Part shown: positions 1 to 45,102 of the stretch, one piece after another
Numbering within the stretch: position 1 is the stretch's first letter
Layout of the letters: each line of letters starts with the position of its first letter
NCBI GenBank assembly: GCA_019314005.1
Contig: JAFDAE010000001.1
Span: forward strand, 1 to 45,102
Length of the DNA: 45,102 nt
Direction: 5' to 3'
Source of the DNA: Deltaproteobacteria bacterium
Lineage (GTDB): Bacteria > Desulfobacterota > Desulfobacteria > C00003060 > C00003106
The notes under the pieces: model-generated
The model's database searches: none
Told to the model about the DNA's origin: nothing
The model's input: the letters and a program-made list of their open reading frames with translations, nothing else
Position numbers and translations under genes: made by a program

Positions 1-57
1 TCCCGCAGGATATAAAATCTTCCTCAACCTCGTTAAATATCTGTGCCAGTTTTTGTG
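1..57. repeat. Terminal overlap, left copy (circular contig)
   Basis: The first 57 bases are identical to the last 57 bases (45046-45102). The terminase reading frame continues correctly from position 1 to position 45045 when the two ends are joined. The overlap is therefore most simply the assembly overlap of a circular or circularly permuted genome of about 45,045 bp. Confidence 0.95.
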
Positions 58-1840
58 CCCTGTCGGCATCGATAATATGGTCATTCTCCTTAGAAAAAAT
101 CCTGTGTTTGCCCTCTCTCGCCGTATGGTTCGGATAGGCATGGAGAATGTCAGGATCCGGCGGATATTCAAGCTCCTGCCTTTGCATTTTTGTTGTCAGG
201 TGCTTTGTAGATAACTCCTTAAGTGTTGTCTTTGCCGCCTTACGGGTTTTACTGTCAATAATTTCGGTACCGTCTTCATTAACATCGTTAGCCGTTGATT
301 CAAACATGAAGCCCTTAAGCCTGTCTTCATAGTTCTTCTTCTCATATATCCTGAGACCGTAGAGATCTTGAGCGACTGCAGACCCTGCGTTTCCGTAATC
401 AGTTCCCCATGAAATAGACTCCTTAGGGCCGTAAAGGTCATCAAGAGCATCAATGGCCTGGCACTGCTGGTCATAAGTGACCTGTTTGAGCTGCAACCTG
501 CCGACAAGGCGCTCCCGCTTACCGATAATGCTCTTAATGAGTAGCTCAGTCGGATCAGGACTGAAACCAAAATCTCCACCGGCCCTTTTGAGCCCGGGAA
601 CAGAGTTGAAAAAGCTCCGGATAAGTTTTTTGAAATCTGAATTATTATCATCATCTACTTTGAAAAAATCTCCTGCGTCATAAACATCATCAATTAGCGT
701 GTCCAAATCGCCCGTAGGATCGTTTCCGTTCATCCTGAAGTCCAGCCGGTACCCATTGGCTATAACTTCTCCCCGGGCAGTATCGACTAATATTTTCAGG
801 CATCGATACTCAGGAATATCTTTAATGCAAAGTTTGAATAAGTGCCACGGGAAAACTGTGTGCTGCGGATCCCCGTGCTCGCCTTCGACGTTATGTTGAT
901 ATTCCGGTGCATCTGCTCCTCCAAATTTTTCTACATAGAATTCTTTCCGCTCTGCCGACCAATAAGGAGCAGGCATTAATCTTTTCGACCACTTAAAAAG
1001 CTTGAGCTTCATATTATTAATATGACTTCCAGCTTCACTTAAGGTCTTTATATCAACATCTTCTTCCTTTTTATTCTCATCACAGGCAATGGCCCTTTGA
1101 CTGAGCCTGTAATATTCTGTTTCCCTGTCACCATCCGGCACGGAGTAGATTCCCGCGTAACAAGTAGGCTTCATGGCCCTCCAGAATTCCGACCATTGCT
1201 TCTTGTTTTTATCCTTTGACGCTTCGTCTTTAACGGCAAAGGTTCTTGCGTGTACCCCTCTGTATGCCTCTCCGTCATGTCCTGACGGTCTAAAATCCAC
1301 CTTAAAGCGATTAGTCAGGTAGATAGCATGGTGCGGGTGCTTTTTGTGCCTCACGAGACATCTGCCAAGTTCCGGGTTCCACTCCAACTGGTCGGTCATC
1401 GCTTCGATGATCTCTTCCAGGTGCGTTTGCATGGGGGCCCCTATCAGGCCCGACCCATTCTTCACCGTAAACATCTTGTGAAGACACTTGGCTATAATCT
1501 CTCTTGTCTTTCCTACCTCGGCGCCACACTGGTGAAGGGTGCTGCCGTTATATCGAAGGGACTCGAGTTGATAGTCCCAGACATTGTAAGGGTCCTTGTG
1601 GTCCGGGTCCTCGGGCTCTCTCAGGAAAGCAGGTACCCAAAGACCGGCATCTTCACAAATACAAGCCAGTTGAAAATCCGCAAGGCTTGTAAAGGGCTCC
1701 GGTAATTCATTCCTTGCCAGTTGATACCATGTCCAGTCAAAGCTTTCGAGCCAGAGTTCGAACTCATACTCAGGAACTACTATCCCCTTTTTGAAATCAT
1801 CTATTTTTAGGGGCTCAATTACTTTAAGCTCACTTCGCAC
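1..1840 (-). CDS. terL: Terminase large subunit (5' part; gene crosses the contig ends)
   Basis: This is the DNA-packaging motor ATPase/nuclease. Read from a GTG at 1840, the frame is open to position 1 and, after joining position 1 to 45045, ends with TAA at 45029, giving about 618 residues, a normal TerL length. A Walker A-like CGAEVGKT lies at residues 105-112 and a Walker B-like TFAVKDEAS around 200-208. Acidic motifs ILVDTARG, GGDFGFSPD and GTDYGNAG in the C-terminal half fit the RNase H-like nuclease. The start is chosen because GGGAG lies just upstream and the first residues (MRSELKVIEP) give an 11-bp overlap with the upstream terS stop, suggesting translational coupling. An in-frame ATG start would lose the N-terminal region. 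Confidence 0.88.
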   Translation of the reverse strand, partial: MRSELKVIEPLKIDDFKKGIVVPEYEFELWLESFDWTWYQLARNELPEPFTSLADFQLACICEDAGLWVPAFLREPEDPDHKDPYNVWDYQLESLRYNGSTLHQCGAEVGKTREIIAKCLHKMFTVKNGSGLIGAPMQTHLEEIIEAMTDQLEWNPELGRCLVRHKKHPHHAIYLTNRFKVDFRPSGHDGEAYRGVHARTFAVKDEASKDKNKKQWSEFWRAMKPTCYAGIYSVPDGDRETEYYRLSQRAIACDENKKEEDVDIKTLSEAGSHINNMKLKLFKWSKRLMPAPYWSAERKEFYVEKFGGADAPEYQHNVEGEHGDPQHTVFPWHLFKLCIKDIPEYRCLKILVDTARGEVIANGYRLDFRMNGNDPTGDLDTLIDDVYDAGDFFKVDDDNNSDFKKLIRSFFNSVPGLKRAGGDFGFSPDPTELLIKSIIGKRERLVGRLQLKQVTYDQQCQAIDALDDLYGPKESISWGTDYGNAGSAVAQDLYGLRIYEKKNYEDRLKGFMFESTANDVNEDGTEIIDSKTRKAAKTTLKELSTKHLTTKMQRQELEYPPDPDILHAYPNHTAREGKHRIFSKENDHIIDADRAQKLAQIFNEVEEDFISCG

Positions 1841-2549
1841 TCTTCTCCCGGCTTTTTTTCAAAGAACTTCCAATATCACTAAGCGTGTCGGCCAGTGTTT
1901 TTGTATTTTCGTCATCAGACTTATTCTTATTAACTTTCTCAATCGCAGCCGGCGTTAAATTGAAATCACCCGGGGTAAAGCCGAAATTTACAAGCATCTT
2001 ATTGTATTCCGGCAAGACGGGATTAAGCTTGAACCCTTCCCCGATCGTCTTCCCGTCTTTGTCGATCTTTTTGTCCTTAACAAGGACGCCGTTCTCGATG
2101 ATCGATTCCTTCATCATACGGAGGATATCGACCCCTCCAGCCATTTCAAGAGCGGCCATCCCCTGGAATCCGCCCATCTCTCCATCCTGAACGGCGGTAA
2201 TGATACAATCGAAGGCCTCGGCAACGAACTGCTTATCCAGACAACTATCGCCTGGCGCGGTCGTCCCGTCGGAAACAAGAGAGCAATCCTTAAACTTGTC
2301 ACAGGTGGATTTGCAGGGCCGACCCAGAAAACCGGTTATGAAAGAACTGGAATAAAGACCATGTTTCCATGAGTTCCTGGAAGAGGAGGCTTTCCCTCCT
2401 TCAGTTATAGGACCGGTAGACTTCTGGGCATTCATCTGACGCGCCTCAATTGCAGCCGGTGTCATAGTATAAGGACGCCGATTGACACGCATGTCCTTCG
2501 GTATCCCGATCTCCTCTTTTGACCCTTCTGTTTTTTCCTCTTCGCTCAT
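1830..2549 (-). CDS. terS: Putative terminase small subunit
   Basis: A 239-residue protein directly upstream of and overlapping the terminase large subunit, so it probably recognises the packaging site. The N-terminal part contains the pattern AIEARQMNAQKSTGPITEGG followed by SSRNSWKHGLYS, a motif shared with many bacterial and phage proteins carrying an RxxNAxKSTGP...KHGL segment. A cluster of four cysteines (GRPCKSTCDKFKDCS and then DSC) around residues 78-105 could bind a metal. The rest is charged and helical. The assignment rests on position and size; no helix-turn-helix could be shown by eye. An alternative is an uncharacterised protein co-opted into the packaging operon. Confidence 0.6.
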   Translation of the reverse strand: MSEEEKTEGSKEEIGIPKDMRVNRRPYTMTPAAIEARQMNAQKSTGPITEGGKASSSRNSWKHGLYSSSFITGFLGRPCKSTCDKFKDCSLVSDGTTAPGDSCLDKQFVAEAFDCIITAVQDGEMGGFQGMAALEMAGGVDILRMMKESIIENGVLVKDKKIDKDGKTIGEGFKLNPVLPEYNKMLVNFGFTPGDFNLTPAAIEKVNKNKSDDENTKTLADTLSDIGSSLKKSREKSAK

Positions 2550-2611
2550 AGTCCCTGCTATAAAGTTTATCCTACTGCCGCCCTGGTAATACTAAAGAAT
2601 ACCCCTTAAAT

Positions 2612-3106
2612 TCACTCTTTCTTTATCTCCAGTATTATCTTTGCAAATTTTATCATAGCTTCAACAGCATCAGCCCTGTTTCCTTCTTTAAGAAAGACCT
2701 TCGCAGCTTCAATCAGCTCCCTTGCCTTCACGGTTCCTTTTACCATCTCGTCAATATTGTCAGGTGAAGTGACCCCGGACACCAACAACTCTGCAACTAT
2801 TCCCTCCACTACAACGAGTGTCGTTTCGGCAAGCTCAATATCTTCCCGGAGATCTTCGACGAGAGGGAGAGTGGTGCAGCCAATAGAAATGACCAACAGT
2901 AAAATAGGCAAAACGACCCGACCTGCTTTTTTTGGCCAAAACTCATAGATGTACTTGAAAATGTTCCATACAAGCTCAAGAGAAGAGTTACTCTTTATTG
3001 CCTTGGTGTAGGCCAACATCTGCTCCAGACCAAAAACCGCGCCTAAAAACCAGGCTATATTTTCAGCGGTCAAATAAATACCTGCCAGTGCTATAAATTC
3101 TTTCAT
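2612..3106 (-). CDS. Membrane protein of the lysis cassette, spanin- or holin-like
   Basis: A 164-residue protein immediately downstream of the endolysin (2-bp gap). It has a hydrophobic N-terminal segment (about residues 3-30), then a positively charged stretch (FWPKKAGR), a second hydrophobic segment VVLPILLLVISIGC, and a long amphipathic helical C-terminus. The second segment ends in ISIGC, which resembles a lipobox, but it lies at residues 64-77 rather than at the N-terminus. The protein may be a holin, an antiholin or part of a spanin complex. Family membership was not recognised; only membrane location and lysis context are supported. Confidence 0.55.
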   Translation of the reverse strand: MKEFIALAGIYLTAENIAWFLGAVFGLEQMLAYTKAIKSNSSLELVWNIFKYIYEFWPKKAGRVVLPILLLVISIGCTTLPLVEDLREDIELAETTLVVVEGIVAELLVSGVTSPDNIDEMVKGTVKARELIEAAKVFLKEGNRADAVEAMIKFAKIILEIKKE

Positions 3107-3108
3107 TA

Positions 3109-3561
3109 TTATCCTCCTGTGATCTCATTAAGTTTTTCTTCCGAATAAGGGAGATATTTCTCCTCGTGGCATATAAGCGCCTGGCTATTCGACTTGTAAA
3201 GCCGTGGCAGGCTGATATGGATAAACCCTTCAGAAGGGTAGATGATGCACTGGCCGAAGTGGATGCCGCTCTTCTCGACTATCCATTTGTAAACCTCATA
3301 GATATCGGCCTCTTCTGGAAATCCATCCGCCGCTTGCCCTTCCATGTGCTGGCTGGTAGAGGAACCTCCTATCTCCCTGTTCACCTTGGAGCAGCGAAAT
3401 CCGCTATTAATCGTATACTTGCCAAACCTGTCACGGATCGGCTGAAGAAGAAAGACCGCCAGGAGCAGGAGAAAGGCCGTATCTTTTTCACCCGTTATAT
3501 TTGCTAGCCCTGTGTCGGTTTTTGTCAGTTCTTTTTTTGTAAAGTCCTTTGATAATTTCAT
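3109..3561 (-). CDS. Endolysin, peptidase M15A-like L,D-/D,D-peptidase
   Basis: A 150-residue peptidoglycan hydrolase of the M15A (DUF882-like) fold. Visible motifs are SGFRCSKVNREIGG (residues 53-66), the zinc ligands in SQHMEGQAAD (His72 and Asp79) and the third ligand His115 in GFIHISLP. These are the hallmarks of phage peptidases that cut the peptide stems of the cell wall. There is no N-terminal signal peptide, so release through a holin is expected. The start has a good ribosome site (GAGGGGAACT before ATG). It sits between two small membrane proteins, a classic lysis cassette. Confidence 0.88.
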   Translation of the reverse strand: MKLSKDFTKKELTKTDTGLANITGEKDTAFLLLLAVFLLQPIRDRFGKYTINSGFRCSKVNREIGGSSTSQHMEGQAADGFPEEADIYEVYKWIVEKSGIHFGQCIIYPSEGFIHISLPRLYKSNSQALICHEEKYLPYSEEKLNEITGG

Positions 3562-3667
3562 AGTTCCCCTCTCTGATTGCCCTTAAAGCCTTAAAAGCTT
3601 CGTCTATACTAATGATTCCTTCAACAAAGGCCGTCTTGATATTTTTGGTTTGAGGATCCTCATCCAA
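3488..3667 (-). CDS. Possible small protein overlapping the endolysin start
   Basis: A 59-codon frame beginning with TTG at 3667 has a plausible soluble composition (FVEGIISIDEAFKALRAI in the middle and a basic tail). It overlaps the end of the upstream membrane-protein gene by 8 bp and the endolysin start by 74 bp. AAGGG lies about 7 bases upstream of the TTG. It fills what would otherwise be a 98-bp gap. The long overlap and TTG start make it doubtful. Confidence 0.3.
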   Translation of the reverse strand: MDEDPQTKNIKTAFVEGIISIDEAFKALRAIREGNYEIIKGLYKKRTDKNRHRASKYNG

Positions 3668-3905
3668 TCGTTGACCCTTTTATAGCTATTAATGCCTTAA
3701 CCCCAGCCCAGAGAAGAGTGCCTAAACAGGCTATAAAGCCACCTATAAAAGCAACAATGGCACTCTTTTTCATGAGATTGAACGTCCAAACCCAACCCTT
3801 GACAAATCGGTGATGCTCGTAATGTGTCTGAGGATCGACCCAGCGCTCTTGACGCTCTTCAGCAAAAACTTCCTTGAAGGCCTCTTTTATTGCCTCTTTA
3901 TCCAC
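3660..3905 (-). CDS. Small membrane protein, putative holin
   Basis: An 81-residue protein with a charged helical N-terminus (DKEAIKEAFKEVFAEERQER), a WVDPQTHYEHHRFVKGW segment and a C-terminal hydrophobic hairpin (SAIVAFIGGFIACLGTLLW then VKALIAIKG). Size, membrane segment and position just before the endolysin suggest a holin. The GTG at 3905 is preferred because GGGG lies 5 bases upstream. A longer frame from a TTG at 3923 would start inside the U-tract of a terminator and is less likely. Confidence 0.55.
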   Translation of the reverse strand: MDKEAIKEAFKEVFAEERQERWVDPQTHYEHHRFVKGWVWTFNLMKKSAIVAFIGGFIACLGTLLWAGVKALIAIKGSTIG

Positions 3906-3914
3906 TAAAACCCC

Positions 3915-3949
3915 AAAAAACAAAAAAAGCCACCCATTAAGGCGGCTTT
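3915..3949 (-). terminator. Intrinsic terminator between left cassette array and lysis genes
   Basis: On the minus strand a 9-bp stem (3941-3949 pairing with 3926-3934, one G-U pair) encloses a 6-base loop and is followed by TTTTTTTG and TTTTTT. It would end transcripts coming from the second cassette array and separate them from the lysis/terminase operon, unless read through. Confidence 0.7.
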
Positions 3950-4115
3950 CGATACATTGATTTTGTTGGTTACTCCCGGTAAACCCTCAGGAGGCTTAAA
4001 ACAAAAAGCGGTCATTACATCTTGAGCTCCGAATCTAAAGACTAAGATATGTATAACCGCAACTATACTCTTTTATATATGGACATTCCTACACCATGCC
4101 TGTCATTTTCTTATA

Positions 4116-4175
4116 TCCGGTTTACCCCCTCAATAGTATCCATAAGGTGACATATGTCTGACTAAACATGGTTAT
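4116..4175 (+). other. attI: Second attI-like recombination site (left array), no adjacent integrase
   Basis: A 59-bp sequence matches the site upstream of the integron integrase (12676-12734) with only two mismatches (4131 and 4141). Identity stops within the core: CTAAACATGGTTA is shared and then the sequences diverge, as expected when different cassettes have been joined at G/TT (G at 4171). The arrangement CTAAAC-ATG-GTTA resembles the simple site of class 1 attI. It contains the palindrome GACATATGTC (4149-4158). The 166 bases between 3950 and 4115 hold no gene or other signal I can support. Confidence 0.8.
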
Positions 4176-4178
4176 GCA

Positions 4179-4329
4179 CTACCACGCTATACCTTTAATG
4201 TGTATTTCTTTGTCGCAGTCTGGGCAGTCTATCTTTTTTTCAAACTTGTCATGTTCCTCATTCCATATACCATTTGGACAAGCTTTCAACGAACAACTCA
4301 ATATCAAGTCTTGCTTCTACAGTTTTCAT
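4179..4329 (-). pseudogene. Cassette L1: zinc-ribbon small protein, frameshifted
   Basis: The ATG at 4329 (GGGG about 8 bases upstream) opens MKTVEARLDIELFVE, but the frame then ends early at TGA. Shifting by one base at the AAA of GTTGAAAGC gives the continuation ACPNGIWNEEHDKFEKK and then CPDCDKEIHIKGIAW before a TAG at 4179-4181. The joined product looks like a common phage small zinc-ribbon protein with a CPxxG-like and a CPDC knuckle. The gene is either a decayed cassette gene or carries a sequencing indel. It lies antisense to the cassette direction. Confidence 0.6.
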
Positions 4330-4341
4330 AAGATCATCCCC

Positions 4342-4440
4342 GTGCATAACCAGGCGTTTCAAAGGAAATTTACCACGGATTCCGCCCGACTATTTGAAGT
4401 TTTGTCCAGTGGCAAATTCCACTGAACTTGAATGTTAGTT
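4342..4440 (+). repeat. attC: attC site L1
   Basis: R'' is GTGCATAAC (4342-4350), exactly complementary to the cassette start GTTATGCAC (4171-4179). R' is GTTAGTT at 4434. Inner arms GTTTCAAAGGAAATTT (left) and AAATTCCACTGAAC (right) pair imperfectly, with two extra bases on the left arm, as in canonical attC L''/L'. Confidence 0.75.
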
Positions 4441-5286
4441 TGTTGCCGCCATCAAATCAAATCTGTCGAACTCGTCGCCATTACCATTGCAGCCCCATTG
4501 AGACGTAGTGTGCTTGTTCTTTCTAATGCCATCCAATAGTTGATTCTCTGCAATCCGAAGAAACCAGTTTTCTATATGTGTGTCTGCCCTAAGTAATCCG
4601 CGCTTAATGTCTCTCATGCCTTCGCTGAAAGCAACATGCACTGCTTCGTTTACATTGTCTCCGCAGACCCCTTTGAATTTACTCTGTAGTATTTTCCTCA
4701 TTTTGTCAGTCTTTTGCATTACGAAACTGTCGAGGGCCATCTGGTTGCCATCAATAAAGGCCAAAACCTTTTTCCCTAATTCAGAATGAACCGACTTTCT
4801 AAATTGAATCAACCCGTCATTATCTACAGGCGGGTTTTCCCACCACCATTCGATATTGTCAGCGCGGCAGTCTAGGGCATTCCCGTTTTTAAATGTTACA
4901 TGGGCGCTGTCAAACTTATTAGGGATAAATGCTTTGGCTACCTCCAAGTGAACATACAAGAATTTAACCCAGCCTCTTGTAGCCCTCCTATCCAAATAAA
5001 CACGCTTCTTAGGGGTGTTCATATGACTTCTTTTTTCGATCTGTGGTTTTATCAATACCCCTAGGGTTACAAGAGACTTAACACGCCCCATATTGCTAAC
5101 CTGATACCCCTCTGCCTCTTCAATGTCGGCCCACAACTCCCCAGCCAAGTCCTCAACTGGCATGGCCTCCGGCAATATGCGCCCCAATCTCCATATTTGC
5201 TGATAATGTTTATTGCAGAAGCCTTTAGATAGATGGGGCTTTTCGCAGTCTCTTATCATACATTGTGTGTATTTAATTCTTGCCAT
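4435..5286 (-). CDS. Cassette L2: zinc finger + NUMOD4/HNH-like + sigma-70 region 2-like fusion
   Basis: A 283-residue protein with three recognisable parts. Residues 9-27 hold C-x4-C-x9-C-x2-H within a sequence typical of homing-nuclease zinc motifs (HLSKGFCNKHYQQIWRLGR). Residues 50-75 (ELWADIEEAEGYQVSNMGRV) match NUMOD4, followed at 112-146 by an HNH-like segment (HLEVAKAF, HVTFKNGNALDCRADNIEW), where the catalytic histidines look degenerate. Residues about 181-258 resemble ECF sigma factor region 2, ending in IENWFLRIAENQLLDGIRKN, close to the WLxxIARNxxxDxxRRxKR pattern. No region 4 follows. GAGGAGAGGTGATTAA precedes the ATG. The stop TAA is formed by the R' core of the preceding attC. 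A DNA-binding regulator derived from a homing endonuclease is possible. Confidence 0.7.
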   Translation of the reverse strand: MARIKYTQCMIRDCEKPHLSKGFCNKHYQQIWRLGRILPEAMPVEDLAGELWADIEEAEGYQVSNMGRVKSLVTLGVLIKPQIEKRSHMNTPKKRVYLDRRATRGWVKFLYVHLEVAKAFIPNKFDSAHVTFKNGNALDCRADNIEWWWENPPVDNDGLIQFRKSVHSELGKKVLAFIDGNQMALDSFVMQKTDKMRKILQSKFKGVCGDNVNEAVHVAFSEGMRDIKRGLLRADTHIENWFLRIAENQLLDGIRKNKHTTSQWGCNGNGDEFDRFDLMAATN

Positions 5287-5314
5287 TTAATCACCTCTCC
5301 TCAAAGTTAAGATC

Positions 5315-5391
5315 CAAACTAACAAAACGCTGCACACGACCGCTAACGCTCATTCCATTCGCTATCGCGACTCGTGAGCTTGGCGTTATGC
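5315..5391 (+). repeat. attC: attC site L2
   Basis: R'' CAAACTAAC (5315-5323) is exactly complementary to its cassette start GTTAGTTTG (4434). L'' GCTGCAC pairs with L' GTGAGC leaving one extrahelical G, and R' is GTTATGC (5385). This is a textbook attC layout of 77 bp. Confidence 0.85.
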
Positions 5392-5751
5392 CTGCTGCTG
5401 GCAATCTGAGCAGCCGTTGCATTTTTCACCGCCAGGGAATACCTTGTAGCCCGAACACCTTCTTTGCTCTTTTTCTGCCAAGTGTTGCGCCCGGGTCTTT
5501 CCGAAATGTTTTTCAGCGCATTTCTGGCAAAAATATACTCCGCAATAGAGGCACCTAAATGCCAACCAGAGAGGGAATTCTATTTCACAAGAACAATTTA
5601 CAGCTGAGGATTTCATAGCCTGCATGGTTTGCTTTCTCACAAACTCACGTTTCTCCAGGTCAACGTCAGGCATAACAAATTTATGCAACCGACCGCTACC
5701 CGTGGTGCTTAATTGATCTGCCTTGCTTCCTGTTTCCGTTTTCTTGCTCAT
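5386..5751 (-). CDS. Cassette L3: cysteine-rich zinc-binding protein
   Basis: A 121-residue protein of unknown function. The centre has NCSC, FRCLYCGVYFCQKCAEKHFG and a C-terminal CNGCSDC, suggesting two or more zinc knuckles. The start at 5751 follows a strong AAAGGAGACGT ribosome site and lies inside the variable loop of the attC; residues 18-27 (GSGRLHKFVM) are encoded by the attC L'' and R'' region. An alternative start is the ATG of MPDVDLEK at 5674. The stop codon TAA is the R' core of attC L2. The gene is antisense to its cassette but follows phage transcription. Confidence 0.7.
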   Translation of the reverse strand: MSKKTETGSKADQLSTTGSGRLHKFVMPDVDLEKREFVRKQTMQAMKSSAVNCSCEIEFPLWLAFRCLYCGVYFCQKCAEKHFGKTRAQHLAEKEQRRCSGYKVFPGGEKCNGCSDCQQQA

Positions 5752-5793
5752 ACGTCTCCTTTCTAAATGCGGCCGCTGATAATGCCGTTCGGC
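5667..5793 (+). repeat. attC: attC site L3
   Basis: R'' CAGGCATAAC (5667-5676) is complementary over 10 bp to the cassette start at 5385. Left arm TATGCAACCGACCGC pairs with right arm GCGGCCGCTGATA; R' is GTTCGGC (5787). The long loop carries the ribosome site and ATG of the L3 gene. Confidence 0.75.
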
Positions 5794-5794
5794 A

Positions 5795-6265
5795 TCAAAC
5801 CTTAGGATAAACCGAAATATCTATCACCTTGTAGAATCCATCAAGTTGTATATTTGCACCAACCCGCCCAAGGGGCTTATTCTCAATGCCCCCAACAAGC
5901 TTTCCATTTAAGCCATTTTTGAGGTGCAACAATAAGTCTATCGGGTCAACGGCCTTTTTTGTCCAGGGTGCCGCAATCACATCAAGGTCACGCTCCTTTG
6001 AACCATGCTCCCCAATGGCATAGCCAACCTCATACGCTAACTCACGGATAAGATCAATTGGTGGTAACTTTGGCTCCTCCCAACCTTCGCATGGCTCAAA
6101 TGTCGCTTCCCCACATTTCCAGCATTTAGCGCCTTTTCGGGGGGCCTTACATTGGGGGCAACGCCGAACCCCGTCATTCGAGAGGGCTTTGCTAACAGTG
6201 TTGTCTTGTTTACTTTGGTCGATCACAGCATGGTTTCTCAGGCTTATTTTCGTTGTCTCTTTCAT
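5795..6265 (-). CDS. Cassette L4: zinc-ribbon protein with DLDVIAAPW-type domain
   Basis: A 156-residue protein. Residues around 35-52 carry CPQCKAPRKGAKCWKCGE, a four-cysteine ribbon. The C-terminal 95 residues resemble a phage family recognised by HGSKERDLDVIAAPW and a closing KPLGRVGANIQL...VIDISVYPK pattern; its biochemical role is unknown, though the RDLDV spacing recalls nucleotidyltransferase-like folds. Start at the ATG 6265, with AGGG 8 bases upstream; a TTG two codons earlier is possible. The stop TGA follows directly after the R' core of attC L3. It is the last recognisable cassette of the left array. Confidence 0.68.
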   Translation of the reverse strand: MKETTKISLRNHAVIDQSKQDNTVSKALSNDGVRRCPQCKAPRKGAKCWKCGEATFEPCEGWEEPKLPPIDLIRELAYEVGYAIGEHGSKERDLDVIAAPWTKKAVDPIDLLLHLKNGLNGKLVGGIENKPLGRVGANIQLDGFYKVIDISVYPKV

Positions 6266-6293
6266 TTGCAAAACCCTAATTTAAACGTACTAA
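6163..6293 (+). repeat. attC: attC site L4 (degenerate, end of left array)
   Basis: R'' GCCGAAC (6163-6169) is complementary over 7 bp to the cassette start GTTCGGC (5787). AGGGCTTTGC on the left pairs 9 of 10 with GCAAAACCCT on the right. The expected R' is replaced by GTACTAA (6287), so the terminal crossover point seems lost. Confidence 0.4.
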
Positions 6294-6299
6294 CGCCTA

Positions 6300-6491
6300 T
6301 CAAATGCGCACATCCAATAATAATGTTGTGCACTCCACCTTACTCTCACCCCCCTCTCTTAAATTATTTATTATTTTAACTTCAATATTTTCCACTATCA
6401 ATCCTGTTTCTTCGGAGAATTCCACAACTAGTTTACGTATAGCAATCTCAATTTGCATTTTCTTGATCTTAATCTGCTCAATATCCATCAT
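6300..6491 (-). CDS. Small hypothetical protein
   Basis: A 63-residue charged protein (MMDIEQIKIKKMQIEIAIRK at the start) preceded by a strong AAAGGAGTCT ribosome site. It is predicted helical with a short hydrophobic C-terminus. No family is recognised. It lies just outside the left array and 8 bp downstream of the Mor-like gene, so it is probably co-transcribed with it. Confidence 0.6.
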   Translation of the reverse strand: MMDIEQIKIKKMQIEIAIRKLVVEFSEETGLIVENIEVKIINNLREGGESKVECTTLLLDVRI

Positions 6492-6499
6492 AGACTCCT

Positions 6500-6820
6500 T
6501 TAATTAGCGGGGAAAAAAGAAACAAGAGGTTTATGGACTATCCTCCTGATCTGCCGGACGCTTAACTTTTCTTTAAATTCCGCCTCTACGATCTCAGCAA
6601 TTTCAGAATAAGTGTTTTTAATGAATAACTGTTTAATATATTGGTTTCTAAGGGTGATAAATATCTGAGTAGAGTGAGGCACCTTTACTTGCTCCCCGTA
6701 ATGTTCATTACATATTCTCTTGAGAACCATTGAACCTTTTGGAAATCCGAATATCTCATTCAAGAGAACTTCTATTTTCCCCATAAACCCATAAGTTTCT
6801 TCATTCAAATCACTAGACAT
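6500..6820 (-). CDS. Mor/C-like transcription regulator
   Basis: A 106-residue protein from the ATG at 6820, which is preceded by GGAGGAAAGGGAAG. The layout KVPHSTQIFITLRNQYIKQLF, then NTYSEIAEIVEAEFKEKLSVRQIRRIV, resembles the Mor transcription-activator family of Mu-like phages: a strand-forming segment followed by a helix-turn-helix ending in VRQIRRIV. It overlaps the recombinase stop by 8 bp, so the two are translationally coupled. It could activate phage late or recombinase genes. A longer frame reaching 6916 is an out-of-frame extension within the recombinase and is not used. Confidence 0.62.
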   Translation of the reverse strand: MSSDLNEETYGFMGKIEVLLNEIFGFPKGSMVLKRICNEHYGEQVKVPHSTQIFITLRNQYIKQLFIKNTYSEIAEIVEAEFKEKLSVRQIRRIVHKPLVSFFPAN

Positions 6821-7760
6821 CTTCCCTTTCCTCCAATTCTTTCCACCTTTTATCAGATATGGCCGTCTTCTTAAGGACCTTGTCGGATATGACGATATAA
6901 CCCTGTGTCGTTTCAACGCTGGAATGTCCCAGGAGCATAGATATCTCTATTAAACCATGATCAGCATCGTAGAGATCCGTAGCGAATGTAGCGCGCACTT
7001 TATGGACGAAAACCCGCTCATTTTTTATACCTACGGCCGCAGCGTATTTCTTTAGAATATTATTGTATGAAACTTTCGAGAGGTTTGACCCCACCTGAGG
7101 AGGGCGGAAAGATACAAACAAGGCTCTCTCTCCCGGGGCGGCATACTGCTCTCGTATAAAAAGCCAGTTCCGGAGATTGGAAGAGGCGCGGCGCCGTAAT
7201 CTGACAGTGCGCTCCTTTGCACCTTTTCCCTGGATATAAATATAGATATCGTTACCGGTGAAGCGAAGGTCATCGATAACCATCTCTCGGATCTCTTCCA
7301 CCCGGGGGCCACAACCGTAAAGAACGGTAAGTATGGCCAGATCACGGATCCCCATAGGAGAGGTCAGGTCAGGTGCGGTGAATATCGCCTTTAGTTGAGC
7401 TGTGCTGAACTTCTGAGGCATCACCTTCGCCACTTTCGGCGAAGGAATTCTGACGGCAGGATCCTCGTTCTTATCTATGGCACCGTCATAAGCAAGAAAT
7501 GCGAAAAATTTCTTAATGGCTGCCAGCTTCGAGGCTCGGGAGCTGTTCTTCATATTCCCCTGGTTATAAAAGAGGTCCTTTAGCCAGTCCTCGATATCGG
7601 CCTGAGATATAGTATCGGTTCCCCCCTCGACCCCCCTGGAGGCAATCCATTTTTCAAAGCGGGTTAAGGTGTAACAATACCTTTTAATCGTTCCATCTCT
7701 AAAGCCTAGAACAACCCTTAAGTGCTCTTGAAAACGCGGTAGACAGTCTGAAATAGTCAT
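6813..7760 (-). CDS. Tyrosine recombinase, XerC/D-like
   Basis: A 315-residue tyrosine recombinase. An N-terminal SAM-like core-binding domain (residues 1-95) is followed by the catalytic domain with Arg153 (GCGPRVEE), Lys179 (QGKGAKER), His253-x-x-Arg256 (HKVRATFA), His279 (LLGHSS) and the nucleophile Tyr288 (QGYIV). All catalytic residues are present. It lacks the IntI-specific insertion, so it is distinct from the recombinase at 11610-12674. It may be the phage integrase or a dimer-resolution enzyme for the circular genome. It faces the origin-like region on its 5' side. Confidence 0.88.
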   Translation of the reverse strand: MTISDCLPRFQEHLRVVLGFRDGTIKRYCYTLTRFEKWIASRGVEGGTDTISQADIEDWLKDLFYNQGNMKNSSRASKLAAIKKFFAFLAYDGAIDKNEDPAVRIPSPKVAKVMPQKFSTAQLKAIFTAPDLTSPMGIRDLAILTVLYGCGPRVEEIREMVIDDLRFTGNDIYIYIQGKGAKERTVRLRRRASSNLRNWLFIREQYAAPGERALFVSFRPPQVGSNLSKVSYNNILKKYAAAVGIKNERVFVHKVRATFATDLYDADHGLIEISMLLGHSSVETTQGYIVISDKVLKKTAISDKRWKELEEREDV

Positions 7761-8486
7761 TTCCCCCCGGCCCCCCTGTTTTTACCCTTTTTCAAAAACC
7801 TATTACAATTTATAGTGACAATTAGGGTAAGAAATCTAGCTTTTAAACCTATATTTTTAATGGGGGGGGTGGTACTCATAATCATAGTAAATACACCAAG
7901 AGTTAACATATTAAAGCTTATAAGACACAATAAAGACAGTTAAGTATTTGTTTTATATAACTATCTTATTTTACCACTAGTTATCAACAGGTAAAAGAGC
8001 CTAGTTATTAACAATTCATTTAGCTTCGTTCCAACACCATTCAAAAAGATACACCAATACAGAGACTCAACAGGATCAATTTAAGCTAGTAGTGATAAGG
8101 GTTAAAGAACAATTAAACACTCTTTTAAATACCTTTATAAAACACTCTTTTCAGAAACCTTTTAACTACGATTCATAAAGAAAAGAAGGTGATCAACTAT
8201 AACCTGGTGATCATACCCTCCTTGTCCGGCCTTCCCGTTTCCCGTAACCTACATCAAACCCTTATCCAGTAAGGGCCAACAACCTACGGGAAACCGTTAG
8301 AGATACCCTTAGACTTCCCGTAGATTTCCCCCACTTTCCCGTAGATTTCCCCCCCGATTTCCTGTGCGATTTCCCGTTATTTATATTTATATTTCAATAA
8401 CTTAGATAGATATATATATAAAGGGAAATCGATTCTGAAAAATGCTCTCACTCTGAAAGAGCTTTTGATAAAAAAATATAGAATCA
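7761..8486. other. Non-coding AT-rich region, putative replication origin
   Basis: 726 bp without a credible gene between the recombinase and the primase-helicase. It holds a DnaA-box-like TTATCAACA (7981-7989) and TTATTAACA near 8005, two GGTGATCA repeats (8188-8195, 8206-8213), a cluster of TTCCCGT iterons (8232-8377) and an AT-only stretch at about 8376-8421 that could unwind. A G-octamer lies near 7862. Location beside the replicative primase supports origin function, by inference. Confidence 0.6.
8232..8377 (+). repeat. TTCCCGT iteron cluster
   Basis: TTCCCGT occurs at 8232, 8239, 8315, 8336 and 8371, once inverted (8286-8292), plus a one-mismatch copy near 8358. Two copies extend to TTCCCGTAGATTTCCCCC and are spaced 21 bp apart, two helical turns. 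This resembles initiator-binding iterons next to an AT-rich unwinding element. Confidence 0.7.
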
Positions 8487-11400
8487 TCACCAATCTATAG
8501 CCTTTATTTCCTTACTGAATCTCCAGTAATTGTCGTTGTTCTTGAGGAAGTAAGGCGCCAGCTTCTTATTCTTCCCTAACAGTAGCTCCCACCCTCCCTT
8601 TACCAGGATATCTTTATCGTTGCCTATCCTTGCACCCAACGCCGAAGCATTAGCAAAAGGGTTAGGGATATGCTGCCCTTTCAGGTATCTGGTCATAAGG
8701 GTATGCAGGTCCTTCGAGGAAACGATAAATTCGAAGCGCTGCACCCGGGTCATAAAGAGATCCTCGTCATCACCGTTATATTCATAAGGCTCGGTAAGAT
8801 AGAAACTTTCAATATATTGAATATCTTCGTAGATTTTAACCTTGGTGTCGTCATAATAATAAGGCTTTTTAAAATACCTGTGCTCCTCATACTTAATGTT
8901 CTGTCCCAGCTTCCGGATAGTAAAGCAGACCTCTTTCTGAAGGCCATCTATATGAGTCAATAGAGTATTGGAGGTGAGCGCCGTTTCCGCTGCTTGGTCG
9001 TCCTGATACTCTATCCACTTTTTAAGGATCATAGCCGCGTCTTTTTTTGCCGAATGCTCTTTGTTCACCGGTATGTGCTTAAGCAGTGCCTCGAGGATTA
9101 TCATCATAGTGCAGAGGTGCTCATTATTTCGCTCTTTATTATGCCCGGGAAAGTGAGTGTTGATCTCTTGCATCCAGAAGGTCCTCTCCTTCATCCTGGG
9201 AAGAACTTCACGGCCGATCATTTTAAGGATCGCTGAAATCATCATCGGCCTGTCCCGTAGGATATCCCCCAGACATTCGCTATGAACGTAGCCACCTTCC
9301 ATGCGGTACCTGCCCTCGCAGATTATTGGAAAGGTCCTATTTATCAGCTCCGGATATTTACCCGGGAAAGGCTCGATAGAGGTGATCATCCCCATGGAAT
9401 CCAGCTTCTGGTAGACAACGTCCGTGTCGCTCCCAGCTGCAGCCTTTGGCGTCATAGCAGAGTTGGCCAGGAAGAGGAGAAAATCAACCACACCCTGATT
9501 AAGGTTTTGGTTCTCTATGTTGTCCAGGAAAATAATAGGGTTTCTCGTTGCGATCCTCTTTGCAGCCGCACCCGTTCCCCTTCCTATAAAGGTCTCTCCA
9601 TAGATGAGCTGACTCCATCTTTCGGCAACCTTCGATTTTCCCACCTGGCTTGATCCGATGATCTGCACCAACCCCCTGTCTGTCTGGTAGTTTATAAGGA
9701 ACGTAGAGAGTACCCAGCAGGCTAGGAAGTACCTTTGAGCCGGCTCACAGGGCATAGGGTCCATTAAATGTTTTTTCAGCGCGCTAAAGCCTTCGGCTTC
9801 GCTGGTGTTGGGTTTATAAGCGAGTTCGCGAATCTGTGGTGAAGAGTTCAACAACACCGAATTTTCATTCGTGCCGTTGTCTATGGTGACCGGCTCTTCG
9901 CCGGCAGTTACTTTTATGATTTTGTGCATAGGAAGGGTCAGGTTGTAGTAGACAGTGGCCGTCTCCCTGCAGGTATATGTCCAGCTCATCATATCCACAG
10001 GTTCGCCCTTATCGATGCAAAAGGTTTTTAGGTAATACCATACCTGAGTACCCGGAGATTCGCATTTTCCAAGGTGCGTCAGGCGCAGCATTATGGCATT
10101 GAAAGGGTTGTTGTCGCCTATCTCGTAAATAACCCCGTGATAAAAAATCCACGCTTTAGAGTCTGACGTTTTAAAGAAACGTCCGGCGTTATTCTCGAAC
10201 CATTTATAAATATGATCGGCAACTGTTCTGGCTTTGTGATGTTTATAGTCCCTGAAACGCTCTTCCAATTCGCCGTGAAGGTCTGCACTACCCGCCTGCT
10301 CAAGAATACTCTCGACCCCTTTTATGGAAAGAGGTATAGCCTTGGCCAACACCTCCGTATAAACCTCACGCTCAGCATGGGAAGTCAAAGAGTTAATCCA
10401 TTGAGGGATTCGCCGCTCCTTCAAAACTACGATAGTATCCTTTGTGTCCTTAATCAATTTTAGAAGCTCAATCTCCCACTCCAGGGGCGAAAACGCCGCC
10501 TTCATCAGCTCCTTAATGGCCTTCCTGGCCGCTGCTTTATCCTTCTCCTTTAGTATTCCCTGGATAAAGTCGTCAGGGTCCTTCGCTTCTCCCGGGTGCA
10601 TAATAATCCGGACGTCTACGGAAGACTCTTCCAGACCTTTATAGAGAAGCCTTGTATGAGCTGGTCCTCCCTGTGACTTCTTAGGATCCTTGTCGGGGTC
10701 CTTATCAAACCAGAGGTAAACCGTCTTGCCGGCACAATGGTTTTTGACCTTCTTAACCTGGTCATTACCCGGTCCTCCGCAAGTGCCTACAACGTTCTTG
10801 AACCCGGCATCGATGAGGCTGGCTATGTCGTGCTGACCTTCAACTATGAAGAGGTCCCCATACGGCCCCAAGGCGGCGTGATTGATAAACCAGTCCTTCT
10901 TGATTCCTTTCATCTGCTGGGCGGTGAACTTCTTCTCCGGATCTTTCACGGTGAGGCAGATCACCTTGCCGGCATGATCGATGACAGGGAATACAGCCAT
11001 ATCTTTTTTCCAAAAGAAGTCCCTCGTCTGCTTTAAAGGTTCTCCTTTTGGATCTTTGTCTACGACCAGACCATGATTCACCAGCTCTGAAGTAGTGAGA
11101 CCTTCCTTCCTGAGAGCTTTACCAAGACCACCATCCGTCCACCCCATCTCCATGGTTTCCATTGTCTCATCAAAGTGGCCACGATCGGTAAGGAAGTACT
11201 TAATGGCCTTGTCGCTACTGCCGTCCGCCCTCACCCCTTTATAGTATTGGAGGGCAAGGCGCAGCGGGTTTTTTTTCTCGCTCTCGGCCTGTTCCTGGAT
11301 CTGCTTCACTGAACCAGATCCGGATGGAGGGGTGAGCGCGACATTCCCGATCTCCGCGCAGATCCTCAAAGCCTCGGCCTTGTCTACACCGTCACAGGTC

Positions 11401-11600
11401 ATAACCAGGTCGATGACAGAACCAGCCAAAGGGCAGGAAAAGCAATTAACAAGGTTGTCCCCCTCATCGATGCTGCAGCAGTCATGTCCGCCACAATTCG
11501 GACATTCATCGGCAAAACCCTTAACCACCTTTCTGCTATACCGGGCAAGTGCCTCGTTAATCGATACCGCCAGTTTTACCTTCTTAAAATCATCGCTCAT
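8487..11600 (-). CDS. Primase-helicase (zinc finger, TOPRIM, SF3-like ATPase)
   Basis: A 1037-residue replication protein. The N-terminus has a CHC2-type zinc motif (CPNC at 33-36, then CFSC at 53-56). A TOPRIM core follows around residues 250-310, with FIVEGQHDIASLIDAG and YLWFDKDPDKDP as the metal-binding acidic motifs. The C-terminal ATPase has Walker A GSSQVGKS near residue 650 and Walker B PIIFLDNIE near 690. This domain order is typical of phage and satellite primase-helicases that start replication at a nearby origin. The downstream side is the iteron region. It starts 10 bp after the integron integrase stop, so both can share a transcript. Confidence 0.88.
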   Translation of the reverse strand: MSDDFKKVKLAVSINEALARYSRKVVKGFADECPNCGGHDCCSIDEGDNLVNCFSCPLAGSVIDLVMTCDGVDKAEALRICAEIGNVALTPPSGSGSVKQIQEQAESEKKNPLRLALQYYKGVRADGSSDKAIKYFLTDRGHFDETMETMEMGWTDGGLGKALRKEGLTTSELVNHGLVVDKDPKGEPLKQTRDFFWKKDMAVFPVIDHAGKVICLTVKDPEKKFTAQQMKGIKKDWFINHAALGPYGDLFIVEGQHDIASLIDAGFKNVVGTCGGPGNDQVKKVKNHCAGKTVYLWFDKDPDKDPKKSQGGPAHTRLLYKGLEESSVDVRIIMHPGEAKDPDDFIQGILKEKDKAAARKAIKELMKAAFSPLEWEIELLKLIKDTKDTIVVLKERRIPQWINSLTSHAEREVYTEVLAKAIPLSIKGVESILEQAGSADLHGELEERFRDYKHHKARTVADHIYKWFENNAGRFFKTSDSKAWIFYHGVIYEIGDNNPFNAIMLRLTHLGKCESPGTQVWYYLKTFCIDKGEPVDMMSWTYTCRETATVYYNLTLPMHKIIKVTAGEEPVTIDNGTNENSVLLNSSPQIRELAYKPNTSEAEGFSALKKHLMDPMPCEPAQRYFLACWVLSTFLINYQTDRGLVQIIGSSQVGKSKVAERWSQLIYGETFIGRGTGAAAKRIATRNPIIFLDNIENQNLNQGVVDFLLFLANSAMTPKAAAGSDTDVVYQKLDSMGMITSIEPFPGKYPELINRTFPIICEGRYRMEGGYVHSECLGDILRDRPMMISAILKMIGREVLPRMKERTFWMQEINTHFPGHNKERNNEHLCTMMIILEALLKHIPVNKEHSAKKDAAMILKKWIEYQDDQAAETALTSNTLLTHIDGLQKEVCFTIRKLGQNIKYEEHRYFKKPYYYDDTKVKIYEDIQYIESFYLTEPYEYNGDDEDLFMTRVQRFEFIVSSKDLHTLMTRYLKGQHIPNPFANASALGARIGNDKDILVKGGWELLLGKNKKLAPYFLKNNDNYWRFSKEIKAIDW

Positions 11601-11609
11601 TATTTATCC

Positions 11610-12674
11610 TTAATGTAAAATTTTTGGGCTTTGTATCTCTTCTATAACAGGACTTCCCGGCACCACCCTATCTATGGTATTAACTATTCCCGGCCTTTTC
11701 GGAGCCTCTTCTGTTAAATCATCATAAGGGCTGCGGACAGTGCATTGCTTCTGCATCACATGAGTATAAACCATTGTGGTGGATATGTCTTTATGTCCCA
11801 AAAGCTCCTGTATCGTTCGAATATCATAGCCAACCTCCAGCAGATGTGTCGCAAAGCTATGGCGAAAAATATGACAAGTCACCCTCTTGCGGACCCCCGA
11901 TTTCAATGCGGCACGCTTAACAGCTTTGGGAAGATTGTCCTCATGAATATGTGTCCTGATCATCTTGCCTTCTTTGGACTTGATGATATTCTTCGAAGGG
12001 AACACATATTGCCACATAAGCTCCCTGTCGGCATTCGGATATTTCCTGGGAAGGGCGTTCGGCATATCAACGCGCCCACACTCCTTTTTAAGATCTATAC
12101 TGTGCTGGCTTTCAACCTTATCGATCTGGGCCTTGAGAGAGGACACAAGCCGCTCGGGAAGCATAGTGATCCTGTCCTTACTTCCCTTTCCTTCACGTAC
12201 AATCACTTGGCCGCGAGCGAAATCAATATCCTTGACACGAAGGCGCAGGCACTCCTTAAGCCTGAGTCCGCAACCATATAAAACAGAGGCCATCAGGCCG
12301 TTAACGCCGCTCATTTCATTAAGAACAAGATTCACTTCATCCCTGGTAAGCACCACAGGCAACCTCTTCGGCTTCTTGGCCCTCACAGCATCGATCTCGC
12401 TATTTACTTCAAGGCCGAAGACTCGCTTATAGAGAAAAATAAGAGCGCTCAAAGCCTGGTTCTGGGTGGATGCTGAAATATTCCCAGTCTTTGCACGATA
12501 CGTCAAAAAGGCCTCGATCTTCTTTTCCGGAGAGATGTCAGGTCCATAACCATTAACCCTGAGAAAGTGGATATAAGCCCTTACATGACTGGCATACGCA
12601 TCAAAGGTCTTGATAGAGTAATGTTTCAAAAAAACCTTTTCCTTCAACTTTGCGATCGTCTCTTTCTCGTTCAT
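11610..12674 (-). CDS. intI: Integron integrase (IntI family)
   Basis: A 354-residue tyrosine recombinase of the integron-integrase clade. Catalytic residues: Arg138 (GCGLRLKE), Lys163/166 (GKGSKDR), His268 and Arg271 ([11 protein letters not shown]), His294 (LLGHKD) and Tyr303 (MVYTHV). The decisive mark is the extra IntI segment at residues 193-227, between the Lys and His-x-x-Arg motifs ([16 protein letters not shown] and WQYVFPS), absent from XerC/D and used by IntI to hold extrahelical attC bases. The tail VRSPYDDL also fits IntI. The ATG at 12674 follows GGGGG at 10 bases. The attI-like site lies directly upstream, with the array beyond it, the normal integron geometry. No damage is visible, so it is probably active. 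Confidence 0.93.
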
Positions 12675-12675
12675 G

Positions 12676-12737
12676 TCCGGTTTACCCCCTAAATAGTATC
12701 AATAAGGTGACATATGTCTGACTAAACATGGTTAGCA
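12676..12737 (+). other. attI: attI site of the integron
   Basis: Lies directly upstream of intI. The simple site CTAAAC-ATG-GTTAGC has inverted integrase boxes around the crossover G12731/TT, closely resembling class 1 attI. The same 59 bp recurs at 4116-4174 with two differences. The palindrome GACATATGTC (12709-12718) lies about 35 bp upstream of the intI start codon and could be an operator. Confidence 0.82.
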
Positions 12738-12762
12738 CTCTAAACACTTAAAGGAGAATTAA

Positions 12763-13107
12763 ATGGACAACATAATAAAATTCCCCACAAAGTTAGTTCG
12801 CAACAAAATAGCTTTTGAAGAGGCGTTAAAAAAAGAAATGTCACATGTCGCAATGGATGCAGCCTTAAAAGATGAATTAACGCAGCGAATGACAGCCATT
12901 TGGGAAAAGTATCAATTCGAATATCAGCTGCAATATACATTACCATTGCCCTCTTCCATGACACAAGTTGAAATTGACAATATTCGTTCATCGATCACGA
13001 AATCTATCCAGGGGTTTCATGATGGTTTCTACGGTTTTTTGGATACCCTTCTCACCGAAAGGATTGCCGCTGATCGTAAGCTTTTCTTTATGGAGCACAA
13101 TCTTTGA
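12763..13107 (+). CDS. Cassette R1: hypothetical protein, only plus-strand gene
   Basis: A 114-residue protein beginning MDNIIKFPTKLVRNK, without a recognised family. It is mostly helical and charged, with a polar linker (YTLPLPSSMTQ). AAAGGAGAATTAA precedes the ATG, so it has its own ribosome site, and it is the first cassette after attI with its attC at the 3' end: the canonical cassette orientation. It opposes phage transcription, so it would need a promoter in attI or intI. An overlapping minus-strand frame (12988-13227) also has a ribosome site inside the attC loop but is less convincing. Confidence 0.7.
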   Translation: MDNIIKFPTKLVRNKIAFEEALKKEMSHVAMDAALKDELTQRMTAIWEKYQFEYQLQYTLPLPSSMTQVEIDNIRSSITKSIQGFHDGFYGFLDTLLTERIAADRKLFFMEHNL

Positions 13108-13156
13108 TTCCTTGGCTTTATTTAATGAAATATCCGGCGTTCTAACGGCAGTCATT

Positions 13157-13284
13157 GTGCTAACCAAACGCTGCACCCGACCGCTAATAGTGGTTTTGAT
13201 TTGAGTTAATCTGCTTTTAAAGTTATTCATATTGTTCTCCATGTCACTAGCGCATTTCGCGGCCGGTGACCTCAATCGTTATAT
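13157..13284 (+). repeat. attC: attC site R1
   Basis: R'' GTGCTAAC (13157-13164) is complementary to the cassette start GTTAGCAC (12731). L'' GCTGCACCCGACCGC pairs partly with the GCGGCCGGTGA arm; R' is GTTATAT (13278). Confidence 0.75.
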
Positions 13285-13545
13285 TTCTAAGCGGTTAAAT
13301 TCACCTTCATACCGGTAAAACTCATCGCTGCCTGGGAAGCCGTATGCGGCACCATCAAAAATGTAGATTCCGGCATCTGCCGGGACTTTCGATCCCTCAG
13401 CAAAGAAGTCATCAAGACATGCGCCGTACTCATCAACATCGGTTTTTACTTCAGGGTTATCGGCAGGCTCCATTAATTCAAGCAAGCATCCGCCTCCGCC
13501 TAAGCCAATCGCTACTTTAAGTTTTACGCTAGTAATTCGTTCCAT
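13279..13545 (-). CDS. Cassette R2: hypothetical protein
   Basis: An 88-residue protein of unknown function with a glycine-rich GLGGGGC stretch near the start and an acidic character. The C-terminal pattern PADAGIYIFDGAAYG, then YRYEGEFNRL, resembles small hypothetical proteins of other phages. GAGGTG lies upstream of the ATG. The stop TAA is part of the R' core of attC R1, so the gene is antisense within its cassette and fills it from end to end. Confidence 0.68.
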   Translation of the reverse strand: MERITSVKLKVAIGLGGGGCLLELMEPADNPEVKTDVDEYGACLDDFFAEGSKVPADAGIYIFDGAAYGFPGSDEFYRYEGEFNRLEI

Positions 13546-13555
13546 TTTTCACCTC

Positions 13556-13652
13556 GAAATATAACAAAATTCTGCAAGGGACATGCCCTTACTGGGTTCA
13601 ATTTCTATTCGACACATTCCCAAAGGGCAAGCCCCTGAGAAAACCGTTATCT
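13556..13652 (+). repeat. attC: attC site R2
   Basis: R'' GAAATATAAC (13556-13565) is complementary over 10 bp to the cassette start at 13278. CAAGGGACATGCCCTT pairs with AAGGGCAAGCCCCTG, the left arm carrying the extra base; R' is GTTATCT (13646). Confidence 0.85.
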
Positions 13653-13967
13653 TGCAAGCCCTTTCAGGAAAGTCTTGATCTGTTTAATAACGTGATCAAA
13701 GTTTTCGTCATTAGTTTCTTGCCTTTTCTTAACATCCACGCCTGTCCTTTCGTTCACATGATTCACAATCGCCATCGCAAGACACTCTAGGTCGTAAGGG
13801 GCGATGCCACATAACCCCACGCTGCAAGCTACTTCGGCCACATCGTCTTTTCCAACGTAAGAAATGGCTTCATTTATTATGGCCCTATCAAATTGCTCAT
13901 GAGGGCAATCAACTCCGAAGCGATCTTTCACACGCTTTAAATGTTTTATTAAACTTTGTTTGTCCAT
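13647..13967 (-). CDS. Cassette R3: hypothetical protein
   Basis: A 106-residue, mainly helical protein of unknown family, with basic N-terminus (MDKQSLIKHLKRVKDRFG) and lysine-rich C-terminus. It begins inside the loop of its attC after a GGAGGAGATGGAGAA ribosome site, and ends with a TAA formed in the R' core of attC R2. The central part, encoding DDVAEVACSVGLCG, coincides with the attC left arm, so the cassette hairpin and the protein share sequence. Confidence 0.62.
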   Translation of the reverse strand: MDKQSLIKHLKRVKDRFGVDCPHEQFDRAIINEAISYVGKDDVAEVACSVGLCGIAPYDLECLAMAIVNHVNERTGVDVKKRQETNDENFDHVIKQIKTFLKGLAR

Positions 13968-14015
13968 TTCTCCATCTCCTCCAGCGTCCGAAGACCCTGA
14001 GCTTAATTGTTAGAG
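13808..14015 (+). repeat. attC: attC site R3 (long loop)
   Basis: R'' is CATAAC (13810-13815), one mismatch from the expected GATAAC. L'' GCTGCAAGCTACTTCGG matches the complement of CCGAAGACCCTGAGC except for two extra bases and two mismatches. R' is GTTAGAG (14009). The loop of about 145 bp is unusually long, so this site is less certain. Confidence 0.5.
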
Positions 14016-14204
14016 CTTTGGAGTAAACTCAAGGCATTCTTCCTTGTGCTCCACTTTTACAAGCTCAAAATATTCTTCTGGATAATCATCAACTAATTTT
14101 AAATAACTCATTCGAGCAGGCCTTTCGATGGATGATTCAAATATTACTTGCAGCCAGCTTTTATCAACACTTTTTATTTGTTGTCTTACTTCAAATTTAA
14201 ACAT
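14010..14204 (-). CDS. Cassette R4: conserved small phage-type protein
   Basis: A 64-residue protein starting MFKFEVRQQIKSVDKSW, similar in layout to small hypothetical proteins seen in phages and cassettes (FEVRQ..., then ARMSYLKLV, EYFELVKVEHKEECLEF). Predicted mixed strand and helix; function unknown. The ATG at 14204 is favoured over a GTG at 14210 because GAGGTG then acts as the ribosome site. The stop TAA is the R' core of attC R3. Confidence 0.7.
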   Translation of the reverse strand: MFKFEVRQQIKSVDKSWLQVIFESSIERPARMSYLKLVDDYPEEYFELVKVEHKEECLEFTPKL

Positions 14205-14210
14205 AATCAC

Positions 14211-14301
14211 CTCTAACCAATCGTTGAAAAAGGACTGGCTTATACGGGTTTCGTTTCAAGTAGGCTTGGTTGCGCCAGCCCTTTAACTCTAATCGTTATA
14301 T
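14211..14301 (+). repeat. attC: attC site R4
   Basis: R'' CTCTAAC (14211-14217) is complementary to the cassette start GTTAGAG (14009). GTTGAAAAAGGACTGGC pairs with GCCAGCCCTTTAAC leaving extra bases on the left; R' is GTTATAT (14295). Confidence 0.82.
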
Positions 14302-14535
14302 GTGCAGTCCTAAAATACAACCAAAGTCTTTCTCTGTAAAAAAGGCAATCAAACTGTAACCCTCCATTCCGGCTTCCACTTCTACTTCAACCTTTTCCCT
14401 CAACTTCTGGCATTCTCCCTCAGAAAACTTGTCTGTTGGTCTCTCCCAGTATTTACAAACATCACATATAACAATCGGCTGCACCCGACCGCTTTCAGCG
14501 GTCTCCTCCTGGTTTTCAACACTGTCTTTTGGCAT
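14296..14535 (-). CDS. Cassette R5: small putative zinc-binding protein
   Basis: A 79-residue protein. CDVCKYWERP, EGECQKL and DFGCILG supply four cysteines in a spacing seen in small phage proteins that end in a DFGC motif; metal binding is likely but function is unknown. The start at 14535 follows AAAGGAGAGGAAGCT within the attC loop, and the segment ESGRVQP is encoded by the attC L'' arm. The stop TAA is the R' core of attC R4. A longer frame to 14607 reaches into the next cassette and is rejected. Confidence 0.72.
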   Translation of the reverse strand: MPKDSVENQEETAESGRVQPIVICDVCKYWERPTDKFSEGECQKLREKVEVEVEAGMEGYSLIAFFTEKDFGCILGLHI

Positions 14536-14588
14536 AGCTTCCTCTCCTTTCAATCTTGGGTTCGCGGCAAGTGAGCCAAGCGTTCTAA
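14463..14588 (+). repeat. attC: attC site R5
   Basis: R'' CACATATAAC (14463-14472) is complementary over 10 bp to the cassette start at 14295. GCTGCACCCGACCGC pairs with the GCGGCAAGTGAGC arm with an extra G; R' is GTTCTAA (14582). The loop carries the R5 ribosome site and start codon. Confidence 0.85.
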
Positions 14589-14791
14589 GGCTTCCCAGCC
14601 ACACCACAATAGCCTTTTCTTGGCATCCCTTTTGGCGTTCCTATTTCATCTCTCCACATCATGCAACTGGAGACTATGCAGCTTGCCGCCTCATAAGTAA
14701 TCTCTTGAGAGTTTTTCAGCGAAGCATTGGAGCCTTCTATTTTCAATTCTGGGCACCACTTCGTTTTTGCTTCTTCTTCTGTCCAATACAT
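14585..14791 (-). CDS. Cassette R6: conserved cysteine-containing phage protein
   Basis: A 68-residue protein beginning MYWTEEEAKTKWCPEL and ending GYCGVAGKP, with CIVSSCMMWRDE between. This order (KWCP, CxxxxCMxWR, GYCGxAG) is shared by a small protein family common in phages of Gram-negative bacteria; its role is unknown, and the cysteines suggest metal binding. AAGGAGGAAATAAA precedes the ATG. The stop TAG lies in the R' core of attC R5. Confidence 0.78.
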   Translation of the reverse strand: MYWTEEEAKTKWCPELKIEGSNASLKNSQEITYEAASCIVSSCMMWRDEIGTPKGMPRKGYCGVAGKP

Positions 14792-14814
14792 TTTATTTCC
14801 TCCTTAATAGGCCC

Positions 14815-14907
14815 GCCTTAGAACCAGCGGGTCAACCAGACACCTAACGGTGTCTTTGAGTTTCATAGTGGGCTTGGTTTAGGTGCTTGTTACCCTTTTA
14901 GTTATAT
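14815..14907 (+). repeat. attC: attC site R6
   Basis: R'' GCCTTAGAAC (14815-14824) is complementary over 10 bp to the cassette start at 14582. GGTCAACCAGACACCT pairs with AGGTGCTTGTTACCC; R' is GTTATAT (14901). The body is nearly identical to attC R8 and R10, including the internal hairpin ACACC-TAAC-GGTGT. Confidence 0.88.
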
Positions 14908-15075
14908 TTCTCTATAAAGAATGTCATACATCCAAAAACAGCATATTAAAAATTCTATGTCGTGCCTATTTATCAAGCTTATACTTCCAGCGAGACAAAC
15001 GCACATAGTAATATATATCAGCCCAGTTGCCCTTCTCTCTTTAAGGTCAGATATGCTTGCGTCTTTAGCTTTCAT
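14902..15075 (-). CDS. Cassette R7: small membrane protein
   Basis: A 57-residue protein: a charged N-terminus (MKAKDASISDLKERRATG) followed by a hydrophobic span (LIYITMCVCLAGSISLI) and a second apolar stretch (EFLICCFWMYDILY). GAGGTGAAAG precedes the ATG at 15075, and the stop TAA is the R' core of attC R6, exactly as in neighbouring cassettes. It is probably a one- or two-span inner-membrane protein, as found in many cassettes. Function unknown. Confidence 0.65.
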   Translation of the reverse strand: MKAKDASISDLKERRATGLIYITMCVCLAGSISLINRHDIEFLICCFWMYDILYREI

Positions 15076-15100
15076 CTTTCACCTCATAAATAAAGTTTTA

Positions 15101-15233
15101 AAATATAACAAGTCACTGCAAAAGGACTTGCTGTTAGCGGTTTTGAATCGAACTGTCCGCGCTTAAACCAATTTTCCCACATGGGAAATATGGTCGGCTT
15201 TAATCCGCAAGCCCTTGAGTTCTAGCGTTCTAA
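15101..15233 (+). repeat. attC: attC site R7
   Basis: R'' AAATATAAC (15101-15109) is complementary to the cassette start at 14901. ACTGCAAAAGGACTTGC pairs with GCAAGCCCTTGAGT with two extra bases; R' is GTTCTAA (15227). It shares its left half with attC R11. Confidence 0.86.
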
Positions 15234-15442
15234 GGCTTCTCTATCCTATTTGCAGAAACTCTCATCGCCGACATTATGCTATCTACATCACAACTCGAAA
15301 CATCCGCAGCGAATATTATTTCCATGCATATTTTAAAGTTATGTCCGGCTAAGGCGCATCTCTTTAATTTGATGTGAAATTCATCAAGCTCATAACGGTC
15401 GTTTGCGCTCAATATTACGTCTAATTCTTTTAATGTCTCCAT
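15230..15442 (-). CDS. Cassette R8: hypothetical protein
   Basis: A 70-residue helical protein (METLKELDVILSANDRYEL at the start; CDVDSIMSAMRVSANRI near the end) with no recognised family. GAGGAGATGAT lies before the ATG. The stop TAG is in the R' core of attC R7. It shares its start-of-cassette sequence (GTTCTAAGGCTTC) with cassette R6, so the two share the same end type although their proteins are unrelated. Confidence 0.65.
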   Translation of the reverse strand: METLKELDVILSANDRYELDEFHIKLKRCALAGHNFKICMEIIFAADVSSCDVDSIMSAMRVSANRIEKP

Positions 15443-15462
15443 ATCATCTCCTCAATAAGCCC

Positions 15463-15555
15463 GCCTTAGAACCAGCGGGTCAACCAGACACCTAACGGTG
15501 TCTTTGAATTTCATAGTAGGCTTGGTTCAGGTGCTTGTTACCCTTTTCGTTATAC
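15463..15555 (+). repeat. attC: attC site R8
   Basis: R'' GCCTTAGAAC (15463-15472) is complementary over 10 bp to the cassette start at 15227; R' is GTTATAC (15549). It differs from attC R6 at only a few positions. Confidence 0.88.
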
Positions 15556-15556
15556 A

Positions 15557-15763
15557 TTAATCGTGATAACCATAAGGCTTTCCACAATTAATGCAAAATT
15601 CACTATCTGTTCCGTCAATAATTTCTCTATATCCTTTACCCTTGAAATGGAAACAAATTCCAACTTTCCATAGGTGATAATAATGTTTTACTTTGTAGTA
15701 ATATTTGGGGCCGTAATGACCTAAATAAATTCCCAACAAAATGTATAACAATTCATTCAACAT
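15557..15763 (-). CDS. Cassette R9: small membrane-anchored protein with CxxC
   Basis: A 68-residue protein with an apolar N-terminus (LLYILLGIYLGHYG), a tyrosine-rich basic middle and a C-terminal FCINCGKPYG knuckle resembling a half zinc ribbon. Its ATG lies within the attC loop after AAGGAGGAACGACTG. The stop TAA lies 8 bp beyond the R' core. Membrane attachment is inferred from composition; function unknown. Confidence 0.65.
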   Translation of the reverse strand: MLNELLYILLGIYLGHYGPKYYYKVKHYYHLWKVGICFHFKGKGYREIIDGTDSEFCINCGKPYGYHD

Positions 15764-15816
15764 CAGTCGTTCCTCCTTTGGACGGCTGCGCCGCCAGTTA
15801 ATTCAAGTCGTTATGT
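15740..15816 (+). repeat. attC: attC site R9
   Basis: R'' AATGTATAAC (15740-15749) is complementary over 10 bp to the cassette start at 15549. ATTCAAC pairs with GTTAAT leaving one extra C; R' is GTTATGT (15810). The loop contains a GGCTGCGCCGCC hairpin and the R9 ribosome site. Confidence 0.83.
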
Positions 15817-15827
15817 TTACTTTCCTC

Positions 15828-16004
15828 TCAATAGAACCATCCACTATAAGGAACTTCGTAAGGTTCTTTGCAAGGTTCTTCTCGTTTCGGTAGTGATTCC
15901 CTATCCATTTCCTTGAGCGGCTGGCTGCATATATCGTGATGAGGAATATTGTCTTCATCTGATTTATCACTTAGCGGGATCTTTATTTTTTTAGAAAAAC
16001 TCAT
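15828..16004 (-). CDS. Cassette R10: small hydrophilic hypothetical protein
   Basis: A 58-residue, highly charged protein starting MSFSKKIKIPLSDKSDEDN and ending EVPYSGWFY. No family recognised and probably flexible. AAGGAG lies 9 bases before the ATG at 16004. It occupies the cassette between R' at 15810 and the following attC, antisense to the cassette direction like its neighbours. The regular boundaries and ribosome site support a real gene despite the small size. Confidence 0.58.
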   Translation of the reverse strand: MSFSKKIKIPLSDKSDEDNIPHHDICSQPLKEMDRESLPKREEPCKEPYEVPYSGWFY

Positions 16005-16030
16005 CCTTTTTTCTCCTTTCTTCCACTGGC

Positions 16031-16123
16031 AAACATAAACAGCGGGTCAACGCAGACACCTAACGGTGTCTTTGAGTTTCATAGGTAACTTGGTTCAGGT
16101 GCTGGGTACCCTTTTCGTTAAAC
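16031..16123 (+). repeat. attC: attC site R10
   Basis: The body matches attC R6 and R8, but R'' reads AAACATAAAC with one extra A relative to the expected complement of the cassette start (15810). R' is a perfect GTTRRRY (GTTAAAC, 16117). Confidence 0.78.
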
Positions 16124-16339
16124 CCATTTCTTTTGAAAGGTCTGAGTCCTGTAGTAAGCTTTATTTCCACCGTCATAAACGACCATGCCAGGCTGAAGCT
16201 TTTTATACGCCGTGAAATCTCTTGTGGCAGTCGCTGGGCCTATCCCAAAAAAGTCCATAATTGCGCCTCTATTTACATAGCCGTATTCACCCAAAAGAAA
16301 ATCAATCATTCTCAATCTCTGTTCTATTGCGTATTTCAT
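16118..16339 (-). CDS. Cassette R11: winged-helix DNA-binding protein
   Basis: A 73-residue protein with the layout of the N-terminal helix-turn-helix found in WYL-type regulators: RLRMIDFLLGEYGYVNRGAI, MDFFGIGPATATRDF as recognition region, then MVVYDGGNKAYYRTQTF as the wing. It lacks any further domain, so it may act as a small repressor or anti-repressor. The stop TAA is formed by the R' core of attC R10. No strong ribosome site is visible (GAGGTTCCC only). Confidence 0.68.
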   Translation of the reverse strand: MKYAIEQRLRMIDFLLGEYGYVNRGAIMDFFGIGPATATRDFTAYKKLQPGMVVYDGGNKAYYRTQTFQKKWV

Positions 16340-16351
16340 GGGAACCTCAAA

Positions 16352-16483
16352 GGGTTTAACAAGTTACTGCAAAAGGACTTGCTGTTACCGGTTTTAAATT
16401 TCAGTTATTCGATATTTTCGAATAACTCAGCTAGAGTCAAGGCGTTGCTCTTAATCCGCAAGCCCTTAACTCCCACATTATGG
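16352..16483 (+). repeat. attC: attC site R11 (last of array, degenerate R')
   Basis: R'' GGGTTTAAC (16352-16360) is complementary to the cassette start GTTAAACCC (16117). ACTGCAAAAGGACTTGC pairs with GCAAGCCCTTAACT. The R' core reads ATTATGG (16477) instead of GTT, so the outer end of the array looks locked. The loop has a 10-bp perfect hairpin, CAGTTATTCG side against CGAATAACTC. Confidence 0.78.
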
Positions 16484-17275
16484 TCTCTGGTATTCAACTT
16501 TCACCCCCAACCTCTCCGCCATCTCTTTCAGTTTCTTCTTTGAAATCGACTTGCCATTAATAACGTTCGACACGTCCCTCGGATTGAAATTATGAGACGC
16601 TGCAAAAGCCGCCTGACTTGCGCACCCTTTCATCTTTTCAGATATAGCGACGGCCACCATTTCAACCGTTTCAGAAAATACTGAAACATTCCCTTTACCC
16701 GTTTCAGTATTTTCTGAAACAAATCGGCGGCAGAATTTCACCGCTGAAATCTCTGTCAACATTACAACGAAAAAGACCGCCGACAGCATCACGGCTACGG
16801 CATAAAGCCTCCATGACGCTTCAGCCTTTTCGGGTGCCGATATTTCTTTCCTGTAGTTCTTACGAGCGGTATTGAGGAGGGCTTGTGTCGGTTCAACACG
16901 GTCGGCAGATCGCTTATATTTCTTACTGTTCTCCTCATGTTTTTTAAGAGAGGCCTCCAGCTGTGCCATCTCATCCAGGTACGATGCGGCCATAACTGAA
17001 GACACTTTAACTTCTCCGATCTTTTCGAAAACGGGTGTTGATATCTGGTACCACGGACCGGCAATAAGAAGCGTTGCGATAACAACACGAACCTTTGGCA
17101 GCTGGTTGGTATACCAGTTCCAAAGCATGGCTCCATGCAGCGCGATCGAGAAGGCAATCCCACTGTAATAATCACCGGTGAATTCCTGCCAGAAGGGAAT
17201 GCTGTGGATCTGCATCAATCCAGTCGAGAGGATGATCACAACTATGGCCATCTTTTTATCAAGTGTTTTGTTCAT
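16478..17275 (-). CDS. Polytopic membrane protein with C-terminal HTH-like domain
   Basis: A 265-residue protein with four apolar spans (AIVVIILSTGLMQIHSIPFW; YSGIAFSIALHGAMLWNWY; VRVVIATLLIAGPWY; LYAVAVMLSAVFFVVMLTEI), a charged coiled region between the third and fourth, and a C-terminal segment (SQAAFAASHNFNPRDVSNVI, ISKKKLKEMAERLGV) that looks like a lambda-repressor-type helix-turn-helix. The ATG at 17275 follows AAAGGAATTGAT; a longer start at 17305 overlaps the methylase. Its TAA stop lies exactly at the degenerate outer end of the array, so the array abuts this gene. A membrane-tethered regulator is possible. Confidence 0.65.
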   Translation of the reverse strand: MNKTLDKKMAIVVIILSTGLMQIHSIPFWQEFTGDYYSGIAFSIALHGAMLWNWYTNQLPKVRVVIATLLIAGPWYQISTPVFEKIGEVKVSSVMAASYLDEMAQLEASLKKHEENSKKYKRSADRVEPTQALLNTARKNYRKEISAPEKAEASWRLYAVAVMLSAVFFVVMLTEISAVKFCRRFVSENTETGKGNVSVFSETVEMVAVAISEKMKGCASQAAFAASHNFNPRDVSNVINGKSISKKKLKEMAERLGVKVEYQRP

Positions 17276-17286
17276 ATCAATTCCTT

Positions 17287-18180
17287 TCAGGCAGTTTTCT
17301 GCCATAAATCACCCTGAGGATTAATGACAGCAGCCCATCTGTCTATCTGCTCAGGAGACAGATCTTTCTTCGTCATGATCAGTTCGTCTGCAGATCGAGA
17401 CCCGCCCTGGATGGAATTCTTCGAACCTCCCACAACTTCGTACTTCCACAACTCTTCAGGATAAAGCTCCCGTACTAAAGGATGATCATAAAAAGTACAG
17501 ATTACCGGCGCCGGCGTTCTGATCAGGAGGGAAGCAAGCTCCCTCTGCCGATCTTCTGTAAGGTTATCGCGATAATAGGCCGAAAAATCAGGGTAAGGAG
17601 GGTCTACAAAAAGGACAACGCCCTCTTTATGGCCGTACTTCTCTATGAGGACGACGAAGTCAAGGTTTTCCAGCACAGTATTCCGAAAGAATCGCCCAAA
17701 CTTCGCGAATGACTTTAATACGTTGTTATACTTATTGACCTCTTTCATGTAATCACAATCCTTGAATGATACGGCAAAACCTCCGGAGCGCACCTTTCCC
17801 CCGAAACAAAAGATATGCTTGTAAAAAGTCATTCTCGCCCTCTCAACAGGATCGTCGACCTCCTTGAAGCTATGTCCACCCTTCACATGTATTGCATGGT
17901 CTTCATTGAAAATCTGCCTCGATGCCGGCGTCCATTTAAGCTTTCTAAGAAGGGCCGCACGTTGCTTATCATCAGCCATAACCTTGAAGAGGTTTATGAA
18001 GTCGCAATTGATATCGTTATAGATTCGCCGATTGTATCCGCTGTGAATCGTAACGGCGCCGGAACCTCCAAAGACGTCGACGAGGCATGTCTTACCCGTA
18101 GCATGCAGCCGCTTGGAAATCTGACCAGCCAGCTTATACTTGCCGCCGATATAAGGTATGAAGTGTTGTTTTCTGCTCAT
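17287..18180 (-). CDS. dam: DNA adenine methylase (D12 class)
   Basis: A 297-residue N6-adenine methyltransferase of the MTase_D12 family. IPYIGGKYKLAGQI opens the fold, VDVFGGSGAV is the SAM-binding motif, and LFVDPPYPDF is the catalytic DPPY motif. Length and order match Dam-type phage enzymes. It probably protects phage DNA from host restriction or marks replication/packaging sites. It overlaps the HNH gene by 4 bp (ATGA-type), indicating translational coupling. Confidence 0.9.
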   Translation of the reverse strand: MSRKQHFIPYIGGKYKLAGQISKRLHATGKTCLVDVFGGSGAVTIHSGYNRRIYNDINCDFINLFKVMADDKQRAALLRKLKWTPASRQIFNEDHAIHVKGGHSFKEVDDPVERARMTFYKHIFCFGGKVRSGGFAVSFKDCDYMKEVNKYNNVLKSFAKFGRFFRNTVLENLDFVVLIEKYGHKEGVVLFVDPPYPDFSAYYRDNLTEDRQRELASLLIRTPAPVICTFYDHPLVRELYPEELWKYEVVGGSKNSIQGGSRSADELIMTKKDLSPEQIDRWAAVINPQGDLWQKTA

Positions 18181-18983
18181 ACTGCCGCCGCCTCTTTCTT
18201 TAAGCTCGATGCCTTCTGTGCCACTCTCGCAATCGCAATCGCCGACAATTTAAGCTCTCCTGCCAGGTCCCCGTAACTATTACGGTTAAGGTAAGCATTC
18301 ACAGCTCGGCTAATCAGCATCAAATTATCCTGCTCACAATTTTCTTTATCCCCATCCAGGAAGGTGAGCATGTGCCCTACAGGAAGAGATCCGTTTTCTT
18401 TTATCCAGAGGTAAAGATGTTTCAATTTCCACCTGGTCATCTGCCCTTTTACATAAGGATTAGGTTCGTTAATCTTCACTTCAACATAGCCGTCTTTTGT
18501 GATACGTTCGGAGCCTACCGGCTGCCAGTTGGGGGGCACAGTACCTTTTATGAAACTGCCGCTATTTGCAGAGGTCAAACCCTTAGTGCCTTTATTCCAG
18601 GAAACATGGCCTTTCCCGAAATGGCCATCTCTTCCGCAGTTAATACCTTGATTATGAACACAGGAAACTATCTGACTGACCCTTATTTCCGTCTTAAATT
18701 TTTTATTAAACTCGACAGTTAACTCATTACGACTGTATGTCTTATATTGCTCTTTAATAAAGCTCACCTGCTCCTTCGTGAAGAGTACTGACCTCTCACC
18801 TTTCACAAGTCCGGGCTTGCGGCCACAGGTGAACCCTCGGCTCGATAGTGCCGTCTTGATTGCCTTTTCGCTTTTATCCAGATCAAATTTCTCATTGAAC
18901 GCCTGGGTAAGCTCAGGTAGTCTTATTTCCTTGTACCCAAGGCAAAGAAAATACAGTTGCTCTTGTGAATAGATAAACCTCAC
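18177..18983 (-). CDS. HNH homing-type endonuclease
   Basis: A 268-residue protein. The N-terminal half has two related helical repeats (LPELTQAFNEKF and RNELTVEFNKKF) ending in recognisable DNA-binding motifs. The C-terminal half has the phage HNH layout: GHVSWNKGTKG, GTVPPNWQPVGSERITKDGY, LKHLYLWIKENGSLPVGHML and FLDGDKENCEQDNLMLISR. This is the family of free-standing HNH nucleases found in many siphoviruses. It is tightly packed between neighbouring genes (4-bp overlaps on both sides), so it looks domesticated rather than newly inserted. Confidence 0.85.
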   Translation of the reverse strand: MRFIYSQEQLYFLCLGYKEIRLPELTQAFNEKFDLDKSEKAIKTALSSRGFTCGRKPGLVKGERSVLFTKEQVSFIKEQYKTYSRNELTVEFNKKFKTEIRVSQIVSCVHNQGINCGRDGHFGKGHVSWNKGTKGLTSANSGSFIKGTVPPNWQPVGSERITKDGYVEVKINEPNPYVKGQMTRWKLKHLYLWIKENGSLPVGHMLTFLDGDKENCEQDNLMLISRAVNAYLNRNSYGDLAGELKLSAIAIARVAQKASSLKKEAAAV

Positions 18984-19459
18984 TTTGAGCTCTTATCTTC
19001 CAATTTTAAAAAATCCGCTATATTGCCCGGACTTACTGTCTTTATTACATCAAGGGTAAGCCTACCCGTGCTAATAACCTGCTTGCCTATCTCAGCTATA
19101 GCCCTTGACCTGTCTATCTCATTCTCTAACGCAGCACCTTCCAACGCTGGATCACTCAATCTCTTGAGTGAATCAAACAGGCTCTCATTTAATACAGATA
19201 GTCCATTACTCATAACAGCACCTCCTGAATTTGAATCATCATTCCCTTCAATCTCCAGTTCTTGTTCAACTGTATCACTACATTCATGACACTTCCTCTG
19301 TTCTTTAGTGAGACTCCGGATTCCTTCTCTATCAAACTGGTTCCTTATTGCCACAACACGAGTTCGGCACGTTTCAACCTCTATCTCCATATTAAAAGGT
19401 TTACAATACCTGGTAGGCACAACTTCAACTTTAACTATCGGTTCCACTTTTAGCCTCAC
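18980..19459 (-). CDS. Hypothetical protein with cysteine cluster
   Basis: A 159-residue protein of two parts. The N-terminal half holds YCKPF, VETCR and KCHEC (possible zinc site). The C-terminal half from MSNGLSVLNESLFDSLKRL through EIDRSRAIAEIGKQVISTG matches the layout of short phage proteins that can stand alone, so this may be a fusion or hold an internal start at 19213. It starts with GTG at 19459 (GAGGGAGA upstream), overlapping the ASCH gene by 29 bp. Function unknown. Confidence 0.62.
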   Translation of the reverse strand: MRLKVEPIVKVEVVPTRYCKPFNMEIEVETCRTRVVAIRNQFDREGIRSLTKEQRKCHECSDTVEQELEIEGNDDSNSGGAVMSNGLSVLNESLFDSLKRLSDPALEGAALENEIDRSRAIAEIGKQVISTGRLTLDVIKTVSPGNIADFLKLEDKSSK

Positions 19460-19811
19460 TCTCCCTCATATTGAAAAATCCTAGCCTGCCCTTACAGGCC
19501 TGATACTCCACCTCGATGGGGTCCTTCAGGACAAAACCTATTTCTCCGAAAAACCACTTACTATCCATCTCCTTAACGCAATCTACAATCTCCACGGATC
19601 CAACAAAACCGCCCCTGGGTAAACTATGCTGGTCAGGTGGCACGATGCCGAAGTTTTCCTCGATCCACCGGGCCCCTTCATAGTCATATTTCTTAGAGGC
19701 ATGCAGCATCACCCTCTCGCGGATCCCCGTCGACCAGGTTCTATTCTCTACATCCTTCCCGAGGTTAAATATGGCCCAGATCCAAGGCTGACGGATGCTA
19801 AGGGCTTTCAT
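19431..19811 (-). CDS. ASCH domain protein
   Basis: A 126-residue protein starting MKALSIRQPWIWAI, with KDVENRTWST and RERVMLHASKKYD: the conserved core of the ASCH domain, a PUA-like fold proposed to bind RNA or modified nucleotides. ASCH proteins occur in many phages and have suggested roles in RNA metabolism or nucleotide hydrolysis. GAGGAGTTGCTGCC lies before the ATG. It overlaps a 15-codon mini-frame by 4 bp. Confidence 0.82.
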   Translation of the reverse strand: MKALSIRQPWIWAIFNLGKDVENRTWSTGIRERVMLHASKKYDYEGARWIEENFGIVPPDQHSLPRGGFVGSVEIVDCVKEMDSKWFFGEIGFVLKDPIEVEYQACKGRLGFFNMRESEAKSGTDS

Positions 19812-19855
19812 GGCAGCAACTCCTCCTCAGCCCACTCGATCTTTGTCTTACTCAT
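19808..19855 (-). CDS. Mini-ORF, possible relic of a DUF5131/Gp37-like gene
   Basis: A 15-codon frame (MSKTKIEWAEEELLP) with GGGAG upstream, sharing an ATGA overlap with the ASCH start. Its first eight residues match the typical opening of phage DUF5131 (Gp37/Gp68) proteins. It could be a truncated remnant now acting as a leader peptide coupled to ASCH translation. Confidence 0.35.
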   Translation of the reverse strand: MSKTKIEWAEEELLP

Positions 19856-20118
19856 GATCTCCCTGTTCTTATCACTCTAAGGAAATCACAATCCAGATCT
19901 TCCGGAGACTCATTGGATGTAATCACACAAAATTCAGGATGTGCTTCTGCCGGCAACGCTCTAAGCTCAACCTCAATAAACGTTTCCAGATTATCCCCTT
20001 TGTCGTAATTATCAATGAATATAGCCTTATACCCTCTGGCTTTATATTCCCGACGCAAGCCATTAAGTATTAAACTCTTCCCTGATCCACTTGGCCCTGT
20101 AATCAATATCTTGTGCAT
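19852..20118 (-). CDS. Small P-loop ATP/GTP-binding protein
   Basis: An 88-residue protein with Walker A GPSGSGKS at residues 8-15 in the opening strand-loop-helix (MHKILITGPSGSGKSLIL) and a short IFIDNYD strand that may serve as Walker B. It is about half the size of a full kinase, so it may be a nucleotide-binding adaptor. AAAGGAGGTTTT precedes the ATG. It overlaps the mini-ORF by 4 bp. Substrate unknown. Confidence 0.72.
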   Translation of the reverse strand: MHKILITGPSGSGKSLILNGLRREYKARGYKAIFIDNYDKGDNLETFIEVELRALPAEAHPEFCVITSNESPEDLDCDFLRVIRTGRS

Positions 20119-20164
20119 AAAACCTCCTTTAATCCTGCCTGCCCCGTAGCCTTGCGGTATGGGG

Positions 20165-20593
20165 TCAAAAACCTACCCCAACCTGTCCATCCTTTGGCGG
20201 CAACCCATCTAAAGACATTTGCCCTGTTTTTACTGGCTCACCCTGAGTCTCTAACAGATTCTCCATCGCCTTAAAATACCTGTTATATATCTTATTCGTA
20301 ACGCTGCCCCATTCCCTTACTACCTCTTGATAAGACTCAAAATCCTTATCATTAAAAGAGGTCGATGCCTCACCTTCAAACCACATCTTGCCGAGCCGAT
20401 CAAGGAGCGTTTGTTCTTCCTGCTTCTGTTCCGGAACGTTATCGATGGCCCAGAGGTAATAGCCTGGCCGGGCTTCAATATCAAGCCCTGCTGCCTTAAG
20501 CTTTTCAATACCACCAGTCAACAGATCCATTATGGTCCGCTCTGTCTTCTTGAAATACCCCTCGTAGCTCTCTTTACCGCTCCACTCGTCCAT
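20165..20593 (-). CDS. Hypothetical early protein
   Basis: A 142-residue, mostly helical and acidic protein (MDEWSGKESYEGYFKKTE at the start, MSLDGLPPKDGQVGVGF at the end). No domain recognised. The C-terminal QMSLDGLPP motif is reminiscent of a short linear binding tail. Located in the early operon among DNA-metabolism genes. Confidence 0.6.
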   Translation of the reverse strand: MDEWSGKESYEGYFKKTERTIMDLLTGGIEKLKAAGLDIEARPGYYLWAIDNVPEQKQEEQTLLDRLGKMWFEGEASTSFNDKDFESYQEVVREWGSVTNKIYNRYFKAMENLLETQGEPVKTGQMSLDGLPPKDGQVGVGF

Positions 20594-20624
20594 AATTATC
20601 TCAATTCAACTTTAAATAAATATA

Positions 20625-20810
20625 CTATGTAGTTCCCTCAAAATATTTAACGAAATCTACGTTCATCTCACCTAAAACTTTAAACTGAATATCCGTTAAA
20701 TTAAATATTTTTTTACTTTGGTCGTAAGTAAGTGATCCGATTAATTTTGTTAATGCCTCGGCTTCTTCTGAATTCAACTCTAATGTAACCCCACTACCTT
20801 TTATTTTCAA
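20625..20810 (-). CDS. Small hypothetical protein
   Basis: A 61-residue protein beginning MKIKGSGVTLELNSEEAEAL, with predicted strand then helices. The TTG start at 20810 is chosen because AGGAGGAACTT lies directly upstream. No family recognised. Confidence 0.6.
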   Translation of the reverse strand: MKIKGSGVTLELNSEEAEALTKLIGSLTYDQSKKIFNLTDIQFKVLGEMNVDFVKYFEGTT

Positions 20811-20830
20811 AAGTTCCTCCTTTATTTAAA

Positions 20831-20888
20831 GTAGGGGCAATCCCTTGTGGTTGCCCTTCTCCAGGGCGGGCACGAGACCTGCCCCTAC
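20831..20888 (+). repeat. GTAGGGGC...GCCCCTAC interspersed repeat, copy A
   Basis: A 58-bp element with terminal inverted GTAGGGGC/GCCCCTAC and two internal hairpins (CAATCCCTTGTGGTTG and GGGCGGGCACGAGACCTGCCC). It is the reverse-complement match of the element at 28905-28962 with a handful of substitutions. It resembles REP/MITE-like repeats abundant in many environmental bacterial chromosomes, so it probably came from a host genome. Confidence 0.8.
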
Positions 20889-21026
20889 AATTTAAAATAT
20901 TTGTCGCTTAAAAAAAATGATGGGGGCCGTCGTGTAGCCACAACATAATGCACTTAATCTTGCAAGGCACCATTGCCTCAGGGTATGAGACCAAAACATC
21001 ATTGTCTTGAGCATCACCCCACCCCA

Positions 21027-21266
21027 TCAAAAAGGAATATCATCATCTGGTTTATCATCTTCCGGCGTCTCTTCCCCGGTGGACGGCTTCTCCTCCTCCA
21101 CGGTTGTCTCTTCAACTTCCTCTATCTTTTCCGCAACAGGCCGCAGCGGCTTTACCAGGTCGCCGTGATCATCCTCCTCGATCTGCATTGCCCCTTTGAT
21201 GCGGAAAAAGCCGGCCTCTTTAATATCGAAAGCAAGCTCTGGAGGGATACAAACCTTCAGGGGAGG
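21027..21266 (-). pseudogene. Detached C-terminal tail of the SSB-like gene
   Basis: In the same frame as the gene ending at 21267, the codons after its TAA read on as PPLKVCIPPELAFDIKEAG and end in an acidic tail DDKPDDDIPF before TGA at 21027. DDDIPF is the partner-binding tail of bacterial and phage SSB proteins. The TAA therefore splits one gene. Readthrough, a nonsense mutation (CAA to TAA) or a sequencing error are the options. Confidence 0.7.
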
Positions 21267-21680
21267 TTATTGGTCGCTTATTGATACCAGCGTCTGCCCT
21301 TCCGTCTTACCATCCTTAAAAGAGACAACGCGGCCCACAAGAACAAAGGTCATTCGGTTCTTACTGTGCTGGTCATTTTCCGGGTCCCAGGGCGCAATTT
21401 CTAATATATTCACGCTTGTTTTGGTGGCGTCATGACGTCCTATATATTGCCCCATCATTCCACGGGTATTCACAAGCTGGTCTACCTTGAACTTCTTCTT
21501 ATAATCAAGGGCCTTAGCCTCGCTCCAGACATTCAGGTATATCTTCACAGGCCCATATTTAAGACCCTGGCATCCTAGCTTTATTGATAGGTAATCCTTC
21601 TTTTTGGAAGTCTTTTTCATCGTCAGGGATAAGATCTTCCCCCAACCGTTCATAGCGTTATATGGTTTACATTTTTTCAC
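21267..21680 (-). CDS. ssb: SSB-like single-stranded DNA-binding protein, truncated
   Basis: A 137-residue OB-fold-like protein: DYLSIKLGCQGLKYGPVKIY, LNVWSEAKALDYKKKF and QLVNTRGMMGQYIGRHDATK give a strand-rich, basic core, followed by SVNILEIAPWDP. It ends at a TAA within SISDQ, and the missing acidic tail lies downstream in the same frame (to 21027). Identification as SSB rests mainly on that DDDIPF tail and on its place in the early replication operon. The GTG at 21680 follows AAGGAGACAAA; an ATG (MKKTSKKKD) at 21620 is an alternative. Confidence 0.62.
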   Translation of the reverse strand: MKKCKPYNAMNGWGKILSLTMKKTSKKKDYLSIKLGCQGLKYGPVKIYLNVWSEAKALDYKKKFKVDQLVNTRGMMGQYIGRHDATKTSVNILEIAPWDPENDQHSKNRMTFVLVGRVVSFKDGKTEGQTLVSISDQ

Positions 21681-21877
21681 TTTGTCTCCTTATGCTTCCA
21701 TGTGGGGCACCCAACTGAACTGGATGTCGTACAAAGTTTTGTATCACTGGTATATTTATGAAGACAGGTCTCGCATGTCATCGGCACTACCTTAAAAACG
21801 CCGTTGACTTTAACGGCCTTGGCGTTGTGTTCTTTTTGCAGGAATTCTATCCATGCAACTACGATCGGTGTTAGCAT
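21677..21877 (-). CDS. Small cysteine-rich protein
   Basis: A 66-residue protein with CETCLHKYTSDTKLC and VGCPTW, four cysteines in a zinc-knuckle-like arrangement common in phage and cassette proteins. Starts in a TAATG overlap with the previous gene. Function unknown. Confidence 0.65.
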   Translation of the reverse strand: MLTPIVVAWIEFLQKEHNAKAVKVNGVFKVVPMTCETCLHKYTSDTKLCTTSSSVGCPTWKHKETK

Positions 21878-22098
21878 TATATAACTACTTCCTTACTCTG
21901 CTCACCAGGCACTATCAGCCCCTCGCTTCCGCCTTTGCATTTGGTGCAAGCCTTAAGCGTGAAAGGGTCCATGCGATGCGTAAACTTCTTGTTATGAGTG
22001 GCAATATTCGCCTTGGTTTTCCGGTTATGGCATACCATACCCCGAACCAGCTCAGTCAGGGCAAGGCAATAATATTCTTTATAATCTTCTATCTTCAT
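21877..22098 (-). CDS. Small hypothetical protein with CxxC
   Basis: A 73-residue basic protein (MKIEDYKEYYCLALTELVRG; FTLKACTKCKGGSEGLIVPG) whose CTKCKGG is a half zinc knuckle. AAGGGGGAGTC before the ATG. The stop overlaps the next start (TAATG). Early-operon protein of unknown role. Confidence 0.65.
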   Translation of the reverse strand: MKIEDYKEYYCLALTELVRGMVCHNRKTKANIATHNKKFTHRMDPFTLKACTKCKGGSEGLIVPGEQSKEVVI

Positions 22099-22142
22099 GA
22101 CTCCCCCTTAATGGATTTCTCTGTGATAATCTTTTTGTGGTA

Positions 22143-22207
22143 AAACAAAAGAGGCCCTGTCTCCACCAAATATCCCCGCCAAGGAATATTCAGTTTTAAC
22201 AGGGCCT
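22143..22207 (-). terminator. Attenuator-like terminator after the first early gene
   Basis: On the minus strand AGGCCCTGT (22207-22199) pairs with ACAGGGCCT (22160-22152) across a 38-base loop and is followed by CTTTTGTTTT. The stem overlaps the stop codon of the first early gene, so it may attenuate or regulate entry into the rest of the operon. Confidence 0.55.
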
Positions 22208-22432
22208 TTCTGCGTCTTCAGCACAAAAGGTTTGTGATTGAGGTACCAGCTCTAACGTGTGGCCTTTTGCGCTTTCAACCTGAATTGCTTTAGATAGTTC
22301 TTTGAGTTTTATACCGATATTTATTTGCAGCTTACGTCTTTCAGTCCCTAAAGGGAGGGCTGCGACCAAATGGTCGGCTATTCTTAGCTGCTCAAGCTGT
22401 AAAAGGAAGTTGGTCATCGGCTGGTACCTCAT
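22196..22432 (-). CDS. First early gene, small hypothetical protein
   Basis: A 78-residue helical protein (MRYQPMTNFLLQLEQLRIAD at the start) with no known family. It is the promoter-proximal gene of the early operon: its ATG lies 27 bp downstream of the -10 box. A regulatory role would fit its position, but nothing in the sequence proves it. A hairpin terminator overlaps its stop codon. Confidence 0.62.
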   Translation of the reverse strand: MRYQPMTNFLLQLEQLRIADHLVAALPLGTERRKLQINIGIKLKELSKAIQVESAKGHTLELVPQSQTFCAEDAERPC

Positions 22433-22458
22433 GAGGGTTAGATTTCCTATCTGTTTAA

Positions 22459-22487
22459 AGCATAGTTCTACTTTTACAAAGTGTCAA
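22459..22487 (-). promoter_or_regulatory. Sigma-70 early promoter
   Basis: Perfect -35 TTGACA (22487-22482), a 17-bp spacer and -10 TATGCT (22464-22459) on the minus strand. It lies between the end of the tail-fibre operon and the first early gene, and would drive the whole early region. It is the best promoter seen in the window. Confidence 0.82.
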
Positions 22488-22498
22488 GTTTTTTTATT

Positions 22499-23338
22499 TT
22501 ATGCCAGATCTTCCGCCCTGGCGACAGGTCTATCAACTACAAGTAATGACTCCCATCCGGTATATGCCTCGGTTTCAGATGTCCTCACTATGACAGCGGC
22601 AGTGTATTTGCCGTGCAGGGTATCCGTATCCGCATAAGCAAAAGGTATTATCCCCTCCACCGTATCAACGCCGTCAACATCGACGACATCCCAATCAGTC
22701 CCTTCTATAAGTTCTTTCGTAACAATAGGGGCATTTTTGAGATCTTTACCTATAGCGAACCAGAGCTTAAGACCTGTAGGATTTCCTTCAAACCCGAATG
22801 GGATATCGATATCCTCGGATTCCTTAACAAAGTATTTACCGCCACTGGCCCAGTAAATGTTTTTAACATATCCCGTCGCGGACAGAATATTCACCCGTTC
22901 TGTTGTGATTCCCGCAATCTCCACTTCAATTGCATCATGCCCGGCAGTAAGATTTGTCTCCATATCTTGAGAAGTAGTCTCTAGTGCACAAAGGGCCAGC
23001 CTGGCAAGCTCCGCGCTCACATCTAAAAACTCTTGAGATATGGCGTTAACGCTATCAATAGTGGCTTCATATACTACAATATACTGCTTTGCTGTTATAG
23101 CTGAAAAATCAATTAAAGCCGTATGCCATCCCGTTTTACCGAGTTTGTTTGCCGTAAGCGTGACCACCCCAGAAGCCCCGATTCCGGTATCAATTTCAAG
23201 ATCGTTATTTGCACCATTGAGTTTATAGAAAGTAGCCTTTATATTGGAAGCTGTAAATTTGGCCCCGGTTGAAAACTGGCTCGTAGTGATAGCAATAATA
23301 AGTTTCGCTGTATTGCCTTGTTTGAATACTCTAAACAT
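22499..23338 (-). CDS. Tail fibre/tip protein
   Basis: A 279-residue, strand-rich protein starting MFRVFKQGNTAKLIIAITTS. The N-terminal part (KLIIAITTSQFSTGAKFTAS, GVVTLTANKLGKTGWHTALI) looks like a beta-sandwich carrier domain, followed by a helical bridge and a second sandwich (FVKESEDIDIPFGFEGNPTG). Last gene of the tail operon; overlaps the upstream fibre gene by 8 bp. Likely part of receptor binding. Confidence 0.62.
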   Translation of the reverse strand: MFRVFKQGNTAKLIIAITTSQFSTGAKFTASNIKATFYKLNGANNDLEIDTGIGASGVVTLTANKLGKTGWHTALIDFSAITAKQYIVVYEATIDSVNAISQEFLDVSAELARLALCALETTSQDMETNLTAGHDAIEVEIAGITTERVNILSATGYVKNIYWASGGKYFVKESEDIDIPFGFEGNPTGLKLWFAIGKDLKNAPIVTKELIEGTDWDVVDVDGVDTVEGIIPFAYADTDTLHGKYTAAVIVRTSETEAYTGWESLLVVDRPVARAEDLA

Positions 23339-24473
23339 TTAGGATACCTCTATTAATTAGTTGAAGACCGCCACCGCCCGCCGCGCCATCTGGAAAAGTC
23401 GCATCGACTTCCAGCAAGACTCTTGACTTACTTTCATAAGTTCCATCGCTTGCATACACTCCGACCACTTTAAAGCTATTCGTATCGTCGGTAATAGTAG
23501 GGTTCCCCTCAGCCCTTAATGCCGCTAATGTCAAGGATGAACCTAAGGCCCCATTATTTGCAGCATATTTAAACTTAACGTCCGTATTCCCTGCCGCTTG
23601 AATCACACCATCTTTAAACATCCAGCATTTAAGAGTACTCATATCAAGCTCTGCACCTACCGGAATAGCTGTCCATATTGCGGCAGGCGAAGGTGAAGCG
23701 TCTGAATAGGTGGGGTATGCAGCGGTTGGGGGAGTAAAGTTAGATGTATGTCCCGGTACGCCTTTATCCATTGCTATTTCGTCAATACTACCGCCAAACC
23801 ACAATGAAGAGGGAGCGTCTCCTCCTATTAGGGACGCTGATCCCGGATACTGTATCGCTCCCGATTTAGTTTGTGTTCCTGTTTGTATTCCTTCTTGAAA
23901 TATTCTATAAACATCACCTGCTCTAGAAAGTTCTAAATGATTAAACATACCATTAACTAAGTCAGTATCGGACGTAAAATCAATATCCCAAGCCGTTCCC
24001 CCTATCGTAGCAAGAAACCTTACCTTTTTCCCAAAAGCTCTTAACAGCACCCCACTATAAGCACTATGTGAACGAGTGCTATAAAACACACCATTTGCTT
24101 GAGCAAAGTTAGTGCTGTACACTTGAAATTCAAAATTAAATTCTTCTGCCGCCCAATTGAGGTCGCTATGTGTAGGAATATTCAATCGGGCACCGCCTCC
24201 ATTTAATAAAAGACTGCCAGTATCAAATTTCTTTATAGCTGTGTCAACTTGAGCACCACCTACCGCCGTTATAATGTGGTTACTTGCAGACGCATCAGGG
24301 AAGTCAGGCGAGCCATCATCACCATCACAATGCACCAAAAGTTTTCTAGTCGCAGGTATAATACTAGCAAGCCCTACCCTATCCCCCTCCCCTTCAAACA
24401 CATTCTTATGTTCAATGGAGGGAGTATCTATTTGATCCGAAAGAGAAATTAATATTTTTTGCGTAAAACTCAT
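23331..24473 (-). CDS. LamG/concanavalin-like tail fibre protein
   Basis: A 380-residue protein. Residues about 45-245 have the pattern of a LamG/ConA-like sugar-binding fold: LLVHCDGDDGSPDFPDAS, FDTGSLLLNGGGARLNIP, FNFEFQVYSTNF, HLELSRAGDVYRIFQEGI and LWFGGSIDEIAMDKGVPG. The C-terminus is a second strand-rich domain. Such proteins decorate the phage tail tip and bind host glycans. It overlaps the next upstream gene by 4 bp (ATGA). Confidence 0.75.
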   Translation of the reverse strand: MSFTQKILISLSDQIDTPSIEHKNVFEGEGDRVGLASIIPATRKLLVHCDGDDGSPDFPDASASNHIITAVGGAQVDTAIKKFDTGSLLLNGGGARLNIPTHSDLNWAAEEFNFEFQVYSTNFAQANGVFYSTRSHSAYSGVLLRAFGKKVRFLATIGGTAWDIDFTSDTDLVNGMFNHLELSRAGDVYRIFQEGIQTGTQTKSGAIQYPGSASLIGGDAPSSLWFGGSIDEIAMDKGVPGHTSNFTPPTAAYPTYSDASPSPAAIWTAIPVGAELDMSTLKCWMFKDGVIQAAGNTDVKFKYAANNGALGSSLTLAALRAEGNPTITDDTNSFKVVGVYASDGTYESKSRVLLEVDATFPDGAAGGGGLQLINRGILNV

Positions 24474-24943
24474 ATTTGAGTCATCTCCCCAGCCGTATTT
24501 ACGATCGCATTTTTAATGTCAACAACTTTAGAAAGAAGGGTAAACATTAAGCCGGCGTCAACAAGACCCTCAAGTATCGCGAGATTATTGATAGTATGTG
24601 TAAATACGGCAGTTGCGTGTATGGCGGCATCTCCGGTTAAGTGATTAGGGATATCTGCTGTGGCCTCTGCCACGCTTGTATATCCCGCTGCCGCCAGGTT
24701 GTCCTCAAGTTTCCTGTCTGATATCTCCATACCTATAGCTCCAAGCATGGGCGAGATATCTCTCAATATTGCGCCTAACTGTTTTAAGGTAAGCCCCTCA
24801 ATTTGAGCCAACGTCAATGGCTCCGTCACACCATAACCCGCCAAAAGATCATTAACTTTTGGAACAACAGTATTATTATAGGTATTTGTCGCGGCTCTTA
24901 GCCGGTTACTTTCATTCACTTGCATACTGGTTTTATTAGACAT
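24470..24943 (-). CDS. Tail tip-associated helical protein
   Basis: A 157-residue protein starting MSNKTSMQVNESNRLRAATN, rich in alanine and leucine helices. No known domain. It sits between the tail-tip gene set and the fibres, so it may be a fibre connector or chaperone. Confidence 0.58.
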   Translation of the reverse strand: MSNKTSMQVNESNRLRAATNTYNNTVVPKVNDLLAGYGVTEPLTLAQIEGLTLKQLGAILRDISPMLGAIGMEISDRKLEDNLAAAGYTSVAEATADIPNHLTGDAAIHATAVFTHTINNLAILEGLVDAGLMFTLLSKVVDIKNAIVNTAGEMTQI

Positions 24944-24980
24944 CTTAATCTCCCATCCTTATTCAGTGTTTTAGAATGAT

Positions 24981-25040
24981 TTATTGACCTGGAGTAGACC
25001 ACGCTACTTTATCCCAAGGTTTAAGGTATATTTGGTTCAT
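24981..25040 (-). CDS. 19-residue mini-ORF, translationally coupled
   Basis: MNQIYLKPWDKVAWSTPGQ, preceded by GGAGGTCTG and sharing its ATG with the TGA of the upstream gene (TGATG). The strong ribosome site and coupling suggest that it is translated, but it is very short. Confidence 0.4.
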   Translation of the reverse strand: MNQIYLKPWDKVAWSTPGQ

Positions 25041-25420
25041 CAGACCTCCACCCTCAAAACCACCGTCAGCGACTCTCTGTTATACGCCACCGGGGCAGAG
25101 GTAATCTCCTCTCCATTCCATATCCTCACGGTCAGCTCATTATCATCGATATCAGTATAAGTAAAAGTCTCCATCGAACCGTTAACAACATTCTTTACAA
25201 AATCAATAAAATCATCATAGTCGGCCTTCGGAATATTATGCCAGTGAAGGCTTTCAGACTCCTCTATGGGCCCTTTGTCATAGATATAGACATCGGTGCC
25301 GTCAGTCAGGTCTTTTGGTTGTGCAAACTTCAGGGAGCGGCTCAGGTTACCTCTTGAAGGGGCCCGGCTGAATGTTACTGATCCTATAGGCGCCTCAGTT
25401 CTTTCAAATTTTATAGACAT
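25040..25420 (-). CDS. Small tail-tip protein
   Basis: A 126-residue, strand-rich protein (MSIKFERTEAPIGSVTFSRA; AYNRESLTVVLRVEV) without a named family. It directly follows the large tail-tip protein with a 1-bp overlap, so it is probably part of the tip complex. Confidence 0.62.
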   Translation of the reverse strand: MSIKFERTEAPIGSVTFSRAPSRGNLSRSLKFAQPKDLTDGTDVYIYDKGPIEESESLHWHNIPKADYDDFIDFVKNVVNGSMETFTYTDIDDNELTVRIWNGEEITSAPVAYNRESLTVVLRVEV

Positions 25421-28400
25421 TAATATTCCCTCGATTCCACTATTATCCGGTCATTTCGTCTAGCCCTGCCGCTTCCTGGATAGGCGTTGGTTTTCAGCAC
25501 TTCACAAACAACATCTCCCGCCGGCTCAAGAGTAAATCCCTTACCGAAAGTCAGGTCTGTATTATCCAGGAATAATTCCTTATAAAATTCCTTCTTCCTG
25601 TCCTTGAGACGGGCAATATAAAAAGCAAGCACGTCGGCGGCCATAGCCTGGTCGATAACGAAATCAAAAAAGAAGAGCTCCGGTTTTTGCCTCTCACCAT
25701 ATTTCCCGATACTCGTTGCGTCACTGCCGGACTCCAGTGCCTCATAGCTATCTTCTCCATCCTTTGTCCAGTCCCTGTCATAATGGAGGTCTATCACATT
25801 AACCACCTCATGTAAGGGTGATCGTTTGGGACCCCTAAGCGTAGTCCTATGATCTTCCTTCCGCCGTATCATATTTGATGTGACTGTCTTTAGCGGCGTT
25901 ATAGCGTCAGGCCTCCATAATAGCTGAGCCTCCCCTCCGGCAAAACGGAAATAACAGCGGCTCTGCCATGCGAGATAATTTGTCCAGTGCCTCAGTTTTT
26001 TTAATTCATTTATCACGCCGGCAAAGGTATAACCCTTTGTCTGAAATTCGCTCCCGGCATCTGTCGTGAAGTTCGTAAACCCGGCATGGACAGCAAGGAG
26101 ATGCTTCATTACGTGATCGGGCCGCTCGATAAGGGCATTCGGAGTTCCTGTATAAGTACCGCTCCCGTCATCAGGCTGGCCGTCCACGTCGGCTGTTACC
26201 TGACTTCCTATAACTGTATCTGCGGATGAGTTCCCAACAAGTCCGACGTAATACGCTTTTCCGCCGGAAATTTTAGCCTTATTTGCAAGCGTCTTCGATG
26301 ACACTCCTGTACCGACAACAGATGCTGCGGCCTTAACTGCTCTCGAAACTGACACTGTCTGAAAGTAAGAGAGTCCATTAGCATTACCTGATTCCACTTT
26401 AACTTCTAAATATGAATTTCCACCAGACAAGGTTGAAAAAGTTTGCAATACAGTTGTGTAAAAATTAAAACCCAGACCATCATTCCTCCATAACATCACC
26501 GCTACCCAAGGGCCTGTAGTACCACCACCTGCTCCATTTAATTCTGTATTTAGTCTAGCAGAGACAATTACATCAGCAAGCGACGCCCATATATTGACTC
26601 TGCAATTAACGGTATAGGTGGCTTCGGAATACGAATAACCAGGATGAGTAAATCTCGCAATAGTTTTGATCTGCGATGTAGTGAATCCTGATAAGAAATC
26701 AAACTCTTCTGCTGAGTTTTGATTGGTTATCTTAACTGCATCCTGGTTTATTCCATCATTATGCGAGACTGCATAGTCCTGTACAGTAATATTATCATCA
26801 ACCTCTATATCCACACTCTTTCTAAGAACAGGAAGAGCTGTAAATTTTACCTTCGCTTTTCCGCTATGATCCGTATACTTAGTGAAGTCACCTCCAACTT
26901 GTCTCACCCCGTCAACAAAGACGTCTCCAATACTTTTTACCGGATGATCGGCAAGCAGATACCAGTATTCTGATTGGACTTTCCCGAGATGGATACCTTT
27001 ATCATGTGTCGTTGCCGTCGTCGCACTATAGCCTCTCGTACAACCGTTCAAAGTGTTTGAACTTATAGACCCAATCCTGATCTGTTCATCCTCGACTTGT
27101 ATCACATCGAGAGCTGCAAGGCCTGTGGCATCAGTAATGTCAAAAGAGGTTGTTCCCTCTGCAATATCCTCGGCTAGAGTAGTTACCCAGCCTGCGTCAA
27201 TGGCCAGCGCCTGGAGATTTTCCACAGCCCCATAAACTATCGGTATCACTTTGCCTATATCATCAGGATCTGCATTAGGCCAGTCCGTTGTATTGAGTTT
27301 ATTTCCTATCGACTTATTGATCCCCACAGATTGATCGATAAGCTGCACGCTGCAAGTCAGCTCGTCGAGCGTCTCAAAGTCAATAATATTACCGATCCAG
27401 AAGGTCTCAGGGAAAACGCCCGATCCTTCAAAACCAAGAAACCATAAGAAAAGCTCACAGTCTGTTTTTTCCACATCATTAGAAACGTCCCATAATATAT
27501 CATCTATGGAGGGGGTCGCAGCGGGGTCAATAACAAAATCAAGGGACAGGTCAGAAACAAGAGGCGAGGCGAGCTCACTTGCAATATCCTCATCGATGGC
27601 CGACCATCTCTTTACCCACCCTTTTGTTGTGATGCCTCCTTCCCACCCGGAGACGCTAAAGACTCTGTCCGACAGATAAATAGTGCCGGTGGCGAAAGGG
27701 CATTTAAGTATCCATACAGGCGCGGCTCCGATCTTTTTATTTAACTCTGACGCAAAGGTGATTAAAGAAGCGTCAGTTTCGTCAGTTGCCTCTGCGTCGC
27801 CTTCATCGACAATAATTGATCTAAATCTAAGCGCTTCGATCTCATCGGTGGCCGTAACGTTATCAGCAACTTCCGAAAAGGCCGTTACAGCAACCTCATC
27901 GTCGGCAGTAACGTATCCCGGTATTGCCTCCAACGTCCAGTCAACAACCAATTTAGGGTAAGTAGCCGGGAAACCTATATCTACAAATTTCACCCATAGT
28001 TCGGTAATTGCAGATGAAACCCATGATGGTGTGCCGCCATCCAGATCCATTGCAAGATATGTCCCGAAGCGACTAAGGCCGGTTTTGGATATTGCCGCCA
28101 GACCGGCAGCGTTTAAAACAAAATCATTATAATCAAAATCATCGAAAGAAGAAAAAGGTATATCCGACGAATATCTGACAGCGCCAAGAGACTGATAGTC
28201 AGCGGCAACCAGCGCATCATCATCTGCAGGGGCCGCACCTACCAGCGCTAATCCAGCCTCTGCATCGCTAAGGCCCAGACTATTTTCTTTATAATCACCA
28301 TATAGCGAGACCGTTGCCGAATTAATAGTTGCATCTGTATCCAGAATAGATGTGTCAAACAGGAAAACCCCCCTGTCTATACGGGTAAATTCATCCGAGG

Positions 28401-28875
28401 TTGTTCCGCCTTTAAGAGAGGCTATAGGTCCCCAGATATCAGTTACATTAGCAAGGGTCCCTGCATTAGAACGGAGGTCATTAAAAGATTCTCCTCCCGA
28501 CGTCCTACCCACATATCCATCCACCGGCTCATTCGCGCCTGCTGCCGGATATACGGTAAGCGTATCAAAGCCGAAATTAAAGCGCAGCCGGGGGATGGGG
28601 GCAAAGCTAAACAGCCAGTCTATAAAGTGAAGAAGATACCAGAAGGGCTTCAGGCCTGAATAAAGGCGGTGGCCATACTTATCGAGATTTAGAAATTCAG
28701 TACGATAAACACCCTTCTCCTTGATCCATGTGACGCTGTCAGGCATGATCTCTTTGATCTGCTTGCCTCGCGGCACGCTTCCCGAAATCCCGAAGAAAAA
28801 CCTGCCCGGCCACATATTAGCAACGAGGAGGAGAAGCTTCTCATGTTGTTTAAACCAGCGTTTATCAAAAACCAT
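25420..28875 (-). CDS. Large tail-tip protein (hub/central region)
   Basis: An 1151-residue protein, the largest of the genome. The N-terminal 80 residues include hydrophobic and aromatic stretches. The middle shows repeated short segments (VTADDEVAVTAFSEVADNVT, ATDEIEALRF). Around residues 570-640 TTLAEDIAEGTTSFDITDAT and IRIGSISSNTLNGCTRGYSA have the pattern of a domain frequent in tail-tip and virion proteins. The C-terminus (TLEPAGDVVCEVLKTNAYPG) is compact. It follows the tape measure and one small tail gene, the usual place of the tail tip protein. The ATG at 28875 is used; no clear ribosome site was seen. Confidence 0.7.
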   Translation of the reverse strand: MVFDKRWFKQHEKLLLLVANMWPGRFFFGISGSVPRGKQIKEIMPDSVTWIKEKGVYRTEFLNLDKYGHRLYSGLKPFWYLLHFIDWLFSFAPIPRLRFNFGFDTLTVYPAAGANEPVDGYVGRTSGGESFNDLRSNAGTLANVTDIWGPIASLKGGTTSDEFTRIDRGVFLFDTSILDTDATINSATVSLYGDYKENSLGLSDAEAGLALVGAAPADDDALVAADYQSLGAVRYSSDIPFSSFDDFDYNDFVLNAAGLAAISKTGLSRFGTYLAMDLDGGTPSWVSSAITELWVKFVDIGFPATYPKLVVDWTLEAIPGYVTADDEVAVTAFSEVADNVTATDEIEALRFRSIIVDEGDAEATDETDASLITFASELNKKIGAAPVWILKCPFATGTIYLSDRVFSVSGWEGGITTKGWVKRWSAIDEDIASELASPLVSDLSLDFVIDPAATPSIDDILWDVSNDVEKTDCELFLWFLGFEGSGVFPETFWIGNIIDFETLDELTCSVQLIDQSVGINKSIGNKLNTTDWPNADPDDIGKVIPIVYGAVENLQALAIDAGWVTTLAEDIAEGTTSFDITDATGLAALDVIQVEDEQIRIGSISSNTLNGCTRGYSATTATTHDKGIHLGKVQSEYWYLLADHPVKSIGDVFVDGVRQVGGDFTKYTDHSGKAKVKFTALPVLRKSVDIEVDDNITVQDYAVSHNDGINQDAVKITNQNSAEEFDFLSGFTTSQIKTIARFTHPGYSYSEATYTVNCRVNIWASLADVIVSARLNTELNGAGGGTTGPWVAVMLWRNDGLGFNFYTTVLQTFSTLSGGNSYLEVKVESGNANGLSYFQTVSVSRAVKAAASVVGTGVSSKTLANKAKISGGKAYYVGLVGNSSADTVIGSQVTADVDGQPDDGSGTYTGTPNALIERPDHVMKHLLAVHAGFTNFTTDAGSEFQTKGYTFAGVINELKKLRHWTNYLAWQSRCYFRFAGGEAQLLWRPDAITPLKTVTSNMIRRKEDHRTTLRGPKRSPLHEVVNVIDLHYDRDWTKDGEDSYEALESGSDATSIGKYGERQKPELFFFDFVIDQAMAADVLAFYIARLKDRKKEFYKELFLDNTDLTFGKGFTLEPAGDVVCEVLKTNAYPGSGRARRNDRIIVESREY

Positions 28876-28904
28876 CAATCAATTACCAGTGTTTAGAGAT
28901 TTTT

Positions 28905-28962
28905 GTAGGGGCGGGTCTTGTACCCGCCCAAAAGAAGGGCAACCACGAGGGATTGCCCCTAC
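28905..28962 (-). repeat. GTAGGGGC...GCCCCTAC interspersed repeat, copy B
   Basis: Near-identical inverted copy of the element at 20831-20888. It overlaps the last codon of the gene 28959-29432 and supplies its TAG stop, so it may have inserted into the end of that gene. Confidence 0.8.
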
Positions 28963-29432
28963 AATAGACCCGGTCTCCACGTAACAATGAGCGCATCCTC
29001 AGCGGCTTTAACGTATGGACCTATTAATGCCCTGGCATACATAGTTCCGCCACCGGCAGCGTTAAAAAGGCCCGTCTCTTCAATCGTCCCTGTGCCGTTC
29101 CCTGCGGCAAAAGTCACCTCTATCTCACCTTTCCCCGTGGAAGGGAACGATGGATCCGTATCCTGCTCCCTGGTTCCCACCTGTGTGCCTAAAACCGTAT
29201 CTCCAGCGGCAGGAGCCGTGTCATCCGTCCCTATTCCGATGTAGTTGAATTTCGCAGGTTGGGCCCCGCCGCCGGCCGCACCAACTATCTGCTGTATGCC
29301 TACATTTTTACCGGTATCGACTACAAGGTTTTTATAAATGTCCCTAGCCAGCTCCTTACCATCCTTATCAATATGGATAACTGTAAGCTCACCTTTGGCC
29401 CTAACATTATTAAGCCCCTTAGTTCCCTTCAT
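28959..29432 (-). CDS. Tail protein of unknown function
   Basis: A 157-residue protein (MKGTKGLNNVRAKGELTVIH; NLVVDTGKNVGIQQIVGAA; FNYIGIGTDDTAPAAGDT) with the pattern of phage structural beta-sandwich proteins that begin with a polar strand and carry a YIGIGT motif. Located between tape measure and large tip protein. Its stop codon falls inside the interspersed repeat, so its original C-terminus may be truncated. Confidence 0.65.
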   Translation of the reverse strand: MKGTKGLNNVRAKGELTVIHIDKDGKELARDIYKNLVVDTGKNVGIQQIVGAAGGGAQPAKFNYIGIGTDDTAPAAGDTVLGTQVGTREQDTDPSFPSTGKGEIEVTFAAGNGTGTIEETGLFNAAGGGTMYARALIGPYVKAAEDALIVTWRPGLL

Positions 29433-29447
29433 GCTTAATCCTCCTTT

Positions 29448-31505
29448 TTATGCGTAAGACGCTTTCAAATTCTTAAGTTCCCTGTCTATATGTCTGACCA
29501 GTTCTTTCGCCTGCTGCTCCGGCTCTTTCCCACCCACTACAGTTATGGGAATAGTTACCCCTCCAAAGTTAACCTGGGCTTTCCTGTTATTGCTCGCCAC
29601 CTCGCTACGAGTGGAGATATCCTCGCCCTGGTGAACTTGAGCTATGCCGGTCTTGGAAACAAAACGGGTTCCCACGGCGAAACTACCGAAAGGGGCATTT
29701 GGATCTGCTGATTCGACACCTCCGGATACGACAGCAGCGGAAGCCCCTCCCCTTGCAGCTACCGGCCCGCCACCTGTAGTTGTTGTCTCTAACAAGATCG
29801 TTTTCGTGGTGACGGGAGGAATGGAGGCAAGCATTGATTCAACTTCCTTGATAGCCGACTTGGCTTTGCTATTATCCACATCCATGGTGAGATTTTTCAT
29901 TAGGTCTTTAAGTTTATTGACCTCTCTTTCTGCCTCCTCCATAGCTGTTTTAAGTATTGCTTCCCGAGAGGCAGCGGCTTCTTTCTCCTGCACAACAGTA
30001 TCCTGGATAGCTTTACTCCACTCCTCGTAGCGGATGCTTACCAGATTGAACACTTCAAGAGAGCTTACTATTTCGTCCGAACCTTCCTTTACCTCTTTCG
30101 GAAGCTCTGTCAGTTGCAGCCGGATTGCCCTAAATGCATTAACCTTGGCCTCTCCCTCCATCTGCATAGCGGCCGTAGCCGATGCGTCGAGGGCGTCAAC
30201 CTGATTCCAAAACTGCTGAAATTCATCAAGGGCAGGTGCGGGGTTAAATGTCTCACTGATAGATTTGAAAATATCAGTCCCCTCCCTCTTAGTCTCTTTC
30301 TCTAAGCCCTCCCATTTTAATCTCTCCTGAGCAGCTTCTTTATGCTCCTTTCCCAACAGAGAGTAATAGCCCTTCCAGTCTTTGACCTCTTCACTTAGAA
30401 CGTTTTTTAAAAATTTTTGGTGTTCTTTAAGAGCCTTCTTTGATGCATCGACTGCGCCATCACCACCTTTAGATTTTCTAGTGATAGTCTCAGTTGCCTT
30501 GGCTACATCCTGTGCGGAAAGAAGTAAAGACCCAAAACTATCCTTAGACTCTTTCCATAAGTCTTTCGATGCTTTAGCGGCATCATCTGCTTTTTTCTTC
30601 CAATGTTCATACGCGCCACTTGAAAGACGCACCGCATCGGTAAGGCCTCCGAATCCAGAGAGAACCCTAAAAAGGCTAGAGGATACCTGTTCCGCTCCTG
30701 CTGAAATTAAATTGAGAGTACCCCAGACCAGCATTAACCCCTTAGTGACAAGAGCACTTGCCTGTAGTTTCATATTTGTGAATGCAGCTGTCATCTTCTG
30801 CATCCTTTCAAGATTAGTTAGAAGAGACAGATCGTGCCGGTCTAATGCTTCGATTCCCGCCTCGATCGTGGCGTTAAGTATGGCAGTCTTCTTCTCCTGA
30901 TCTGACAACTGTTCTACTGTTTTATTGACGCTGTCTGCATATGCCTCGTATGCCGGGCCGAGTTTTACAACTAGTCCAAGGTTGTCGAGTATGAGGGGGC
31001 TGCCACGGCCGATACCTATTGCAATATCATTAAAGGCCGAGGTGGCTGTAGTTCCCATGTCCCGCGCCTTTGCCCTTGCTATCTCCATAAGACTAGCAAG
31101 CTTTTCTATAGGTATCCCTAGAGACATCGCCTTGTTAGCCGATTCTACAAGGCTCTTATCATCTATCAGACCTGCTGAAGCCTCGCGAATCCTTCCAAAC
31201 TCTACCTCGGCATCACGCCCCATAGATTGTACCATCCCCCGGAAGGCCTGCCTTGACTGCTCAAATTGCGCTGCTTGCGCTGCAAGATCCCATGCCTTTC
31301 TTGCGGTTATCCATACACCGGCAATAGCGGCCGTCACGCCAACCCAATGAGCTTTAAAGTCGGAAGCGATAGACTTTAGATCTGCAAAGGCGCTCTTCCC
31401 TACAGACTTTACCTTATCAAAGGCCGAAGTCGCCGAGTCCTTCACAGCATTAAAAGCGCCCTTCGACTCATTTTTTCCCTTAACTATAATTACAACTTCA
31501 GCCAT
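29448..31505 (-). CDS. Tail tape measure protein
   Basis: A 685-residue helical protein that sets tail length. The N-terminus (AFDKVKSVGKSAFADLKSIA; WVGVTAAIAGVWITARKAWD) and the segments ARDMGTTATSAFNDIAIGIG and SPLILDNLGLVVKLGPAYEA are typical of phage tape measures, followed by long coiled regions. At about 1.5 angstrom per residue it predicts a tail of roughly 100 nm. It overlaps the chaperone frame by 8 bp. No lytic domain is evident. Confidence 0.88.
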   Translation of the reverse strand: MAEVVIIVKGKNESKGAFNAVKDSATSAFDKVKSVGKSAFADLKSIASDFKAHWVGVTAAIAGVWITARKAWDLAAQAAQFEQSRQAFRGMVQSMGRDAEVEFGRIREASAGLIDDKSLVESANKAMSLGIPIEKLASLMEIARAKARDMGTTATSAFNDIAIGIGRGSPLILDNLGLVVKLGPAYEAYADSVNKTVEQLSDQEKKTAILNATIEAGIEALDRHDLSLLTNLERMQKMTAAFTNMKLQASALVTKGLMLVWGTLNLISAGAEQVSSSLFRVLSGFGGLTDAVRLSSGAYEHWKKKADDAAKASKDLWKESKDSFGSLLLSAQDVAKATETITRKSKGGDGAVDASKKALKEHQKFLKNVLSEEVKDWKGYYSLLGKEHKEAAQERLKWEGLEKETKREGTDIFKSISETFNPAPALDEFQQFWNQVDALDASATAAMQMEGEAKVNAFRAIRLQLTELPKEVKEGSDEIVSSLEVFNLVSIRYEEWSKAIQDTVVQEKEAAASREAILKTAMEEAEREVNKLKDLMKNLTMDVDNSKAKSAIKEVESMLASIPPVTTKTILLETTTTGGGPVAARGGASAAVVSGGVESADPNAPFGSFAVGTRFVSKTGIAQVHQGEDISTRSEVASNNRKAQVNFGGVTIPITVVGGKEPEQQAKELVRHIDRELKNLKASYA

Positions 31506-31799
31506 CTTCTTCCTTCAGCTCTAACTTCTTAATCCCTTCTTCAACAAAGGCGAGTAGTTCAATATCATCAATATCGGCGCCATACATCTTCAGTATCGTG
31601 CCGGGATCTACCAGACCACTAAGGCTGATAAGCTTTGCCCTGAGTTCCATAATCTCCCGCCCCCTCTCGCTAAGGGACGGGACCATGCAACCTTTTTCAG
31701 TTTCACATGCCGGGATCTCATCATCTGTTTCAATGGCCTCCCAGCAGTCCTCGCAAGACACACCCGGGAAGTCAATCTTTGCCCGGATGTGCTCTATTA
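31498..31799 (-). CDS. Tail assembly chaperone, T part of a G/GT frameshift product
   Basis: This frame has no good start of its own (only a GTG at 31761) but is open upstream to the slippery site at 31800-31806. A -1 shift there fuses LIEHIRAKIDFPGVSCEDCW and the remaining 80 residues to the G protein, giving a product of about 223 residues. The T part has four cysteines (CEDCW, ACETEKGC) and helices. In lambda, GT couples the tape measure to tail-tube subunits during tail assembly. Confidence 0.8.
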
Positions 31800-32168
31800 G
31801 TTTTTTTCTACTTCTTCCTTTTCCTTTTCAGCAAAAAGCTGAAGGTCGGTACAGGCCTGATTGACAAAAGCAGAAAAAGAAGACCAGTTCAACATCAAAA
31901 ACGCGATATTTTCCGGGGTGCAGGGATAAGACTTCTTCTTCATGGTGAAGCCTTTCCAGTCTTTAACCACTGCCTCTCCCAGTAGTTGATCTGCCAGTTC
32001 GTCATCCACCTTTTCAACCTTCTGGTGGCTGATAAAGGTGCTCCTTTTAGCCTTTTTAAGAAGCTTCTTAAGGTCTTGCCGGGAGATATAACTGATGAGT
32101 ACCTCATCATCTCCAAAAGGAATCCACGCCTTAGGGGCTTCTTTTTCACTTAGCTGACTTAGATCCAT
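31797..32168 (-). CDS. Tail assembly chaperone, G part
   Basis: A 123-residue protein (MDLSQLSEKEAPKAWIPFGD; VLISYISRQDLKKLLKKAKR) located between the tail-tube and tape-measure genes, the conserved place of tail assembly chaperones. It ends in EKEKEEVEKN at a slippery A-AAA-AAC heptamer, so a fraction of ribosomes should shift and make the longer GT fusion. Confidence 0.82.
   Translation of the reverse strand: MDLSQLSEKEAPKAWIPFGDDEVLISYISRQDLKKLLKKAKRSTFISHQKVEKVDDELADQLLGEAVVKDWKGFTMKKKSYPCTPENIAFLMLNWSSFSAFVNQACTDLQLFAEKEKEEVEKN
31800..31806 (-). promoter_or_regulatory. Programmed -1 frameshift site (A-AAA-AAC)
   Basis: The heptamer lies in correct phase (codons AAA and AAC) immediately before the TAA of the G frame. 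The T frame is the -1 frame, confirmed by coordinates (32169 minus 31761 is divisible by 3), and open from here. Confidence 0.85.
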
Positions 32169-32194
32169 TTATTTTCTCCTTGATTAATTATTTA

Positions 32195-33244
32195 TTACGC
32201 CAGCGGATCAGTCGTCCGCTTGTTTATACCGGATATCCTTAAAGGGGTGGTAAACGCCATCCCTGTAGGGGCAACTTCACAGCCGTGGACCATCATATCG
32301 AGAGGCTCTTTTATGGCCCCCGTTTCATCTGCCGGATCGTCGTTGGTGATCTGCACGTTCGGCAATTCGATCTTAAACTCCCTGTTGTAAGGAGTCTCAA
32401 TCTGGGATCCCGTAAAGGTTATATCGATCTTCTTGTACTGATTATTATCGAGATCCTCCAACAAGGTCTTGCTCGAATGCCTGGGAAAGTTAAGCTTCAG
32501 TGTTATCTCGGGCTGATCTTCCGTGCAGGGCTCATCTATCAGATCGTTATTTTGCGAGCTCTTGTACTCTCCCGTATGCTCACCCTTTACGGCCCGCTTC
32601 GCCATCAGCTCAAATGATGAGGGATAAATCACATCTCCCCCCCCGAGAGCTGCACCTTCCTGGTTATTCATCCTGAAAACGGCATGAGAATAAAGCAACC
32701 GCTTCGACCTTTCGAAGAAAGTAACATTGTTGAAGGTGGCCAGCGTATTAACGGCAGAATCGGTTATCTTGTTGACGCTGTCCGTGTGGAGAATAAGCTG
32801 CACAGGCAGGCCCGTTTCTCCCTTGATGGTAATACCGCTGATTTTGATACTGGTATGTTCCTCAATATAGGTCTTCATCTTCTTGATATATGTCCCGAAC
32901 AGACCGTCTATATGCTCAGCCCAGTCATAGACATAGGCATATGCCGCCGTTGCTGCCTGTTGTGCCGGCGCACCCGCTATACCCATAGGGATAGCTAGCT
33001 GCCTGTCCAGTCCGTCATATCTCAAATAGCAGGGAATATCTCCGTTGACCTCGATAGGACCCGGATCGGCTTCCTTGCTGTAAGGGATCCCGAGAGAATC
33101 GTCTTTTTCAAAGTTTGTGGTCTTTTTAACCGATGTCGGCAAAACAAGCATCCCGTCGTCAGCTCCCGCCTCCTCTGCCGTATTCCATGTTGCCGCCTTC
33201 AGCAGGGCACTCTCTATCTCAACTCCTGATACACCGTCAGCCAT
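32195..33244 (-). CDS. Major tail tube protein
   Basis: A 349-residue protein (MADGVSGVEIESALLKAATW; KDDSLGIPYSKEADPGPIEV; TSIKISGITIKGETGLPVQL) with the strand pattern of siphovirus tail-tube subunits and a C-terminal extension that could be a surface Ig-like or decoration domain. Position directly upstream of the G/GT chaperone and downstream of connector genes supports the call. No sheath gene accompanies it, so the tail is non-contractile. Confidence 0.78.
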   Translation of the reverse strand: MADGVSGVEIESALLKAATWNTAEEAGADDGMLVLPTSVKKTTNFEKDDSLGIPYSKEADPGPIEVNGDIPCYLRYDGLDRQLAIPMGIAGAPAQQAATAAYAYVYDWAEHIDGLFGTYIKKMKTYIEEHTSIKISGITIKGETGLPVQLILHTDSVNKITDSAVNTLATFNNVTFFERSKRLLYSHAVFRMNNQEGAALGGGDVIYPSSFELMAKRAVKGEHTGEYKSSQNNDLIDEPCTEDQPEITLKLNFPRHSSKTLLEDLDNNQYKKIDITFTGSQIETPYNREFKIELPNVQITNDDPADETGAIKEPLDMMVHGCEVAPTGMAFTTPLRISGINKRTTDPLA

Positions 33245-33476
33245 TTGATGAATCCTCCTTTATTTTTTCTTCCGGAGGGGCCGCTGCCACCTCCCCTGGT
33301 TTACTTAATGAGGCGATATACTTCTCAATCACCTTCTTATTTTCTTTGCCTTTAGGCTTGAAGATCTTGTCACCGAAACGGCGCACATCGATCTCATACT
33401 CCTTCCCCTCCTCCAGCTTTCCTAATACAGGGTGAGTCGTGCCCCCGATAAGGGCGATTACTTTGACTTTTATCAT
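33237..33476 (-). CDS. Small neck/tail hypothetical protein
   Basis: A 79-residue protein: a strand-rich N-terminus (MIKVKVIALIGGTTHPVLGK), RRFGDKIFKPKG and an acidic, alanine-proline tail. Small proteins of this shape often sit between gp37-like and tail-tube genes in Mu-like modules. Overlaps the tail-tube start by 8 bp. Confidence 0.6.
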   Translation of the reverse strand: MIKVKVIALIGGTTHPVLGKLEEGKEYEIDVRRFGDKIFKPKGKENKKVIEKYIASLSKPGEVAAAPPEEKIKEDSSNG

Positions 33477-33485
33477 GAAGCCTCC

Positions 33486-33938
33486 TTAATAATTCGTATC
33501 AAAATTAGTCACAAAATCAATGCCGTAAGCCGCCCACTCCTTCGATGTAAATACCAGGTATTTTCTCGTGGGCGCCAGCCTTTCTATATCGAGGCCGAAG
33601 GTCTTATTTGTCAATACCTCCATACCCTTTTTTAAAAATTTATAGATACCCTTTTTAGTATCCTTCCGCACCTTCTCATCACCCCTGAAATTCTTGGAAG
33701 CAAAAAAGACGGCAAAGGTAGCTTTTTCATTAAAGGTCTGGCCGTCTACCCATGTCTCAACACTATTTCTGTAAATAATGAAGGCGGCAGGAAATTGGAA
33801 TGTCATTTTTTTAAGATCATTCTCTTCCAGTTCGCCGGCATAATTCTTTACCGTCTTCAGGTCGGGCATCTCTCGCCTGACTGCGTTAATTATCGCGTCT
33901 TCTACTGTTTCAAAATCTAATTCAGAGTCTGAGTCCAT
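33486..33938 (-). CDS. Mu gp37-like (DUF1834) tail-completion protein
   Basis: A 150-residue protein (FETVEDAIINAVRREMPDLK; FPAAFIIYRNSVETW; ATFAVFFASKNFRGDEKVRK) matching the layout of DUF1834/Mu gp37 proteins that act at the tail terminator. It follows the HK97 gp10-like gene with a 17-bp overlap. Confidence 0.72.
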   Translation of the reverse strand: MDSDSELDFETVEDAIINAVRREMPDLKTVKNYAGELEENDLKKMTFQFPAAFIIYRNSVETWVDGQTFNEKATFAVFFASKNFRGDEKVRKDTKKGIYKFLKKGMEVLTNKTFGLDIERLAPTRKYLVFTSKEWAAYGIDFVTNFDTNY

Positions 33939-34437
33939 TAAGCAACCTGTTTATCCTCTCGTTTATGATTGCAGCCATTTGAGGTTCCACCTCTTCTACG
34001 GCATCCTTCTCGAAAGGCCTGGCGCCATACTTTGACGATGAACCCTTCCCTTCGGAGATCTGTGATGCATAACGGGCGGAATCATATAATATCGCTTCAA
34101 GTGGACCCGCCGTAAATACAAGTCCCCTCGAGGTTTTACTCTTGCCCGGTTTAACAGTGTTCACCAGCCTGAGCAGATTACCTGTAACTCTCGGTATGGG
34201 GTCGCTGCCTGCCAGTTCCGGCTTTAGTGCCACGGTACGCTGCCTTCCCGACTTTTTCGCCCTTACCGTCCTGACTCCTCTTCTCGGCCCCTGCAGTCGC
34301 CTGATCGCCGCTGCATGGACCCTGTCTATAATATCCCCCAGCCCGTCTTGTATGGCTGACGGAAGTAGCTCTTCCAGCGAATCAAGACCCTTAATAAGGA
34401 CCTCGTCTCCGTCTATGACTACATTAAAACCTATCAT
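33922..34437 (-). CDS. Neck/tail-completion protein (HK97 gp10-like)
   Basis: A 171-residue basic protein with LIKGLDSLEELLPSAIQDGL, TGNLLRLVNTV and ARYASQISEGKGSSSKYGAR, resembling head-tail joining proteins of the HK97 gp10 class, in which a conserved Y...E/G-x-G...R-P-F motif follows a helical N-terminus. Overlaps gp36-like by 4 bp. It is read here as a connector component. Confidence 0.66.
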   Translation of the reverse strand: MIGFNVVIDGDEVLIKGLDSLEELLPSAIQDGLGDIIDRVHAAAIRRLQGPRRGVRTVRAKKSGRQRTVALKPELAGSDPIPRVTGNLLRLVNTVKPGKSKTSRGLVFTAGPLEAILYDSARYASQISEGKGSSSKYGARPFEKDAVEEVEPQMAAIINERINRLLNGLRL

Positions 34438-34862
34438 GACCCTGTTGTAGGCTCATTATAAAAATGTGATGACTTTACGGCGCCAAAAGAAATGTCTGAG
34501 GCAGTTTCTTCATCATCTTCCGTTACAGGCAGAGGCATTTTGCCATCCCGTATATCACGCAAAGTCCTGACTGCGTCTCTATAACTTACGAGTCTGGTCT
34601 CGGGGATCTCCTCTACCCGACGCTTATATAAATAATAGATCGAGATATCTACAGATAGCCCTCTGATAATAGCAGGGATAGGGACTGCCAGTGGCGTAGT
34701 GTAACGGTTGACCAGATATGCATCAATCTCACCGTCGGCCTTGTCAATCGCCTCAACAACAAAAGGGGAATGTATCTCATCCTCTTGCTCATCATCGGTA
34801 AGCTCCTTAATCGTCTCTTCCGGAAGAGCCTTTATCATATCCGCTTCAGTGCTATATGCCAT
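34434..34862 (-). CDS. Mu gp36-like (DUF1320) head-tail connector
   Basis: A 142-residue protein: MAYSTEADMIKALPEETIKE, DGEIDAYLVNRYTTPLAVPI and IRGLSVDISIYYLYKRR are diagnostic of DUF1320/Mu gp36. The family forms the adaptor ring below the portal. First gene after the major capsid. Confidence 0.84.
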   Translation of the reverse strand: MAYSTEADMIKALPEETIKELTDDEQEDEIHSPFVVEAIDKADGEIDAYLVNRYTTPLAVPIPAIIRGLSVDISIYYLYKRRVEEIPETRLVSYRDAVRTLRDIRDGKMPLPVTEDDEETASDISFGAVKSSHFYNEPTTGS

Positions 34863-34938
34863 GACTACCTTGGTTTAATTGCCGGGGCGGTTTTTCCCCC
34901 GCCCCGGTAATTAAATATTAATTATTAACTATCAATTG

Positions 34939-35955
34939 TTAATTAGACGAATGCACCTTAACCAGAACGCCCGGTCTCTGGCAAAGAGGAAGAGGATTAC
35001 TCTGCGTATGCAGATCATAACCCCTTCTATGTTTCCTTTCAGCCACTTTCGCATAATAGAGCAGACCCATCGTATTGACGGTCTCATTAAAGTCGGCAGC
35101 GGCAGCAGCTGTCTTAAAGGTATCCATAGTACCCTCAGGATAGGCATGCCCCTCTCCGTCCGCAATGAATCTCCTCGCAGTCCCTTCCGCATCGCTTGCG
35201 ACTCCACGATATTCCTCGAAGGTGATGCCGCCAAACTTAAAGCCCCCACGGAGGTCCTTAGATAGGTCCTGGTTCTGGTTTTCGAAATAGGTAAAGGCCT
35301 TCTCCACCTTGGCATGCTTCGTAAACGCATCAAAGAACTCCGGGGAGACAAGACAACGAACTCCCGTACTTACCTCGCCAAGAAGGTTATCCTCTATATG
35401 CCTTGCCACCTCCAGGCATTTCCCGCGGACATCGGTGGCGGCCGTGCCGAGTTTGAAATCGATAGTTTTTGCCGTGATATCAAACTCTGTATAGAGGTTA
35501 TAGAGCTCACTTCCGTCGGCATCGAGGATGATGCCCTTGAGTGCTCCCATCCTGAGGTGCTCCAGGGTGATGGCATGCTTGTTCTTCATCGCCTGCAGTT
35601 TATCATTCATCTCATTGGTCACCGTCTGGAGCGTGTCTTCAGTCCCGAAAGACCTGACGCCGTCCACGTCCGAGGCCAGGACGATATCGTCATGGGGGAT
35701 ATGCGGAACGACAAAGGAGCGCAGTTTCCTCTTCCCCGACTTCCCGGCCGTACCGGGAGAACCTACGGGCTGCGTCTGGAGCAGAGTAAGGACGCCGTTC
35801 TTTTCTTCCACATAGATGGCCCTCGTCTTGACTCCCTTTACAGGGAAGAGCCCCATCTGTTCGAGCCTGCCGTAATTGTTGGGCAGGATGTTTATGGCCG
35901 CCGTGAGAGACGCCAGGTTAAAAGCCGGATCTTTGGCTAAATTAAACATACTCAT
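34939..35955 (-). CDS. Major capsid protein, lambda gpE-like
   Basis: A 338-residue protein with the gpE-family landmarks: SLTAAINILPNNYGRLEQMG, FPVKGVKTRAIYVEE, FVVPHIPHDDIVLASDVDGV, MKNKHAITLEHLRMGALKGI and DADGSELYNLYTEFDITA. The C-terminal TQSNPLPLCQRPGVLVKV is typical of the family. HK97-fold capsid. It follows the decoration protein. Confidence 0.88.
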   Translation of the reverse strand: MSMFNLAKDPAFNLASLTAAINILPNNYGRLEQMGLFPVKGVKTRAIYVEEKNGVLTLLQTQPVGSPGTAGKSGKRKLRSFVVPHIPHDDIVLASDVDGVRSFGTEDTLQTVTNEMNDKLQAMKNKHAITLEHLRMGALKGIILDADGSELYNLYTEFDITAKTIDFKLGTAATDVRGKCLEVARHIEDNLLGEVSTGVRCLVSPEFFDAFTKHAKVEKAFTYFENQNQDLSKDLRGGFKFGGITFEEYRGVASDAEGTARRFIADGEGHAYPEGTMDTFKTAAAAADFNETVNTMGLLYYAKVAERKHRRGYDLHTQSNPLPLCQRPGVLVKVHSSN

Positions 35956-35961
35956 GATTTT

Positions 35962-36612
35962 TTATACCCCCGTTCTTGTTATTATTCCCGCTCTCTCCAA
36001 TTCAGCAAGAGCAGTACTTTTTTGTGGATCCGTAATACCTGCAGGCCATACGAGACCCGTATCTTTTGCTATGGCCTCCCTGAGAATGGCTACGCCATCC
36101 ACATCGGCGGCAGTCGCATCGGTATCGCTCGCCATAAAACCAACTGCAAGCTCCGACCCGTCCGTCCCTGCCGGTGCCAGTTGCGTCACCTTGTAGCCCG
36201 GCGCCACATTAATGACAAAGACATCGGCCACATCGAAGTCCTCTGCGCCGTCGGCAATAGCAAACTTAATCTGGTTGGCAAAGGTATCACCCACGGCAAC
36301 CTGACCAAGACTATTCCCCTGGGGATCCAGTATCTCGAAGAGACCGCCGTCTCCGACTTCCTCAATGCAGACAACTTTATAATCGCCCACCTGTACCCCG
36401 GCCAGTGCCGGCGTCGTTGCATCAAGCGTCATAACGCCATCACCTGTGCCCGTATAGTCTTGCGACACTGCACCCGTATGGAGCTTACCCACAACCATAC
36501 CTATTGTGAGGACCTGCCCTGTGATGACCGTAACCTTTTCACGGGAATAACGTATATCTTCCTCGTTAAGTATTACGTCACTAGGGTAGTTCCCCTCTTC
36601 ATATTCTGCCAT
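35962..36612 (-). CDS. Head decoration protein, lambda gpD-like
   Basis: A 216-residue protein with KVTVITGQVLTIGMVVGKLH, VQVGDYKVVCIEEVGDGGLF, FEILDPQGNSLGQVAVGDTF and VAILREAIAKDTGLVWPAGI. This is the pattern of head-fibre/decoration proteins that bind capsid three-fold axes, with a region upstream of the canonical gpD domain. Directly upstream of the capsid gene. Confidence 0.78.
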   Translation of the reverse strand: MAEYEEGNYPSDVILNEEDIRYSREKVTVITGQVLTIGMVVGKLHTGAVSQDYTGTGDGVMTLDATTPALAGVQVGDYKVVCIEEVGDGGLFEILDPQGNSLGQVAVGDTFANQIKFAIADGAEDFDVADVFVINVAPGYKVTQLAPAGTDGSELAVGFMASDTDATAADVDGVAILREAIAKDTGLVWPAGITDPQKSTALAELERAGIITRTGV

Positions 36613-36645
36613 TTTAAAACCTCCGTATTAATTCATAATTGTTAT

Positions 36646-36680
36646 TTGATAATTGATAATTATTAACTATCAATTATCAA
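36646..36680. repeat. Perfect 13-bp inverted repeat between protease and decoration genes
   Basis: TTGATAATTGATA (36646-36658) and its exact complement (36668-36680) flank a 9-bp loop. Similar AT-rich TAACTATCAATTG sequence is found at 34925-34938, after the capsid gene. They could form RNA hairpins that set expression ratios in the head operon or bind a regulator. Confidence 0.6.
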
Positions 36681-36690
36681 TTGTTACTTA

Positions 36691-37161
36691 TTACTTCTTT
36701 GCTGCCTCCGCCCTTTTCTGAGCATCCTTAAGCAGCGGACTTTCCTCTCCCTGAGAGCCATGGTCCTTATCGTCCTGGTCCTTGCTCTTGAGGGTGAATT
36801 CCTGAGGGAATTCCTTACGCGCAACGGCCTCAAATTTATCCCTGTGAGACTTGAGTCTCTCTATGGGCCAGGTGCCGAGGAATTCAGCCTCCTTCTTCTG
36901 CTTTTCACCATCAGGCTCGACCTCTCCGATAAGTGACCCGAACCTCAAGGCATCCTCGATAAGGGATTTACGATATCCCGCCCCGTCATCCGCCTGGGCC
37001 TTCAACGTCTTGACACTCTCAATAGTAGCGTCATCACCGATGATGGCAATAATCGGCTCAAGGGTTTTATTTCTGGCAACGATCTCTCTTACCTTTTTTG
37101 CAACTACACTCTCGCTCGCATCGTCATCGAGACTGAGAGCGCCTTTTAATCCTTTTAACAT
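36691..37161 (-). CDS. Nested scaffold protein (internal start in the protease gene)
   Basis: A 156-residue in-frame product starting MLKGLKGALSLDDDASESV. An excellent ribosome site, AGGAGGAACTC, precedes the internal ATG at 37161. It lies exactly where the protease domain ends (after IKQQKQEEL). Lambda C/Nu3 gives precedent for such nested scaffolds. Confidence 0.75.
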   Translation of the reverse strand: MLKGLKGALSLDDDASESVVAKKVREIVARNKTLEPIIAIIGDDATIESVKTLKAQADDGAGYRKSLIEDALRFGSLIGEVEPDGEKQKKEAEFLGTWPIERLKSHRDKFEAVARKEFPQEFTLKSKDQDDKDHGSQGEESPLLKDAQKRAEAAKK

Positions 37162-37833
37162 GAGTTCCTCCTGTTTTTGTTGTTTTATATGAACACCTCC
37201 GTTTAAGTCGGAGATGGGTAATTCCTTGTCTTTTGCCGCCTTCTGGGACGTAGCGCCATTTTGCCCCCCGAGCCATACAAGAGAGCCCTCCTCCGCCTCT
37301 CCTGGCCCAAAATATTCGTAATAGAGCGTAAGTCCATCCTCTTTTATAGGGTTAAGATCGGAGGCATTGAACCTGATAGAGACATGGCGATATATCCCCG
37401 CATCGATGTTGTCTATCATGCTCTTGTTTTCTTCCGACTTAAGCATGTAGTTCCAGGCAAAGAGTACCTTTACCATTGCCTGCCCAGGCGGAAGCCTGAC
37501 ATCTTCACCAGTGAGCTCTTTGAATTTTTCAGGAGTTATGGTTTCTGTTTCAGCATCAAACCATAAACCTATGGGAAGAAAGTTTCTTCCGTCATGAGCA
37601 AAGAGGAAGCTCTTTCCTGGGAGGGTATTAACAAAGTCCGTAAGCATAGACTCAGGGAACCTCTCCCTATCTCTATCGATAGTGTCATGGGCCAATAGGA
37701 ATTTTCGGACATAAAGATCTTCGGCCTTTTGAGTTTTCGGAGCAAACTTATTTATCTTCTCCAGCATCTCCGGCGTGATTTCCACACCTGACTTTGTCGC
37801 TTTTTGAAAAAAACCCTTAGTGTAAGAACTCAT
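36691..37833 (-). CDS. Prohead protease with C-terminal scaffold domain
   Basis: A 380-residue protein. The N-terminal half carries protease-like features: YVRKFLLAHDTIDRDRERFP, LPGKSFLFAHDGRNFLPIG with a candidate catalytic His, and GIYRHVSIRFNASDL with a candidate Ser. The C-terminal half is charged, helical scaffold-like and ends in many lysines and alanines. This two-part layout matches phages in which scaffold is made from the same gene. Position between a hydrolase gene and the decoration protein supports the call. Confidence 0.75.
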   Translation of the reverse strand: MSSYTKGFFQKATKSGVEITPEMLEKINKFAPKTQKAEDLYVRKFLLAHDTIDRDRERFPESMLTDFVNTLPGKSFLFAHDGRNFLPIGLWFDAETETITPEKFKELTGEDVRLPPGQAMVKVLFAWNYMLKSEENKSMIDNIDAGIYRHVSIRFNASDLNPIKEDGLTLYYEYFGPGEAEEGSLVWLGGQNGATSQKAAKDKELPISDLNGGVHIKQQKQEELMLKGLKGALSLDDDASESVVAKKVREIVARNKTLEPIIAIIGDDATIESVKTLKAQADDGAGYRKSLIEDALRFGSLIGEVEPDGEKQKKEAEFLGTWPIERLKSHRDKFEAVARKEFPQEFTLKSKDQDDKDHGSQGEESPLLKDAQKRAEAAKK

Positions 37834-38804
37834 CTCATCTCCTTGTTTTCTTTTTTAGTAAATCCATGGGCAAGTATAAGCCGCCTATATTTTTCAGACC
37901 TGACCCTTCCCGTCTTTATACATGATGCCATATGAAGAAAGGCCTCCCCCGGTTTCCCCTTCCCGTCATCAAGGAAATAACAATGTCCTGTCGGAAAGTC
38001 ATAGCTGTTATTGAAGTCATCGCAATCTATGGCATAGACATTGTCCGGAACCTTACTCATATCTTCAGGCCCGGTCATGCCCAGCCTTCTCGATACTATC
38101 TTGTTCTTCAGGTTCGTAATCTTACTTGCCGGCATGGCCATATCGTCGGAGGCATAATAGCTCACCACGTTCCTTGCCGACAAAGGTATATGCTCACCAG
38201 CCTTCCCCTTTTCAAGCGTCTCATTCACCACATCAGCTGCCATCATAAAGATATTCCTGAACAACATCGGCACGCCGTTAGCTAAATGATACCTGTCCCA
38301 GTCAAACAATGTCCTCCTCAGGACGCGGTTCCCCATCGAGTGGGCCAATATATTGACCCTCTTGAAACATTGCTCATCTTCAGTATTCGCCCCCCTCCAT
38401 GCTATAAACTTCTGCAGGAGCCTCGCAAAGGAGAAAGCGCTGGCGTCGGCAGCCTGTTGATCATCCCAATAATCCTTGATCGCTCCCAGGTCGTTGTCAC
38501 ATGGCCAGATAATAGGCACGACAAGTGCCAGGCCCGGTTCAAACTTATCGAGCATGGCCTGGAGTTTTTTAGCCCGGGGGAAGATGTCCGGCTCCGGGAG
38601 GTTTGAATAACCGTGTATATAGAAAAGTATCTGCTTATACTCTGATTCCTTCATCTGTCCCATAAAGCAGGCAGAGTCAATCATTTTATGTCCCTTCTCG
38701 CCGGCTTCACAAAACAGGACACTATTCCCGGGGGCATTATTATCTAAATGAAAAGAAAATCCATGAAGACCTTTAACCATTTCTCTATTTGTAATAAAGA
38801 GCAT
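37830..38804 (-). CDS. Alpha/beta hydrolase (DUF900-like) in the head operon
   Basis: A 324-residue enzyme of the alpha/beta-hydrolase fold. FYIHGYSN (oxyanion region, residues 62-68) and VNILAHSMGNR with nucleophile Ser156 are clear; TGHCYFL near residue 268 can supply the catalytic His. Similar to DUF900 hydrolases, whose substrates are mostly unknown. An esterase or lipase in a head operon is unusual: it may be a virion-associated enzyme acting on host surface lipids or polymer esters, or a cargo gene. It overlaps the protease by 4 bp. Confidence 0.8.
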   Translation of the reverse strand: MLFITNREMVKGLHGFSFHLDNNAPGNSVLFCEAGEKGHKMIDSACFMGQMKESEYKQILFYIHGYSNLPEPDIFPRAKKLQAMLDKFEPGLALVVPIIWPCDNDLGAIKDYWDDQQAADASAFSFARLLQKFIAWRGANTEDEQCFKRVNILAHSMGNRVLRRTLFDWDRYHLANGVPMLFRNIFMMAADVVNETLEKGKAGEHIPLSARNVVSYYASDDMAMPASKITNLKNKIVSRRLGMTGPEDMSKVPDNVYAIDCDDFNNSYDFPTGHCYFLDDGKGKPGEAFLHMASCIKTGRVRSEKYRRLILAHGFTKKENKEMR

Positions 38805-38816
38805 CTTTACTTCTCC

Positions 38817-39170
38817 TTATGTTTGAAGTTTTTCTAACTCTTTATATTTATCATCAAGTTCCTTGCGCCACTTCTTACAGTTAATCTTCCTGCGTTCAGA
38901 CTGATCAGCAGCCTTCTCTTCATCAGAGCAGGCCACATCCTGTTTCTCCAGCCACTCAATACGCCTCTCGGTGTTTGTTGCTACAACCATGTTTTCTACT
39001 ACCATAACCATACTCTCTATCTGATCAGCTCTTTCATTGGTAGCGAAGTGGCTGTATGCAGCCATGCCTCTTTCTACAGAGCCTGTCAGCAACAAGCCGA
39101 AGAAGGAAAGTATTGTTATTCTTTTCTGCCATACGCTCATAGTCTCCCACTTATCCTTTGCCTTTCCCAT
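38817..39170 (-). CDS. Membrane-anchored coiled-coil protein
   Basis: A 117-residue protein with one membrane span (ITILSFFGLLLTGSVERGMA) and a long charged C-terminus containing CSDEEKAADQSERRKINCKK. No signal cleavage site. It lies 2 bp after the outer-membrane protein gene and 12 bp before the hydrolase gene. Function unknown; a spanin-like or antiholin role is possible. Confidence 0.58.
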   Translation of the reverse strand: MGKAKDKWETMSVWQKRITILSFFGLLLTGSVERGMAAYSHFATNERADQIESMVMVVENMVVATNTERRIEWLEKQDVACSDEEKAADQSERRKINCKKWRKELDDKYKELEKLQT

Positions 39171-39171
39171 C

Positions 39172-39822
39172 CTACTTTACCTCTTTAAAATCAAAATGAA
39201 AGTTAAACATAATCATCTTTTCTATCTCTCTGATAGAATCAAGAGAACGGTACTCTTCCCTATATAAAACAGATAGCACATCACTGAGCTTTATCCTGAT
39301 CTCTCCCTCGGTTATGTAGTCCGATGAATCCCTCATGTTGGGCTGGTAAAAATAAACACCTGAGATCCAGGCATCACCATATTTAATCCTATGAGAATAA
39401 CGACCATCACCTTCTTCAGCATCAGCTCTGTAGTGGTACAATATCCCGGTGCTTAGAGATAGTTTTCTCTCCTCGCTCTTCATGATATAATACTTAGGGC
39501 CAAACCCTACGAAATTTTCAAACCTGACGCCCATCATTTTGTTGTAGCCAACTCTCTCGTCGAACCATAGGCTTACCCTCTCGGTAATAATTGGATCGTA
39601 ACCAATGGAAACCTCGCCATTATCAGTACTTACTATGCCATCGGTTTTGCCGTAATTGTATTCAGCACGAAAGTCGAATGGCCCTGACTGGTCAGAGATC
39701 TCGGCAGACATGGTGTTACTTTCAACACTACTCGAGGAAGATGAATATGATATCCCTATGTCTCCGGCACTGGACAGCGCTGGTGATAACATGAGCGTTA
39801 TTAATAGGAATATACTCTTCAT
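39172..39822 (-). CDS. Exported outer-membrane barrel protein, DUF481-like
   Basis: A 216-residue protein with a signal peptide (MKSIFLLITLMLSPALSSAG) and alternating amphipathic strands (SYSSSSSSVESNTMSAEI; FDFRAEYNYGKTDGIVS; RVSLWFDERVGYNKMMGVRF; LSLSTGILYHYRADAEE), ending in FNFHFDF, an aromatic-rich beta-barrel terminus. This resembles the DUF481 family of salt-induced outer-membrane proteins. A phage-encoded barrel could alter host surface receptors and block superinfection. Confidence 0.75.
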   Translation of the reverse strand: MKSIFLLITLMLSPALSSAGDIGISYSSSSSSVESNTMSAEISDQSGPFDFRAEYNYGKTDGIVSTDNGEVSIGYDPIITERVSLWFDERVGYNKMMGVRFENFVGFGPKYYIMKSEERKLSLSTGILYHYRADAEEGDGRYSHRIKYGDAWISGVYFYQPNMRDSSDYITEGEIRIKLSDVLSVLYREEYRSLDSIREIEKMIMFNFHFDFKEVK

Positions 39823-42092
39823 TACGAGTCCCCAATCCTTATTATCGTTATATCCATATGATCTTTAATAAAGTGAGTATCGGGAGTATCTGTCATAAAC
39901 CCTAAGCTTATCGTATCACCAGCTACTAAATCCATTTCGTGGTGTGATGGGAAAGGTATGCTATTAACTCGATCTCTAATTCTCATCGCATCTATTTCTG
40001 CTGAATCGGCATTAAGCCCGGCACCAGTGTGATAGTATTGAATTTTCACTATACCACCACTTACGAAGTCATTGGCATTAGGAGGAAATTCGTATTGAGT
40101 AGTTTGACGTCTAAAAAAGTCAGTTCCGGCAGCATCAGGGACATCGGAAGAAAACTCTTTCCCTGTTGAATCTCTTAGGTTTACCCACGCTGGTATATCG
40201 TAGTTCCACGATCTAATTTTAATAGTGTGTCCGCCATCGTACAAGCTATTATATATGGTTAGTAAATAAGGGATGTCCACATTGTACTGTGTCTCCAATA
40301 TAAAATCAGGATCACTCCCTCCCACCGCTTCGTTTATCTTAATTACGTCGGTGTCTGGATTTTGTATCCATTCTAGTGAAGAATAAGTATCCCAAGCAGT
40401 ACCGCTACCACCTGAAACTGTGAGGCTAAGAGAGATAGGTGGCCTTTCCGGCCCTACTGTCATCTCTCTACTGAAACTGTCATCGACTGATAAATTTTTA
40501 AAGATGCCTTGCGAGATCAAAGACCCTGCATTGGCCCTCAGGCTATTATCTACCAGAACAATATACTTACCATCACATCCAGTTAAACAAGAAAACGTGC
40601 CGTTCGAGAGGTTTGCTGAGATATTTCCAAATGTATTTTTATCGCTCCATGTTGTATTCGTATACCATATATCCTCGGTACTCATGTTCTGATATGTCCC
40701 AGGGTTCGAACTGTAATGAAGATTACCACCCTGGGCTGGTGCATAGATGTACCCTTCAACGGTAAGGTCCCCCGTTATAGTGTCACCTACGGTCTTAACA
40801 TACTGAGGATGATCATCATCTGACAAGCCTAGCAAGTTCCCGTGGTCAGTTGGTTGTGAACCTTTAAACTCAGTCTCGAAAGCACTCTCAACGGTAGTGA
40901 AAGCTGCTTCTGAGCTCTTAATAATAATCTTTCCGATAATGAAAGCATGTTCATTGAATTGAGAAGGCAGATTATCAACAACCGCAGCATCCTGAGCCTC
41001 GCTTAGCGTGTAATCGCCTTGACCATACACGACTTCAACGTGTCCATCTGTTTCCATGTAGACCCAATGCACGCCGTATCTTGGACCAGATAAACTAACA
41101 AGACCATCACCATCATTATAGTTACTGTTGTCTATCTGAGAAACATTTGATAGGGTTGTCCAGTTCGTAAAACTATCTATCTGATACCACACCTTGTCAA
41201 ATGTTTGAATGGAAGTCGAACTATCGAAAGCTACCGTCTGAAAATTAGTAAGACCTTCCCACCAATCGCCTGCTGTAACAGATATGTTTCTAGTGCCTGT
41301 CTCTCCGATAATGCCACCACTTGCTTGCTCTATGTGTGCGGTAGCCTTAAATCTCCTTACTGTAAGGTCAGTGGCATTACCTACTGTATGCCTTTCCGCT
41401 TCGTTTATATGAAGCTCATTTCCACTACGACTAACTATTGCAATTTGAATGGCTGTATTAAAATCCGTCCTTTCAGAAGTGTCTACGGCTACTTGAGGGC
41501 TCCCGGCATTGTATTCAACATAGATATAGTTGGTAACATTATCAGTCAATGCCACATCCTCAGCTAAAGACCAGTCGAATAGCTTCAGGTCAGCAACATC
41601 ACTATCTATTGCTCTTATCAGACCAGTACCAGCAGCTACATCTACCGTGCCATTCGCTAAATCGGTAATTCCCCCGCCAGAAATCCATCCAGCAGATTGA
41701 GTGACATTGATTGAGTCTTGAATGGAGGAGTACGTTGGTGAACCTATAATACTGTGATCATGGTTATCAGCATCGAAGGCATCCCCATTCTTAGCATTAG
41801 GATCATACATAGATTTTGCCATATCTGCGTGACCTACCCCTGTATGGATATCGAAAGCAGCCTCAAGGGTATTTAAGTCACTCGACACATTTGCAAGAAC
41901 AGGCATTGCTATCGGGTCTATTTCCGAAACCGTCAAGCCCGATGTGGTGTATCCGGTAAAATCAACGGAAGTCGCCGAAACCCCGGGGCTGACAACGCCG
42001 TCCTGGATCTTCCATGCCGGGCCGTGTTCATCAAGGGACCAGGCAGGGGATACATAGAAAAGCAGAAATATAAGAATGCTAAGCCTTTTCAT
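39822..42092 (-). CDS. Exported tail-fibre-like protein with signal peptide
   Basis: A 756-residue protein that begins with a clear signal peptide (MKRLSILIFLLFYVSPAWSL) yet contains fibre motifs: DHGNLLGLSDDDHPQYVKTV, GDTITGDLTVEGYIYAPAQG, and late jelly-roll-like strands. The LSDDDHPQYV motif is common in phage tail fibres and their carrier regions. The combination suggests a protein displayed by or secreted from the infected host rather than a plain virion part, or a fibre gene that captured a leader. Shares an ATGA overlap with the upstream exported protein. Confidence 0.68.
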   Translation of the reverse strand: MKRLSILIFLLFYVSPAWSLDEHGPAWKIQDGVVSPGVSATSVDFTGYTTSGLTVSEIDPIAMPVLANVSSDLNTLEAAFDIHTGVGHADMAKSMYDPNAKNGDAFDADNHDHSIIGSPTYSSIQDSINVTQSAGWISGGGITDLANGTVDVAAGTGLIRAIDSDVADLKLFDWSLAEDVALTDNVTNYIYVEYNAGSPQVAVDTSERTDFNTAIQIAIVSRSGNELHINEAERHTVGNATDLTVRRFKATAHIEQASGGIIGETGTRNISVTAGDWWEGLTNFQTVAFDSSTSIQTFDKVWYQIDSFTNWTTLSNVSQIDNSNYNDGDGLVSLSGPRYGVHWVYMETDGHVEVVYGQGDYTLSEAQDAAVVDNLPSQFNEHAFIIGKIIIKSSEAAFTTVESAFETEFKGSQPTDHGNLLGLSDDDHPQYVKTVGDTITGDLTVEGYIYAPAQGGNLHYSSNPGTYQNMSTEDIWYTNTTWSDKNTFGNISANLSNGTFSCLTGCDGKYIVLVDNSLRANAGSLISQGIFKNLSVDDSFSREMTVGPERPPISLSLTVSGGSGTAWDTYSSLEWIQNPDTDVIKINEAVGGSDPDFILETQYNVDIPYLLTIYNSLYDGGHTIKIRSWNYDIPAWVNLRDSTGKEFSSDVPDAAGTDFFRRQTTQYEFPPNANDFVSGGIVKIQYYHTGAGLNADSAEIDAMRIRDRVNSIPFPSHHEMDLVAGDTISLGFMTDTPDTHFIKDHMDITIIRIGDS

Positions 42093-42490
42093 CTCGGTAC
42101 ACCTCCACAGGTAACGCTAACGTCCGGGTCTGTCCCTCCGGTAAGTGTCACCACATATGCCCGCAGATTAGCCATGTAACCATTGGGTATCAAGAAGGTA
42201 GCTATTCCTGCGGCCAGTTGTCCCGCACTCAATGTCTGCACCGCCATGCCTGTAGGGTCATACAGTAAACCTCCAAGGTTCCCCTCTATTCTCACCGTTA
42301 CGGCAGACGGACCGCCCGTAATCGTTACCTGGCATGTCCAGTTCTCTATATATTCGTTAATCGGTACCGCTGTGCCGGCTCCCGTTGCCGCCTGGTTTTC
42401 CATCAGGACGAAGTCCCCCGCCATTGCCGGGACTACGCACCCCGCCAGAAACATTATTACCAGTACCCCTGTTATCATTACCTTTTTCAT
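42089..42490 (-). CDS. Exported small protein with signal peptide
   Basis: A 133-residue protein starting MKKVMITGVLVIMFLAGCVV, a signal peptide whose LAGC could act as a lipobox, or VPAMAGD as an SPase I site. The mature part is a strand-rich domain (CQVTITGGPSAVTVRIEG). GGAGAGGGAGTAGCT precedes the ATG at 42490; a longer start (MNSGEGVA) is less likely. First of three consecutive exported proteins in the head operon. Confidence 0.68.
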   Translation of the reverse strand: MKKVMITGVLVIMFLAGCVVPAMAGDFVLMENQAATGAGTAVPINEYIENWTCQVTITGGPSAVTVRIEGNLGGLLYDPTGMAVQTLSAGQLAAGIATFLIPNGYMANLRAYVVTLTGGTDPDVSVTCGGVPR

Positions 42491-42573
42491 AGCTACTCCC
42501 TCTCCTGAATTCATTATTTTGTTTTGTTATCTTCCCGCCGCGCTCTGCCATATAAGACCCCCATTATTAATAC

Positions 42574-44823
42574 TCAGCCTTCTGTGACTACCGGGCCGAG
42601 TGTACAATAACACCTGGGATGGGTATCCCTCACCGGCAGAGGCACGTCATTAATATCATAATCCCCTTCAAGGGGGAGACATATAGGGCAGGCGTCGAAT
42701 GCGGCATAATAGTGCATCTTATCTACCCCTTCGGCCTTGAACTCGTCAATCTTCGCCGTCTCAGCCGCCATAGCCATCTCTGATCTGGCCAGTCGCTCCC
42801 AGTTATCGTTTGCATTATCAAATACCTTAGAAAGCACGTCGGCCACATGCCTTGAATTCGTGCCGGCCAGCATCTGCGCCTCCATCTCGGCTATGACTTT
42901 TGTCGTTATCTCCCGGGTAGTGCCTTTCTTTACGAGCGTGAAACCATCCTTAACGAGGCCTTCATATATTTTGCTATTGTTAATGATATTAAGTACTGGC
43001 TGATCCGTGCCAAGGCTTTCCGCCGCACGAAGGAGACCGAGGCTATAGGAACGACCATAATGCCAGTCCAATATTTCATCAGGATCGGTAGCAGGGTTCC
43101 AGCTCTGAGTAAAAACTGCTATGGCTGCATAGACCGCCGCCCGCTGCTCCTCGGTGAAAGTGAAGGGTTCAATGGCAGGAGGCTCTTCCTGTTTCCCCCG
43201 TGATACCTTTGCAGGATAAGAACCCCGCCCGATGGACTTGACAACGGTATCCGTCAATTTCAGGATATCAAAAATTCTATCCTGCAGTTTATCTGTTTCC
43301 TCGACGAGGTCGGCCTCATACTCCCTCTCCACCTCGTCAAGTTCGGGATAGGGAATACGGCGGGTATTCTCTTTGCATCTGTTAAGGAGTCCATCCTGTG
43401 TGTGCTTTTTGGGGCAGCCACAGGCCCCATGGGAAGAAGTACTGCCTTTTGCAGACTCTTTTAATATAATGCGGGCTTGGTGCCCCCTGTAACTCTTCCC
43501 GGAATAACTGCCCTGAGCCCCTTCAGCCCCTGGGCCATACTGGCTGTCATACATATCCGCCTGGGCATTAAGGAACCTGGCCTGGGCCTTGGCAACCATG
43601 TCTCTAAGATTTGGAGTCTCAAAAACAAAGCCCCAGTCTCCCGGCTTATCTATTGATGTTGTAATTGTCTTCCATTTGTGCCCTCTCATAGACAGGTAGG
43701 TCGAAAAGAGCCTGATAAACTCAGGATACATGGCAAGCTGCCGGATCTTTGCGTCCTGTAGCGCTGCTTCTATCTCCAGCGTTGCCATTCTTTCCGTAGT
43801 GGACCAGTAAAGCCCCAACATCCACGAAGGAAGGTTTGTTTTAGCGACAATCTGCTCCAGGACGTGCCTTAGAGGGATTTCAGATTCCAAGACCTGGTTA
43901 TCCGCCCCGATGACTTTGATGTCGACCGTCGAATCCTTAGACCCTGCGGTTGTAAAGTCTCCGCTCCTTCCGCGCCGCTTGGCATCAATAACTGTGACAA
44001 AAGCCTCTTCCATTGCCACCCTTTGTGCTTGGTATTTGGTATCGTCGCCTCCTTTAGACGATGTATAATGCATATGATAAGAAGGATCACCGTACCTCTC
44101 GTAATTGCTCTTAATGCTGTTCTGGATAGTCATCAGTATCTGGGATACAAACTCCATAGAACGCATAATAGATACTCCGTAAGGGTCGGAGTTTTCATTA
44201 TTTATTGAATTATAAAAAACATTGGACGGATTCAATTTAACCTCATTCCATCCATCGTAAGGAACCATGTATCCATAGGGCGCATTCAGTATTTTATCAA
44301 CAAGTTGCGCGGGGTCTTTATATACTGGCCCATACATACCGACGTTAGAATACCTATACCAGGGCTCCGCCTTACCGGCTTTATTCCTGCGATATATAAT
44401 CTGCTTACTGTCGGCCACACGCAGACCTGAGATATCCTTCAGGTCTTTAGTTGCCACAAATTCAGATATGGAAAAGCCCTGCTCAAAGGTCTCATTGCTG
44501 AAATTTTCAAGGAAGGCGTGGATCCCTTTTTGTGTGTCATTAACGGGAACGGCCAGGCAAAAATCCTCAAGCTCTTTCACAATGGCCGCATTATCTCCGA
44601 TAATCTTAATTGTCCCGTTAAGAGAAATAAGACGACGAATAGCCGCATCGATGATGGGGATTCCTTCCCTCAGCGATTCATAAAACTCACCAGAAGACTT
44701 ACGGAAGACATAATCATTAAAGACCTGAGTCATGGGCCCTTGCGGATTCACCGTCATTATCTGTGGTCTGGTGCCAAGGTTGGACGGTAAGCCACCCGAT
44801 TCGAGTTTTGTTATAATGCCCAT
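42574..44823 (-). CDS. Portal protein (DUF935-like) fused to a Mu F-like head morphogenesis domain
   Basis: A 749-residue fusion. Residues 1-480 carry portal features (REGIPIIDAAIRRLISLNGT; FSISEFVATKDLKDISGLRV; FVSQILMTIQNSIKSNYERY; WMLGLYWSTTERMATLEIEA). From about residue 560 the protein resembles Mu gpF, ending in the zinc-like cluster DACPICLPLEG and HPRCYCTLG. In Mu these are two genes; here one chain would hold both. The portal forms the DNA channel, and the F domain is needed in head assembly. It follows the small membrane-protein gene after terL. Confidence 0.86.
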   Translation of the reverse strand: MGIITKLESGGLPSNLGTRPQIMTVNPQGPMTQVFNDYVFRKSSGEFYESLREGIPIIDAAIRRLISLNGTIKIIGDNAAIVKELEDFCLAVPVNDTQKGIHAFLENFSNETFEQGFSISEFVATKDLKDISGLRVADSKQIIYRRNKAGKAEPWYRYSNVGMYGPVYKDPAQLVDKILNAPYGYMVPYDGWNEVKLNPSNVFYNSINNENSDPYGVSIMRSMEFVSQILMTIQNSIKSNYERYGDPSYHMHYTSSKGGDDTKYQAQRVAMEEAFVTVIDAKRRGRSGDFTTAGSKDSTVDIKVIGADNQVLESEIPLRHVLEQIVAKTNLPSWMLGLYWSTTERMATLEIEAALQDAKIRQLAMYPEFIRLFSTYLSMRGHKWKTITTSIDKPGDWGFVFETPNLRDMVAKAQARFLNAQADMYDSQYGPGAEGAQGSYSGKSYRGHQARIILKESAKGSTSSHGACGCPKKHTQDGLLNRCKENTRRIPYPELDEVEREYEADLVEETDKLQDRIFDILKLTDTVVKSIGRGSYPAKVSRGKQEEPPAIEPFTFTEEQRAAVYAAIAVFTQSWNPATDPDEILDWHYGRSYSLGLLRAAESLGTDQPVLNIINNSKIYEGLVKDGFTLVKKGTTREITTKVIAEMEAQMLAGTNSRHVADVLSKVFDNANDNWERLARSEMAMAAETAKIDEFKAEGVDKMHYYAAFDACPICLPLEGDYDINDVPLPVRDTHPRCYCTLGPVVTEG

Positions 44824-45020
44824 TAATTAACCTTCCTTATGCCGAGCCAGAAAAAGATAAGACCTGAAACAAGATAGGCCGCAGGTTTATATATTTGATA
44901 AGCGCCACAAGCAATCAAAGCTGTGCCTCCAAAAATAAAACAATCCCGTAATTCAATAAATGAAAAGACCTTTGTTACCGGTTGTAGAAAAAAGTTTTTA
45001 ATTTTTATTAACAAATTCAT
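44823..45020 (-). CDS. Small membrane protein between terminase and portal
   Basis: A 65-residue protein with a basic N-terminus (MNLLIKIKNFFLQPVTKVFS) and two apolar spans (FIFGGTALIACGAYQIY; AAYLVSGLIFFWLGI). GAGGAAAA precedes the ATG. It lies 8 bp after the terL stop and overlaps the portal start by 1 bp. Function unknown; possibly a holin or assembly factor. Confidence 0.65.
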   Translation of the reverse strand: MNLLIKIKNFFLQPVTKVFSFIELRDCFIFGGTALIACGAYQIYKPAAYLVSGLIFFWLGIRKVN

Positions 45021-45028
45021 TTTTCCTC

Positions 45029-45102
45029 TTATCTTCTCACACTGCTCCCGCAGGATATAAAATCTTCCTCAACCTCGTTAAATATCTGTGCCAGTTTTTG
45101 TG
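45029..45102 (-). CDS. terL: Terminase large subunit (3' end; continues at 1)
   Basis: Continuation of the gene at 1-1840. Across the join the protein reads EEDFISCGSSVRR and stops with TAA at 45029-45031. Positions 45046-45102 duplicate 1-57. Confidence 0.88.
   Translation of the reverse strand, partial: QKLAQIFNEVEEDFISCGSSVRR
45046..45102. repeat. Terminal overlap, right copy
   Basis: Exact copy of positions 1-57; see the entry for the left copy. It falls inside the terminase gene, so it is not a separate genomic element. Confidence 0.95.

What the first reader, a model, noticed from the sequence alone, without database searches (positions are those of the whole stretch)
11610..16483. 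A complete integron inside a phage genome
An integrase with full catalytic set plus the IntI-only segment (residues 193-227), an adjacent attI-like site and eleven attC-bounded cassettes lie inside an otherwise ordinary tailed-phage genome, between early genes and the primase. Integrons are known mainly from bacterial chromosomes, plasmids and transposons; phage examples are rare to my knowledge. The phage could swap small accessory genes by site-specific recombination.
Basis: partly seen in the sequence, partly recalled or inferred. Interest (0 to 1): 0.97.

Follow-up and report, generated by a model that had tools for sequence, protein, structure and literature searches.

The report
Phage integrons with reversed gene cassettes
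A bacterial virus genome carries its own integron, a gene-swapping platform best known from bacteria, in which 14 of 15 cassette genes are predicted to run backwards relative to their recombination sites, in line with the virus's other genes; related viruses share the design, and it likely lets phages exchange small genes, some of them predicted counter-defence genes.

Summary
The window is a 45,102-base virus record with 57-base terminal repeats and capsid, portal and tape-measure genes. 11610-12674 is a true integron integrase (TIGR02249); beside it lie an attI-like site and eleven cassette segments, nine ending in attC-like sites with both arms. Phage integrons are published (Qi 2023, PMC9892861), so that alone is not new. 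New, as far as my searches reach: (1) IntI sits just upstream of the primase in colinear relatives, so it is resident, not chimeric; (2) attCs point the usual way, but 14 of 15 cassette genes here and 65 of 70 clear cases in viral upstream arrays are antisense to attC, against 2 of 20 in bacterial arrays; (3) two phages identical over 4,074 bases from the attI core differ in the cassettes beside it; (4) cassettes of related phages include DNA methylases and anti-restriction Lar. Recombination itself is untested; attC and gene calls rest on my own scripts.

The parts
11610..12674 (-). intI, integron integrase, 354 aa with a C-terminal extension of about 30 aa
   Evidence: TIGR02249 397.3 bits; alignment; 2a3v 3.7e-78
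12673..12734 (+). attI1, core at GGTTA
   Evidence: 62-base repeat, 59 of 62 identical to 4113-4174, identity ends at the core
4113..4174 (+). attI2, second copy heading a second array
12763..13107 (+). cassette 1 gene, the only one in the sense of attC
   Evidence: codon and RBS score 26.1 (+) vs 17.8 (-)
13158..13282 (+). attC1
   Evidence: R''/R' and arms by eye, not in the scan; profile prefers + but fits poorly both ways; shares left arm with 5319, 5672 and 14468; no fold signal
13279..13545 (-). cassette 2 gene
   Evidence: 25.3 vs -25.7
13559..13652 (+). attC2
   Evidence: fold z -3.5
13647..13967 (-). cassette 3 gene
   Evidence: 36.6 vs none; besides itself one relative, 61% over half its length
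13984..14013 (+). partial attC3 (right arm only)
   Evidence: by eye
14010..14210 (-). cassette 4 gene
   Evidence: 12.5 vs 0.1
14211..14301 (+). attC4
   Evidence: fold z -2.5
14296..14535 (-). cassette 5 gene, starts inside attC5
   Evidence: 26.6 vs none
14466..14588 (+). attC5
   Evidence: (score 8.2); no fold signal
14585..14791 (-). cassette 6 gene
   Evidence: 13.8 vs -18.0
14818..14907 (+). attC6
   Evidence: arm score 12.2, bulges in the left arm; base profile fits neither way and leans to - by 5.5
14902..15075 (-). cassette 7 gene
   Evidence: 11.1 vs 3.8
15103..15233 (+). attC7
   Evidence: fold z -2.1
15230..15442 (-). cassette 8 gene
   Evidence: 20.6 vs -12.9
15466..15555 (+). 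attC8, near-copy of attC6
   Evidence: base profile leans to - by 0.3; fold z -1.9
15557..15763 (-). cassette 9 gene
   Evidence: 9.2 vs -0.3
15781..15815 (+). partial attC9
   Evidence: by eye
15828..16004 (-). cassette 10 gene (prefers 15803-15958 on the same strand)
16034..16123 (+). attC10
   Evidence: base profile leans to - by 4.3
16118..16339 (-). cassette 11 gene
   Evidence: 24.3 vs -3.0
16355..16478 (+). attC11, terminal, degenerate R'
   Evidence: repeat with 15106; not in the scan; profile scored with an inner GTT; fold z -3.6
4342..4440 (+). array 2 attC
   Evidence: arms by eye; a shorter match; fold z -0.9
4435..5286 (-). array 2 cassette: HNH endonuclease with NUMOD4
5317..5391 (+). 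array 2 attC
   Evidence: R1 13.5 bits; fold z -0.7
5386..5751 (-). array 2 cassette gene, starts inside the next attC
5670..5796 (+). array 2 attC
   Evidence: no fold signal
5795..6271 (-). array 2 last gene; outer attC not found
6813..7760 (-). separate phage integrase (phrog_1)
8487..11600 (-). phage primase, directly downstream of intI
   Evidence: phrog_47

Best explanation
The window is a tailed-phage genome that carries its own integron: one IntI-family integrase gene, two near-identical attI-like sites and two arrays of cassettes bounded by attC-like sites, 14 of whose 15 genes are predicted to lie antisense to attC, and it likely works as a gene-swapping platform whose cassettes would be transcribed from the phage's own operon. 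Shown: the integrase family, the repeated attI-like site, the attC-like hairpins with their bulges on one side, and conservation of IntI beside the primase in related phages. Predicted: gene starts and strands. Inferred: IntI recombines attI with folded attC bottom strands as bacterial IntIs do; a new cassette enters at attI1 or attI2; because the cassette genes run with the phage genes and not away from attI, they need no integron promoter (Pc) and would be read as part of a phage transcript that runs on into intI and the primase. What is gained is likely rapid exchange of small genes; in related phages several of these are predicted to counter restriction (DNA methylases, Lar).
For: IntI. 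Two attIs; L031/L144 also has an exact 30-base second copy between phage integrase and TerS, the same place as attI2 here. attC direction: bulged bases in the left arm of the + strand at all 7 array sites found by the scan; base profile from 18 canonical attCs of L009 and L010 (18 of 18 right when left out) prefers + at 6 of 9 main-array sites, by 11 to 45 bits. Gene direction: 14 of 15 on -. Phage-wide: 65 of 70 clear genes antisense in 35 upstream viral arrays, against 2 of 20 in 9 bacterial arrays, Fisher p 1.5e-12 (genes counted as independent, which they are not quite). Resident in a phage lineage: IntI, primase, phage integrase, TerS, TerL, portal in one order in L020, L025, L031 and L148; TerL is named from phrog_2, matched by 2 of 4 members, not by the window's own. 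Turnover: L042 and L044 are identical over 4,074 of 4,074 bases from the attI core on and unlike just before it; L043/L045 similar at 96%. Cargo. Separate phage integrase here and within about 3 kb downstream of intI in L022, L029, L043, L044.
Against: No recombination was observed for this phage; its own cassettes are almost all without known relatives. attC calls rest on my own scan, not IntegronFinder; model R1 missed the main array. At 3 of 9 array sites (attC6, 8, 10) the base profile leans the other way, by 0.3 to 5.5 bits, fitting neither way; two of the six + calls are weak (13158 scores below zero both ways, 16355 was scored with an inner GTT). Fold signals are mixed. Gene direction rests on a codon-usage and RBS score. 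L010, the Vibrio-type integron, scored 2 sense and 2 antisense and was left out of both groups; with it the control would be 4 of 24. 5 of 70 viral genes go the other way (L031's is likely a wrong call), and cassette 1 here is in sense. Promoter-like sites are no more than chance (10 vs 12.5); terminator-like sites exceed it (13 vs 6.4; 9 of 13 on +).
Confidence: 0.78

Rival explanations
1. A piece of a bacterial chromosomal integron was captured by chance when a prophage excised, as described for Vibrio anguillarum phages p16 and p42, and is passive cargo.
For: That route is published (PMC9892861 section 3.1).
Against: IntI and the array have phage genes on both sides; relatives from three metagenomes keep IntI at the same place; cassette genes are reversed, unlike the bacterial arrays tested; a 15-member IntI group (P0001-P0015, 69-90% to this one; the other listed hits at most 58%) is set apart.
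Confidence: 0.1
2. attC direction is misread: the attCs lie on the - strand, the genes are in the normal sense, and only intI is inverted, as in Treponema integrons.
For: Three attC6-type sites lean to - by base profile; same-direction intI and cassettes is known from Treponema (passage in PMC3607928); some viral arrays of mine are of that kind (L008, L034).
Against: Bulges at 7 of 7 scanned sites and base profile at 6 of 9 agree on +; the attI core faces the same way; the profile called 18 of 18 known sites right and the survey put 18 of 20 bacterial genes in sense.
Confidence: 0.07
3. IntI is the phage's lysogeny integrase and the repeats are attachment sites.
For: Some phage records have IntI-like genes annotated just as integrase.
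Against: A separate phrog_1 integrase is present here (6813-7760) and downstream of intI in four other phages; many attC-like sites, not one attP.
Confidence: 0.02
4. A decayed integron: intact integrase gene, but cassettes no longer move and are kept as ordinary small phage genes.
For: Two partial attCs and a degenerate last R' box; array 2 has no outer attC that I could find; L140 keeps an array at site 2 without detectable IntI in its record.
Against: IntI is open and conserved; near-identical pairs in other IntI clades differ beside attI.
Confidence: 0.15

Closest known systems
Complete integrons and CALINs in phage genomes (Qi et al. 2023, PMC9892861)
   Same: IntI, attI and attC array inside phage genomes; prophage M16-3 also has two attI-headed arrays
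   Different: Theirs are captured chromosomal pieces, a class 1 mosaic, a cryptic prophage, or arrays without integrase; in the parts I read none is described as kept at one place in a phage lineage or with its genes turned against attC. M16-3's 14 small genes between repressor and intI all lie on the strand opposite to intI, as in bacteria
Bacterial sedentary chromosomal integron (Vibrio, Shewanella)
   Same: IntI family, attI next to the intI start, attC direction relative to intI
   Different: There cassette genes mostly run in the sense of attC, away from intI; here against attC, with intI and the phage genes
Treponema integrons (PMC3607928, passages)
   Same: intI and cassettes transcribed in the same direction
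   Different: Here intI and attC keep the usual relation and the genes are turned. Some other phages (L008 Rctr41k, L034) have attC downstream of intI and in its sense, nearer to the inverted-intI kind

Membership tests
Integron | Integrase of the IntI family with its additional domain | tested here: met
   TIGR02249 397 bits vs cut-off 265; invariant IntI stretch
Integron | attI site beside intI | tested here: met
   62-base repeat ending at a GTTA core beside the intI start, second copy at array 2; activity not tested
Integron | Array of attC sites in one direction | tested here: met
   Excess over shuffles and the rest of the genome at threshold 10; bulges on one side at 7 of 7 scanned sites; profile + at 6 of 9, leaning - at 3; R1 negative on the main array
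Integron | Site-specific cassette recombination | not testable with these tools
   Indirect only: cassettes beside the attI core differ in L042/L044 and L043/L045
Bacterial-type integron (genes in the sense of attC, read from Pc) | Cassette genes in the sense of attC | tested here: not met
   1 of 15 here; 5 of 70 in viral upstream arrays; 18 of 20 in bacterial arrays
CALIN | attC cluster without integrase | tested here: not met
   intI adjacent; L140 does look like a CALIN relative
Treponema-type integron | intI inverted relative to attI and attC | tested here: not met
   attC lie upstream of intI and are antisense to it

The most novel reading that the evidence does not exclude
Tailed phages have evolved their own class of integron: carried vertically beside replication or packaging genes, with cassettes whose genes are turned against attC so that phage transcription, not an integron promoter, expresses them, with attI copies seeding second arrays, and with a cassette pool rich in counter-defence genes. 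The integron would then be a phage weapon exchange as much as a bacterial one.
Probability: 0.6. Interest if true: 0.88.

Novelty: new variant of a known kind. Interest (0 to 1): 0.8.

Why it matters
Integrons are thought of as bacterial stockpiles of promoterless genes read from one promoter. A phage-resident form with reversed cassettes shows the same recombination parts fitted to phage transcription, would give phages a precise way to exchange small genes, and offers a route by which cassettes could pass between phages and bacteria. Because array content differs between phages that are identical from attI onward, cassette gain and loss in phages can be measured directly in metagenomes, and because cassettes of relatives include methylases and Lar, such arrays become a place to look for unknown counter-defence genes.

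Tried and rejected
Rfam: 0 matches above gathering score in the window, and no tRNA. Primase as a bait in viral contigs found nothing. The capsid protein found 29 relatives; none of these 29 loci holds an IntI match of 150 bits or more, though most are short pieces. The genome-contig scan with IntI gave 3 loci, none of the window's close IntI group, so the surroundings of P0002-P0015 (two on contigs of about 40 kb, one of these named Desulfobacteraceae MAG) stay unseen. R1 on 85 phage or viral loci found 28 hits, 27 of them on the strand opposite to intI, but it is too narrow for long-loop attCs. A first orientation count by ORF length alone was noisy (window 2 sense, 3 antisense) and was replaced by codon and RBS scoring (then with viral copies removed). 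In one search the upstream figures were 71 antisense and 20 sense in all; without L179, L181 (bacterial) and L010 (Vibrio) 69 and 6. Bacterial loci were not de-duplicated: L129 lies inside L181 but gave no clear gene. Chimerism was set aside because of colinear relatives, not by reads. A profile search of the TerL alignment against solved structures found nothing. Literature: nothing found on phage-resident or reversed-cassette integrons (open-licence PMC only; no preprints held), so absence in print is not proven.
Full report
What is there. The window is a whole IMG/VR record. Its first 57 bases recur at its end, the sign of a circular or complete assembly. It holds a major capsid protein (PF03864, 1.1e-115), portal, tape measure, primase and an ordinary phage integrase. 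Of 43 non-overlapping ORFs of 100 aa or more, 39 are on the - strand, so the genome is read mainly one way.

The integrase at 11610-12674(-) is a true IntI. It keeps the tyrosine-recombinase residues and the stretch that marks IntI. Its nearest solved relative is the Vibrio enzyme 2a3v. In a search of 5.8 billion proteins (8000 candidates scored, best 120 listed) fourteen hits besides itself are 69-90% identical, 12 of them also 354 aa long; the other listed hits are at most 58%. In a quick tree of 127 sequences these fifteen form one group (support 99), while IntIs of viral contigs fall into several groups, two of which, of 34 and 12 rows, hold viral contigs only. The sample was chosen by similarity to this IntI, so this is a lead on phage lineages, not a census.

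attI. A 62-base stretch directly beside the intI start is repeated at 4113-4174 with 59 identical bases, and identity ends at the core GGTTA, where the two arrays begin. The shared pattern is not expected by chance (0 in 100 shuffles). The copy heads a second array of three attC-like sites and about four cassettes, including an HNH endonuclease. attC left arms of the two arrays belong to one repeat family (5319, 5672, 13160, 14468), as if both draw on one pool.

Direction. In the canonical attCs of L009 the extra unpaired bases lie mostly in the left arm of the strand read as the gene. In the window they lie in the left arm of the + strand at all seven array sites that the scan found. A base profile made from 18 attCs of the Shewanella and Vibrio records L009 and L010 (all 18 right when left out in turn) prefers + at six of nine main-array sites, by 11 to 45 bits; two of these six are weak fits, and the three attC6-type sites fit neither way and lean to - by 0.3 to 5.5 bits. 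Taken together the direction is +, the usual one relative to attI and intI. The genes are not: 14 of 15 best-scoring cassette genes lie on the - strand, with the phage genes and intI; cassette 1 beside attI1 is the exception.

Is this general? IntI relatives are encoded by 240 of 277 pattern-matched stretches in IMG/VR; the best 80 were fetched. With one set of rules, 77 viral loci (82 before removal of IntI genes at least 97% identical; the window is one of them) gave 35 arrays upstream of intI with attC in the usual direction: 65 genes antisense to attC, 5 in sense, 8 unclear. 56 bacterial loci gave 9 such arrays (8 places): 18 in sense, 2 antisense, 3 unclear (Fisher p = 1.5e-12, genes taken as independent). 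The Vibrio-type record L010 scored 2 and 2 and was in neither group; L009 gave no scored array, but its 14 annotated small genes are all on the strand opposite to intI. Eleven other viral arrays, ten of them downstream of intI, have other layouts; over all viral arrays 75 of 83 clear genes run with intI, against 2 of 20 in bacteria. Several of these contigs are phages by their genes: terminase directly after intI in L040, primase after intI in L066 and after the array in L034, tail genes in L093 and L037, terminase and virion protein in L043. Not every contig was checked.

A resident of a phage lineage. L020, L025 and L031, from three metagenomes, share the order IntI, primase, phage integrase, TerS, TerL, portal with the window. 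TerL is named from phrog_2, which 2 of the 4 aligned proteins match (1.5e-23); the window's own does not, and TerS rests on order and a weak hit. A scan with the TerL alignment gave 41 viral contigs. IntI lies upstream of the primase, with gaps of about 40 to 900 bases, in L144 (the L031 contig), L157 (L020), L159 (L025), L148 (36% identical) and, as an edge fragment, L150. L136, L167 and L173 hold 2 kb or more upstream of the primase without it there. attC-like sites lie upstream of intI in L020, L031 and L148 and, one only, in L025. L144 has a second attI copy between phage integrase and TerS, with what looks like one cassette, the same place as the window's second array. L140 has an array there too, with genes in phage direction, but no IntI detected in its 42-kb record. 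Most other relatives show no attC excess there.

Does it move? L042 and L044 are identical over 4,074 of 4,074 bases from the attI core to the end of the held L042 sequence. Just before the core their cassettes differ: small genes in L042, a long ORF (8720-9862) that reads by eye like a cytosine methylase in L044, while farther cassettes are shared blocks of 90-99% in changed surroundings. L043 and L045 (96% identical downstream) also part at the attI core. This is what IntI-driven exchange would leave. It is natural variation in other phages, not an assay of this one.

Cargo. 63 cassette proteins were scanned: 13 from the window, 46 of the 70 listed, and 4 read by eye. Pfam names N6/N4 methylase in 3, C5 methylase in 2, Lar anti-restriction in 2, PAPS reductase in 2, and Dam, RtcB, MazG and QueC in 1 each, with others; PADLOC models for methyltransferases match up to 3 members. 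The window's own cassettes match nothing but the HNH/NUMOD4 gene; cassette 3 has one partial relative in the protein collection.

Known work. Qi et al. 2023 (PMC9892861, parts 1-4 read) found 3 complete integrons, 1 lone integrase and 17 CALINs in 10,705 phage genomes and showed that phage attCs are used by IntI1. So a phage integron is not new in itself. Their complete cases are captured chromosomal pieces, a class 1 mosaic and a cryptic prophage. In the listings and passages I saw, no paper describes phage lineages that keep an integron or arrays with genes turned against attC.

How it likely works (inference). IntI would join attI to a folded attC, as in bacteria. In bacteria the inserted gene points away from attI and is read from Pc. 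Here it points toward attI, so the phage's leftward transcript would read through the array into intI and the primase; cassettes would need no promoter, and intI would be made with them. Only cassettes with genes in this direction would pay, which could explain why reversed genes fill the phage pool. Terminator-like hairpins in the region sit mostly on the + strand (9 of 13), which would hinder - strand reading less; this is weak evidence.

Verdict. A real, conserved phage form of integron, not an artefact. The integron is known; its phage-resident, reversed-cassette, two-attI form is, as far as my searches reach, new. Recombination, expression and benefit remain to be tested.

Noticed in passing
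L008 (KX853513.1, Virus Rctr41k) 4680-10101: An apparent complete integron in a phage record annotated only as 'integrase-like protein': intI followed by an attC array downstream, genes in the sense of attC (inverted-intI layout).
   Followed up: partly
L140 6985-9245: A phage of the same backbone family with an array of several cassettes between phage integrase and TerS and no detectable IntI: a CALIN at the window's second-array site.
   Followed up: partly
L136 1403-2277: Three attC-like sites upstream of the primase, in the sense of the phage genes (opposite to the window's type), with only a partial IntI-like hit elsewhere in the record.
   Followed up: no
L018 5677-6599 and L080 13211-13345: Further second copies of the region upstream of intI (139 bases at 90%, 135 bases at 83%); in L018 with a second intI-like stretch. 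attI duplication may recur in phage integrons.
   Followed up: no
window 5386-5751, 12988-13230, 14296-14535: Three - strand ORFs start inside an attC loop and read through its left arm, giving related N-terminal parts (SGRL/SGRV); swapping cassettes would change protein N-termini.
   Followed up: no
window 16668-16720: A perfect 20-base inverted repeat (13-base gap) inside gene 16478-17305, next to the outer end of the array; role unknown.
   Followed up: no
window 14800-16122: Three long near-repeats (107 bases, 67-94%) are attCs with their flanks; they carry an identical 18-base hairpin that scores as terminator-like.
   Followed up: partly
window 3109-3561: Peptidase M15 gene (likely endolysin) beside attI2.
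   Followed up: no
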